From contig NC_135243.1 in NCBI RefSeq assembly GCF_947623445.1, positions 10,914,501-10,978,500 of the forward strand: a stretch of 64,000 bases of DNA, read 5' to 3'. The DNA is from Clavelina lepadiformis. Its lineage: Eukaryota > Chordata > Ascidiacea > Aplousobranchia > Clavelinidae. The position numbers and the translations under genes are program-made. Numbering within the stretch: the stretch's first letter is position 1; the number at the start of each line of letters is the position of its first letter. The notes under the pieces are model-generated. The model had not been told where the DNA came from and did not search any database. It saw nothing but the letters and a program-made list of their open reading frames with translations. Positions 1 through 64,000 of the stretch are shown here, piece after piece.

Positions 1-329
1 AGGGTAAACTAAAACTTAGGTCGGCAGTTCAGTTTTTTCCCACGACAGACTCCAGACACGAATATCTGTTGAAAACTATACAAAAGCTTAGAATTCGTTT
101 ATTATTAGCACCTTGGGAGGACCAGGCCATTTTGGTCATAACATCCGAATGGCCACAATAATTGAAGCTGCTATAACACGTTTTAACAACACCAAAAACT
201 TAAAACTCATCATTTATTTCATTAAGAATACAAAGCAACATGAAAGTCGATGTCAATAAGTGAAATTGAAATTTAGAGACACGATTGTCACCGTTGTGCA
301 GCATAATTGACACAAAAAAATGAGAAAAA

Positions 330-2640
330 TTTAAAAAAGATTAAAAAACTGGTCATAATATTCGAAGACTAAGCAGTAATCATCTGCAACGCTGGATGTC
401 ACAAAGCTTGTGCTTGGATTTTTTGTGACGTAAGTGGTAATCCATCGAATTCCTCTTCTACAGTGTGTAAAATTTCGGCATTCTCCTATTGCTTGATTCG
501 ATTAAACAACAGGTTAAAACCAATTGGTAACCAGGAAAGTCTATCTGCATTACCATGTTTTGACGCCGGCTTGTACTGAAGTTCGTATTGGAACGCCATC
601 AGTGTGATCGCCCACCATTGCAATCACTGTGCAGTCAACATAAGAAGCTTCTTTGTGGGTGGGAAAATTGACACCAGCAGTTTCTTGTCTGTGATCAAGA
701 CAAATTTTCTACAACATAGGAACTGATAAAACTTGTTACCACGTAAATAATTGACAGCGCTTCCTTTTCAATCTGCGAATATCTTTTTCACATTTCTGTC
801 AGTGTTTTGGAAGCATGTGCGATTGGTCGTTCTACAACGTCGTGATCTTGCATAAGAGCTGCTCCAATTCCATATTGTGAAGCATCTGTAGCCAGAATAA
901 GAAGCTTGGTGTCATCATAGTGACTCAGCTTAATCACAGCAATTATATCCACTTTGACCCACCGAAAGGCAGTTTCATAGGCTTCAGACCACTTGAATTT
1001 AGCTGTCTTCTTAAGCAGTGGGTTTGCTTTGTCAGGTAAGCTCTTGATGAAGTGATCGTAGTAAATGATTTTTCTCAAAAATGTTTGTAACTCCTGAAGA
1101 TTCTGGGGCTTGGGCAACTATTGAAATGCTTCGACTGACGTATTGGAAGATCGTTTCTCATCCTTGTCGATGATATGCCCGAGGTATTCGACAGAATTTT
1201 TAAAAAATTCGCGTTTAGCCAATTTAATGCAGAAGCCATACTCGCCTAAATTTTTCCACCATGCCGTTCTTAATCGATTTTGCAGTAAATTCTTCTAAAG
1301 TGTAACGAGTCCCATGTCAGTAAAGGGTATTGATCAACTTCGATTAAGCATTTGATGTCACCACAGATCCTAATGGTTCCACTTGGTTTGGAGATAATAA
1401 CTATGGGTGCAGTCCCATCACTGTAAGCTACAGGTTGTTAAATGCCATTTTCAACAAACCTGTCCATTTCCTTTTTTACTCCTTCATTGCAAACAGGATG
1501 GGCCTGGGCTTGAAAATGCAAGGTTGGCGCCTAGCTTTATGTGAATCGATCCCTTCACTTGTGAGCATTTCCCCAGCTACGAGCTGAAAAGTTCCGGACA
1601 CCTTCGGTGTAGTTACTCAATCCAACCATCTTGGGAATGTTCACTTTTGTTAAATTCTCTGACAAGGCTTGTTTAGAACGCGTTGGACAGGAAGTAACTG
1701 TAACGAAATTATGTCACGCGTTATTCACAGTATTTTGTATTTTACCGTTTTTGTGACTTTGTTCTCTAGTGCGTTGATTGGTTGCAATTACCGTTGTTTG
1801 TCTCACGTTTTGTGCACTTTTATCTTATCACTAATTTGGCACCTTGCCTTTTGTACCCTATAAAAGCCGTTCGTTAAGTGATTTGAGTAGGTCGGTTTTG
1901 GTTTTGGGTCGTAGAGTCTGTTGAATAAAATGAGTTGATTTCTTGGGTTTTACTGGTGGTGTCGCGGGTTCACCGTGAATGTGGAAATTGAGCCTGGCTA
2001 CACGAAAGAAAAAGTTCTGTTACATAACATCAACTTTATGACCATCTGAAGTACCTTCTAGAGCTGACATACCCCTGTACGTTGCACCAAACGCATCACT
2101 CCAGTCTAACCCAAATAGATTAGTGCCCCCTTCTTTGTTAACTATGACTAGCTTTAACTTTTGAGGGGTTTCTCCACCAAGCTCAATCGAGTGTGTTGAA
2201 TGATGACGTCTCTAATTTGTTCATCAACGTAGCTAGATCACTGCACGTTGATCACTGATGACGTTTGCAGGCAATATCTGGTGATCAGGTGGAGTGCCGC
2301 TATCTAATCTGTGTATGACTATCCTGGTTGCATACAACAGTTATAAAATGCAAATCTTGCGGCTTGAATGTGAACAGTATCTTTGAATTGCAAAGATAGT
2401 TGTGCGATTAGTTTTGCAAAAAACTCATCCGCAACATGTTCATCACCAAACAAATTTTCAAGAAATACATAGGTTTCGGAACCAACCCATGTTAGCAAAC
2501 AAGCTCTTTTTATTTTTACGGCCATGACGTTGTAAATGTTCATTTGATGCTTTAACCTCTGCAGGTAGTTGTTTTCTTTTGTTGAAGGTATCAAACACTG
2601 GATCAGATGTGTCTTTTTTTGCAAGTTTCACCTGCTGCAT
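330..2640 (-). mobile_element. Decayed Ty3/gypsy LTR retrotransposon (gag, protease and pol relics)
   Basis: Read on the minus strand, the pieces follow gypsy order. A gag-like stretch lies at about 2640-2320. A protease/RT-junction stretch with an NLFGLDW-like motif lies near 2200-2040. Reverse transcriptase pieces lie at 1560-1140, with short motifs such as RICGDIKC and VEYLGHIIDKD. RNase H lies at 1117-500, with LATDASQYGIG, IEKEALSII and YKPASKHGNAD. A linker toward integrase follows to about 330. No integrase was seen, so the 3' part is missing or lies outside the window. Stop codons (one right after residue 109 of the RNase H frame, near 788) and frame changes break the coding sequence repeatedly. 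The element is also split by an LTR at 1699-2024. It is a dead copy; the family assignment is firm from motif order, but the exact clade is not determined. Confidence 0.88.
1699..2024 (+). mobile_element. Solo LTR inserted in the gypsy relic
   Basis: A 326-bp block begins TGTAACG and ends TGTTACA, giving the short inverted TG...CA ends typical of LTRs. It is flanked by a 4-bp direct duplication TAAC (1695-1698 and 2025-2028). Inside are a TATA-like box (CTATAAAAG, 1858-1866) and an AATAAA signal (1924-1929) in the plus orientation, the order expected of an LTR promoter and polyadenylation site. It interrupts the minus-strand gypsy coding relic between the protease and RT parts. No internal region or second LTR was found, so it is best read as a solo LTR of a different, younger element. 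Confidence 0.75.
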
Positions 2641-3034
2641 ACTGCTAAACGCACATATGAAGTTCTCTTGCTTTTCTCATCGCTTACTGGATTTCATCCA
2701 TGGCTAAGTTCTTTTTAATGACTCACGCGGCCCCCACTGTATTTTCTGTGATACAGAAGACTGTGTAAAACTTGGTCAACACCAACATGAAACTATAAAT
2801 GATTTCTGAACTCACATAGTTCAGAATATTTGCTTGCTTTATGAAAAAATGCCAAACAGAAAAAAGCTAATTACTACTAGAGAGGCGTGTACACATTCTT
2901 AGAAAAAACAAATGCCAGAGGGAGTAAACACAATTTACAAAAACACATTAAGGTTAGGCTATATAACACAAATCATATCTATATCATACCATACTTTCCC
3001 GTGGCATGATATTGAAATTAACATTTTTTTAGAA

Positions 3035-3350
3035 TGTTCAGTGGTGAGGTGCCATGAGGTTAATAAGGGGGAAGGGGGGTAATGAGTTATGACTATGAGT
3101 ACAGACTATGACTTATGACTAAACATGCTTTTGCAACCAAAATGGACAGTCAATTGTCAAATATTTGGCTTCTAAAATGCACCTAAATCCTTTTCATTGA
3201 TGAAAGATAAATACAAATAAATTGTTGTTCTGTTTCTGTTATTTATAAACTGTTGTTTGTTTCTGTTTTTTGATTTTGCAATAGGGTGGGGCGTGAGGTC
3301 TTTGGCATTGTTAAAATAGGGACGCGTCTCAAAAAATTTACGAACCCCTG
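3035..3350. mobile_element. Possible hAT-type non-autonomous element
   Basis: The right end, read on the minus strand, starts CAGGGGTTCGTAAA, a hAT-style terminus. TTTTAGAA occurs on both sides (3027-3034 and 3351-3358) and could be an 8-bp target duplication. The left end (CAGTGGTGAGG, four bases inside the duplication) matches the right terminus poorly, so this is tentative. Confidence 0.35.
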
Positions 3351-3378
3351 TTTTAGAACGAAAGAAAGTCTGGAAGTA

Positions 3379-3520
3379 CAGTGGAACCTCTGTTAACTAC
3401 CACCCTGTTATCATGGCCACTTCAATGCGGCACGAAATATCATCTATTCCATTGCAATTAACACCATTCTGTTTCGCCAACGTGACCACTCCTTATCCAG
3501 ACAGGGACCACAATAAAGTT
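3379..3520. mobile_element. Single pogo/Tigger-like terminus
   Basis: The segment begins TACAGTGGAACCTCTGTTAA, which resembles a pogo/Tigger terminal repeat preceded by a TA target. No matching inverted end was found downstream, so it is probably a truncated copy. Confidence 0.35.
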
Positions 3521-4159
3521 GGCACAAAGCAACTCATTCAGCTCCGCCTAACATGACTATTAATATATTATAACCGATCCATTCACAAACTTTTCAACTC
3601 ACAATTGTCAAATCATAACTAATTAATTGCAGCAGCGCGGTATGCATCGAGGACTGTGTTTTAGCGATGGCTGCCACTATTTCACCAAAAAAATCGTGCG
3701 TTCAGAAGCTATTTTGTAACTCATTAACATAATAATAATGCCCAATCTACTTTCTAATCTAAATCTAACTCCAATAAAACTATAAATGGCTGAAATCAAT
3801 TTTTGCATACCCATTCTCATATCCTAACCAGCATGTCTTTACGAAATGACTATTTCACTCTATGTAGCCCAGTTTGCCTTTCATGGTAGCTGCACATCTG
3901 AGATAAATTTCAAGAAAGCGTTTTGTACACTTGATTTTGTACAAATGAATGGCTGCCCAACAGCCGAAAATGTAAAATGCGACTTTGCGGTTGTGGTACC
4001 TAGTAAAGAGAGACATCACAATGCTTTGCCTAATACACAAAGTAATGACATAATCATAATAAGGAAAAAAAATTTGCAAAATGTTTAAAATCAACGAAGC
4101 GTGACGAATGAATGAGCACAGCTGGCTTCGTACATTCAGTCAGTCATAATGTTAGGCTA

Positions 4160-4546
4160 AATTTCCCACCCGATTCATCTGCTTTCCGCCCATTGAAATC
4201 GTTGAAAATGCTGTAATATTTTCCCATTCGAATGGCAGGAAGTATGCCTTTCTTAACCTAGCTAGAGTAAGATATATGCATTTGGAATGGGGAGATGTTT
4301 ACTTCGGCAGAAATATGGTTTGTGGGAAACCCCATTGCTGAAAGCAGGTCCATTTTATTGGGCGGAAAAATAGACGAATGGGGTTCACAAACCATATTTG
4401 TGCCGAAGTAAAATTATCCCCATTCCAAAGGCATATATCTTACTCTAGGGTAAGAAAGGCATACTTTCAACCATTGGAATGGGAAAAAATTCCCGAACTC
4501 TGGACCATTTTAATGGGCGGAAAGTAGACGAATGGGGTGAATTTCC
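4160..4546. repeat. Large fold-back (inverted repeat) element
   Basis: Arms of about 165 bp (4160-4325 and 4388-4546) are near-complementary. Both contain TTTCCGCCCATT, AGTATGCCTTTCTTA, AGAGTAAGATATATGC, TTTGGAATGGGGA, ACTTCGGCA and ATATGGTTTGTG in inverted order. The spacer of about 60 bp carries a third copy of the arm-end motif (TGGGCGGAAA...AGACGAATGGGGT). It would fold into a long hairpin. It is probably a fold-back MITE; no transposase is encoded, and no clear target duplication was found. Confidence 0.8.
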
Positions 4547-4570
4547 AATAGCGGCTTTAACTGCACAGGA

Positions 4571-4840
4571 AAAAAGTGACTTATAACGTGCCAAAAATTA
4601 GCTTCTCTGGCTAAATAATAAGTGAAGTGGCTTGATAAAAAACTTCATGGCTAATTAATTGCCCACGCGGAACGTATTTAGCTGATAGGACCTATTTTAG
4701 GTAAATGTTGGATACATGTGTGCCATTCACAAAATATTTCATTCCGGCTAAACATTTTCCAATTACAGTTAAAAGAAGTGACTGATAATGCTCCAAATTA
4801 ACTTTTTCCGCTAAATAATAACCGAACTGGCCAACTGACA
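4571..4840. repeat. Diverged direct repeat, spacing about 200 bp
   Basis: Blocks at about 4571-4635 and 4771-4835 share the pattern AAGTGACT.ATAA.G..CCAAA and GCTAAATAATAA, followed by a GAA.TGG motif. The intervening sequence is AT-rich and contains further GGCTAA words. This is likely part of an old repeated element; nothing coding was seen. Confidence 0.45.
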
Positions 4841-5289
4841 GACACATTTACTAAAGAAATTACATCAGGAGAAAGATAGCCAACTTGTGAAACCTTGTCT
4901 TAATATCAACCAATTGTTGGATATTAACGGGCTGCAACAAAAATGGAGTCATTACAGCTAAATATTTCACGCCGATGCGACGAAAAAGTAGTAATGTCTC
5001 AGAGTAAGCTTCCTGAACCAAAACAGCATTTGGCTTATTTTTCGCCGTTTTAAACCTAAACTAACAATGCATGCTGTGGCATAAAGTAATTCGTTTCCAT
5101 GTGGGCTAAATGTGACTATCCAAAACCTTAAAATTCCTATAAATAAGTTATTGTAATTGTTAGACAGTTATTAGTGCAACCTATGTCCTGTGCACAATCT
5201 TCCAAAACTACACCTTTTTTGCACTTACAATTCATATTACTTTTATTAACTCGAAGCTAATTTTATTTCAGATGCTTTACTGACTATTG

Positions 5290-6980
5290 TAGCCAAAATC
5301 ATAGACTCTGATTAAAAGAGTCAAAATCAATATTTTGTGGAATTAACAGTTTGCTTTTCAAACCATAACATGGGCACAAACCCGAAAGTGGTATATTATT
5401 ACACTCAACTACATGCAAATTTTCGGTGTCAGCAATTTCAAAAGCATTTCGGGCTTCGTTTTGATCTTTGATCATATACTATCGGAGAAGAAATTGATAT
5501 GCTGACCGGAAAAAAATTATTTCGATACTCCCGAATTCTGGAATCCCGTCATGAATAGCTCTTACCACCAAGCATCCAATCTTATACTTTATTCCATTAA
5601 TTTCTTTCTGCCATATAGGCAGGGTTGCCATCGGTCTCAACTCAAAAATAAGCACGACTAGGAAACGAAAGACGAATATCACTTTAAAAAATGCACAACA
5701 GGAGAAAGCAACCAATGTTCCTAACAAAAAAACAAAAAAAAACGAGACACTATCTGCATGTTTTTAAATTTTGTATCTCTTTGGTACAAAATGGTATACT
5801 AAAGGTGTCAAAATGCCCAAAATACGAACCTCTGCCCTAAAAATAAGACGAAAATAAGGACGCAAGTGAAAATAAGGACATTTCTTAGAAAAAAGGAAAA
5901 AAACATTTTCTAAGACAAGGACCTTCAAAATAAGGACAAATCTTAGAAATAAGGACGGTATGGCAACCCTGCATATAGGCCTACTTTGCTGTATTCTTAA
6001 AAGAAGCTCTGCTGGTAAGAAACTTAAAAAAAGAGTGCTTTGCTTCGAATCTCATGCACCACATCTTTGAAGAAGCACCAAGATTTTCTATGTCTGTGGG
6101 CACATGTAGTAGATAATGCTGTTTCGGTATTAAGTTAACTTCGGGAAAAGCCTGTTTAAACAAATTCAAATAAGAAGATATAATTAAGTAATCGAACATA
6201 TGGTATTGCACCACATGAAGTTTTCGCAGACAAAACAATAATTGTAATTTTTAGTAAACAGAGGAAACACTTATATGCATCAAAAGAACATTTGATATAT
6301 TGACTTATAATGAACGGCATCATTCTTGCAAGCTGCAGCATTTGCGATGCAGATTGGCGTAACTTTTTGTCTTTCTTTATATGATGCGACATTATTTTTG
6401 ATGGCTTCTTTTCTTTTTCAAAGTAGCAGTAAGGAAAATTGGAAAGATGATCATTAAATGTTGAAAGACTAATACTTGACAATTCATTAATGAAGTAGTT
6501 AAGCACGCACAAAATGATACGAGGGAGACAGCGCTCTAACACAATATGCATCACATTCTGAGGAGTAGACATAAATGGATCAAAATGAGGTACGTCGAAA
6601 ACAAACGAGCGTCTGCTTATTCCCCATTCTCTGGAGTTCGTTTCGATACTTTTGCAGTTTTCTTTATGAGTAATAACATCTCTTAATAGAAATTCGTCCT
6701 CCCCAGACTTAGTTTGAATTTCGTTTGAGTGGCATAACAATGGCGGCACTTCCTGTATGCAAAGATAATACCCTCTTTCGGTCCCAACACCTCATGAGCA
6801 GCCGGAGTATCTGCTAAAATCGCAGCTAACGCTCCATGAACATTCAACTTGTCATCATAGCATGCAACGGTACATAGCCTATATACACTGAAAGGTAGAA
6901 TTAAAGAAACGGAATCCCAACTTGAGGCGCAATACGCTTATCAATAACAGGAAATGATTTGGAATTTTAGACTCGACAGT
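5290..6980 (-). pseudogene. Transposase-like gene relic (family with an MRFEAKH motif)
   Basis: Minus-strand reading from about 6980 to 5290 gives an ordered set of conserved pieces with frame changes. An N-terminal part reads ASSWDSV...YRLCTVACYDD..LNVHGALAAILAD. A cysteine-bearing KCRHCYATQTKF follows. Next come MHIVLERCLPRII and KKLRQSASQMLQLARMMPF. The last clear piece is IPKQHYLLH...MWCMRFEAKHSFFK, and the remainder follows beyond a hAT MITE at 5620-5971. At least two frameshifts (near 6715 and 6238) and the MITE insertion break it. I associate these motifs with large transposon proteins, possibly CACTA/EnSpm (TNP2-like), common as host-genome relics. The superfamily is not certain. A partial second copy of its 5' region lies at 16917-17055. 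Confidence 0.6.
5620..5971. mobile_element. hAT MITE with a perfect 8-bp target duplication
   Basis: The element has terminal inverted repeats CAGGGTTGCCAT (left) and ATGGCAACCCTG (right). It is bounded by exact direct repeats CATATAGG at 5612-5619 and 5972-5979. The 352-bp interior is rich in AATAAGGAC words and has no real open frame. It interrupts the minus-strand transposase relic, so it inserted after that element. Confidence 0.88.
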
Positions 6981-7784
6981 TTACAGGTTAGGTGTTAGTT
7001 CTAACAAAAAAAAATTTAATAAAAGAAAATAAATGTCAATCAACATTGTCTTTTTTTAGAATGACAATGCGGTTATTACTGGGTCAATCGTACAGATACA
7101 ATTGTTTACAAATTAAATCGTCAATCACATAGGGGTTATTTCGAATTTGGCGAGTTCATGATGCAATGTAGATAACATGTTTACAAAATAGAAAGATAAT
7201 TAGGAAGTTATCTTTGTACAATGAGTTCAAAAGTGTAGGGTAGATAACGTGTTTACGAAACAAATTGTCAATCAACTATTCTTCGGTAGGTTAGCAATTA
7301 TGTCGTGAACTGAGAATGAAATTATGGCAAGTATGACGTTATGTAATAATAACGCGGTAAATAGCAGATACATAATTATAACTTCACAACTTGGAAGACA
7401 ATGGAAACAATATCTTCCATATTCGATATGCGTCTTCCAGTTCCAATGACGTCGCAGGAGTTGCCAGAATGAAATTCAAGTATATTCGAACTGCGTTAAA
7501 TGAGACTGGGGCTCCATGCTATTTGACCCTCAGCTAGTATCCTAGCAGGTACTACCCCTCCATGCAGAGCAAACCTGGGAGCAATGAGAACTAAGGTGTA
7601 ACTTCAAGATCCCCAAGACTGCAGAACTGTCGAACTTAAGCCATTCCTCCGGATAAGGTTTAACGTCATACACAGGAACTCTTCGAAAACTCTTCGGAAC
7701 TTTCCTCTCTTCGACGTAGACATTTAGAATGGAACTTACAAAACGTTTTCAATTTTTTTGGTCAATTTTCGATCTTTTTACGAC
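6981..7784. other. Gene-free stretch, probable old repeat sequence
   Basis: No open frame with family similarity is visible. The block at about 7500-7660 is less AT-rich than its surroundings and has the look of non-LTR or SINE debris, but no defining motif was found. Confidence 0.3.
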
Positions 7785-8130
7785 GTTTGACCGCGATTTT
7801 GGACATCGTTCCCCCCGGGAAGTTTGACTTTATAGTGATCTTTAAAAAAAATTCAATTTTTGTGTTATGGATTTAACTAATTATTATTGGTTTAATGGCC
7901 GCGCTAGTTGTTACCAATCGTTGTTAACGTTATATTTCTTGAGCACGTTTTAAAAGCCTTTTCGACTATGGCACTTTTTCCTGTTCATTGGCGCATGTTA
8001 GTAACAACTGGCTTGATTTTTAGTCCCCACCGCGCTTTTGACGAATAATAAATGAATAAATAAAATTTCTGCTCGCTTGATTTTGTCATGACAGTGTCTG
8101 CTTTCTTGACTAGAGTTTTCTTCTAACCTG
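7785..8130. repeat. Host repeat interrupted by a dispersed about 160-bp element
   Basis: The flanks (7785-7850 and 8068-8130) match, in reverse orientation, an uninterrupted copy at about 30845-30970. Shared words are GACCGCGATT.TG.ACATCGTTCCCC and CTCGCTTGATTTTGT. The insert (about 7851-8067) contains one copy of the dispersed repeat also present at 10358-10540 and 58981-59147. Within it, CTAGTTGTTAC and GTAACAACTGG form an inverted pair about 90 bp apart. Confidence 0.72.
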
Positions 8131-8704
8131 ACCGCCTATATTTAGAAACAAGATATGTGACCTACATATGGTGAAATAGGCCTAGTCACTCCGATTTGTT
8201 TTTATGAAAGTAGCCTACTGCTTTAGTGCGACTGCAAACTACATATTTGCTAAACTAAATATAATAATAATACTGTACTTTGATTTGACAAGTATCTTCA
8301 GACAATTTTCATTTTAGTCTTCAGTAATAACCAACAATTTGAAAACATCACAAATTGATGTTTGCTGTAACTAGAAAAAGTAAAACTTCTTTCAAGTTGC
8401 GTTTTGTTGAAAATTATCGATTGGTGAATTATTTGCAGTGAAATACTTTAGTTGCAACCTCTCCAATGACTAGTTTACACAATGTTTAGGAATATTTTTA
8501 GGTAACGTTTTCATACTATTTAAGTGATGCAAACAGCAGTCTTGCCAAAGAATAAAATTTTAGGTTACTGCAAACGTTTTGGCTGAGAGATTGATGCTTC
8601 TGTTGTTGCCATCTTTCCATACCAGTACGTAGATAGTACATACAACTTAGTTGAATTTTTTTTTGTCAATGATACTGTTTGTGTACAAGCCAAACGTTAG
8701 GAAA

Positions 8705-9328
8705 ATGGTATTTTACTTTATAAGTAAAATAAGTGCTGAGCCCTATACCATTTATATGGGCATTGATAAGCATGAAAATGAGGACCTAATTAAATATGGT
8801 TGGCCTGAAGATGTGTGGTTTCATGTGGATAAAGTTTCATCTGCTCATGTATATTTACGCCTAAAAAAGGGACAAGTAATTGAAGATATTCCCTCAGAGG
8901 TAATATCTGATTGTGCCCAATTAGTTAAAGCGAACAGTATTCAAGGAAATAAAATGAATAACATTCAAGTTGTTTATACCCCATGGGCAAATCTTAAAAA
9001 AACAGGGAATATGGCTGTTGGGCAAGTTGGATTTCATAAACAAAAAGAGGTCAAAACAGTGCATGTTGAGAAAAGGATTAATGAAACTGTTAATCGGTTA
9101 AACAAAACAAAGATTGAAAAGCAACCGGATTTGATGCAAGAAAAAGAAGACAGAGACAGGGAAGAGCGTAATGAATTAAAACAACAAATGAATGAGCAAA
9201 GGTTAAAAGAAAGAGGTGAAATTCGCAAACGAAAAGAGGAACAAGAATTGCGATCATATAAATCTTTATTTGCCGATGCTGATATGAAAAGCAACCAAGA
9301 TGGAAATAACTCTGATGACTTTATGTAA
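8705..9328 (+). CDS. CCDC25: CCDC25 homologue, intronless
   Basis: A single uninterrupted frame of 207 residues starts at ATG 8705; upstream in-frame codons are non-conserved. The protein opens MVFYF and carries the block [17 protein letters not shown], then [18 protein letters not shown] and [13 protein letters not shown] charged coiled-coil segment follows (about residues 115-190), and the tail is SNQDGN.SDDFM. This is the full length of the family (about 208 residues in vertebrates). The N-terminal half is the NFACT-R/DUF814 fold shared with yeast Jlp2 and ribosome-quality-control NEMF proteins. Vertebrate CCDC25 has been reported as a membrane receptor for extracellular trap DNA. Vertebrate genes are split into several exons, so the lack of introns is unusual. 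FARS2 starts 426 bp downstream on the same strand. Confidence 0.95.
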
Positions 9329-9754
9329 AAAAGTTACGTATGTGAATTTTTCATATTTTAAAACAGTTTTCTGTTTTGTTGTGTGCAGTGTTATGGTGTC
9401 TGCTAAAGTTATGATAGGTTATGTCAGATGTTTTTTTGGCTATTTTTATCATACTAGATACAATATAACTTTATGTCAATTGTTTATTTTTTGGTGTAAA
9501 CAAACCAAATTAAACACTTGACCTTAATGCTATATAACTTGTATGCATAATTTGTGTAACTGTAATATTACTAAATAAGATATAAGACATGCATGTGTTG
9601 TTTGAATGGGTTTAATGGCTGTATTGTTTTTAGATGTGTAATTTTAGTAAAATGCAGTGTACAAAAACTTGAAATAGTCTATGAGTCAATCTAAACTACG
9701 TGTGACTATTTTTGTGTATGTTTCTTAGCTAGCTTAAAGGTGTCTTGTTAAGAG
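9329..9754 (+). other. CCDC25-FARS2 intergenic spacer
   Basis: The spacer is AT-rich and presumably holds the CCDC25 3' UTR and FARS2 5' region. There is an ATTAAA near 9508 but no long poly(A) tract directly after the CCDC25 stop. No further gene is visible. Confidence 0.5.
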
Positions 9755-12700
9755 ATGCCTTACTCTATTCAGTTGAAGAGGTTGTTTTCAACAGGAGAGA
9801 AAGTTGCAATTTTGTCTTTTAAAAATATTTTTCCACTGGAAACAAATACTACCACTTGTACATACTGCTGCAGCCAACATGTGAGCAAAAGGAAGTATTA
9901 TAAACAGACAGCTTTCGGAATCCAAAAGCTTACAGTGAGATCCATTTATAACAACCCTGCTCAGTTGCAAGTTAGTGGAAAAAAGGAACCTGAAAAGACA
10001 CCACAAATTTTACATGTTGCTGAAAGAGAATATTTCCATGATGAATGGACAAATTTGTCTCCCAAAATTTTGGATGCTGTAGAAAAAAAATTGCACCTTC
10101 GAAACGACCACCCTATTTCTTTAATGAAAGAGGTTTGTAAGCATGTACAATGTATATTTTAGAGGAACAAGGGGAACAGACTTAAGACGGACGCTGGCCA
10201 CTTTGGCAAACAACACAAAATCTAATATTTTTATTGCATTTCTTGAGGTACTGCATTTAGATTAAAAGCTTCATTTGTTTTTGGTTAAAACTTGATGCTT
10301 GTCGAGATACTAAGACTTTAATTTTGTACACAGAATAGCCTCGTAGCCTAAATAGGTTCAGTGGCTCCGCTAATTGTTACCAGCAATTATTACCTTAATT
10401 ATTATTTAACATGTTTTAAGCCTTTTTGGCTTTGTGACTTTTTCCCATTTATTGGCAAGTGCTAGTAGCAATTGACTTGATTTTTATAGTGTCCAGTGTC
10501 CACCGTACTTTTGACGAAAGTTAAAACAACTGATTGATTGAAATCTACTTAACAGGCTCTACCACGTACCTAACAGCCTTAGGTTGCTACAATCCTTACC
10601 TGCTTGATGGTTTTTTGAAGACAGAAACTGACTCTCCACTCGATTTCTAAAGCAAAACTGCATTATAAAAATGACATTCTCTATTCACTATAGCTAGTCT
10701 CTATTTTCATTCTGTAATCTCTTCACCTGATTGTAGCATGGCTAACTGTAGGAAAACTAAAACTGATAAAAACAATCTAAAATGACAAGATTTCGGTATA
10801 TCAAATCTAAAATGACTGTAACTATAAAATGTTTTGGTCCAGTGTTAATAAATTTATGATCTATACATGCATCTTTTTGTCTGATCCACAGAAGTTTTTC
10901 ATATTATATTTTTCAATTGGCAAGTTGGTTATAAGTTTGTGTTGTAGGTTATTGTTCAACATTTCTATAAAAACTACACCAGAGGAGGAAATCCAATCTT
11001 TGCTGTATTTGATAACTTATCACCAGTTGTGACACCAGAGCAAAATTTTGATCAACTTTTGATTCCCAGTGGTATGTTTGGGTTAATTTTAAATAGAACT
11101 TACGGTGTTATGTTTAGGAATGTAAGTTCTAGGTAATTTAGCCTAACTTTTGAATAATTTCAATGCTACAGTGCAGTATTGTTTCCAATCATGTGTAACA
11201 TACAAAAATGCAGATCATGTGAGCAGACGAAAATCAGATAACTACTACATTAATAAGTCCTACATGTTGAGAGCACATACATCAGCCCATGAGCATGATC
11301 TTATTAAATCTGGTTTAAATGCATTTATCACTGTTGGTGATGTCTATCGTCGTGATACAATTGATTCTACACATTTTCCTGTTTTTCACCAACTGGAAGG
11401 TGTAAGGCTCTTTAATGCAGAGCAGGTATAACCACTCTTCCTCATATAAATATAACCAATGATTGTTAACCATAGTGCAGCTACTGTAGTGGAAATTCAG
11501 AAATAGTGATAGTTTTGTAACGTTATGCTATTAAAATATCCATCAAGTTTATGCTGTATTGCCCATGCTGGAATTTTTGATTTGCAGCTGTTTGCTACGT
11601 CTGATGACAAAACCAGTTTATCACTTTTTGAAAAAGGTGAAAAACTTCATGAAAAGCAAGCATGCCATACTATGGAGGCAGCCAAACTGGTTGAATATAA
11701 TCTAAAAAAATCTATTGAAAGCTGCATGTTAGAACTTTTTGGAAAAGGTTTTTATCATAACCAAGTGTATAAAATTTTTGTTATAAAATGATTTTTGACT
11801 GACATCATACATTACTACAAAATGAAGGAACTGTAAAATATTTACGGTGCTTGTCTTTAGACGTGCAGTGCCGTTGGATTGATGCATATTTTCCATTTAC
11901 TCACCCATCATTTGAATTAGAGATTAAATACAATGGCGAATGGGTGGAAATGCTGGGGTGTGGTATACTGCAACAGGAAATTCTTAATAAAGGTAATTTT
12001 CAGAAATGTCTTTGTGATAGACAACCATCCTTATACACTAAAATTAAGGTAAAAACCCAATATGTTAAATATCATGATCACGGTTTTGCTTGCATTTGTT
12101 TCGCTGCATTTGAATCTTAGGCACATAACTATAACTATGTTTTAGCTGGTGCACAGCACCATATGGCATGGGCATTCGGCCTGGGCCTTGAAAGGCTTGC
12201 AATGAAGTTATTTGATATTCCTGACATAAGGTATTTCTGGAGCAATGACGAAGCTGTTTTATCTCAGTTCCGTGGTCTCAGTGATGCCAAAAATATAAAA
12301 TTTAAGGTATCCATTATTTTATTTGAAAGATAATAATTACACGCTTTCATCACCTAGATCTGCTGTTTTTCTTCTAGATTCTACAGAGTCTAGAAAATAT
12401 TGTGTGCTATATTTTAGTCAGTTTTTGGTTACCCGTGCATTTAATTTCACTTTCGCATTTAGCCTGTAACAAGCAAGCAGCCAGCACTGTACCATGATAT
12501 TTCATTCTGGGTACCAAAAGAATTTTGTGTCAACGATTTCTACGATCTTGTGCGCAACATTAGTAGCGACATAGTTGAGCAGATTGCAGTGATGGACAAA
12601 TTTACCAATCCCAAGTATGTTTACAAAACTCTTCATTTTATAACGTTTCTAGTAAAATTTATGTTTATTATTATGTTCATCATGTAAAGTCATGTTCTTG

Positions 12701-13010
12701 CACGTGATCATATTAATTCCATCAAAAGAATAAGATCATCTGAGAAACAAACGCTTTTCTTTGTCTGAACATGTTAGTCAAATTGTCGCACCATAGTAAT
12801 ACATGTGGTAAACCAATAAATGTTGACATTCCAGACAGTTAAACAGCTTATACTTACCGTTAATTTTGTAGGACGGACCGGACAAGCTACTGTTTCAGAG
12901 TATTTTATCGGCATACATCCAGACCTTTAAACAAATTAGAAGTTTCTGAAGTTCATTCCGCGTTGAAAGAAGCTGCTGTGAAGTACTTGGATGTTGATGG
13001 TCGCTGGTAG
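9755..13010 (+). CDS. FARS2: Mitochondrial phenylalanyl-tRNA synthetase, eight exons
   Basis: This enzyme charges mitochondrial tRNA-Phe with phenylalanine as a monomer. Predicted exons: 9755-10132, 10948-11071, 11214-11425, 11588-11747, 11861-11992, 12146-12306, 12463-12614, 12872-13010. All junctions are GT-AG and phases agree, giving 1458 nt and 485 aa. Visible landmarks are RAHTSAH (about 187-193), class II motif 2 VGDVYRRD...FHQLEG (about 208-230), [19 protein letters not shown], and motif 3 GLGLER (about 347-352). A C-terminal ferredoxin-fold anticodon-binding domain follows (about 393-485), with HDISFWVP and CFRVFYRH. The human protein is 451 aa; the extra length is N-terminal, with a basic stretch compatible with a mitochondrial targeting sequence. 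Intron 1 (815 bp) carries a dispersed repeat copy. An AATAAA lies at 13198-13203. Confidence 0.95.
10358..10540 (+). repeat. Dispersed repeat copy 2, in FARS2 intron 1
   Basis: Same family as the insert at 7851-8067. Shared words in order are GCTAATTGTTACCAGCAATT, ATGTTTTAAGCC, GTGACTTTTTCC, TTGACTTGATTTTTA and CTTTTGACGAAA. It is diverged from the first copy and ends in an A-rich tail-like stretch. It looks like a SINE or MITE; no tRNA-type promoter boxes were recognised with confidence. Confidence 0.7.
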
Positions 13011-15482
13011 CTCACGCAAAACCTGTGTTTACCTTATTTTGGAAAATACATAAATTGAATCAGAGAGGCTGACAACCTGATTTTGTCATGTAAAAGTCAT
13101 CTTCTAGTGTTCAATTTTCCAGAAAATCTTAGTGACTTGCGACATGAGGAAAGATGGATAATTCGAGGATAAATGTTTTGTTATTGTGTCATCCTATAAT
13201 AAACTGGCAACAACTATGGCCAGCGCTATTGAAATATTAAGTAGCTGATAGTGTCCGTCTTGGAACCTGGTATGCATATTCCATAAGCTAGTTTCGGACA
13301 AGTAGGAACAAACGTTTCACCAAATGACCAAAATGTTCAATGCTGTGTCTTAATTTTACTAGTTTTTGGCGATGGGGCTCGCCTGGCGTTTGTTAAAAAC
13401 ACCTAAAGAGCTGTGTTCAATTCACACATTACAACTTTTGAGTGTTTTCATCACTGAAAATGTAGACGGTATTTGTCGTACCTTTTAAAGTAGTACCGCA
13501 GACGAGGTGCAGCAAGTTTTTGACATTTTCGTTACAATTGCTTAAGCATTGCACTTGGACAACAAAAAGAAAGTTCTTATATGGCTCAATCGTATTTTCC
13601 CCAAAATTCATACGAGTGGCCCGTAAAGGACCCATCAATGTTAAACTTATCGATTTTCTTGAAAAGTTTAGACGTTTTAGGTAATAGTTTAAAAAACTCT
13701 ATTAGACCAATCGGTGGCCAGTGTTTTTCAGTCCGGTAATTTTCCTTGGCAAATGGCGTGTTAAGAACTTTCAGGTTGCATGCATATGTTAGGCTACAAT
13801 GCACTTAGGGTATGATTTCTTTGGCCAGAAATTATGGTCTTGAGTTGTGCGGGCGCTAGAGATATGTTATTATGTTGGGATTTCATAAAATAAAATCCTC
13901 CGGCACATGAAGATCACATGCAAAAGTTCCGAGAATCCCATGTGGGATTTTTTGAGTAATTGTGTTTTTACTAAATTCACTATTACAATAAACCAAACAA
14001 ATTAGCCCTTTTTACAAGATTGGTCAAATCCTGAAGGCTTGTTGCAAATTAAAGACAAAACACTATGTTAGGGTTCTTCATATTTAAAAAATACAAGTTA
14101 AATAGACCTGCCCCATTCTGTATCAACCAAAACTAAACTGGCAAAAAAATTTTACTTTCTAATTCCGCTCATAAAGCTTATCTAGATCTGGTTAGTAGGC
14201 TACAGGTAAACACGTTACAAAAAAATAAATGTTTAAGGGACTTGAAGCGCAGTTGTTACAAAACGTTCGAGAAGGAAATAGTTTGCAGGCAATTTAGAGA
14301 ATCTGTATATTTCGACATTTAACAGGAACTTTATTTCTTGCGACAAAATGCAAACGTATAGTTACTGAAGTCAGAAAATTTTGTTCAATATTTTGATACA
14401 CTGTTGATTTTCTATTCTTCATACCTCAATTCGTCCGTTTGTAATTTAAACGTTGCAAAAATCAATTTAAATTTGTTCGGAATTCAACAAATTTTCTAAG
14501 GTTACTGCTTCATTAAAGCGAAGTTTTACTTTTTAAGTTTCATACGTATATAGGCTACTTGGTCTTGGTTTACCATGGTTATGCAAGATGAGACAAAAAT
14601 ATTATTTTTATTTTTTAAGTCCCTCAATAAATGACGAGAAAATTTATTAAAACTCATACGCGTAATTTCAAGCTATGCCATAGCTATCATAATCTATAAA
14701 GCGATTAGTCAATGCATAGGCCTACATCACGTTTTTGAATGAAAGCACTTTTCCGAAAATTGTCTTGACATGGGTGACTTTTCCGACATATTTTTGCAGT
14801 CCTTGGATGTATACTGCATTATAACGAGATTCCACTTAACTCAAGAAAAATGAACTTTGAACGTGAAATGCAAAGAAACCTTTATAGGCATATACAAAGC
14901 GCTTGACTGCCGCTTACAGGTAATATGGAAAGGGTGTAAAGAGTAACGATAAAAGTTTGATTACAAATAGCAAATGACGAAGTTGTCATGAGTGTATGAG
15001 TTGTCATGAGTACTGTATAGAGCCGCGATCTGGGGTTATCTGAGAAAATTGAAAAACTGTATAACACAAAATGTTTCTTTTTTTGCTTAAACCTAGTTAA
15101 TATTTAATGAACAGAATACTTCTCTTTGATACACCACCTACAAAGCTAATATTTGCTTATGACAACGGCAATGTTTCAACGATCGAGTTAAACTCGAAGA
15201 TTGTGCGAAGCCCTCCGCTTTAAACTCGGAAACGTATGACGCCAGGACATTAGGATAGGTTTAAGTCTACAGAAAGATAGCTTTGAATGTTCTATATGTG
15301 AACTTAAATAGAGGTAAATCGTTTTCTTATTTGGATCAAAGGATGTGTAAGAAAAGGTTGAGCTTGGAGAAAAAGAATAGTTTAACTACGTGTTTTATCT
15401 ATTACTTATCCGTAACCAGAATAAACAGCCAACTACATATTAGGTCTAAACCTGTCTAATTTATTGTAATACAATTTTTCAG
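13011..15482. other. Intergenic region with no gene seen
   Basis: After the FARS2 3' UTR the sequence is AT-rich, with short unsupported open frames on both strands. A small inverted motif around 13870-13960 (AAAATCCT...TGGGATTTT) is the only structure noticed. Confidence 0.45.
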
Positions 15483-15509
15483 CGTGTAAATTGTAGTGTG
15501 TAAATTACA

Positions 15510-15749
15510 ATGAGCGACATAAAGCCATCTGAAATCTTGGACGAACCACCTATATATCATTGCTGGTGGTCGGTAAAAACAGCGGGATGTAAATTGGTTG
15601 ATCCGGATTCTCAATATCTAGACTTCAATCAGTACGGTTGGTTGTATATTGGAGGTGGGATATTGGTCCTGTTTGTGGTTGTTGGACTTTTCTTCGCCAT
15701 TTGCAAGGTCACTACCAAGTCACCGAAGTCAAAGACTCAGCACGTCTAA
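15510..15749 (+). CDS. Small single-pass membrane protein, 79 aa, unrecognised
   Basis: The ATG-initiated frame encodes 79 residues. An N-terminal ectodomain-like part of about 42 residues has an IYHCWWSVKTAGCK motif with two cysteines. A strongly hydrophobic segment follows (about 43-66, with LYIGGGILVLFVVVGLFF). The C-terminal tail is basic (KVTTKSPKSK). There is no cleavable signal peptide, and positive residues after the membrane segment favour N-out, C-in topology. A pyrimidine-rich splice acceptor (TTTTTCAG, ending 15482) lies 27 bp before the start and could receive a 5' UTR exon or a spliced leader. An AATAAA lies at 16173-16178. Composition and topology look like a real small integral membrane protein, but I cannot name a family. 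Confidence 0.6.
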   Translation: MSDIKPSEILDEPPIYHCWWSVKTAGCKLVDPDSQYLDFNQYGWLYIGGGILVLFVVVGLFFAICKVTTKSPKSKTQHV

Positions 15750-16916
15750 AACTACAAAATGGCACCTTTAAATTTGTTTGTGTAACCGTTTGTGCAGACT
15801 TACCAAGCGTTTGACATCTTTTCTCACTTCTTTAATTTGTCACGGTTCGTGTAGAAAAGAACATAGATTTTTTGTGTTGTGTTTGTAGTTGAATTGTTAA
15901 TGTAATTATTACATCAGCCTATAAAGACATTTACTATAAGAGAAAATGCTATATTGTCTCAACTTTGTAACTGCCTTGAATGTCTTCCAAACCGTTGACT
16001 TTTGAGAACGTTTTAATTTGCTCCCTCTTGTTATTCATAACCACAGAAGACATGTATATGTGGGTAGTTTCTACATTATTCCAAACCACGCTTTGGTTGT
16101 ATCATATGGTAATTTTTGAACACTCTACCTTAGAATGTGACTTTTATTCCAGAATGTTTATATTTTAAGTGTAATAAAGCATAGAATGCAGCTTTTGTCA
16201 GTTCTCAATTTTGTACATTACATGTAAAGATCTCTTCAAGGTAACAAGACGATCGAAGATTTGTAGATTGCGTGAGTTATTGCTTAATAGACTATATATG
16301 GCATATATACGCTTAATAAAACTGAATGGTCACAAAAGTCTTTCAGGCATTTAACAGCAACGCTACTTTATGTATACTTGCACGCAAATATTTCAAACAT
16401 CATAGCAAACATCCAGTTTACGATTTTGAATCTAAAACATTTTTTATTCACTGGTTGTTCCCAACATTTAAAAAAATCAAAAAAACGCATAGGCTACTTT
16501 GCTACAACTACGCTTTTAACATTGTATTTTTTTTTCTGATAGCGTTAGGTTACAAGAGAAGAGGCTGGAATACACTGGTTAATGTGTACCCAAAATATTT
16601 TATTATATTGCAATCTGACTTTTAAGGACTATGAAAAGGTTGCGATTCCTGTCTAGAGTTTTCCAAGACTTCAGTCGAATAGGTTATAATAGTATTATAC
16701 ACTGAAAATCTGATTAATTTCATTTTTAATGCTCTTCATCATTACTACAGACAAACACGGGAAAATACAACAATATAATTGTCCAAACAAAAGATTTAGA
16801 AACCCAATTATCAACAAGCGCATCTCCTCCTTCCATTACACGAACAATTAAAGAGAACCACCTAATTCGACCTCGTTCGTACATACTGGTTCTGAATGTC
16901 TCTGTCTCTGTGTGTG
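15750..16916. other. 3' UTR and intergenic sequence
   Basis: This holds the putative 3' UTR of the 79-residue gene to about 16190, then AT-rich sequence. Open frames here are low-complexity and show no family similarity. Confidence 0.4.
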
Positions 16917-17055
16917 TAAACATAGCATGCAACAGTACATATATACATATATACACTGAGTGAGAGCATTAAAGAAATAGAATGCCAGCTTGAGGCGCAA
17001 TGTGTTTTTATCAAAACAGTAACGGTTTAGACTTTTGCACTCGAAGATTTGACAA
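16917..17055 (-). repeat. Second fragment of the MRFEAKH-family transposon 5' region
   Basis: It shares with 6852-6980 the words AGCATGCAAC.GTACATA, TATATACACTGA, CATTAAAGAAA..GAAT, CAGCTTGAGGCGCAAT and an ACTCGA. motif. The corresponding part of the first copy encodes the ASSWDSV...CTVACYDD region. Only the 5' portion is present here. Confidence 0.65.
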
Positions 17056-17099
17056 TATAAAAGAACATTTCCGAAATATAAAGTTATTTACATTTATCG

Positions 17100-17560
17100 G
17101 AATGATTTAAATGCAATTCTACAGCAGTAATTGAATATTTAAAAGAGGAAAATCTTCCAGTATTTTGGGGAAACATAAAAACATATAAATATTATATTAG
17201 TAATTATAAATAATGCTTCTTAAACCATGAAAAATACTTTACGATAAAATATATTATAGTATAAAAAGAATCAACATGAATCAATCAAATATTTTAGATT
17301 TAACAGTTCCTGATATCAAAACTCCTGCATTGAATCCAATGCCTTATATTAAGTCTCCCCATACTTTAAAAACATTAGCTTATAATGCAACTGCTAAAGT
17401 ATGAAGAGTCGTTAATGCATTTTCTAACTGGTTGTTGAATTATACACCATAAAATTTAAAACAACCGTTTCTCAAAATGCATGTGAGATTGTTTATTCCT
17501 CTCATGCCTCTGCTCCAAGTTCGAAGCGCACATCTTCGGGTGGCGATGGCGGGGACTATA
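17100..17560 (+). pseudogene. Unidentified mobile-element coding relic, copy 1
   Basis: The end of one frame reads EYLKEENLPVFWGN...YISNYK then a stop near 17205. A second short frame follows, opening MNQSNILDLTVPDIKTP at 17276 and stopped after about 42 residues. Conserved-looking text continues past the stop (RVVNAFSNWLLNYTP). The first frame end is clearly related to the reverse complement of 31480-31640. Two adjacent ORFs of this style suggest a multi-gene DNA element such as a Polinton-like transposon, but I cannot identify the proteins. Confidence 0.45.
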
Positions 17561-17570
17561 TTAATGTTTT

Positions 17571-18525
17571 GGGATGACATAAACCCAAGGCTTTAATTGT
17601 TCATTTAGGAGTCCTTTTGCCTGTTTACTTTTGACTCCCTTGCTTATGCTATGTCTTATTGTTTCTTTAAGTGTGCAAAACGTTCATATTCAAGTCCAAA
17701 TTCTTATATTCCTAAATGTAGTCGTAATTACATCAGAAGAAATTACCATGTACCACTTCCACAAACACACTTTTCAGAAATAGATTTTCATCAGCCCAGA
17801 TTTTCAGAGAGCATTTTAAAATAAAAAATAACAAAAAACTATTTCCTTTTTTCATAGCCTTATGCTATAGCTAATCAGATTAGGCTACCAATTCAACGTT
17901 ACATGTGATGTGTCACAAAATATCTACTTTGTAACCACTAACAATCCGACAACACTTTACATTACAGCGATATTCAACCACAACAAGTCTATTCTCGTAA
18001 CACTGTAGATGTACTACAAGTACTTGAAAAGCATGTTATTGTGGCGATAATGATGTTTTTGGTTGACATAAAGCCAAAGGCTTTAATTGTACGTTTCAAA
18101 CTCCTTTTTGTCTATATACTTTTTGACTCCGTTGCTTATTGCTATCTCTTCTTGTTTCTTTAAGTCAGCACAACATTCATAAAGTCCAAATTCTTATATT
18201 TTGAAATATAGTTATCATGTCATTTCCACAAACTCACTTTTAGATACCTTTTATAAAACCAGATTTTTCAAAAGAGATTTTATCAGGATTAGCGATTAAA
18301 GCGAGATTAAACGATTAAAAGCGATTAAAGCGATTAAACCCAGATCAATTTTATTTATCCTTTTTGCTATAGCCAATCAGCTAAGGCCACACGTTCTACA
18401 TATCGATCGTGTCACAGAATATCTCCTTTCTGACCAGTAACAATTTGAAAAACTATTTACATCACAAAACTAGAACACTTCTAAATTGGTAACACGTTAT
18501 ACCTACTCACAAGCACTTAAAAAAC
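17571..18525. repeat. Tandem direct duplication, period about 490 bp
   Basis: Copy 1 starts at 17571 (GATGACATAAACCCAAGGCT) and copy 2 at 18061 (TTGACATAAAGCCAAAGGCT). Both continue through TTTTTGACTCC.TTGCTTAT, TTGTTTCTTTAAG, AGTCCAAATTCTTATATT, TTCCACAAAC.CACTTTT, CTATAGC.AATCAG, GTGTCACA.AATATCT and a final ACAAG.ACTT. Copy 2 also contains a small GCGATTAAA array (about 18292-18342). It is non-coding and substantially diverged. Confidence 0.75.
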
Positions 18526-18536
18526 AGTTTACTCTA

Positions 18537-18860
18537 CCACACGGATACGTGTCATAGTTAAACGAAACAGCTATCTATAGCCACCGAACACAACACGCGC
18601 ATTTTTAAATGTCACATCGTTCTTTAGCCAGAGAACAGACAATTGCTTACTAAAACGCCAATTATCTGAATTATTACAATCGCCATATTAATCTACAACA
18701 CGGATACGTATCCTAATGAAACTGGACAGCTATGCATAGCAACGTAACACAACACGGGCATATTTTAAACGGCACATTTTTCCTAGCCAGAGAACACAAA
18801 ATTGCTTACTAAAACCCCAATTATCGGCTGTAAATTATTTCAATTTCCTATTAACATCGC
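18537..18860. repeat. Tandem direct duplication, period about 160 bp
   Basis: Two copies (about 18537-18696 and 18697-18860) share CACGGATACGT.TC, ACAGCTAT..ATAGC, ACACAACACG.GCAT.TTTAAA, TAGCCAGAGAACA and AATTGCTTACTAAAAC.CCAA. It immediately follows the 490-bp duplication and may belong to the same element. Confidence 0.75.
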
Positions 18861-20681
18861 CATACTCTATCCAGACTGTTCAGCATCAGGTAGAACGGAA
18901 ACCTTTGTTTGGGTGAGAAATGTTTGATGTCGATTAGTACAGCTAAACGTTGAGGGCATAACTTTGATGAAGCTCACTGCCATCAAGCATTTCAACAACA
19001 AACACCGGGCTGTTGTCACTCTTCTTTAAAATACCCACTAGGCCACTACACTACTGCAAATAACATGTTCGTAAGAGCTTAACGAAGTCACATGTCAGCT
19101 AACCTTAAGGCAGCCAAAAAACAAGTTGGTTTTTCTTCTTAAACCCAAAACACACAATCATATTCTTCTTCGGAAGCTGAGCAAAATTTGGACTCTGACA
19201 ATTATATTAGAGTAAAGTACTCGAGCAAATACGTTGAGTACTTGGTAATCGAGAAGTAACATTATTACTTTTATAAAATCCTGTTCTTCAGTATTTTTAC
19301 CGGAATGCCGTTTTGGCATGAAACATTATACCGGAACCACGCTCCAGTTTCCTTTCATCACTGGTTACGGCCCAAACGAACGCGCTATTTTTACTTAATA
19401 GCGACGTTTGTTTAATCATTAATGGAAGCGACTGCCCCGACCGCACTCCCTTAAGCTTTCTAAAAGTGCAATTCTTTTGATTAAACTGGCTAAGATGGTC
19501 GGTAATTGCAAATTTTAGGTGCCGTCTTGCTTCTTTTTAACTACAATTCCAAGAGCAATTAAAACCAAAAACGTTTTCTGTATGACAATGGTCCTAAAGT
19601 GCTATGGTTTACGATTGGTTATTAATAAAAAATTATAAGTAATACTTATTCACAAACAGTAAATGAAACTACGTACCGATACAAAAAAAAAACGATAAAA
19701 AGTAATGACATATAATAATATAAGGTATTTTTATGTAGCATCAAACAATACTGAATTCATAATAACAGAAAATGAAAATTAGAGATTTCCCTCAGGTACT
19801 GTCTGAAACAGACACAAGATAGAAAACGTAAAAAGTGCAATTAAAATCGAAATCCAGCACTTGTGCGAATTCAAGGTCCATTTTGGTAGGTTGTGACTGG
19901 TATTCTTAGCTTTTATTACAAAAAAGCGATATGATTCATAAAGCAAGTATCAATTAGGCTATAATCTAAAACTGAAGCACAACGTGAAAAACAAGAACTA
20001 CAATTGCTTATTCCGCAACTTTTCTGAGATGGCGTCCTGGGCAAATATAAGCAACTGCAACAACAAGAGCAATTAATACAAATTACAGAAACTGTGCCAA
20101 ATAATGCAACATATGAACAGCAAATATTGCACAGAAAACAGGATTGAAGGATTCAATCAAGGATTGAAATTATTTGATTTAGAACCTGTCACGTAAAAAC
20201 CAGGAAGGCACCGTTTAAAATAACAATTGAAGTTAAAAAGTACCATATCAGCACCTAAACGTACATAATTATTTGATGTCATACTTCTCTGCAAATACTG
20301 ATAATGCAGGTATATCATCACAGTGATATAAGATGCCCAAATATTAGATGTAGTACCAAAGTTTCATATCTTCTGTTATGCACCTGCAGTTTTTAAGTGT
20401 CATTTGCATCTCAACCATAGACGAAATTACTTAAAATATTATTAAGTGACCAACAAATAAATACAAAAATTGAAGATACGAACTATAATAAAAATATCCA
20501 AAAGTCATAAAAATACTTCAGAATTTCAATAATTTTCACTGCTAATCCACAACCTAGCGTTTCATAATGTGCTGATAGTAGAGAAACAATATGCTACATT
20601 GAGAAAAACATTAATGTAATGCTTAACGTCTAAAAGTCAAATCATAGCGCAAATATAATCCAACAGTCAGCAACCACCACT
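18861..20681. other. Gene-free stretch downstream of the USP gene
   Basis: AT-rich sequence with no supported ORF. A GTACTCGAG...GAGTACTT block near 19215-19245 may be a hAT-like remnant, but its partner end was not found. The part just below 20682 should contain the USP 3' UTR. Confidence 0.35.
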
Positions 20682-23600
20682 TCAGACATGACTCGATTGC
20701 TGCCTTCTAGTTTTACGATTATGCCTATAGGAACGATATTGTCGACCACGAAGTACTTCCGGATTTTGCTGCTCTGATGGGAACTTCCCTATAATTGCGG
20801 AGCCTTGTCTGCGTAAACCCCTAACATAAGGACGATTGGGAGAATCAAATCCGCCATCGTCACTATCTTCATCAAGAACTTCCTTCTTGTCTTTGAGAGT
20901 TTTCTGATTTGCAGATTGTAGTTCTCTGGCAACGGCAGCTATCTTGTTACTATTGTTGTTGATGTTAATCTGCATTGCCATTGAAGAACTGATTGGAGAA
21001 GTTGTGTTGTTTTGTTTGGATTCATTTGATGGTTTTATACGCGAGTGTGAGAACGTCACATTTCGACTAACAGGATTGACTGAATGCTGATTGAGATGTT
21101 TCTGTGAGTTAAACTGTCCAAAAAATGCAACATATTTTTAAAACCTAAAAACTGCCTGCACAGGTCACGTCAGATATTAAACGAAAGTTGTTTGTAAAGA
21201 AATTTCTTACCTCAATTTTATGTTTAAATTGAGGAAGATTATAAGCCCAGTGATCTGACATAACAGAGTTAACTGATGCACCACCACATGATAAAGCAGC
21301 AGCAGATGATCTTTTTTGGTAAAACAAAATGTAAACTGCCTGAGGAGAAAGAGCATCCTCACCAATACACTCTGTATGGCTGTCATCAAACAAATACCTA
21401 CAACAGAAAAGATGACAATTCTATACCATTACTGTTTACCTACCAAACCAAAATTATCAATACAACAACTCCAAGGATAAAGCCTAAAATGCTGATACAA
21501 CTAGAAAGGAATCTAGAGCATACCATTTTCCATCTAATGGATTACAACAGCAGGCTGTGTAATGACCAGAGTTCAAGTTACCATAGTGATTGCATACCGC
21601 ATACAAATCATACATGCAATCCACTGAACTAGACCACTGTCCAGCATATGAAGAATCTGGCCTACATAAAAGTAAAGGATTACAATATTAGGAGTTTGTG
21701 TTTGTATACACTGTATGCAGAACTAATTAAAGCTATTTCAGAAAAATTTGAGTCTTAGGTATACATTGTGATGTCAATAAAATTTTATAGTAATGATTAC
21801 AAAAATTGAAAAAGCACAATTTAGAAACCTATAGAGATGCTTAGACATATTCAAGCCGGTAATTGGAAATTCAACACGGGTGGATAGTTTCGTTCTGCAG
21901 CCATTAGCCACTCGAAATCTCTTCAAATGTAGAACAAAAATATCAGGAAGTGTATACAAGCTCAGTTTCTTCACTGTTCCTTGTTGATGTTTATGACAGT
22001 GAGGACAAAGCCAGGCATCTTCTGGCCCCAATTCTTCTTCTTGTGTGTGTAAATCAAAGCATTCTTCCAGTGTGCAGGTAACTTGTTGCTGATGAAGTAC
22101 ACGCTGTAGGCGAACACTGTCCTGCACTTCAACCTGCAACAAATAACTATGTGATGCAAATTTCTCCACAAATATTGTTGCTTTAAATGAAACTTTGTTG
22201 TAAGCCGGTCAGTTGGTTTAAATGCATAAAGAGTGTGTAGCAAATCAGTTGCTTATAAGTTAGGTGCACTGTTGGTTGTAAGTTAAAAAGCCCTGCGAAT
22301 ATTTTAGTATAGTGTGTGTAAGAGCATAGTGTGTAATGCAAGTATTATGCATAGTAACATTATTGCCAACGATAAGTAGCAACTTGTATATGTCAATGAA
22401 ACACTTTGATTAATCATATTTATTGCTTGAAAAAATGAAGTTGGAAAGTAATTTAACTCAAATGGAGATTTCACAGCATGAAGTTTACCATTAGCACTTC
22501 GTGAAAAATCAAATTGCACAGCACCAATCTATGGTGTTTTAAGTAATGTTCGTTATAACAGGTTATAGTTTATGATGATAATTACTTATTGAATGAACTT
22601 AAAGCATCATGTTGAATAATAGCCTTGATAGTGACCAGTAAGACTCTTTATTTTAAATCTTCAACAGATTACCAATATACTTTCAATACGTTTATTTCAA
22701 TGATACAAGCTACTTTTTATCTGCTGTTTCTGGTAAAGGTATGTATGAAATCTACAATAAAGTACATTTTGAACATGAAAGACCATCTGCAAACGAAAAT
22801 AAAATCGAAAATCCAGTTATGTGGTTCTTAGCATGAACTCTTTCAAATCCACCGTGCAAACCGGAGCTTTGAAATGACAAAGATCTGTCAAGTGTTAATA
22901 ATCTAATTAATTAATCTATAATATCCTTCTATCGATTAGTATTTGCATGCATTTTAAAACAACACGCTTGGCTGGCCAATAGGTTTAACGAAATGCTACT
23001 GTCTAGCTACCAGCGTGAAGGGCAAACTTGACTACTTCTAAATATTCAGTGTGCACGTAATTTAGTTGCAATGTTAATAATGCATATATGTTAGACTATA
23101 TCTTTTTAAAATAAATGTGTGTTTGTAACAGCAATGTATGTATCTTGCATACTGCATATTCATTTTTTATTATAAAGTTTAAGATTAATTCATATCACAC
23201 ACAATCGGTAAAACAAAGTACTTTTTCCTCGGGAAATTTTTCAAATATCCCAGACTTTGTATCAGTGTCCCATTCTGCAACCAACTTGATGTGCATTGGA
23301 CCTCCAGCTGGAGAGTTTTCAAGTGCTCTATCCACTGTAGGTTCTCTGAGTGGCTGAGGAGTTTGTTGAGACAAATATGACTTGTTTGGCAACCCGTCCA
23401 TAACCTGAGGAAATCAAATGTTTATAAACACCTTTAATATGCCAGTGGCACCAAGCTCAATCTTAGATACATACTGCAGTCTTTCAGATATACATAAATA
23501 TATATATAATCGGTTACAATTTCAGTGGTACGTGTGAAGATGTTAATTCAAAATTGTTGTGTACTAACATAAATTTATAAACCAGAAGTCTTTAGCAAGT

Positions 23601-26600
23601 ATGTCCTCAAAAGCATGGAAAAATATAAATTTAACAAAGAATTAAATGAAATATACTGGTCAGTAATAAACAAAATATTGTTGTGATGACAAGGCGACAT
23701 TCTAATCCAAAACATTCAATTTAAATTTTAAGGGGTGTAAAAATTTCAACAGTATAATTTTCAGTATACACAATGTTGCAGTCTTCTTACATGCACTCTC
23801 TTCTTACCTAAATAACATTGCCAATCTATTTTCGTCCACTACAGTATATAGGTAATACTGGTATCATTGATTCAACTTATAATATATCATATACGATCTA
23901 TATATATTATATTATGTATACACTGTATTTGTCTCTGGCGGTCCGTAAAATAGTAAACTATATACAAAGTTAGTGCCACTTTCACCTTCAATACTTTGGA
24001 AAAGAATGAGATGGTTATTACTACATTAAAAAAGCATTAAATCTAAAAGTGATCTTTTTGTGGGTGAAAGAAGTAATTTCATAAAACACCTGAAGTAAAC
24101 TTTATGAAAACACTTTTAAAACATACTTAGTAGTGGAAAACCATTCAAAAATTACTTGAATATATAGTAGTTCTTTCTACACAGTTAAACCACTACACTT
24201 AGCGGTATTAAAAAATCCTATGAGGTGCCCACTTGTTACAACCATTGTTAAATCTCACTCCTAGCATGGTCACTCAAGGTCATGAGTAAAGTGTCTTCGA
24301 AGAAATGTTTTAATTTTTCAAAAAGCAATAATTTGCTCAATGGCGAAGGTGCAAAAACTCATATTTCCTCTTCATATTTAAGCATATTAACAACAGGGCG
24401 ATTATTTTTTGACCTAAAAATTGAAAATTTTGACATTAAAAAATTTTTTTTTCACAAATTTTGACGTATGAAGAATTCAAGTAGTTAAAGTACGCATTAT
24501 TGTACAAAAAGTTAAAATTTATTGTAGTAAAGAAGGGCAAAAATCTGAACACAGACCTAGCCTATTCTGAAAAGGGAAATGAGCTAATTACAAATCACTG
24601 CCAAAAAAACTCCAACTAAGACACAACAAAAACTGTTCAATACATTTGTCTAAAAACTCTAAACTAAAGATACATGATGTATCTAAAGCAAAACCGAAGC
24701 AAGAGGTGATGCACAATAAGTAGAAAATGGGCCATTTACAACAGTATAAAGTAGGCTACAAGGTGTACAATGTAAAATGACCAGTTCACCTACAGTGCAA
24801 CCTCTTTGACACCACGACAATGCAGTTTTTAAACAATTTTGACTTGGTAAAAAATTTTGACTTTTTAAACAATTTTGACAATTTTTGACCTAGCGCTGTA
24901 AATTTGACAATTTTTTGACTTTTTTTGACAAGTCAAAAAATAATCACCCTAAACATAACTAAAAAAATAAAAATCCAATGAAAAATGCCAGTTTAACGTT
25001 GTGGAATATCATGCAAAAGATTTTGTGACGCTCAACTTGCAGATATCTTTTGGGGTTAACTTTTCATCATTAAATTGCTGATGCCATGAAAAAATCCATC
25101 ATGTCATAAGAAGTATCTCTTTTGTCATGAACTAATATATGCATGAGCGTTGCAAGTAATATTTTTATTTTTGCGCGAGCAAAAGTGCGCAGTTGTTTTA
25201 ATCTAAGTCAAATCTGCAATGACCTACGTTTTTAGTGTGATTGTTGAGAAACAAGCTTTCTTCCAATTGCTTTTTGCCATTTAGGTTATATGTCATAAGT
25301 CATAACCATAACCACAATTTTTTTAGTGAGTTTTGCTATAATCAATGATATTTTGGGTTGATCTGACATTATGCGATGCGTTGGAGATATGATACAATAT
25401 AGATGACACAATAAGATGCATAATGTGCTAACTCATTGGCAAGCAACCAGTCAGGAATTCCTTCAAGTCATGACTACAGCATGCTCTCAACTTTCATCTT
25501 TTAAAGAGGAATGTTTTGCTGGTAGAAATGTTTTAATCTTTAAAATTGATAAAACATATTTCCTACATGAAGTAATCATAACAAGTTAAACCATTTTTAT
25601 CAGATGATGTTTAGTGCTGATGCCGCATATGTACACATACTTGTTTCCACTTCTCTTAGTAAATTGGGTAACAAGAAAGTGTCTGGGACGAGTTTTTCTA
25701 GAAATTAAGCAAAAACTAAAGACAGTCACAATCTGACCAGTGACAAACTTTCTGTGAAAATTTGGCTTCTCTATATATATTCATGTGCCATGACCTGTCA
25801 TTAGAAAGCGGTTTGACATTGACACTGTTCGGGATTGATACAAAAAATCAGAGATATGAAGACTACAGTCGAATCCGCTTAATTCGGACAACGGATAACC
25901 CGGACAACCGCTTTATTCGGCCAAAATGCTCGGGAACGGAACAAAAGTAAAAATTGAACGTAAAAAACTCCTGTTAATTCGGACAATTCTCCGCTTAATT
26001 CAGACACAGGTTCGCAATTCCATCGTTAGGTTATGACAAAATAAACAGTACTTCGTTCGTTTTAAGACAAGATTCAATTGCATTATGAGTGATTATGGTG
26101 AAACAATGATGATACATGCAGTAACAATCGACAATGAACTCATATAACGCCGTGCCAGCTTCATAGTCGCTTTTACTTCGGTACAATTGCGTCCATCTTG
26201 TAGGACAAAATTGTACAGAAAAGTTTAGCACAAAAAGTGAAATTGCTCACTAAAGTAAACGAAGACGTTTTATGCGATCAGTGCCAGTTACTGCAGTATA
26301 GCGCAGCTGCAATTCATTTATTATGCAACACTACAGTATTTTAAATGCGTTTTTTGCCTTTATGGCTATGCATGACCATGAAACGAACAATTGATTTTCC
26401 GCTTAATTCGGACAAAGCTGTTTCTCCGCTTAATTCGGCCAAAAGTGAGCGGAACCAAAGTGTCCGAATTAAGCGGAGTCGACTGTATATGGAAAAGATA
26501 GTGTTTACTGTTTAATAGATCAACAGCGACAGCTTTCATCTGCATTTATAAAAGCTGAAGTGGTAACTACGTGCAACCACCAATATTAATATGTCTCACT

Positions 26601-28483
26601 CATTTTGTAATTGTGCTGCACAAGTAGGTTACAAGTTCTGTACTTTTGCATCTTGGCTTTAAGCCAATACATTTTCTTATCCAACTCATGAAAACTTTTA
26701 AATCACCTGAAGTCGAAATAAATTGCCAAGACGTTCATGCTTAACACCATTTTTTAAATGATCACTCATCTGGCTTAAAATTATAGACTGCAGTTCGGAT
26801 TGAAGAACATCTCGAGATGTACGAAACACAAGAGGGCGTCCAAATCGCTTACCTGAAATAACAATTTTTTATCCACAACCTTGTCACATATAATTCATAT
26901 TTTAGCAACTACTAGTGGTATTTCAATAATGCTTTCCAACATTTTTATAAGTTTGAATTCGTTCAAAATTCAAAACAAACAAAAACGTACTGATCATCCA
27001 AACAAATTATGCGTATCAAGCTTATTTAATTACCTTGTTCTTTAATTCCTTGTTTGTTAATGAGAATCACAACAACACTTTCAACATTGGCCAAAGTGTT
27101 ATTCCCAGTAGTCCCGTCCTTCCCTTGCTTGCTGCTAAATGTACCACGCCGTTTTTGTTTACTTGTAAAATTTCTTGGCAAAGTTCCTGCAGTCATTTTA
27201 GCAATCGCTGGCATTTCAAACGCATAAAGGGACATACTTGAGGCAGTTGTGGTAGCATTGGACATTGGAATGTCAGATATTGATTTGTCATCTCCATATG
27301 ATTGATGAAAACCATCATGGTGTAACTCAACAAATGCCAGCAAACGTGAATGTATTCCACACTCTGCAGCAATGCCTTGTCGTAAGTGATTTATTTTGCC
27401 CTCAATTTCAACCGTTACACCAACTTTTAATGTTCTACCAGCAAAACTTTTTCTACTAGAGCTGCTTCTTCTTTTATTTGGCAAGTAGACCACATTAACA
27501 TAAATTGGCCTAGTGGTGCGTTGCCTGATAGGTAAGGAAACACAGAGAAAAGGGTCTGTAGTGTCACTTTGCTTTTTGCAATTAGGACAAGACAAACTTG
27601 ATCGATAATGGCCTTGAAACACTTTCTGAATAAAACTGTTTGGTTGAAGGTCAAGGTTAGATTTTGCTTTAGACGCATTCTCCATGTTATCACCTTGGTT
27701 TTTGTTGTTCTCAACAGAAAGTTTGCGGCTTTTTCTAAACGACTGTTTTCTGCTGAAAGTTCTTTTCTTCACTGGCATCTGGTTGAGATCTTCATGCAGT
27801 TTATCAAACAACCAAAGAAGAAATTCTTGTGAATCATGTTGTATTGTTCCTTTGTACTGAGATGCATACTTCCCTATAGTATCTTTTAAAGATTTTGTCA
27901 TTTCGGAAGAGCAGCTTCCAGTCCACAAACTTTTTATTACAGCTGCAAGCTGTTCAGCAACTTCACCTTTGGTTCCATATTTCTTACTCCTGTCTTTTCT
28001 GCAACTTTTCAAATCTGTTTTGTACTGGCCCATCACAAAATATTCCGCTAAGAAGTCTGTGTTACTCAAACACTGAGTAACTGAATTCATAAAACAGGTA
28101 TTCCCATGGTTAGTCAAACCAAACACTCCTGGCATGACAGTTAACAAACCAATATCTGCCCCAGACCCATTCACTAAGCCATTGGCTGATCTTACTTTGG
28201 ACTGCATGACACTTAATGATGTGCTATTTGAAGTATGTAGTGAACTGCTTCTACTTACTACAACAGTATTGCTCCCATTTGCATGACCATTTTGATGCAT
28301 GTTAGCATCAAAACCTGCCTCTATAGCGTCCTTGTCAGTTTCATTACTGACGTCAGCCCCATTTTCAGCAGGTGCAGTTTTACGCCACACAAAACGTTTG
28401 ACCATGTGCAGTGCAATAAAATTTCCAAAGCTTTTAAACGCAGACTTTTTTCGTTTTCCTTTGTCTTTGGCTGACAAAACCAT
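20682..28483 (-). CDS. USP31: Ubiquitin carboxyl-terminal hydrolase, USP31/USP43 type, seven exons
   Basis: A cysteine protease that removes ubiquitin from substrates. Predicted exons: 28483-27034, 26852-26707, 23404-23222, 22133-21829, 21661-21524, 21397-21211, 21113-20682. All have GT-AG boundaries and matching phases, giving 2841 nt and 946 aa. The Cys box is NHGNTCFMN (catalytic Cys about 130) and [11 protein letters not shown] follows. Zinc knuckle pairs are CPNC (about 299-302) and CPHC (about 636-639). The His box is SGHYTA (His about 728) and the Asp box is WYLFDDS. A downstream [15 protein letters not shown] segment resembles one in USP31. The start is the ATG of [10 protein letters not shown], as codons upstream use no ATG. 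Vertebrate USP31 is about 1350 aa, so the Ser-rich C-terminal tail is much shorter here. The choice between USP31 and USP43 orthology is open. Confidence 0.93.
24394..24951. mobile_element. Possible TIR transposon rich in TTTTTGAC words
   Basis: The left end CAGGGCGATTATTTTTTGAC is mirrored at the right end by GTCAAAAAATAATCACCCT. The interior near each end repeats TTTTGAC in AT-rich context. It lies in intron 2 of the USP gene. No clear target duplication was found. Confidence 0.5.
25866..26485. mobile_element. pogo/Tigger-type MITE in USP intron 2
   Basis: The terminal inverted repeat starts CAGTCGAATCCGCTTAATTC and its partner at the other end differs at one base in about 25. Both ends are flanked by TA (25864-25865, 26486-26487), the expected target duplication. 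Extra copies of the CCGCTTAATTCGG word lie just inside each end. No transposase is encoded. Confidence 0.88.
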
Positions 28484-30844
28484 GTTGGGTTTGTGCTTCA
28501 AAGGCCTATCCTATAACCTTAAACTGCAGAAAACTTTTCCAATTAAAAAAACATCAGTTTTTTAAAATCAAATCTTAGTAAACTGACCACATGCAAAGCT
28601 TAAATCTAGTAATAAAATCTGCTTAATAAATTCTACTTGGTTTAAGCTAATTTTTGGAATAATCTGTCTGGAAAATACAGATGAAATCAATATTTCACAT
28701 ATTCAATTACCAAGCTTTTTGTTAGTATAATATAACTGATATAATGATGTGATTATCTGTGTCTAGTTTAAATAGTATGAAGTACTACAAAGGAAAGCAG
28801 TAACTAGGTTACTACTCATCTCCAATTATTGTGTTACAGTACATTTTAATCAATACGTTAATTTGCAAAAAAGAGATGTGTTCAACATATTATTTTTAAA
28901 CTTTTATTTGATGTCAATCAATTAAAATTAAATTCAAAAAAAATTAGGACATTTTGAAATTACTTTATGCTATTATTCAGTTTCAAAGAGACATTTTGGA
29001 TCAAAATAATTTAAAGTCAGAATTACTTATCTCTAAAATGGCTTTTGCCAAGAAACTGTGCAAAGTATTTGTGTTTAATAACAAATGACCCTGGAATAAT
29101 ATATAATACATACTCAATATTTTGCATATTTTCCAAGGACAAAAATGTGGTGCCTTTCAAAGTAGTATAATGCTCTGTAATTATATAAGTCATCATTACA
29201 GAAAGCTTTTGTTGACGTAAAATCTCAAAATGAGTAATCGACTTTATTGACCTAACAAGAGTTTGACTAGCCATATATATTGGCGTATACGACACCTGTT
29301 TTTAACAAATATATCAGGCCAAAATAAGAGTGGGATTGTAAAAACTTGTCTTTATTATCTAGAAGACACTAAAATGAAATTAAAGATTTACAACAGTACT
29401 AAATTAGCAGACCATCAAAAGCAAAGTAAGGCAGATGAAAAAAGACTGGGTGTCATAAGTCGTACGTTGAAACATGGTAATCTGGTTCGTATTTATCATC
29501 TTAATTGTAATACTGCTGTGTGTGAGCACAATTTAATTAACTTTCGAATTTGCACCACTGTCTACAGTTGATTGACGTGTGGTCAATTCAAATTCCAAGG
29601 TTCAATTTCTTTGTTGACCGCATACTTTCTGGTATGGTATCATTGTGAATACTAAATACCTGACATTTATAGCCAACGTTTCTTAATTTTCATAACCTGC
29701 CAGCAATTAAAAAAATATGAGTAAAATAACAAATTAGACATATCTCGAGCATTTTCTTTTTGCAACCACTGTCAAATACAGTCATTTCCCATAGTAAGGA
29801 ACCTTCTACGAAGTACTAAGAAAAGGGAACATCAACGCACATAATTTGGATGACGTGCAAGTTGGTAAAAAGTTGGCTTCTCGATAATACAAAATGTTTT
29901 TCACAGGAGAAACAACGTAAAGAAGGGCTTATATGCCGGTATATACGGTAAACGATTGCAAAGACCGGATTTGGCGCTTGGGGAGACGGTCATCACTAAC
30001 CAATTACGAGGAATTCCTATTCTTGCACTGAAGCAGTTGAAACAAAACATCTATTCAATTTTTGTGGCAATCTACCAATCGTATGTAGTATTATTATGAG
30101 CATTTTTTACATGTTGTCTTTGAGCGAGTTTAGATTTTCGTTTTGCTAACATGCTTACTTTTCATTTCAAAAATTAAAAAAGGAAAGCAAGTTTATGCAT
30201 CTGTCTGGGCACAAAAATTCGACTCGTATTAATAAATGATGCAGGTTAACACGTTTCGAAGCAATTTGCAGTATTTTACTGTAACATCACTCAGTATTGA
30301 AATCAAATTGCTTTCTAAAGAGATAGATTAAAAATTGGGAATTCATATATAGGCTTAAACAGCAACTTACAATAATTACTTCCAACTTACAATAGGTTAT
30401 CGTATCGTGGGATACTCATTTATGCGCATGTTGTTGATGGCACACAATAGGACAATTTTAACACTAGTGTACTTGCCAAATGCGGCTTGAGTAACATGCG
30501 TCATGCTAACGTATCCTTTGAAAGATGTTTTTCCATTTTTTTATGGCATTATACTGTATTGCTACTTTACAATGTTAGGCCTAGGCTAGGCCCTATATCG
30601 TTGTTTTTTATGTTGGCCGTATAACTACATGTGTTTCATAAGAACAGTATAATGTTTATAACAGTTTCTTCTGAATTATTTTTCGAAATTTAATCAATAT
30701 CTTTCTTCTCCACCTATGATGTAGGATTATAGGCTATACTCGGCATAGTAGCTTCTGTGCTAGATCCGTAGCTTTTATCATTGGCTACACTAGGCTATAA
30801 ACAGTAGTATGGAATATTTCACCTGAGTCAATCTAGCAAACACT
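28484..30844. other. Intergenic region upstream of the USP gene
   Basis: AT-rich sequence. A minus-strand frame at 29023-29295 (about 90 codons, opening MSYTPIYMASQTLV, with YVLYIIPGSFVIKHKY) has no family that I recognise and overlaps an opposite frame, so it is not called a gene. No promoter was identifiable by eye. Confidence 0.4.
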
Positions 30845-30970
30845 TTCTGGCAGACACTGTCTGCTGGTTTCACAAAATCAAGCGAGAAGACATTTTTTTA
30901 GAAGAGCACCATGAAGTTAAATTTTGACTGCCGGTGGGGAACGATGTTCAGAATCGCGGTCAATAAGCGA
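30845..30970 (-). repeat. Uninterrupted (empty-site) copy of the repeat at 7785-8130
   Basis: Read on the minus strand it gives GACCGCGATTCTGAACATCG, then GTTCCCC, a T-rich middle with CTAAAAAAAT, and CTCGCTTGATTTTGTGA. These are the flanks of the 7851-8067 insertion, joined without it. Confidence 0.65.
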
Positions 30971-31127
30971 TTGTGTGTTCTCTAGCTAGGAATGTGTATA
31001 TTATTAAGAAAGTAGTACTGTCTTTTGTTAATCATGTCATTCAAACCTTTATAATTCCTAAACCGACATACTTTACCCAATTTACTAGTGTTGTAAGAAG
31101 CGTCATATACCCAGAGTGTACGATTTG

Positions 31128-31210
31128 ATTGAATATGTTGAATATGTTGAATATGTTCAATCGATTGTTGAACGATTGTTGATTATTGTTCGATTGAATA
31201 TGTTGGATGT
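31128..31210. repeat. Short GAATATGTT tandem repeat and palindromic tract
   Basis: GAATATGTT occurs three times in a row and then again after a stretch of GATTGTTGA words (CAATCGATTGTTGAACGATTG). This is a simple local repeat. Confidence 0.6.
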
Positions 31211-31479
31211 TTAGTCGTTACAATGAAATACTAATGGATACGTATCTTGTATGTATAACGGTGTCTTTCTCTGATTGCCTGAACATAGCGATATAAAAAC
31301 TGAGTCTTCGTTCAAATCGTTTTTTCCTCTGTTCTTCATTCAATTCAAATCGTTAGCACTACTCGGATTATAAATGGTATAGGAAATTGCTGCTAATGTA
31401 ATTTAAAGGCAACTACATTGGAAATACAATTCGGACTTTATGAACCAAGCTTTGCTGACCTTTTTATATTAAACATATT

Positions 31480-31860
31480 TTATTTTTTAAGTTATTTTTA
31501 GGCTTAAGGAATTATTATTTATAATTACTGGTATAATTGATAATATCATCTCTATATGCTTTACTATTTCCTCCAACTACTGGAAATTTTTTATTTTTAA
31601 ATATTCCGTTTCCATTTTACAATTATCTCTAAACCATTCTGATACTTTATATTGATAATTTTGATTGTTTTACATACATAAATGATCGATTTGGATAATT
31701 TAGAAATATGATTTCCTTTGCATTTTCTTTGTCATCTAATACTTTTTATGTATTTGTTAATGTTTCATACGTTAATCCACTGTGTTTTAAATGGAGATGG
31801 ATATTTCAAAATGACTGTTGCTGATGATTGGAATTGTATTTGTGTTCAAAATTTCATTTG
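31480..31860 (-). pseudogene. Unidentified mobile-element coding relic, copy 2
   Basis: On the minus strand, pieces of one protein are readable with frame breaks: GLTYETLTNT, DDKENAKEIIFLNYPNRSF, SEWFRDNCK, and FPVVGGNSKAYRDDIINYT ending SNYK and a stop near 31507. The last part matches the frame end at 17100-17205. The element family is not identified. Confidence 0.45.
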
Positions 31861-34800
31861 GTAATGTTTCCATGACTTACTCAATGAAAATGAATAACAA
31901 TGAAAAATATGATAATAATAGATTAGAAAACCTACGCGTATTAACAAACACAGGTGATGAGAAAAGTGAATCAAATGAAATTACAATAAAAAATTTTGGA
32001 AATTCATGTATATTACTTTAAGAAATACTATCCTAATATTATAAATATCATAAAAGTCACGTGACCTAAACTGTGCTTAAATTCCCTCACCACGGTATGC
32101 TAATTTTCCAAATATAAGTGGTATCATAACCTTTTGAATTACACGTTGCACTTTTTAAACTGAAATAATTGATATTAAATATAAATTAATACGAAACTCT
32201 AATCATTCATTGTAATCGTCACTATCATATCCCCAGTCGTCATAATTGTTATCATCTTCCCAACCGTGATTGGTAGCGAAGCTCAAGTTTTCGTGGTTGA
32301 ACCTGAGCGTGAGAACCGCGGTTGTTCAACGAGCGCTGTCCAGCTCTGGGAAAAACATTCATACCTTTATCGAAATTACGTAATTGATTAATTGCAAGAA
32401 ATCTTACAATAAAGATGATCCTTCGCGCCACACTGACAAACCGCAGAGTTAGACACTACCCATTTGTACGGAGTGGAGCAGAAACGCTCAACGTCGTTAA
32501 ACCGTACCCAGAACATATTTGTCAATGAAAGTCCGGTTGAGTGGAAATAGGCGTCGGTGATGAAATGCAAAGTACTGCATATTTACGTATTTTTTGTGGG
32601 TAGCCCAGCAACAACGGCTATATTAGTTTTGCTGAAAGGCTTTAATACAGTATAGCAAGTGCGTATAGTTTTTCACAAAAGGCATTATTGATTTAAATGT
32701 GGAATGGTGAATTACAAACATTACCAACATTGTGCAGAAGTCCACATTCAACATAAAAGTATTTTACTTCAGAAATACAGAAGACGCCACTTAGGCCTAT
32801 GTGCTTACTTAGGCCTATAACAACTATTGTCATATAAGGTCATGTTGCAACAGATCAGGATAGTGCAAAAAGAAAAATTGCTTTCGATTCATTTCCTAAA
32901 ATGATTGGCATAAGCCTTCTATGATCATTTTTATTGAGTGGCTATTCAAAAAAATTTAGATTTTTTTTTTAAAATCTGCTTTCAACGGCAAACATTAACC
33001 AAAACAAAAATCGGAATTATTTTTAATCATTTATGTAGGTAACTCATGTAACTGAAACAAAGGCTCCTAGAATTTAATACTGTTTATTTGTTAGCTTATA
33101 TAAATAACTGAATACTAATGAAACGCCGATGCAAACAATTATTTTGGCGTAATGAGCTTTCATACACGCTGGCTATCGACTTATGAATAGAAACACAACC
33201 CAATCTCAAAACAAAAGCGTCACCACAGAATATAATATAATTAAGTCCTTTGTACACTCCTTACAATTAAAATTGCTCGTATGTGTATATATATATCCTA
33301 AATTGTTCATTTTAATGACAAGACTGAAGATTTTGATCGAATTAAAGCAATTTTAAAACGAAAATCCCTTCGTCTTTGTCATAGTACAATAATTGTTTCT
33401 GGTAAACGTTACTACGTATGCTGATGCAATTTAAGGAAGGTGCCGTTTAAAAGTTTTCAAAAGGCGACAATAATTGATGCGTTAACTTTGCAAGCCCGAC
33501 TTTAATTGCAGCTAGATTTTTTAATGTACGGTAAAACAATTTTTTAGTATATACTAGGCTATTACAATTAAAGCTCCACAGTTACTTTCAGCATAAGTGT
33601 TGAAGTACGCTATCCGTACACTTAATCAACTTATTTGGATGGTTTATAACTTTACAAATTGCGCCTTTGTTGCTGTTTGAAATGAGAGTAGCTGTGAGAA
33701 TTACTTTTGTCCGTTGCTATAACGTAAGCACAATAACATTGGTACAATAGGAAGTGATCAAATACCGCCCCATTCGTGTACATTCTTTGTTATGTCCTTG
33801 TCAACAGCATGTCTCTCAGTTTGGTATTTAAGTTTAATAAAATGATTTATGTTGTCAGTGTATATGTAATGTTTTTGGGATGTTGTATACAGTAGCAAAG
33901 TTATCAAAACATGATTGTACTGTAGACATGTGTTTTGATAATACGATATTTTTGTATAGTCTATCGGTTTAGAAGAGAAACAGAACGAACTCAAAACAAA
34001 ATGTTCAAACTTGTTAATTTTCAGTGATTTTTTGAAGGTGCGATATAAAATACATTATAGTAGCTTATTGATCTTAGTGCATTTATTGTATAATTTTATC
34101 GGTCTTACTGTAGCGTGCTCTAACCGGGATAGATTGCCCCGATAATTTTCTTCATGTTTATGTAAGGGCGCCAAAAAGCGTTGGAAAAAAGCATTGACGA
34201 TTGAAATAGTAAATTGCTATTATACGATAGAAATACATATAATCTAAACTAAAGGGTGCGTTTTAATCAGATGTGATATAAGAATAGATAAAATAATTAC
34301 TATACTGAACAGATTTACGATGGATATATGCTACTATGCGAAGGTTAAACGTTTACAGTTTTTTTTGACAAAGCAATCAGTTTGGGTTTCATTAACTAAG
34401 GAATAAAAATGGATTCATGACGTTACTGAACAGACGTTAATAAACTCCGTATATACATTGTATATATTGTGTATGACGTATTTTGAGCAAAAGTATTTTT
34501 TGAAAAGCTGAGAAAAGTTTAGCAAAATGCCAATAGTACGCAGGAGAATTTATATTTTGGCGACAGTGTTAACAATAAACTGAGTTTTTATAAAATTATC
34601 TGGTCCTGAAATTGTAGAAGCCTTTTTCTTCCAAAAATAATCAATTTCCGCTTTGTTCAATAGCTCTACGTGCATAAAATTGCAAGGTTTTGTTTACAAT
34701 CTTTTTGGTTAACCCGTTGGAGAATTCGGAATTCAGAATTACAGAATTCGGGCAGTCTGCAAACTTCAATATGGTAAAACTACCGTCTGATGAGCAGCCT

Positions 34801-35098
34801 AGCAGAAATATTTTTGATCGGTAAAAACAACTAAAATTAATAGTTACATCTAGTAGCCTATAAACAAGCATTGTATGCTAAGGTATATGTAACACTCTGT
34901 AATTAAAACATATACTATATACAGTATTGTTTTCATTTAAGAAAAACATTTGAAAGATACGATTAGTAATCATGTTTGCCGTCGGTTAACTACAGGCTTA
35001 CTCATACAGTTTTTCGTGTAGTCATTTAGATATTTGTTGATGACATATCCAGGGTTTCAAAATCAAAAATATTTCACACGGAAAGGGAGATTTCTAAG
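31861..35098. other. Gene-poor region before the 35-kb gene
   Basis: Mostly AT-rich non-coding sequence. A minus-strand frame end at about 32309-32207 reads NHGWEDDNNYDDWGYDSDDY before a stop; it is acidic and aromatic but isolated, with a stop codon shortly upstream. No other supported feature was seen. Confidence 0.35.
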
Positions 35099-36856
35099 AT
35101 GTCCGGAAAACCAGTTAGAAAGAAAACGGCGTCGTATGATAAACACTTTCTGTGTCACACAGACACGACTGGTGCAGGAGCAGGAAATTCGTGTAAGCTA
35201 TGCATCAATAAATCATAAATCTATCAGTTTTAGTGTCATGTTACCTTGCTCGCAGATCCTCACCGAAAAGATTTTCAGTGGAACTTGCTGTTTCTAAAAA
35301 GTAGCTGGGGCACTGGCATGCAAACGAAGGATGTCAACATTTCCACCAAACGTACATCTTCTAGTCGTTGCAGTACCAAAACTAAAAAAATACCAACGAG
35401 TTCTGAAAGCGTTAGAATGAGCAGGTCATCGACGAAATCAAAAAATGATGTACCAAGACCTCGGCCAAGGGTAAGTTATTTTCATTACGTATTTTTCACT
35501 GTTATTCAGATGGTACTGAGTGAACCATGATTGAGATAAATATTTAAGTCAACAGTTGGAGTGATTTTGACCCAAGTTAATAGGAATGTCAAAGCATTTT
35601 TCATTTAATTAAAACTTATTTTTGACTGTGGTAGCGCCCATTAGTTTTTGTTGTCTTCAAATATTTACGATACTCAATAATGCTTTGCATACAGCCTATT
35701 ATCTTATTTAGAAAGCCAACACTGCTCCGGACATTAGTTTTCCTCCACTCGGAGAAAGTAAGACTATCTACGCAAATCAAGCTTCAGTTGCTGCACCTTC
35801 TATAAGTTCGAAAAGAGAAAGTAAACGAAAGACGGCGCATTCAGACCGATCAAGAATTACTTTGGATTCTATTCCAGAACATGAACCACGTAATTACAAT
35901 TTTGTGTTTAATAATGATGCAGATACTGTGTAGGCCTAGTAATTTTAAATTATTAAATTTGTCATTCCTATATTTTATGTAAATGTAGGCTACCAAAAAA
36001 ATAATATTGCATTGTTATTGTAGTGACAACGTTAACAGCAAAAGATCATCAACATGGCTCGAAAAGAACGACAAGCAAACAACGTCATCCGCACTTATCA
36101 GCGTCTCCAAACTCCTCAAAATCTAGTATACGATCTGGCTCCGCATCTAAATCAAATTTTAGCCGAGCAACCACGTCTTCTTCTTTGCTATCGTCCCGCC
36201 TTCCGTTCGAGACATACGCATACGAAAGTAGAAACGGAGCATACTCTGCATCCACTTATCGTACATCGACCAGTTATAGAAATAGCTCTCGAATGAGCAC
36301 TTCTCTCTCTTCAATCACAGGATGGGACGAGCATGAAGGGCGACCTGCAATGGAAAAATTTCTTTCAAAAACCTCCAGCAACAGAATAGGTAACGACAGA
36401 ACAGGGATGGTAGAATGCACCATTAAACCAGCTACACTTAAAGCTCTAGTGCGAACGGTTTCTCAAGATCTTAATACAAAAGGTCGAGAATCAAAGCATT
36501 TAGACTCCACAGGCGTTGGCATTAATCTTGACACTAACTACTCTATGCGAAGACATCAACAGTTCACAAATCTCAAATTTGCCGTTGAAGAGTCAGCGAG
36601 TAAAGCCCGACTGCGATCTTCGCTCTATAAAACTGAAGAATCACAAAGGCGACCAACCATATTTCGAAGTAACCTCATGGAAACCAAAAGAAAGAAGTCG
36701 TTCAACCCACGGTATCATGGAGAAATAACACGACCTACTATTGTCGATAAACATGCTCACAAATATCCGTCGGAAGAGCGCTTTCATACTAAATGGGTAC
36801 CAAAGCTGAACGTAAACAATGCAACAGGCCCTTGGACTACATACATTTCCCAGTAA
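35099..36856 (+). CDS. Basic Ser/Thr/Arg-rich protein, four exons, unrecognised
   Basis: Predicted exons: 35099-35192, 35256-35470, 35712-35889, 36024-36856. Every junction is GT-AG, phases match exactly, and the sum is 1320 nt, encoding 439 aa. The N-terminus (MSGKPVRKKTASYDKHFLCH) leads to a short folded-looking stretch (PHRKDFQWNLLFLKSSWGTG). A long low-complexity region rich in Ser, Thr, Lys and Arg follows, with PRPRPR and many SSS clusters. The C-terminus is more ordered (RPTIVDKHAHKYPSEERFHT, then KWVPKL and GPWTTYIS at the end). No transmembrane segment or signal peptide is visible. The composition resembles disordered cytoskeletal or axonemal proteins, but that is only an impression. 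AATAAA at 36875-36880 lies directly after the stop. Confidence 0.78.
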
Positions 36857-38370
36857 CAATAATCCAATCACACTAATAAACGCGTACCGAGGATTAATAC
36901 AGTTGAGTACAACACGTCGTCGCCTTGTCCCAGTTGAGATTCTATTGTTCAGCAATCCAGTAACTGCTACCAAATTTTTTACCTTTCTCAAATGTTCAGC
37001 TTTCACAGAACTAGAGGGTTCTTAAGTTTGTCTAGGCCTGTGCATATTAATGTTTGTGTTTTTTTGCACAGGTCTCCACTTTTTCTATTACCCTTGAGGT
37101 GGCTTAGGCAGATTCTACCGTAGTACCTTATTGCCAACATCTCGAACCCAGTGCGTTTATATATAACACACCTTGTCGTGTTCCTTTTGCTCAGCTGTGG
37201 AATTGATTGGAGCCTTTAACGATCTTTCTACGAGAATCGGGAAACTTGGAAGCTGACAATACACCACAGCAACAATTTCACGTACAAATCTTAAAAAAGT
37301 GTTCCATGATCTACTGCAGAATGTCATTCAATTAAGGGAAATTTTCGTAATAAAAAAGCAGCAGTTGAACGGCCTATTTTGCAAAATATACTCGTTTTTG
37401 GTGCTAGGCTATATCTGTCGGATAACGCAGTGTAAATAATATAACCAAAATCAATTTATTTCTATAACACTGCAATTAAAATCACAATAAAATTATGTAT
37501 CAACTGCTTACAGACATTGTTAAAACAAAAGAACAATACTGCTAATGTGTACTGAATTGCCATAAAACAAAGATTGAAGTGGGAGTGCAACGTTATGGTT
37601 GGAAGCTGGGCTCACGCCATTCATCCCGGAAGCACCCGCCCAGCTTCTTACGCCAGAATGATTCCAACATAACATGTTCAACAAATTTTCTCGAGGTAAG
37701 TCGAGACAAAAAGTGTGTAGATATGATAACTACGAATCACTTACTGTAAATTAGCTACAGCCAAACTTACTTTGACGTTGCACTTTCACTGTAAGATTAC
37801 GTACGAAGGCATTCGTATTATTAAAGTCTTCCATATAGAAAATTATAAACATTTAGCCATTAAAGCTATGATAAAACAATACACAAGATTAGTTTGACAC
37901 AATACAGAAGACAAATTGTCATAGCACCAATACAAAGTAATTAATTGTTTGCTGAATCTCACATATTAATGTACCAGAGAGCACCTCAAAAGTTAAAACA
38001 TACTGTTTGAGATGTTCAGAAAGAAATATAGACTGTGATTTATAGGGGACGTTCAGGTCGCTAAAAAGAAATTTGTACGCATCATAACAAGAGTCCTTAC
38101 GTAAAATTATTAAGAAGCGAAATCAGTTACAGAAGATAATTAATCAGTGTTTCAAACCTTTTTCTCAATGGCAGTTAAGAACATTAAAGATTTGCTTGAT
38201 GAAAATATCCACTGTATTTGAAAGAAGTCCTTAACATTGGCATAAACAAAGCATGTGATTACACTGATAGTAACATTGATGGACAATGTTCGTATATTCA
38301 ATTTGGTGAAACGACAGTAACTGTTTGCAAGTTCTGCCAAAAATAAACGCCATAATGATGATAACAACAA
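36857..38370. other. Convergent intergenic region
   Basis: The region lies between the 3' ends of the plus-strand 439-aa gene and the minus-strand sphingosine kinase gene. It includes a possible hairpin of about 75 bp at 37597-37672 with pairs GTTGGAA/TTCCAAC and GCTGGGC/GCCCAGC. No gene was seen. Confidence 0.45.
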
Positions 38371-39815
38371 CTAAACTACACTGTCATTTCCCACGCTGCA
38401 AATGACTTTAGCCTTAATAGCAGTTACTGATGCTTGTACAGGGCCATATGGTATGAGTTCACCATCCACTGCCATATACCCTGTATGTTTACTGAGTGGC
38501 TCCAAGCGAAACGCTTTGCATGGAATAACTAAAGTATCCTGCTCAACGAGTTCCAAATGATTTCCATCCTTAATACTCAAAAGAACTTGAAGTAACCGAG
38601 CTCGTGACTAGAAATATGCAAAAACAAACTCTTCTAAGAGATAATCATAATGGCCATATAATAGTCGTTCAGTACATAATGTTACACGCAAGTGTATTGC
38701 CATCCATGGACCAAGCGGAATGCGTCCGGTTAAGGTTAAGCACAATAAAAGCGATAAACTAAATAAATTAAAAGGTCAGCATTGAATAGGTTTCCTAGAA
38801 AAGTTTGTAACTTACCACAGTAGATTTAAGACAGTAAAGGTATATAGTATCTCCACCGCATTTCGCGTGAGGCATCATAAACATATCTTTTCCTAAATGA
38901 CTTAAATAAATTGCTGAAACCCAAACGAATTCCCCTTCTAAATATTGCCAATCATTGGATAATGAGTTAGTGATTTGCTCATGTTGCAGATACGGGGGAC
39001 AACTTAAATCAGATGTAGTGGGATTTGCAGAATCAGCTTCCACCATTGGCAAGGATCTGGCATTTACAGTAGTGTCAACATGCTTTTCACTGAAATGTAA
39101 CATACACATATTTCAAAAAAGTTCAGCAGGTAAATGTTGAAATACTTGTCAGGCACAATTTCATGTGTCACAATAATCTTGAATATTAAATGCGTATTTC
39201 AATACTTTTTCTCTCTATGTCTTGTTTCCAACTGCGATTCGTCCTCTTCTGAACTTTCCTGTAAACTTGCAACGACTTTATGTTTGCATACATGCTTCTG
39301 TAATTAACACAATTTAATTACATATGAATATTCATTTACTTTCTTGTAAGTAATGAAAACAGAAGTGTGTAGTAAAAAAACGCTTTATTTATTGCAACGG
39401 CTTGAACAGTATTGCCTTTTCAAATATTTTCCAAATGTGTGAGTCATGATCAGGTATATATGACAGTGTTCCTTGATACTTCCGCAGATTAAAGGTTCTG
39501 ACAAGACACCCCAGTGTAAAACGAACATCTCCAATGGCCCTAAACATTAATGGAACAAAACAGTGTAATCAAAAAGAAATTGTTACGAACACAATGCACA
39601 TAAATACATTACAAACCAACATACAGTACAATGCAAATTAGAACCTGTATTTTTCACTTTCGATGTCCACATCAGCAATAAATCCCCATGCAAAGTTTAA
39701 AAACGAATAAAAGTTTCCTTTTTCAGATTTAGTATACACCAGAGATAAATCTCTGGTGGAAAATTTCACAATCTCAAACACTGAGTCATAAATAGGATTT
39801 TCTGACCAGCTCCGC
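38371..39815 (-). CDS. SPHK: Sphingosine kinase C-terminal module 2 (five exons, canonical)
   Basis: Exons 39815-39645, 39539-39416, 39297-39206, 39089-38816 and 38607-38371 continue in phase from the shared exon ending at 48948. They encode [27 protein letters not shown], a variable acidic linker, [20 protein letters not shown], and [15 protein letters not shown] then [12 protein letters not shown]. These match vertebrate SPHK1/2 closely, including the two Arg of the ESEKYR...RFTLG stretch and the Glu of DGE. The donor after 39416 is GC rather than GT (AAAAG|GCAATA), supported by phase and by the conserved GTLSYIP just before it. Intron sizes are small (about 100-210 bp) compared with the 5' part of the gene. 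Confidence 0.88.
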
Positions 39816-42800
39816 CTGTTGCAAGAATTCAATACAATCAAAAACACCACATGACAACACAAATATCAGAATAAAATCCTAACCTAAGCATTGCAGAAAA
39901 TTTTCTACCCTCAAACAGATGACACCAAAATAAACTTCTACAGTGGCAATTGTATTAAAATCGTTTGACTTGGTGCCTGGTTGCTCCACCTATAGTTTTT
40001 AATTTGATCATAAATGCTAAGAAATCGGCTGACTGTCAAGAAATATTTTAGCTTTCATTAGCTTACATAAGCAATTACCACAATTACCAACAATTTACAT
40101 ACCGTATTTACTTGTTTGTAAGCCGCGCTTGATTGTAAGCCGCCCTTGTTTGTAAGCCACATGTGATAGTGTTAAAAATTTAATGTAAGCCGCCCTTGAA
40201 GGTAAGCCGCATATACCAACTGTTTACACGCAAAGCTGAAACTGTTTAAAGGTTTATTTAACTTTCACGCTCATTATGCTCAAATGCATATGACAATTTA
40301 AAATGCACATCACAACTTCACAATTGTCGGTATCAGACAACGCAGGACAGCAAAATATCTTTGGCAAAGTCGACAAGGAAAAAGGCAAAAACAAAAAAGA
40401 AAAAATGTAAGCCGCCTTTGATTGTAAGTCGCCCTTGAATTTAAGCCGCAAACATGATGAAAAAAAAAACTTTGTAAGCCACGGCTTACAATCAAGTAAA
40501 TACGGTAAGCAAAATCATCAAATACAATGAAGATAGCAATACTTATATTGTATAAATACCTAATATATATAACTGCAAGGATTTCACAGTTAAATATATT
40601 CACAAGACTGACTAAATGACTTATATGCCTGGATTGCAAGAGACAAAACACAGATCGGTCAGACCTTTTGGAGTTTTTGTGAATACTAAGAAACTTGTTA
40701 ATAAGTCAACTACACAAATGCTGAAGCGAAATCTGTGTTTGGTGTGCAATTCGTGGTAATATTTGGATTTCAATTAGGAGTTTAGAGCAAAACATATCTG
40801 TCAAAATTTCATAAGTTTAACAATAAACCTTTTCCAACATTTTGGCATTTATCTCATGAAAAATTTTTTTTGCCCTTCCTGAGATATTGGTCGTTGAAAT
40901 CTCATACCCCAAAAAATTCTAATCATAAATTTCAGTGGTTTCTTCAATTTTTTCCACAAAAGAACTGGATTTTTGTAATCCTTGCCCAAAAAACTATAAG
41001 ATTACATATTTTGTTTATTCGTATACTCTTAAAAATAAAGGTTTTATGCAATATTTGCAATGTTTTACAAAAACAGCGCCTCAAGTGGCTTAAATAGAAG
41101 TGGAAGCCAATCTTTATTACACAACTATGGCTCTTACATATGAAAAATTCTAAGAGGGTGGGTTACACAGTGTGATTGTATTATAATAGAATGGTCCTAT
41201 AGAGAACATTTCTTTTTAAGTAATTCTAATTTTGACAAAAATACACAGAATAATGTAATGCACACCAACAATATACCAAGAATGGCAAATTTAAGCTAGT
41301 TTTACAAGAAATTACCATAACTAAGTTTAAAACTGTAAAACAGAAAATAACTTTTCCCAACTACTTCATGCCATAGATAAAGTAAAGCAGAAACGTAGAA
41401 TTACATAAAACACATGCAGCAACTGGTGGTTGTAAGATACAGCACAATTTGTTGTTCAAAGTGTGTGTTTATTCTTTTATATGAGTAGGAAGTATGAGAA
41501 AAACTCACCACCTTAAACATATTTAGGATCATTTTGGATTTATTAACCTACAAAGTACTTGCAGTAACCGTAAAACAAATTTATGGACCCTTTACTAAAT
41601 ACAACTGAGAAAAATATGCTGGTCTGGTTGACTTTTAATATGTGTTTTTTCTAATGTAATAAAATCATATTCTAAAAAATACACAAAATTTAGTTAAAGT
41701 CAGTTTAGTACATAAGATTATATAGAAGAGTGCTTGAAAGACATTTGTTCTACAAAGCAAACAGAACAGCTCGCCAAGAACATATATATAACAAATTCTT
41801 ACAGTGGGGTAAAAAAGTTTTTATTCAGGTTTGGCCTAAATCAAAAGCTTTACTCAGAGACATAAAAATATCACACAGCAGAAATTTTTTGTATTCAACT
41901 GGGCGGGCATTTAACATCATATATCTATAAATTCCGACAAAATACCAATACTTCAGCTTAGTTCACTGTATAAATACATAAAAAATTATTCCCACAAATA
42001 AAATTCAACATACAGTCTCTGGTTAATTAGCTATCTGGCATTTAATTGTTTCATGTAAACAATAAACTATATAAGGCAAAATATATAAAAAGTGTTTGGT
42101 CCATCAATTTCTAACAGTTACATATTACTGTATCATAGATGCAGGAAGGAAATTTAAAACTGATTGTGCAAAACACCACAAGCCATAAGTGAGTTCGTTT
42201 TTTCTGCTGACAGGAACAAAAACCATAAATGTGCAAATGTAAATGAAATAATTTTAAATAAAATTGTATCAGCAACTGTACCAAATGCACATAAACTTCT
42301 GGAGTTCATTTAAAAATGTAAATGAATACAAATAATTGACAGCTACAATACATAAATAAGTTAACGCCAATCTCGGGATCAGTTGTAATACTATGGATTT
42401 GAAATTACTCACACAAACTAGATAATTTACAAATGGAGCCCGTTGTCATCAATTACAAATTTGCGTTGTTTCCAATTCGGATCAAATAGTGGTATGTACA
42501 AAATTATATACATATAAATAGTAAATACTTTTCATATTTTTTGTTGAATAAAATACAACCATAAAAATATTGTTATTTTTGTCATAACGTGTTGTTATAA
42601 GTTTGTAATTTTTGTAGCAATGAATGCAGTAAACTGAGCATGTCAAGCTTAACAACAATGAAGAGAAAAATTTAATTGAATCAACTTAGCTGATATTTCA
42701 AATCACAATTACAATGCTTCAACCTAATGGTGGCCAAAGATAAAGAACTAGAAATATGTACAGTGAGACCTCGTTAATCTGAACCCCGAACAACCGGAAT

Positions 42801-45800
42801 CACCGTTATCTGACACAAAACTGCCGGGAACGGATTTCTTGCTATGCATTTTACCCCTTTTATCCGGAAACCCCGCTGTTCGACTCCGACACATAAGTTT
42901 TGGAACAAATGTGCTAAATAAATAGCAATAAAACCGGATTATTTTAATAAATAGCAATAAAATCTGATAAACCGGATTATTAAGAGTGAAGAGAAAATGA
43001 TTCACGATTGTACTAGATACAGTAGTTTGTTGACGAACACAATAGCCGATACTACGTATAATAATGTTGCAGTTTCACTCTATAAACTCCTACGCATACG
43101 CATACTTTGAATTGAAGTAAGGTGCATACTGCTTTTTGAACACTGTGCTAAATTTGCAAGATTGATTGATTTTTCGCTTTCCGTTAATCCGGATACCCCG
43201 CTAAACCGACTTTTAATGACGAAACAAAGTGGTCAGGATTAACGAGGTCTGACTGTATTATGAAGCAGAAAGTAACCAAACTGCATTTGGCACAACACAT
43301 GAAAGAATACTCTGAGATGGATTTTGTTGCATATACAATGGATTTAATGCTTACATAAACTTAAAATGAACTGAACTGCAAAACCAAAATGGATTCCAAC
43401 ATAATCAAATCCACAAATTTCGCACAGTCAATAATTTGTGCCAAAAACTCTACCAAGCTGTGGATGAACTTGGCATTGAAAAGGACCATATGGCATTTTT
43501 TCACCATCAAGTGTCACAATTTCTGAATGTTTAGAATGTGGTATAATGCGAAATGCTCTACATGGGGTTACAACAACATCACTTGAATTGTCACGCTCTG
43601 TTAAACCAGTTCCATCTTCCATGCTATCCCACAGTTTCAAAAGCGACCGCCGATTTACATTAGCTGTTATTTGAGTTAAAAATAAAAGGCCATCAGACCT
43701 TTTCTTAGTAGGATGTAGTATTGTATCAACAGCAATGTGAGACAAATTAACCCCAGTGACTTGCAAAAATTCACCCTGGCTTACAGACCAAGTGCTAGGT
43801 ACCGGTTCATCAAGAGGAGGTAGTAAATCGTTAACCAGTGTTTCCGTAGCATCTCCAGCAGCAGTGTAATTTTCTTTAATTGCATTGTGAATAGCATTAT
43901 CATTTTGTTCTGCAGATGTTTCCAATGACAAACCGAATTCTTTATCTGCCATGGCAGGCAGGAAACTGACAGTTAAATTGTATCGTCGCATTGTTGCTAT
44001 CCGCATTAGTGCATACAACAACATCCTGGTTTGACTACCTAAAGATCTCAAGCGTTCACTCTCAATGTCAATGTCTGATATCAAACCGATAACAGTTCCT
44101 AAAATTCCATATGTTATTTTAGCTTTTTTCACATGGCTAGTATCGCTCGTCTCCATTGCTAGAATATCCACTTTACAAATCTTTCCACGACAAATTTCAA
44201 ACAAGGATGATGGCAACACATCTGGTAGAGGGTGATGCCTAAAAACAAACATTAAAAAATTACTAAAACATTAAGTTGTAATTATTTCTAGTGCATTACT
44301 TTGTGAACTCAGACGATCCTAGCAAATTTGCTTTGCATACCAAATGCATTATCACTTGCTTTGAAAACATATTTCATTCAACAATTATTTATAAAGAAAT
44401 CATTTGTAAAGAATCATGTACAAAATTTTTGCATGTAGAATTAAATGAAATTAATGAATAAAACAAGAAAGCTTTCCACTGTCAAAAGATTGCTAGTTTA
44501 TATAGTAAATTTCATTTATTGATATAATTTAATTATTAATTAATCCGTGATTACAAAAAAAATATGCAACTAACATGAACACTGCAGAACATGTTGAATT
44601 GATAATCTTAAGTTAGTGTTTAATATTATATTTGATCCACAATGTGTTCAATTTTTCTTAATTTTAGGTCACTGGGCATTTTGTTTACAACTCCTTATCA
44701 AAAAATGTGTTACATATGATTCATAGGCGCTGAAGTTTACAAAATGTAGGGCGGAAAAGTTAATGGGTTCAGATGTTTGGGAATTCCCCATGTCAAGGGT
44801 TGTTGTAAAAACACAAAATAAAATAAAATATACTTCTAATCAGCGTTATTTGCGACAACAGCCATGCTACAAGTTTTTGCTTTTTATACAATTTCTAGAC
44901 TTGTTGGTTATGCTAACCTCCCACTTATAGCACAATTGTATTTCTGTTCATGTCTTAGTGCTTTGCCACATTTTTCTAGCTACGGATCGCCGGGAGCATG
45001 TTCTTTGTTCTACCATATGTCCTACTTTTAGTTCTGTGAAGTTTACGGCAAAAAATGAACGACATTCTTATACGTATTATTCAATCATTATCTATTATTT
45101 AATTATTGTTCGTTTTTTAATTTATTCGCATCAAAAAAACGAAACTGATCTAACAAAATTAGCAGCAACGATTACAGAATATACTTCTATTTGACACATA
45201 ATTGTAATCAAGAACGTTAAAATTTTCAACCCTGCAGTATAGTATCTCGTCTGTGATCTTCCGCACCCTCTTCTAGTTTTGCACTCGCTATTCTCTTTAA
45301 ACTCTTTGCATGCGTCGTCCCAAAGTTATTTTTGGTCATTATGTTTGTCTGTACAGACGTAACAGCAGAGATGGGAAAACACTTCCAACAAAAGCATGTA
45401 TAACCTTTTGACTCGAACTGTATTCATTTGAAACATACACGCAGACATAACATTCAAAACAAGAGTAGTTCTAGTAGTAGTTTTCCGGCGTAGTTCAGCT
45501 TTGCGTCAAGACAGAGCTTGTGAAGGGAACTCTCGATGTGTTTCTTGGCGGCACCTTTGATGTGCTTCCAATCTTTGTATCCTGTCAGCCAAACTGGATA
45601 CTTATGTTTGAAAGTCGAAATAACATCGGGGGTCACATGATTTGCTGAAGAAGCCCAATTGCACACTGCACAAATAGCCACATCTTTTTGTCGATCATAT
45701 TTTATCCATTCGTGCTGTTCAAGCAATCGTAAAACATATTTTTCTGCAGTGCCCGAAGTTGTTAAAGTTTCCACTGAAACACTAATATTGAAACTTTCGG

Positions 45801-48800
45801 ACCAACCAGGAATAGACGCATCTGAAGTCGAAACGTCTTATTTCTCATGCGGCAAACTAACTTCATTGTCGTTTTCCCCTGCTCTATACCGAGCAAAAAA
45901 CGACCTAATCAATAACGACCCTACCTGACCTTTCTACATCATTACGTTTAACAGAGCTCATCTTACTCGCCTTGATCATGTCTAAACAAATTTTCCACTG
46001 GTCATCTTATTGTACGACGTGTTTAATTTAGAGTTCATTTAAAAATAAATTGCATTGTTGTAATAATGGTTATTGTATCGCAAGAAATTCACGTGTTACG
46101 CAATAAAGTTTATTATGTACGTGTAACAAGTAAATGGGTGAGTGCAGAAAGTCCATTAGTTTTGGATTGCACTCTTCAAATGAGTAGCAACAATAAATTT
46201 AACCAAATCATCTTGATTACAAGAACGTAAAATCGCTATTATTTGTTAGAAAAATCCAGGGCGGAAAAATCCGCCCTGTCCGCCCAAGTTCGGCGCCCGT
46301 AGCCAAAATGAAATCAGTAAAAGTTCAGGCATAATTACCATAAATTAATTGAAGAAAATGGATTTTGTAATATTGTCTAGCAGTAATTGTCATACTAGAG
46401 AAATAATGCTATTCAGCAGGGATTCATAATTAAAATGGTGAAAAAAGTACATGCTGATAAGGAGTGGCATAGTTACATAAACTTTTAATTGTACACTTAC
46501 ATACAATAGATTATGTTAAAAATCCTCAAAATCAGTATCAAGCAATATAGTGTTTTTCTATGTTTGCATTAGTAGCGATGGGTATCATTAAAAACAATTA
46601 CTTTAGCTCAATGGATAAATCAGATGCATCAAAATACATTTAAAACGACGACAAATCTACAAAAAGCAAGTGGAACTAAAAGTTAAATGAATGTTAAAAC
46701 AAACTGGCAATATTTGATTGAAAGAGGGCATGTTTAACCAGATACGTAGAGAGATTTAAAAAAAAATCTAAATTACTTACATGGGCTCGAAAATGTAACA
46801 ATTCTCAAAAATTCCCAGACATAAAACAATATATGTACAGTATTTCATTTCCCCTACTGATGAGACATGCATGGAATTAATGAGTAGAATAAAAAGATTT
46901 TAAGCCACAGTATTAGTACACCAGTAAATTCAATTCAGTATTAGATATGCCTTGAATTGTTTGCCAGCTTTTCAATTAATGTAATTATCGCAATGCATGG
47001 TGATGATGATTGGTGAAGCATTCTCAGCATTACTGCTTAACTTTAATTAAGATCATCATTAATTGCTTTTCAGGTTAAGTTCTCACCTTCATCAGCCAAA
47101 GCATCACCAGATGATCAAAACAAGCTTCACAAAGAGAGAACAAACTTTATGAAACGACAACATGTACATGACACGTTCAAGTCAATGCATGATGAATGAA
47201 AATTATCACTGGCACTCTCTCTGAACAAGGGTTAAATTAAATATATTATAAAAAACCTTAATGCAATGGAGACAGAGCTCACAGGTTGCCTGTGATATCT
47301 GAGTGAACACTGCGCTACACCTGCTGTCTTTTGCCTTACATTTTATTGTACATCTCTAATAAATATCATTTAAACCAAACTACGCCTAAACCCTAACTCA
47401 AACTGAAAATATCCATTAAATTACTTGCGTATTCTAATTAAGTAAAATCGAAGACAGATACACATCAAACCTAAGACTCAACTCTGCATTGACATTCGTC
47501 AAGCTCTCTGCATGAATCAATACTTAATCAGATGTGCAACAGTAATGCTGTGAATGACTTTGATATAACAAGTGGTGTGATTTATGAAGATTGATTTAAT
47601 TTTGAGATAATAATGAGTGTCACAGTGGCAGAGCCAGGTTGTTAAATTCCGGGAGAAAATTACGTCAAACAAGTAATAATTTTTGGGATTCCTAAGGTGG
47701 CCATCAATTTAATTATTATTGTGCCACAAATATTTGTTCAGGTTCTGCAGGTAGTTGCAGGTTGGTTAACTGCAAGGATGGGAAGATTGTTTGATGGTGT
47801 GGGATGCAAACATCTAGTTAGAGTCTACAAGATGCCACTTATGATAGTGTTAATCTGGTGGCTGTGTGTACTGAAATGCCAGCCAAGTATGCAATACTCA
47901 GCGACGGAAACTAGGGCTAGAGCTGTTGTCTGAAGAGTAGCAGCCCCAGCATGAGCCAACCAGTTGTCTTACTTAGATAGCCGGTGATGTAAGTTCCTGG
48001 CGTAGTGACTCAAGGTGTCGATGATACGAGAATGATCTATCTAAGGCAGTGGTTCCCTAACTTTTTCAGCTTGTGGCACATTAGAAAAATAATAAACCGC
48101 TCGCGGCACACTTACAAGAGAAGAAAAGTTGCTACAAAAAATTTATGTTCACGTGTTAATGCGATAAATGTGCTGGATGGACATGTGCTTATTTATCAGC
48201 TATTAAAGCACTTTTAAGTCGCATACGCTCGCCTGCATGCCTTATTTTAAATATTTATGCAGTTCTTTTCCAATATTTCAAAAAGATTAGCGGCACACAG
48301 TTTGGTAATCACTGATCTAAGGTTACACAGTTTGGTGATCTGATCTCACGATATTTGGGAACAGGAAAGAAGGTTACAGGTGTGCCCTTGGTGTTAACTT
48401 TAAGATCATACTAGCTTTCTGGTTGTTAAGTTGAAAGGATGCCGACATCGTTTTGATTTTGTTAAGTTTTAATCTCCATTTCTGGAATTAAGCTGGAAAA
48501 GGAGTCATGTCTTGGCGAAGGGTATCCTGCACTGTTTCCCATTCCCTTGCCGAATGCATGGTCACTAAGTCATCCGCGTAGGCGTACTTAATCTACATGA
48601 TGTTGTTCGGTAGATAATGGCCGTAGATGACCAATCGCGGTGGGATATCGTTCTTGGCGCATTGCAGCCTGCTTGAAAGCGAGAACGTGGAAGACAAATA
48701 AAACAAAAAACTTGCACCAAAAGCAGTTTAGTGTTTAAACCTCGTCATAGTCTTGTCACACATGCAAAACTGCGTCAAGAGTTAAAACATGTCTGAATAT

Positions 48801-51800
48801 TTTTCGAGACAATGTGATGTTTAAATATGCAATTTAACAAAGAACATTTCAAGCTTATTAATTGGTAATTAATCTAACCTAATCTTAATCAAACTTGACA
48901 AACATACACAGTTTCAAGAATGGAAAAACTATTAACTTTAAACTTACCCAGTTGATGCATACACAATAGATGCAGCTAAGGCATTGCCTGAACCCCCTGG
49001 TACAATTCCAAGTGGTGTTTTTATTGCCTGTTCCCAATCAACACGATCCATTAACCCATTGATCACCTATTGAAATAAACAATGGTTTTAAATGATTATG
49101 TATGTTTATTTTAGACATCAAATAAACCAAATAAATTTTCTGCATGCAATATATCACAGTAACCAAATACACTCCCTTAAGCCCCATTCTCGATAAGGCA
49201 AATACTTGGCACTAGTCACCGGATTTTTGCTGTTTAAGCAGCTGGTCACAATTACATTGGTCTGTGAAAACACAAAGGCAAATATCGAAACTATGTGCAC
49301 ATTTTCTGAAGCCATCATGGCTGTAGTGTCGCTTTGGGAATTGGTTAGTTCCCGCATGCAGCTTTTCCTATAACAGGAGCAAAACATTATCACAATGATG
49401 AGCCTCTCGACAAGCAAGACCGAAATGCAGCAACAGAAGCGTTTTAGGTGGTAAAATTTTGGGGGTTAGTAGAATATTACTTTACCACAATTAATGCAAG
49501 AGCTTAAATCCAGGTAAGACTTCTGGTAGTTGATGAGTATGGAAAGTGAAATATATCGGGAAACTTTGATATGCATGTCGGGACAGAATAAAAAATAAGA
49601 TTCGACTGTTGACAGCTCACACCACTTTCTTATAATCATTTGCAAATGATTGCAAAGAGGTAGCGGGTTAGCTCAAGCCCTAGCTTCTTTTCATTTATCC
49701 ACAACTCTGCTGCAGATCACAACTGCAACCACTTGCAGACGATGGCAAAAATTGGTCGCAAGTAGGTCATATCTGAAAGTGTCATATCGGGTCTGTGGGA
49801 TGTACATTCAAATTACTGAATCTTACATTAATATATCTTAATAGATTCAAATCCAACTTTTCGTTTTTTAACCGAATCCTTGAAACTGGTAAATGGCTAT
49901 AACGACTTGATTTACTTGTGTCACTGTTTTTGTATGAACACAGGTTTGCAATTGGAAGTTAGGAATTTATGTTACTACTTCTGCTATCAGAGCATACCGA
50001 ACATTATGTTAGTATACTATGTTTGCCACCAGGCATAATTTCAACAACAAAAGATGCATTTCACAAACCTATGTCGGTGAGCATCGTTAGGGCAGATAAC
50101 AATAATAAAGAAATATTTTTGGAACATACAAACATATAAAATTACTTGGATATGAGCAATAACTAAGCAACGATTATGACGTAAGAAACACAAAATTATG
50201 TACTAAAGCAAAGGTAAAACCAAATAGTTAAAGGCAAGCAAATAAATATAGCAGGTTCAAGTAAAATATTGCAAGTATATAGGCAACAGTAGTGTGTACT
50301 TTTTATCGTTTAATACATCCTGTTCGGAGTTACTATAAAACAATTCCATGAATTTTCATTTCCAGCAGTCTGATTTGAAATTAAGTACATGGGAATTTAA
50401 ATTAAGTACATGGGAATTTTTAAGGCATGTTTACTCAAAGAACTCTTTTCGTATCAAACGTTTTTTATGTCAGATTTATGACATAAAAAACAAAGAACAG
50501 CTTCCCTTTTAGGAAAAATAAATGAAAACGTGGTTATGAGCAAAGTTAGTTTTGAAAGATATGCGATCGACTTGAAGAGGGTTTGCGATTGACGTTTTTG
50601 GTACCCCTGATATGAAGCTTACCAGTAACTATTTCTGAAACAATTGCATCTACTAAATTGGTTTTTATATTGAGTCAACTCATTTACATCAAAGTGACAT
50701 ATGAATGAGACAATCTAAAATCCATATATTAGGCGCAGTATTCAATTTATGATGACAACACTCTGTGAATATTGCAAGAAACGTTAGCCATTGACCAAAT
50801 TCCTCATTGCCTAGCAGTCTGCAAAGCTTCCGCAACCATGTTCGACAAAAATAGGCCCAACTCTTAGGCAGAGTATATACTGAGCAGATACATGAGTACT
50901 GATAGAATGCATAACAATTGACAGCACCATATAAACACAATACCATATATTTTCAAATACTACTTTTTTGTTTTATGATCATTTTAAGATTTTGATTGTC
51001 GGCTTATATTTTTTAATCAAATCAACAGACATTCAGACACAGTGCCACAAAGAGAGTTGCAGAAGCTCATGTGTGTGAGTGACTTTCAATAGAGTAATAC
51101 TATAGCATTGTTTGTCTAATAGAGGGCGGATCTAATTGAATCTAATGATTTTTGATCAAGAAAATTCTGTTGTTCACAAAAAAACTAATTACCATCACAG
51201 GAATCTTTTCTAGTGACAATATTAACACAATCAAAAGCTTATATCCTGCAAACTTACTTCATGCACTAAACCATCACCAGACACAATGATGATTCCATCA
51301 TATTTTCCCAATTCAATCTCCTTGGCTAGCTTGCATGCATGACCAGCATACTCTACAAAATACACTGTATTGATTTTTGGCCTCCAGCACATCTTTTGCA
51401 ATGTGATTTATGTTTGTTCATTCAAGTCAAATCATTACAAGTCCAACAAAAAAATTTAACAAAAATTAATCTAACCTGTCTTTACAACAGTTGACTTTAT
51501 TTCAGCTTCACAAAAGACATGCTTTACATGGTCTTTGTAAATTTGCATAGCTTTTCCGCGACCGCTAAATGGATTTATGTACACAACAAAATGTCGCTGT
51601 TCAATTTCAGGAATGCAATCAGCTGTAATATAACAAATCAGTATAAAGTTATACTGTAAATTGAGTATAATACGTAATTGATCCATTTTCCATGCAATGG
51701 TGTTTGTAAAGAGCTATGGTTTACAAACAGGCTTATCTCAGTTGTCGATAGAACCACCATTCTTAACAGATCAACAATTTTCATTCTGAGCATATCAAAA

Positions 51801-54800
51801 GTGCTCAACCAGTCAATCACAGTATACCAGTAGACCATGGACGGAACCCAAGTCAATCGCGTAACTCTTTTTCTGTCAGTTTTGGGCAAATGTTAAATAA
51901 TTAGTTTTATTCAATTTTTAACAGGCTTTTATTGACTACTGCTACGAATAAAAACCAAGTGTTTGGGACGATAAAATCATGGCTTGAGTAATAATCCCAA
52001 AGTGGTATTTCCAACTCCAAAACTATTTATAAAATCATTGTATTAGTCTCGACATCGCATGAAAAAATTTAACGAATTAATTTTAACTTTCATTATGACA
52101 GGTGTTGTGATATCACATTCAAGGAAACAGTGAGGGGTAGAATGTAAGAGATATTAAAAATAAATGCCCACAGAGTGCTTCTAACAACAGTTCTAACAGT
52201 TATACAGCCTACCTTTTTCATCAGCGGAACTTTTAACAAATGTTGCTATTTTAATTTGATTAGGCAGTGCGCATTGTTCTGTCGTATTTCATTAGAATGT
52301 GTCAATGCGATTCTTAGCAATAAGTGATGCTCGAGCTTGTGACTGACTGTGCCGTCTCTGTCCAACACAACTATTTATTATTTGCAGCAACAAACTGAAA
52401 AGTATTTCAACCGTTTGCCAAAGACGAATCTTGATTTATTCAAATAAAATTTCAATTACCAAAAAAATGCTAACGATTGACAGGAGGATTTCTGTATGTA
52501 TGTATTTGTGAGGGAGTGGGTTATTTATTTTATGTCCACCCCGCCTCACCAAGGCAAAAATTTAAATTTCGAGAAGGAATTGTATGCAATTGAGGAAAGA
52601 GGAAGGATTTCGATTTTACTGTTTCTGTACAAATATCGTTTTATCAATAAAGGCGATTTAAGTGATAGAGCACTTAAGCAGTGATCACATTTATAAGTAG
52701 GGTAATTGTGTCTTTGTTTTGTTAAAAAATTTAATATTTAAACTTTTCTTTACTGTTTTGAGTACCTTTTCATTCGTTCTAACCTTGAGTCTGAGTTAAA
52801 TTTGCTATGTAAATTTGTTATAGCATCAAAATGTATTTTATGTTATGTGTCATTAGAAGTTTATGTTGGGTAAATTTGAAAACGTGCGATACTGTAAGAT
52901 ATATGAAGAAACACCGAAAACAATGTTTGTGGATTTGCAATATGACAATAAACTGGTAGATCGCGGAAGTTGGGTTACTTGAAAGCTAGACTTCGGGACA
53001 AAAAGGTAGGGCAGCTGGACCTGGCATACATGATTGCAAAATAACTCTACTGCTTGCAGTGGATTTATTGCATAAGTTTCAACATAAAAACACAAAAAGA
53101 AACAAATTTATTATTAGGCAATATCCGTTGACCAACTAATTTTCGAAAACTATTCTGCTGTAAACGTAGATGTCAAAGTTTGAAAGTTTACGAAACTTTA
53201 GGAAGGAAAAAATGTCATCTATTGCTAAATATGATAAAGCTAGCTGTCAAAGATTGTGTTTAAAAAAAACAAGCCGCAATACGCAACATGACATCATAAT
53301 GACTTGTCGGATTGAAAAGGCATTGTTAATATTAGATATATTTTGCTGAACATGCACTGTTACAGGTACTGTCTCCACAAACTGAAGCTGCTGTTGTAGA
53401 ACATTAGAGCGTGTCTTACTACATTGAAGTTTTTATCTCGTCCCACTGAGGTGAGTGATGTCTACTTTTTACTGCTAATGGTTCGGAATCTACACACTAA
53501 GGTGCAATGATGACAAGGCCTTTTGCTAAATTTTTTAGAGTTAGGGTATTTTTTTAGCTTTTTCTATGAGCTGTGTTTAGTTATGGTCATTGTGAAAAGC
53601 AACTTTATCATTATTATGTTACGTCAACTATTATCCGGATATCGGATAACTAAAATTGCCTCGGGTAACACAAACCTTATATATAGGAAATCTGTTTCAA
53701 GTAAGTCATTTTTTTGGCAAGAAACACAACTTTAAGTACAGGCAATTGTCCAATTCAAATCTTTGTGACCATGAAGAAACCCAATTGCATTAAAACACAG
53801 GCGGCAAGAATGTGCCGAACAATAGATAAAATGTAGTCTAAAGTCAGGAATTATCTGTAAGTTGAATGTGGTGCATTTAATAATAACTTGGTCATAACTT
53901 GAACAACTTCTTCCATATTATTATTGACCACTGGTTTTCTCATCGACTAGTGCAGCTTAATTCGAATTTTATAATATTACAATCATTATCTTGTTCATTA
54001 TCATTATTGCAACTCATCAAAGTTATCAAACACTCTGACAAAGTTAGTCATTCATGTTTTGTATTGGTGTTTATTTATTATCAAATGCTGCAACCAGGCA
54101 CTGGCTTATCACAACCTAACTCCTTTATTTATCACTCCATTGCACCCATGGCTTTGTAGTTTCCTTTCATAACAATTATAATTATGTGTCCTCTTAATTT
54201 TATTGGTTTCATACCATAACTTCAAAAAGCAAATAATGAAATTTTTTTCGAAAATGTAAAATTCTAGCTGTAAGCTGGTGGTCTACCACTTAAATGTTTT
54301 GCGGCCTAGTAACCAATTTTAAGGGTGCTGCATTTTGTTCAATAGTAACATACTTAATTGCGGCTAATCACAATTCAATCGGCACATTACCAGCTGTGGA
54401 GCAACCACGCATTATAACCACTTCTCTTTTGTTTTGGGTTTTATCCTTTAGTTTTTAATGAATTATTACCATAAAAACAGTAATATTTCACCAAGAAACT
54501 CTTATTTGTCTTTAAGCTTAGTTCCACTAATGTTGCGTTGTTTGAAGTAGATTCCGATTTTTACTTGGTCCTGAACCCTGTCGTAGAGGCAGTCGACTGC
54601 AGTTCTTTTGTATGTTAGTCTTTCTAGCAATAGTTAGGTTCCAAACCCTGCCGTAGAGGCAGTACATTTCGGTTTCTACGTGGTCCCTGACCCTGCCGTG
54701 GAGGTAGACGACTCCAGTTTCTTTTTTGGTTTACCCTAGTCAGCAACAGTTAATTTCCAAACTCTGCTGTGGAGGTGGTAGAATTTGATTTACCCTATTT

Positions 54801-57800
54801 TCCTGAATCCTGCCACCTCTGGTTTCTTTTTTTGGTTTCGCCTATTTGGCAATAGTCTAAAAATATTAAGGCCCCAAGAATTTTTTTTGGGGTGGAGGAG
54901 GTTTACGATGTGATATCAATATTGTAGTATACATTCATGCAATTTGTCAAAACCTGATGCCTATGGATATACTAATTACTATATAGTATACAGCAATTAT
55001 ATGATAGTACAATAACACGACAATCACATTAGTAAATCTCTTTGCCAATATGTGCATTGTGAACCACAGATAACAGATTGTGCAATACAAACTAACTTTG
55101 GTCTTCAGTCATATTATTTCCGGCTGTAATGAATTTTATTGCCTTCTTCCATTTTTCTGCAAGTGATTTATTTTCACTATCACTATCACAGCACGCTATG
55201 CCAAGTGACCTAAAATAATCACACTAATTAAATAATGAATAACCTTGCGCTAACACAGCCAAATAGTTATATTATACAGTAAAAAGTGACCTACAAAAAT
55301 TACAGAAAAAATGCTTATAAACAATATTTAAATGGACAAAATGGATTTATCACTTTTATTAATTGATATATAGAAACAAACAAAATGAAGCAAACTGATT
55401 ATCTTGTTACTTTTTTGGAAAAACACATGACAGAAAAAATGATAAATTTGAAAAACAATGATAGCACATGTATGATATGAGCTGAATATACATGTTAAAC
55501 TTGCAACATCAGCATAACAATATGGAGAACATTTTTTAGTACTAATCAAAAAAATGTTTTTAGTTAATTATGTAAAGCAACAATTAACATTTGACTCACT
55601 TGGTTGATCGGCATCTTGAATAACCTTTAAAAACTTTCTTCTTTAATGGATAGAAAAAAATGCATAGATACCACTGTGCAGATGTTGTTTTATTGCCTTG
55701 CAAAACATGGCATCCTAGAACATTGATAAATAAGTTTAAAAATTTAAAAAGTAGTAACTATCCACCATCCTTACTTGAAAAGCCCGATACCACTCAAATA
55801 GAAATACTATTCTACCGATGGTAATGTGTTCAGAAGAACTGACAGCACTTGACAATTTCTAACATGGGGTCCATTCAAAGTTTAATATAGACTTTCGAGT
55901 AAAAGACAACACAATGTGATGCTGAAAGACAAAGCAAAAAAGCTTTTGCCCCTATGAGTTGTGCCCAAAATTTACTGACACATATTGCAACAACTTTCGT
56001 TCACTCCCTTAGAGTGTTGCTTTACCACATACAGAAGCACGCTTGACAGGGTTTTATCTTTTTTTATTTTATCGAAATATTCGTGCTCAGATTTTCATAA
56101 ACTTTGAAAAACTTCCGCATCAATAATCTAAAATTAGTTTGACATTTTATATGTGTGGTTGGTGAAAAAAGTAAATGTAAGCGGCAACAAAAAACTGCCT
56201 AGCAAAAATGATGAAATCCAGGAAATGGCCTGCTGCACGTTCGCATTGCAAAGTTATGTGGCAGACACGTCAGTCTACTCTGGAAACCTTTTCATAAACC
56301 TGGGTTTTTTTTTATTGATTGTGTTGCACAATGTGTATGTATTTCTTGAAAATGAGTACTGGGTGTAAAATTTTTCCACTCAAAAACCATAGCTTGTCAG
56401 TACTTACTTTAATAAAGTGAGCATCAATTATTACCTTGTTGATTGTTATATTCCTGTGAGATGTTTCACCTTGTGAGGGGAATCAAACGCTATCAGTTAC
56501 ATATCAAAGATCATGAAGTATTTTAACTACAAAAAGCCTTGCTAAAACTGCTACAAATTTAATAAAAGTTAGGACAAAAAACTTGATATGCAACTTCTAT
56601 CCAAATTACAAATTAACACAAAAATTAAAATTATGCAAAATACTGTTTGTTTTTAATCATGAAATGATCTAGGTCACCTCGATTTATTAATTCTATAGTG
56701 GTACTGATCAACATCTGATTAGTTTTAATCAATTGCAATTAGTCTGGTAATACGAGTAACTGACAAAAAAACATTAGTAGCCTATAACAATGACAAGGTT
56801 CTTCACAACAACCGTAATTACAGGACAGTAGAATAGGTGGTTTGACAAAAGCAAATAGTGTGAGATGGTATGGACATGTGTTGTGATGAGAACCATATCC
56901 TGAAGAGGACACTGGACATTTAGTTAGATAGTCACAGAAAACGAGGGCCACCGAAGAAGCTGTGGGAGCAACGAGTAGAGAAAGAGATAAAGGAAGTTGA
57001 TTTGAGGAAGGAAGTTGATCTAAATTGATTGAGTTGGAAGAGAGGAGCGAAGAAAGTTGCGAAGCAGAGGTGCATCCAGCCACCCTCATTAAGGGCAAAG
57101 TCACCAGATTAAAAACGGACTGATGATGATAATGGTACGAAAATCTAAATGCATCAAACAATCATCAAGTGGAGAAGATAAGATGAAATGTGTGGAATAT
57201 ACTTAACATATTTTTAGTTAAAGCAAACTGATGGCCAATGTAAAGTCGATCGTTAACGTTGCCAACACAACAATGTGTGTTACATATTGAAAAATGCTTG
57301 CAATATAATTGGATGACTCTGATAACTAATTTACTCCAACTAAGTTTCCCACAAATGTTTTTATAAAAACGCCTGAGGCCTATGGAGCTTACCACAGGGA
57401 GTTGTGTCGAAAAACAAAGTTGCCTAATTAGTCTTGGTTGGTCAAGCGTGTATCACTGAACTTATTGTGGGCAGGTTTTAAGAACAAAATAGCTTGGGAA
57501 TTTTATTGCAATAAATAAAATAACGTTTAATAAAATACCATTAGCTTTCCACGGAAAATGTTTAACAATTGACATTTCAGTATGAGCAATGTTCAGATTT
57601 GCAAAAGATATCTTTATCTCAGCCTCAGTGGTCATCAGCACTATCATATTATAAGTTAACTATAGACAAAATAGCCAAATTGTCTTTACTTCTGCCACAG
57701 GTCTCAAGGAGTCAAAGTTAATTGGTTAGCTAAGTCTAAAGCTATACTCGAACACCATAAAAAATATAAAAAAGAATGATCTCGATTAATTTTATTGCAA

Positions 57801-60342
57801 AGCGCCAGACTGGGAAGAGTCGTGAGCTTATGACTCTTTTTTGCATTAGGGTCATTCCATGAAAATGAGACGAATAGGCTAAAAAAAATATTTTGAAGTT
57901 CAAAGTTGATGTAGGAAAATATGATTCGACAATAACTTGAGAACGTTGCTTTTGGCGTTGTTTTTTTATGACCAGGCCCCTGTTTTGTAAAAGAAAAAAA
58001 AATATTACAAAACACTTTGAAAACATTACTTTTTAACTGCAGGGCATGGCCTGCTTCTTACATTCTTATTTATATATATAATCTTCGAGGGAAGTTTAAA
58101 GTAAGTCTGTGGTAGGTACAGAAACGTCGGCAATCAACCACGGCAGAAAACCAAAGTCAAACCCGTTACCAGATCCTCTTTTATAAACTTATTACTGCGC
58201 ACTCAAGCAGCCATACTTCAAGACAATATTTTGGGTAAATAACCGCCAGGAAGCAAAGCATGAATGTGGAATAAAGTTTGTTCTTCTATATTTTTGAAGT
58301 TGGTGAAATCCATGCAATTCATTACATTACAAGTCAAAATTTATTTGTTTTACTGACACTGTAGTTGGAATTGTTCTGCTATATTAGCATTGTGTATTGG
58401 TCACAGTGCCTAAGCTTTGTTGCATAATTCATAAGTGCAGCAAGCATAAATGAAGTTGTAGTGGATGCCCAAACTTCAAAAGGTGAGGGTTCAGATGGGT
58501 TGGCTGCAAGTAATAGCGTTCCGAGTAATAGCATGCAAGTGCAGTAATTCTAAAAGTTCATAGCATATGAACAGGTTATTTAAGTTATTGTACTGTGAAG
58601 TTATATACTGCTTTCAATACAGTTTAAATAATATTTGGAATTCAAGCTAAATACCGTAAGGTGCTATGTTCAACATATCATGGGCATTTTACCAAGTTAA
58701 CTGGTAACATGTATCGTATTTCTTCAAATTTAAGTGACTTGGAAACATAAATACAAAAACTGCACGATATACAGTTATTGAACTATTTGAAGAAACACGA
58801 TATCGGTTGCCAAGATAATGCGTCTTAATACAACACCAAAACCTATATAAGTAGGATTATTTTTACCGGTAGTGTACTGTACTCATTGGTGATTTTCATT
58901 TAATAGCATTTTAACAATTGTGGTTTTGTAGAGTGTCTTCTAAAACTATGTTGCTACATCAGATATAATGCATTCCTTCATTTAATTTTTCATCAAAAGC
59001 GTGGTTGGGACGAAAAATATCAAGCTAGTTGTAATTAGCATACACTAATGAACAGGAAAATGTGACAGAGCCGAGATGGTTTAAATCATGCTCAAAAATA
59101 ATTAAGATAATAATTGCTGGTAACAACTAGCATGGCCACGAAACCCGTAATAAATTTACAAAACATAAGTTAAAAAAGCAAAGTTAAGCAGTAAAGCAGG
59201 TTCAACAAATCGTTGAAAATTGTGTCAATGCTGTACTTCAGTGGATTGGAAAACCTACCATTAAACAAACCCCAGCTATGTATGTTGAAATGTTTAAGCG
59301 ACTTAACCCATAGAAATTGGAGCACACACATTTTCGATGAAAAGACATACATATTTATTTCCTGGAAAAAATTAATAATACCAGGATGTCTTATAAATAC
59401 TGATATCTTAATGACTTTGCAAAGATCATAAATGGTGACGTCAAAGTTATTTTAAAAAGTAAATATTTCATTCGAAAATTACAAACATTAAGTGACGTAA
59501 TGATAGTTGTAAACTACTTTAGTCCATCGAACATTAAATTAGCAGTTACGGTTCCCTGCATTGTTAACTATTACGACATTACTGCAAGCGCGTTACAGTA
59601 CTAGCAAAATTCTCTGATATCAGAGAAGTAAATATTTAGGCCTTTAAATATTTTGCATTTCCTTATAAAAAAATAGGATCATTTTTTAAAAATATGGGTG
59701 AGTAAGTGTGTGGGGGCGCGCAAGAGCAAGACAAGGATTAAATACAAACCAGGGCTGTACAGCATATCTCAGGCTATTCACGCCAGTTATAGAGAGGTCT
59801 TGCATTTGGTTTGCAAAAGTTGGTTGGAGTGGACAAACAAGTGTCGATTGTTCTGTTAGTGGGCTGGTATATAAAACAAAATGTTTAGTTATCCTACAAT
59901 TACAGTAGTTCAATTTCAATACAGTTTTCGTGGGACACAAACCCTCACATTTCAAAATTCCTTTAATACTCAATAAAACAGTATTACTTGAATTAAAAAC
60001 GTTATTGACACATTGCCTGTGCAACACTCCAAGTGACTGCCATGTTCAGTCCCAAAAATTCAAGAGAGACTGCACTCATTGCAATACTGTAATGCAATGT
60101 AGTACACTGCATGAGAAATTTATTGCACATGCTCAAATAAATAAAATCAAACAAAACTGAAATAAAACTTGTAAAATCGGTTAAAAAAGATACTTACCAA
60201 TGACATCAGCTAAACTGATAACTTCAGGAGCTCCTTTTGTTAGTTTGTTTTTAATGGTCAGGTTTTTATTTGTCAATAGAACTTGTAAAGGGACTTTTTT
60301 TGGGTAAAGCAAAAAGTCACCTGACAAAAGTACCTTATCCAT
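38371..60342 (-). CDS. SPHK: Sphingosine kinase with two alternative C-terminal modules
   Basis: A lipid kinase that phosphorylates sphingosine to sphingosine 1-phosphate. Shared exons: 60342-60198, 55714-55600, 55209-55097, 51622-51476, 51352-51258, 49066-48948. They carry an N-terminal segment ([20 protein letters not shown]), the nucleotide-binding motif NPFSGRGKA (about residues 141-149), SGDGLVHE (about 198-205) and [11 protein letters not shown] (about 228-238). After residue 245 the reading phase fits either the single exon 44238-43428 (514 aa in total) or the exon set 39815-39645, 39539-39416, 39297-39206, 39089-38816, 38607-38371 (543 aa in total). Both modules end in the family DGE motif. 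Exon 1 may be preceded by an untranslated exon, since an acceptor (TTATAG) lies just upstream. The introns are packed with transposon relics. Confidence 0.93.
40100..40507. mobile_element. TIR MITE with GTAAGCCGC repeats
   Basis: Inverted ends TACCGTATTTACTTG and CAAGTAAATACGGTA bound the element; the TA on both sides may be the target duplication. Next to each end are several copies of TTGTAAGCCGC.CTTGA in direct array. It lies between the two kinase C-terminal modules. Confidence 0.8.
42761..43255. mobile_element. pogo/Tigger-type MITE
   Basis: The left end CAGTGAGACCTCGTTAATCT and the right end (reverse complement CAGTCAGACCTCGTTAATCC) form terminal inverted repeats, flanked by TA on both sides. 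Inside are degenerate copies of AACCGGAT and CGTTAATCCGG words. It lies just 3' of kinase module 1. Confidence 0.82.
43428..44238 (-). CDS. SPHK: Sphingosine kinase C-terminal module 1 (single terminal exon)
   Basis: One exon of 811 nt with a good acceptor (TTTTTAG) and its own stop codon lies between the last shared exon and module 2. It encodes [46 protein letters not shown], a linker, [19 protein letters not shown], and [15 protein letters not shown] then [12 protein letters not shown]. Order and spacing match the C-terminal half of sphingosine kinases, but the AWGF signature is replaced by TVIG, and similarity to module 2 looks low. An ATTAAA signal (43348-43343 on the minus strand) follows the stop by about 80 nt, supporting use as an alternative last exon. 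Confidence 0.87.
44726..46310 (-). mobile_element. Probable hAT element relic with a TTF-type zinc-finger ORF
   Basis: A minus-strand frame (45774-45454) reads [19 protein letters not shown] and later [16 protein letters not shown]. This is the pattern of TTF-type/BED-like zinc fingers found at the N-terminus of hAT-derived (ZMYM/DUF4371-type) proteins. GC-richer ends AGGCGCTGAAGT (left) and CGGCGCCCGTAG (right, inverted) both sit next to GGGCGGAAAA and may be decayed terminal repeats. It is in the last large kinase intron and the transposase is largely gone. Confidence 0.5.
47690..48660 (-). pseudogene. Non-LTR retrotransposon reverse transcriptase relic
   Basis: On the minus strand the RT signature [13 protein letters not shown] is followed by [23 protein letters not shown] and FQLNNQKAS. 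After an interruption comes the thumb-like segment [20 protein letters not shown], then [16 protein letters not shown]. This order is standard for LINE-type reverse transcriptases. In-frame stops and a hAT MITE (48047-48314) disable it. It lies in a sphingosine kinase intron. Confidence 0.8.
48047..48314. mobile_element. hAT MITE with a perfect 8-bp target duplication
   Basis: Ends CAGTGGTTCCCTAACTTTTT and, inverted, CAGTGATTACCAAACTGTGT are typical hAT termini, each followed inward by a GGCACA/GTGCCG motif. The exact duplication ATCTAAGG flanks it (48039-48046 and 48315-48322). It splits the LINE RT relic. Confidence 0.9.
54560..54840. repeat. Minisatellite, about 115-bp unit with internal half-units
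   Basis: The core CCCTG.CGTAGAGGCAG recurs at 54576, 54646, 54691 and, degenerate, 54762. Alternating spacings of 70, 45 and 71 bp indicate a roughly 115-bp dimeric unit present about 2.5 times. A diverged last copy (CCTGCCACCTCTGGTTTCTT) ends near 54840. Confidence 0.72.
56820..57130 (+). pseudogene. 3' end of a LINE ORF2 relic
   Basis: Plus-strand translation gives [12 protein letters not shown], then [20 protein letters not shown] and further basic text. This matches the common C-terminal motif of RTE/L2-type LINE proteins (RW.GHV, then RRGRPKK.W). Stops interrupt it. It lies in kinase intron 1. Confidence 0.72.
58981..59147 (-). repeat. Dispersed repeat copy 3
   Basis: In reverse orientation it matches the copies at 7851-8067 and 10358-10540: GCTAGTTGTTACCAGCAATT, then TGAGCATG, TTTCCTGTTCATT, TAGCTTGATATTT and ACCACGCTTTTGATGAAA. 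Confidence 0.72.
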
Positions 60343-60992
60343 AACTTTGAATTTGCTATAAAAAAAAACTTCCAAGATGAATTAAATGAAAGTTAAAACT
60401 TCTGCACATATTTGAAGATGTTCATAAGACAGAAAACAGAATGAGCGTCAAGGTGTTAAAAAATCAACTTAATAAAGTTATTACACAATTTGTGCTAATT
60501 AAACATCCAGTCGTTTAGCACCAATAGCATAAACTCATTATTGGTCTATATCTAGAAGGGACTGCCTCTTCTCAACAAAGATGCAGGGATAATCAACAAA
60601 CATGACAAGCTAATATAGATAATAGGAAGTAGGCCACCTAAAAGGAAACAGTGGTAAAGTATAAAAAGACATATACAGAATTATGTCCATATGGTACATG
60701 GTTTTGCTTGGTAAATCTTGTTTTGGGTTCAGTATGATATCAGGTTGATAAAAAAATAAAACAATACCTAACAGTAAAAAGGTTTAAAATAAACTGGTAA
60801 AGACAATTATGCAGAAACATTAAGCAAAGCATACTTCTTAAAACAGAACAAAAGAAAGAAAAGCCTAAATTGACAGTTAGCGACTTAAAACATTCCAAAT
60901 ATTATAAGTAAAATAGCACTGTGTTTCACATGCACAAAATAGGCAAGAAACACACGTTTATCTTTTATTTTATCAGATTTGCTTGCTCCAAC

Positions 60993-62285
60993 TCACTTGG
61001 CTTCAACATTTTTAATGCCAACAATTGCCAAATCTGTTAATTGGTGAGAACCTGTCATGTGGCGCTTCAAACTTTTGCTTGATGCATAGCTATTGCTACA
61101 AAATAAGCACAAAAATGGTTTTTCCTTGAAATGAGCAGCTATGTGTATCTCCAAAAGAAGTTTACTTCTAAAAGTTTCCCCACACAAGTTACATGACTCT
61201 TTCTTAGAAGCTTTTAATTTTTCAACTTTATAAACATCACAATACTTCCTAGAGGTAAGATGTTGTCTAAGTTTCCGGCGTTGCCCATGACCCTTCCCAC
61301 AAGTAAGACATTTGAACGGTTTTGTGTGAACAAAAATATGGGCTTTTAACCCAGTAAAACCTACAAAACCTTTCTTGCAGTACATGCAGATAAAGTTGTA
61401 CTGACTCATTTGACTTGTTGCATGTTGTTCAGCTAGGGAACATCCTCTATCCAACATTTTAGGTTGATTGGTTCTAATCTCAGAGTGCTTGCATACAACT
61501 GTTGAAGAACTTCTTTCTAAATCAAGTGCCTCTATTTTTTCGTCATTATCGACAGTGTTTGACAAATTTTCCTTTCTTGTAACAATATCGCTGGTAAAAA
61601 TGGAGTTGTTATTATGCAAACGCAGTAAATGTTGTTTAAGTCCATTTTCAGTTGGACACGATTTAGAGCAGAAAATACACAACCATTCTTCTGTAGGATA
61701 ATTTCTGTCACGTGGTGGATTGCGCTTTCGTTTCACAGCTTGCAGGCTTGATAAATCTTCATGAAACTCATTTCTTTTTAAAGTTACAGTGCCTGTATTC
61801 GATAAGCAACCTTTGTTCACAGGATTAACTGTATGCGAATAATTATTCGCAGTACAAATTCCTGTGTCATCCACTGCATTGTATATAGTTAAATTTTTCA
61901 CCATACTTTCCGTCTTCACAAGTTTACAATCATTATCTGCTTTCAAACCCTGGCCACAACTCAGTAATTCATTACAAGCATCCATTGATGCCAAATCAAC
62001 AGTTTCAATAGGCCACTGTCCATTGTCAAAATCATATTCCATTAGAGTATTGTCATAACCACATAACTGCATACTGACATTTGCTTCATTACTGTCAATG
62101 TTGAAACTTGTTTTTTCAACAACTGGTTCAGCACACTTTTCACTGATGGATTTTTTTAGAAAAAAGTCAGAAAGTGACTGTTGCAATTTTTGAAATTCGG
62201 CATTCATTTCTTGACGAATCAATTTTAGTTCTTCCAAGATCAACATTCCTACATGGTCTGATAATCTTTCTTTCACACAATCCAT
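60993..62285 (-). CDS. C2H2 zinc-finger protein, 430 aa, intronless coding exon
   Basis: The protein starts with a Leu/Gln-rich helical, possibly coiled-coil segment (about 10-45). A long acidic/polar linker and a basic patch (AVKRKRNPPRDR, about 183-194), a possible nuclear localisation signal, follow. Then come five zinc fingers: about 203-224, 300-320, 327-348, 365-385 and 393-414. Fingers 1, 2, 4 and 5 are C2H2. Finger 3 (CLTCGKGHGQRRKLRQHL, then a cysteine) looks CCHC-like. The linker before finger 3 (HTKPFKC) is of the short canonical type. It is probably a DNA-binding transcription regulator; no specific orthologue is recognised. An acceptor-like ATATATAG lies about 14 bp before the ATG. 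AATAAA follows the stop by about 25 bp. It lies 650 bp upstream of the kinase gene on the same strand. Confidence 0.85.
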   Translation of the reverse strand: MDCVKERLSDHVGMLILEELKLIRQEMNAEFQKLQQSLSDFFLKKSISEKCAEPVVEKTSFNIDSNEANVSMQLCGYDNTLMEYDFDNGQWPIETVDLASMDACNELLSCGQGLKADNDCKLVKTESMVKNLTIYNAVDDTGICTANNYSHTVNPVNKGCLSNTGTVTLKRNEFHEDLSSLQAVKRKRNPPRDRNYPTEEWLCIFCSKSCPTENGLKQHLLRLHNNNSIFTSDIVTRKENLSNTVDNDEKIEALDLERSSSTVVCKHSEIRTNQPKMLDRGCSLAEQHATSQMSQYNFICMYCKKGFVGFTGLKAHIFVHTKPFKCLTCGKGHGQRRKLRQHLTSRKYCDVYKVEKLKASKKESCNLCGETFRSKLLLEIHIAAHFKEKPFLCLFCSNSYASSKSLKRHMTGSHQLTDLAIVGIKNVEAK

Positions 62286-62634
62286 GACTGAGTCCTACCT
62301 ATATATTAAACACAGGTCTACATAAGCAAGATATCTCAAACTTGTAACTTCAGGAAATACATATCTACTACTCCAGGAAAGTGGGAAGAAGGTTTACATA
62401 ATTGGGATATTTTCTCAGCAAAGAAATGAAATCCACAAAAATGAAAAACCTATAACAAATCAGAATATGCTTGCAAACGTTTAACACAAACCTTGCGAAA
62501 GCTTAAAACCGATTAATAAATGGGCTTGAGCCTATACTAAAAAATACAATAACAAACTACGTTTGGGAAGTATGATTTATTGTGATCATGTTATTGAGAA
62601 TATAGTACAAAAATTAGGGTCCCAGCTCACTATA

Positions 62635-64000
62635 CAGTCGAAATTAGTTAATTGCATACCAGTTAAATGCATAAATTGCTTTATCGCATAGAATTCCATA
62701 ATCCCAAACTATTCCCTTATGAACAATATACACCGGTTAATCGCATATTTTTATTGAAGAAGCTTTGCGTTGTTCTAACTTATTCTGATCCAGACTAAGC
62801 AGGTCCAAGAAGAAACATTAATACCGTAATGAGTTACGATTGTTCACATCGTTATGTTTGCCAGTACACAAAAGCGTCACCGGAAAACCGGGTAACTCGC
62901 ACTGCTTCTATTCATGGCGCAAAATTAATGACAATATGACATAAATGAATTAAATAACAATATATGTGATTATATAACACAGGGCTCCGGAGTTTTATTT
63001 GATGATCGATAGGTTACAAGTTAGTACTGCACATTGCAGAAATTCAGAATATAAAATATCAGCAACAAGGAAGCCAGCAAAACAAATCGATTTATATCTG
63101 ATAGAATCCTTGTCATAGAAGAGCTAGAAAGGAAGATTAGTGAGTGCAAAGTTTCCAAAAAGTTTTGGATTTCATAGTCCCAAGTGTTAGGCATTTGGAA
63201 GATGAAACAAACTCTTTTATATGCAATCAAAGCATTTTAAACCCCTCCCGGAAAAGAGCCAGAGAGAGCACATACACAGATGCTGAAGATGCGTTGCTGC
63301 TGTGGTTCAAGCAAGCAAAAAGTAGGAGACTTCTGATCAGTGGCCCAATATTGCTTGAAAAAGCAAAGGATTTAGGCAAGTTGATGAATCACGATAACTT
63401 TGATCCATCTCCTAGCTGGATAAATCGCTGGCAGGAACGAAATGCAATTGTTTTTAATAGGTAGCATGGCGAGAAGCAAGACCACGATTCCAAAGTCGCT
63501 GAACACTGGATAAGATTGGTATGGCCCCACATACAAGATTAGTATTCTGCCTCAGAAATTTATAACTGTGACAAAACAGGCTTTATTATCCTGCCCTTCT
63601 GCAAACCAAAAGACCTGCTGATGCAACTGACCACTTAAAGCATGCAATACTGATCTTTTTCAAAATATTTATACAGTACATTGCTTACAATTCTTGTAAC
63701 TCTTCCGGTGACAACATGTAATAGCGTACGGTCTTTTTCTACATTAAACAGACTAAAATATTTAATTTGTACGAGTAGGGAAACCCGAATGAACAGACTT
63801 TTTTCAAATGTTAAACATCTACAAAAAACAAGTGCGTTGTCCAGTAAAGATTATTAATAGGTTAAGTGAAACATTGAACAGGTGTTTGGAAAAAATGCAA
63901 CCAAGAATGTTTACATTTGCAATGTTTATCATGTGATACATGCAGTTTTTGTAGTTTTCTCTTAGTATGCTCGTTTTTTTATCAAAACTGCATTTATCGT
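62635..64000 (+). pseudogene. Tigger/pogo transposon relic with CENP-B-like HTH segment
   Basis: A left terminus CAGTCGAAATTAGTTAATTG preceded by TA opens the element. The coding region is frameshifted. An N-terminal helix-turn-helix remnant lies near 63060-63165 (LERKISECKVSKKF). The CENP-B-type domain lies at about 63250-63464 (YTDAEDALLLWFKQAKSRR, then ISGPILLEKAKDL and SWINRWQERNAIVF). A start of the DDE region follows near 63545 (IYNCDKTGF). No right terminus is seen before the window ends. Confidence 0.8.

What the first reader, a model, noticed from the sequence alone, without database searches (positions are those of the whole stretch)
38371..49066. Sphingosine kinase gene with two alternative, phase-compatible C-terminal catalytic modules
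The shared exon ending at 48948 leaves two bases of a codon. Both the acceptor at 44238 (one 811-nt exon with its own stop) and the acceptor at 39815 (five exons) restore the frame and give full-length kinases of 514 and 543 aa. The modules align motif by motif ([14 protein letters not shown] versus [29 protein letters not shown] versus [19 protein letters not shown] versus VDGE) but are strongly diverged. So one gene may make two kinases with the same ATP-binding half and different lipid-binding halves. Module 2 is canonical. Module 1 has lost the AWGF signature, suggesting altered substrate or membrane binding. I know of no described sphingosine kinase with this arrangement, but could not search.
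Basis: partly seen in the sequence, partly recalled or inferred. Interest (0 to 1): 0.85.

Follow-up and report, generated by a model that had tools for sequence, protein, structure and literature searches.

The report
Sea-squirt sphingosine kinase, swappable lipid-binding halves
In a sea squirt, one gene appears to make two versions of an enzyme that produces a lipid signal, by joining the same ATP-binding front half to either of two different lipid-binding back halves, an arrangement seen in other tunicates too and apparently several hundred million years old.

Summary
The window is Clavelina lepadiformis (kaClaLepa1.1). Other tunicates have the same form: Ciona 'isoform X2' is shared half + M1, 'isoform X1' the identical shared half + M2; an unnamed species has both as intron-free contigs; a stolidobranch-like M1 protein exists. 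In trees the first halves group by species, the second halves as one M1 and one M2 clade, together beside vertebrates. So the 3' half was duplicated once, in early tunicates, probably before the roughly 390-My-old stolidobranch split. M1 keeps the tested catalytic and nucleotide residues and is predicted to fold like SPHK1, but its lipid pocket is remodelled. The public Clavelina annotation cuts the gene in two, leaving M2 without an ATP-binding half. Best reading: alternative last exons give two active sphingosine kinases with different lipid-binding halves. Not shown: RNA junctions in Clavelina, activity, substrate difference. The searches made listed no description of it. New variant of a known kind.

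The parts
60198..60342 (-). shared exon 1 (start codon; N-terminal region of SphK)
   Evidence: tblastn with P0001; exon chain solved for splice sites and open frame
55600..55714 (-). shared exon 2
55097..55209 (-). shared exon 3
51476..51622 (-). shared exon 4, start of DAGK_cat domain (NPFSGRGKA)
51258..51352 (-). shared exon 5, catalytic SGDG (Asp81 of human SPHK1)
   Evidence: the PF00781 hit of this gene in the own genome (C4:10965755-10965868, window 51255-51368) lies here
48948..49066 (-). shared exon 6, [10 protein letters not shown]; ends in phase 2 with GG|gtaagt
43428..44238 (-). module 1: single alternative terminal exon, 269 codons plus stop; SphK C-terminal domain with remodelled lipid pocket
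   Evidence: same structure in public P0001; Ciona X2 orthologue P0002; M1 clade
43343..43348 (-). ATTAAA, possible poly(A) signal 80 nt after the module 1 stop
   Evidence: pattern scan only; weak
39645..39815 (-). module 2 exon a ([17 protein letters not shown])
   Evidence: Ciona X1 P0008
39416..39539 (-). module 2 exon b, GC-AG donor
   Evidence: junction fits P0121
39206..39297 (-). module 2 exon c (variable acidic linker)
38816..39089 (-). module 2 exon d
38371..38607 (-). module 2 exon e with VDGE and stop
39884..39891 (-). 8-nt ATGCTTAG that would give the start of the public 301-aa module-2-only protein P0121; probably an annotation artefact
   Evidence: the splice itself is inferred

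Best explanation
This is a single sphingosine kinase gene with alternative last exons. The primary transcript contains six shared exons coding the N-terminal region and the ATP-binding DAGK_cat half, followed by two mutually exclusive 3' modules. Splicing exon 6 to the near acceptor and ending the RNA after module 1 gives a 514-aa kinase. Skipping module 1 and splicing to the far acceptor gives a 543-aa kinase. Each module supplies a complete C-terminal half: lipid pocket, the Arg pair that contacts ATP, and the DGE motif. Shown: anatomy, phase, presence of both modules at the same junction in other tunicates, a single origin of each module clade, intact tested catalytic residues in both. Inferred: that both RNAs are made in Clavelina, that both proteins phosphorylate sphingoid bases, and that the remodelled pocket of module 1 gives a different lipid preference, localisation or regulation. 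In effect tunicates gained two sphingosine kinases by doubling half a gene, where vertebrates have two genes, SPHK1 and SPHK2.
For: In-frame exon chains of 514 and 543 aa. The shared half is found once in the window, with no second ATP-binding half before module 2. Of 9 DAGK_cat places in the own genome, this gene is the only SphK seen: two others are a ceramide kinase and an acylglycerol kinase by Pfam; about 3.1-3.2 kb around five more does not match the shared half, M1 or M2 at E 0.01; the ninth place was given no locus. Ciona X2 (P0002) and X1 (P0008) are identical over residues 1-252 and carry M1 and M2. P0006 (M1, 1625-nt contig) and P0123 (M2, 2330-nt contig) share residues 1-256 with one difference. 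N-half tree: proteins group by species. C-half tree: M1 6 rows 100/98, M2 6 rows 100/97, together 99/96 beside 8 vertebrates. Asp81, Asp178, Glu182, Arg185, Arg191 in 6 of 6 M1, 6 of 6 M2, 17 of 17 others; DGE in 4 of 4 M1 rows that reach it. P0001 model pLDDT 88.2; its first 17 PDB matches are SPHK1 chains, TM 0.89-0.93 by target.
Against: No RNA reads could be mapped. The public Clavelina annotation lists M2 as a separate 301-aa protein (P0121), not as an isoform. The Ciona isoform labels are database names whose RNA support I could not see. Styela and Phallusia showed only M2 proteins, and C. savignyi only an M1 protein, in the lists seen (120 best of 724 and of 720). The third protein search, on Ciona M1 alone, returned only 2 Ciona proteins and missed P0001, so it had little sensitivity. 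Without six long, partial or odd rows (22 rows left, only 2 of them M1) the M1+M2 union is 96/91, but grouping M2 or M1 with vertebrates is not rejected at 0.05 (p 0.054 and 0.059). Two M1 rows (P0006, P0007) have long branches.
Confidence: 0.88

Rival explanations
1. Two genes: the shared exons plus module 1 are one kinase gene, and module 2 is an independent downstream gene with its own promoter making a 301-aa protein, as the public annotation has it.
Against: P0121 has no DAGK_cat match, would start from an 8-nt ATG mini-exon, and could not be a kinase although M2 keeps Asp178, Arg185, Arg191 and DGE. Ciona isoform X1 joins the shared half to M2, and P0123 does the same in another species.
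Confidence: 0.06
2. Module 1 is a decaying partial duplicate or a decoy terminal exon that only lowers the level of the real kinase through early polyadenylation.
For: M1 has long branches and lost Trp171, Phe192 and His311. None of the 4 M1 proteins scanned reaches Pfam's YegS_C cut-off, though neither does any of the 4 M2 proteins.
Against: An open 269-codon frame with the tested catalytic residues in 6 of 6 M1 rows (DGE in 4 of 4 that reach it), retained in several tunicate lineages; Trp303 and Gly311 fixed in 5 of 5 rows point to constraint, not decay. Two amino-acid differences in 269 between two Clavelina sequences, as in M2 (2 in 298).
Confidence: 0.08
3. Both isoforms make the same S1P with the same substrate range; the module swap changes only place or control (membrane targeting, partner binding), not chemistry. 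(A variant of the best explanation, not exclusive of its anatomy.)
For: Tested catalytic and nucleotide residues identical; both predicted folds match SPHK1.
Against: M1 and M2 residue sets are disjoint at 9 of 21 pocket positions versus 32 of 184 other positions (Fisher p 0.017), so divergence is concentrated in the lipid pocket. The pocket list comes from a docking paper, and p is modest.
Confidence: 0.4
4. The modules are older than tunicates (chordate or bilaterian) and one was lost elsewhere.
For: In the reduced set M2+vertebrates (p 0.054) and M1+vertebrates (p 0.059) are not formally rejected.
Against: M1+M2 is one clade at 99/96 and 96/91, and both alternatives are rejected at p 0.013 in the full set. 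None of the 17 non-tunicate rows aligned has the M1 insertion. Amphioxus and echinoderms were not sampled.
Confidence: 0.08

Closest known systems
Sphingosine kinase SPHK1/SPHK2 (SPHK1 structures 3VZB, 4L02, 4V24)
   Same: Domain order, catalytic Asp81, Asp178, Arg185, Arg191, DGE, and predicted fold of both products.
   Different: Vertebrates have two whole genes; here one gene has one ATP-binding half and two C-terminal halves. M1 has an extra residue beside Arg191 and a changed pocket.
Ciona intestinalis 'sphingosine kinase 1 isoform X1/X2' (public database entries)
   Same: Same shared half, same junction residue, M1 and M2 in the same clades.
   Different: Present as named isoforms in the database; no paper describing them was listed. 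About 50% identical to the Clavelina products.
Alternative last exons and tandem-duplicated mutually exclusive exons (for example PKM, FGFR; recalled, not from a call)
   Same: Two homologous alternative segments after a shared exon, chosen by splicing.
   Different: Here the duplicated unit is a whole C-terminal enzyme half of about 270-300 aa with its own stop codon, one copy in a single exon and the other in five.
Ceramide kinase and acylglycerol kinase
   Same: Same DAGK_cat superfamily; both present elsewhere in this genome (L001, L002).
   Different: Their C-terminal domains match CERK_C and AGK_C, and M1 and M2 had no tblastn match in these two loci at E 0.01.

Membership tests
Sphingosine kinase | DAGK_cat domain with SGDG | tested here: met
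   PF00781 in P0001 88.5 bits, P0002 96.2, P0008 95.1; SGDG in the shared half
Sphingosine kinase | Asp178, Glu182, Arg185, Arg191 and DGE in the C-terminal half (human SPHK1 numbering) | tested here: met
   6 of 6 M1 and 6 of 6 M2 rows for the first four; DGE in 4 of 4 M1 rows reaching it and 6 of 6 M2
Sphingosine kinase | Closest solved relatives are SPHK1, not CERK, AGK or DGK | tested here: met
   Sequence: P0001 to 3vzb 1.1e-56 against AGK 1.7e-13; M2 alone matches only SPHK1 chains, 8.9e-34. Fold: 17 SPHK1 chains rank first for both models. The M2 model is Ciona's (P0008), not Clavelina's
Sphingosine kinase | Lipid-pocket and motif residues Trp171 (of AWGF), Phe192, Phe303, His311 | tested here: not met
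   M2 keeps Trp171, Phe192 and His311 in 6 of 6 rows but has Leu303. M1 keeps none of the four. Among the 17 other rows these are present in 16, 17, 16 and 16. A pocket feature, not the catalytic definition
Sphingosine kinase | Phosphorylates sphingosine | not testable with these tools
   Needs protein and assay
Alternative last exons of one gene | Shared upstream exons; two acceptors in compatible phase; each branch ends in its own stop | tested here: met
Alternative last exons of one gene | Both RNAs produced from one locus | tested here: inconclusive
   Ciona isoform entries and two contigs of another species; no reads in Clavelina
Alternative last exons of one gene | Poly(A) site after the proximal module | tested here: inconclusive
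   ATTAAA 80 nt after the M1 stop, pattern only

The most novel reading that the evidence does not exclude
Early tunicates independently evolved the equivalent of vertebrate SPHK1/SPHK2 by duplicating only the lipid-binding half of their single sphingosine kinase gene. Splicing switches one catalytic half between two substrate pockets, so cells can change which sphingoid base is phosphorylated, or where, without changing transcription of the kinase.
Probability: 0.4. Interest if true: 0.78.

Novelty: new variant of a known kind. Interest (0 to 1): 0.62.

Why it matters
S1P made by sphingosine kinase guides germ-cell homing in the sea squirt Botryllus (PMC4606877, passages seen). That work used sphingosine kinase inhibitors and FISH for sphk; the word 'splice' does not occur in its text. 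If tunicates have two kinases from one gene, such work must separate the isoforms. The case gives a natural pair of enzymes identical in the ATP-binding half and different in the lipid-binding half, which isolates what the C-terminal half does. It also shows two routes, whole-gene and half-gene duplication, to two sphingosine kinases in sister chordate groups, and points to a probable split gene in the public Clavelina annotation.

Tried and rejected
Separate gene for module 2: rejected because no ATP-binding half precedes it in the window and two other species join M2 to the shared half. Module 1 as another kind of lipid kinase (CERK or AGK type): rejected by PDB matches and tree. SPHK1-like versus SPHK2-like origin of the two modules (an idea from motif resemblance, SDIDIESER versus ADVDIESEK): rejected, both modules lie together outside the vertebrate pair. 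A search for module 1 alone in the protein collection was uninformative: it missed the known Clavelina protein. A search for ascidian sphingoid bases (10 of 1,837 papers listed) gave nothing specific in that list. Reverse-transcribed origin of the intronless M1 exon was considered; it cannot be told from intron gain in M2 without exon maps of other species, which I could not reach. The pocket as a whole is not clearly more altered in M1 than in M2 relative to other animals: residues also seen in the 17 other rows make up 65 of 113 M1 pocket cells and 76 of 126 M2 pocket cells, against 491 of 750 and 667 of 888 elsewhere in the C-terminal half.

Rows left out: P0004 (fused Ciona model) was kept out of the trees; P0025 was dropped because it lacks the GSGNAL motif (which then stopped with an error; rerun). 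The 28 tree rows are a choice by hand from the 210 proteins listed. One search left out six rows (P0006, P0007, P0010, P0003, P0123, P0037).

Full report
What the window is. The best protein match is from Clavelina lepadiformis. The contig holding the window is 25,070,715 bases long, exactly the N50 scaffold of assembly kaClaLepa1.1 (PMC10884593, passages seen). The genome held here has 209.06 Mb in 95 contigs against 210.1 Mb in 102 scaffolds in the paper, and its contig C1 is 5,500 bases shorter than the longest scaffold there.

The gene. On the minus strand six shared exons (60342-60198, 55714-55600, 55209-55097, 51622-51476, 51352-51258, 49066-48948) code 245 residues, the last completed by the next exon's first base: an N-terminal region and the ATP-binding DAGK_cat half. 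Exon 6 ends in GG of a codon, so any acceptor base gives glycine. It joins in frame to module 1 (M1; 44238-43428, one exon, stop included, total 514 aa) or to module 2 (M2; 39815-39645, 39539-39416, 39297-39206, 39089-38816, 38607-38371, total 543 aa). One M2 donor is GC; the public M2 protein fits the same junction. The introns from exon 6 to M1 and M2 are 4709 and 9132 nt. The M1 acceptor has 15 pyrimidines in the 20 bases before its AG, the M2 acceptor 12, so M1 may be the stronger site; this is inference. An open frame alone would not be telling: 7 of 519 AG sites outside the M1 frame also open 101-125 codons in the needed phase.

Public annotation. The database holds P0001 (514 aa, 7 differences in 514, shared half plus M1) and P0121 (301 aa: MLR plus M2, 2 differences in 298), both listed with a contig length of 10,791,168, so from another assembly. 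P0121 has no DAGK_cat match, and its first residues fit an 8-nt stretch at 39891-39884. I read this as a gene split by the annotation.

Other tunicates. P0006 and P0123 come from short contigs (1625 and 2330 nt) that hold reading frames of 484 and 515 aa without introns, so they are almost certainly cDNA (inference); they share residues 1-256 with one difference and carry M1 and M2. P0007, also unnamed, has M1 and groups with Styela in the N-half (96/95). P0010 and C. savignyi P0003 are partial M1 proteins. Styela P0122 and Phallusia P0005 have M2. Another Ciona model, P0004, fuses a stretch of M1 and then of M2, which suggests the same order along the gene. These come from the best 120 of 724 and of 720 hits; the third search was insensitive.

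History. 28 rows, chosen by hand, were used in each tree. In the N-half tree M1 and M2 proteins of a species sit together (M1 and M2 labels need 6 changes each for 6 rows). In the C-half tree M1 (6 rows) is one clade at 100/98, M2 (6 rows) at 100/97, and both together at 99/96, beside 8 vertebrate rows; M2 with vertebrates and M1 with vertebrates are each rejected (p 0.013). Two M1 rows have long branches. With six long, partial or odd rows removed (22 left, only 2 of them M1) M1+M2 stays at 96/91, but the alternatives reach p 0.054 and 0.059. The simplest history is one duplication of the 3' half in early tunicates. If P0007 is a stolidobranch, the duplication predates the split dated at 389 +/- 32 My in PMC5899321 (passages seen). 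No appendicularian was among the rows.

Function. Human SPHK1 numbering was set by a shift of 4 from the chain printed; the residue letters so numbered agree with the names in PMC10599685. In M1, Asp81, Asp178, Glu182, Arg185, Arg191 are kept in 6 of 6 rows, and DGE in 4 of 4 rows that reach it. The P0001 model has mean pLDDT 88.2, and its first 17 PDB matches are SPHK1 chains; the Ciona X1 model (pLDDT 80.7) gives the same. M1 has one extra residue just before Arg191 in 6 of 6 rows and in none of 6 M2 and 17 other rows (one of these, Solemya, has an extra residue at a different place nearby). It has Trp303 and Gly311 in 5 of 5 rows that reach them, where M2 has Leu and His in 6 of 6 and others Phe and His in 16 of 17 each; Phe192 and Trp171 are lost in 6 of 6. 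Of the 25 pocket positions listed for PF-543 in PMC10599685 (passages seen; a docking study), I left out Asp81, Ala115, Asp178 and Gly342; at the other 21, M1 and M2 share no residue at 9, against 32 of 184 other positions from residue 130 on (Fisher p 0.017). So the two modules differ most where the lipid tail lies. That M1 is an active kinase with another lipid preference is therefore plausible, not shown.

Copies. The family search found 9 DAGK_cat places in the genome. Two are ceramide kinase and acylglycerol kinase, one is this gene, five loci of 3.1-3.2 kb do not match the shared half or the modules at E 0.01, and one place was given no locus. No second SphK was seen. A whole-genome protein search did not complete.

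In print. Searches for sphingosine kinase with Ciona and alternative splicing (1 paper), with Ciona, with tunicate or ascidian terms (20 of 33 listed), with mutually exclusive exons, and with alternative last exon or urochordate listed no paper whose title or abstract start describes this gene form. Of these I saw passages of PMC4606877 and PMC8495957. The library lacks most subscription journals.

Verdict. The gene form is real as sequence, old, and present in the several tunicate lineages seen. Expression in Clavelina and biochemical difference are untested.

Noticed in passing
window 39884-39891 and public protein P0121: The public Clavelina annotation presents module 2 as a separate 301-aa protein ('Sphingosine kinase 1' in UniRef) without an ATP-binding half, apparently a split gene model.
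   Followed up: yes
public protein P0004 (F6YIB7, Ciona): A database model fuses part of module 1 and part of module 2 into one 608-aa protein, probably a wrong join of the two alternative ends.
   Followed up: partly
window 63144-63464 +: Piece of a Tc5-type transposase DNA-binding domain (HTH_Tnp_Tc5).
   Followed up: no
window 45454-45837 -: 127-aa open frame inside the intron before module 1, no Pfam match; looked transposon-like by eye.
   Followed up: partly
window 8651-9328 +, 27026-28510 -, 60993-62294 -: Other genes in the window: NFACT-R_1 protein, ubiquitin hydrolase exon, C2H2 zinc-finger protein.
   Followed up: partly
L001, L002: Ceramide kinase and acylglycerol kinase genes of the same genome; the acylglycerol kinase lies in one open frame of 443 codons.
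   Followed up: partly
window 36005-36856 +: 283-aa serine-rich open frame beyond the 3' end of the kinase gene on the other strand, no Pfam match.
   Followed up: no
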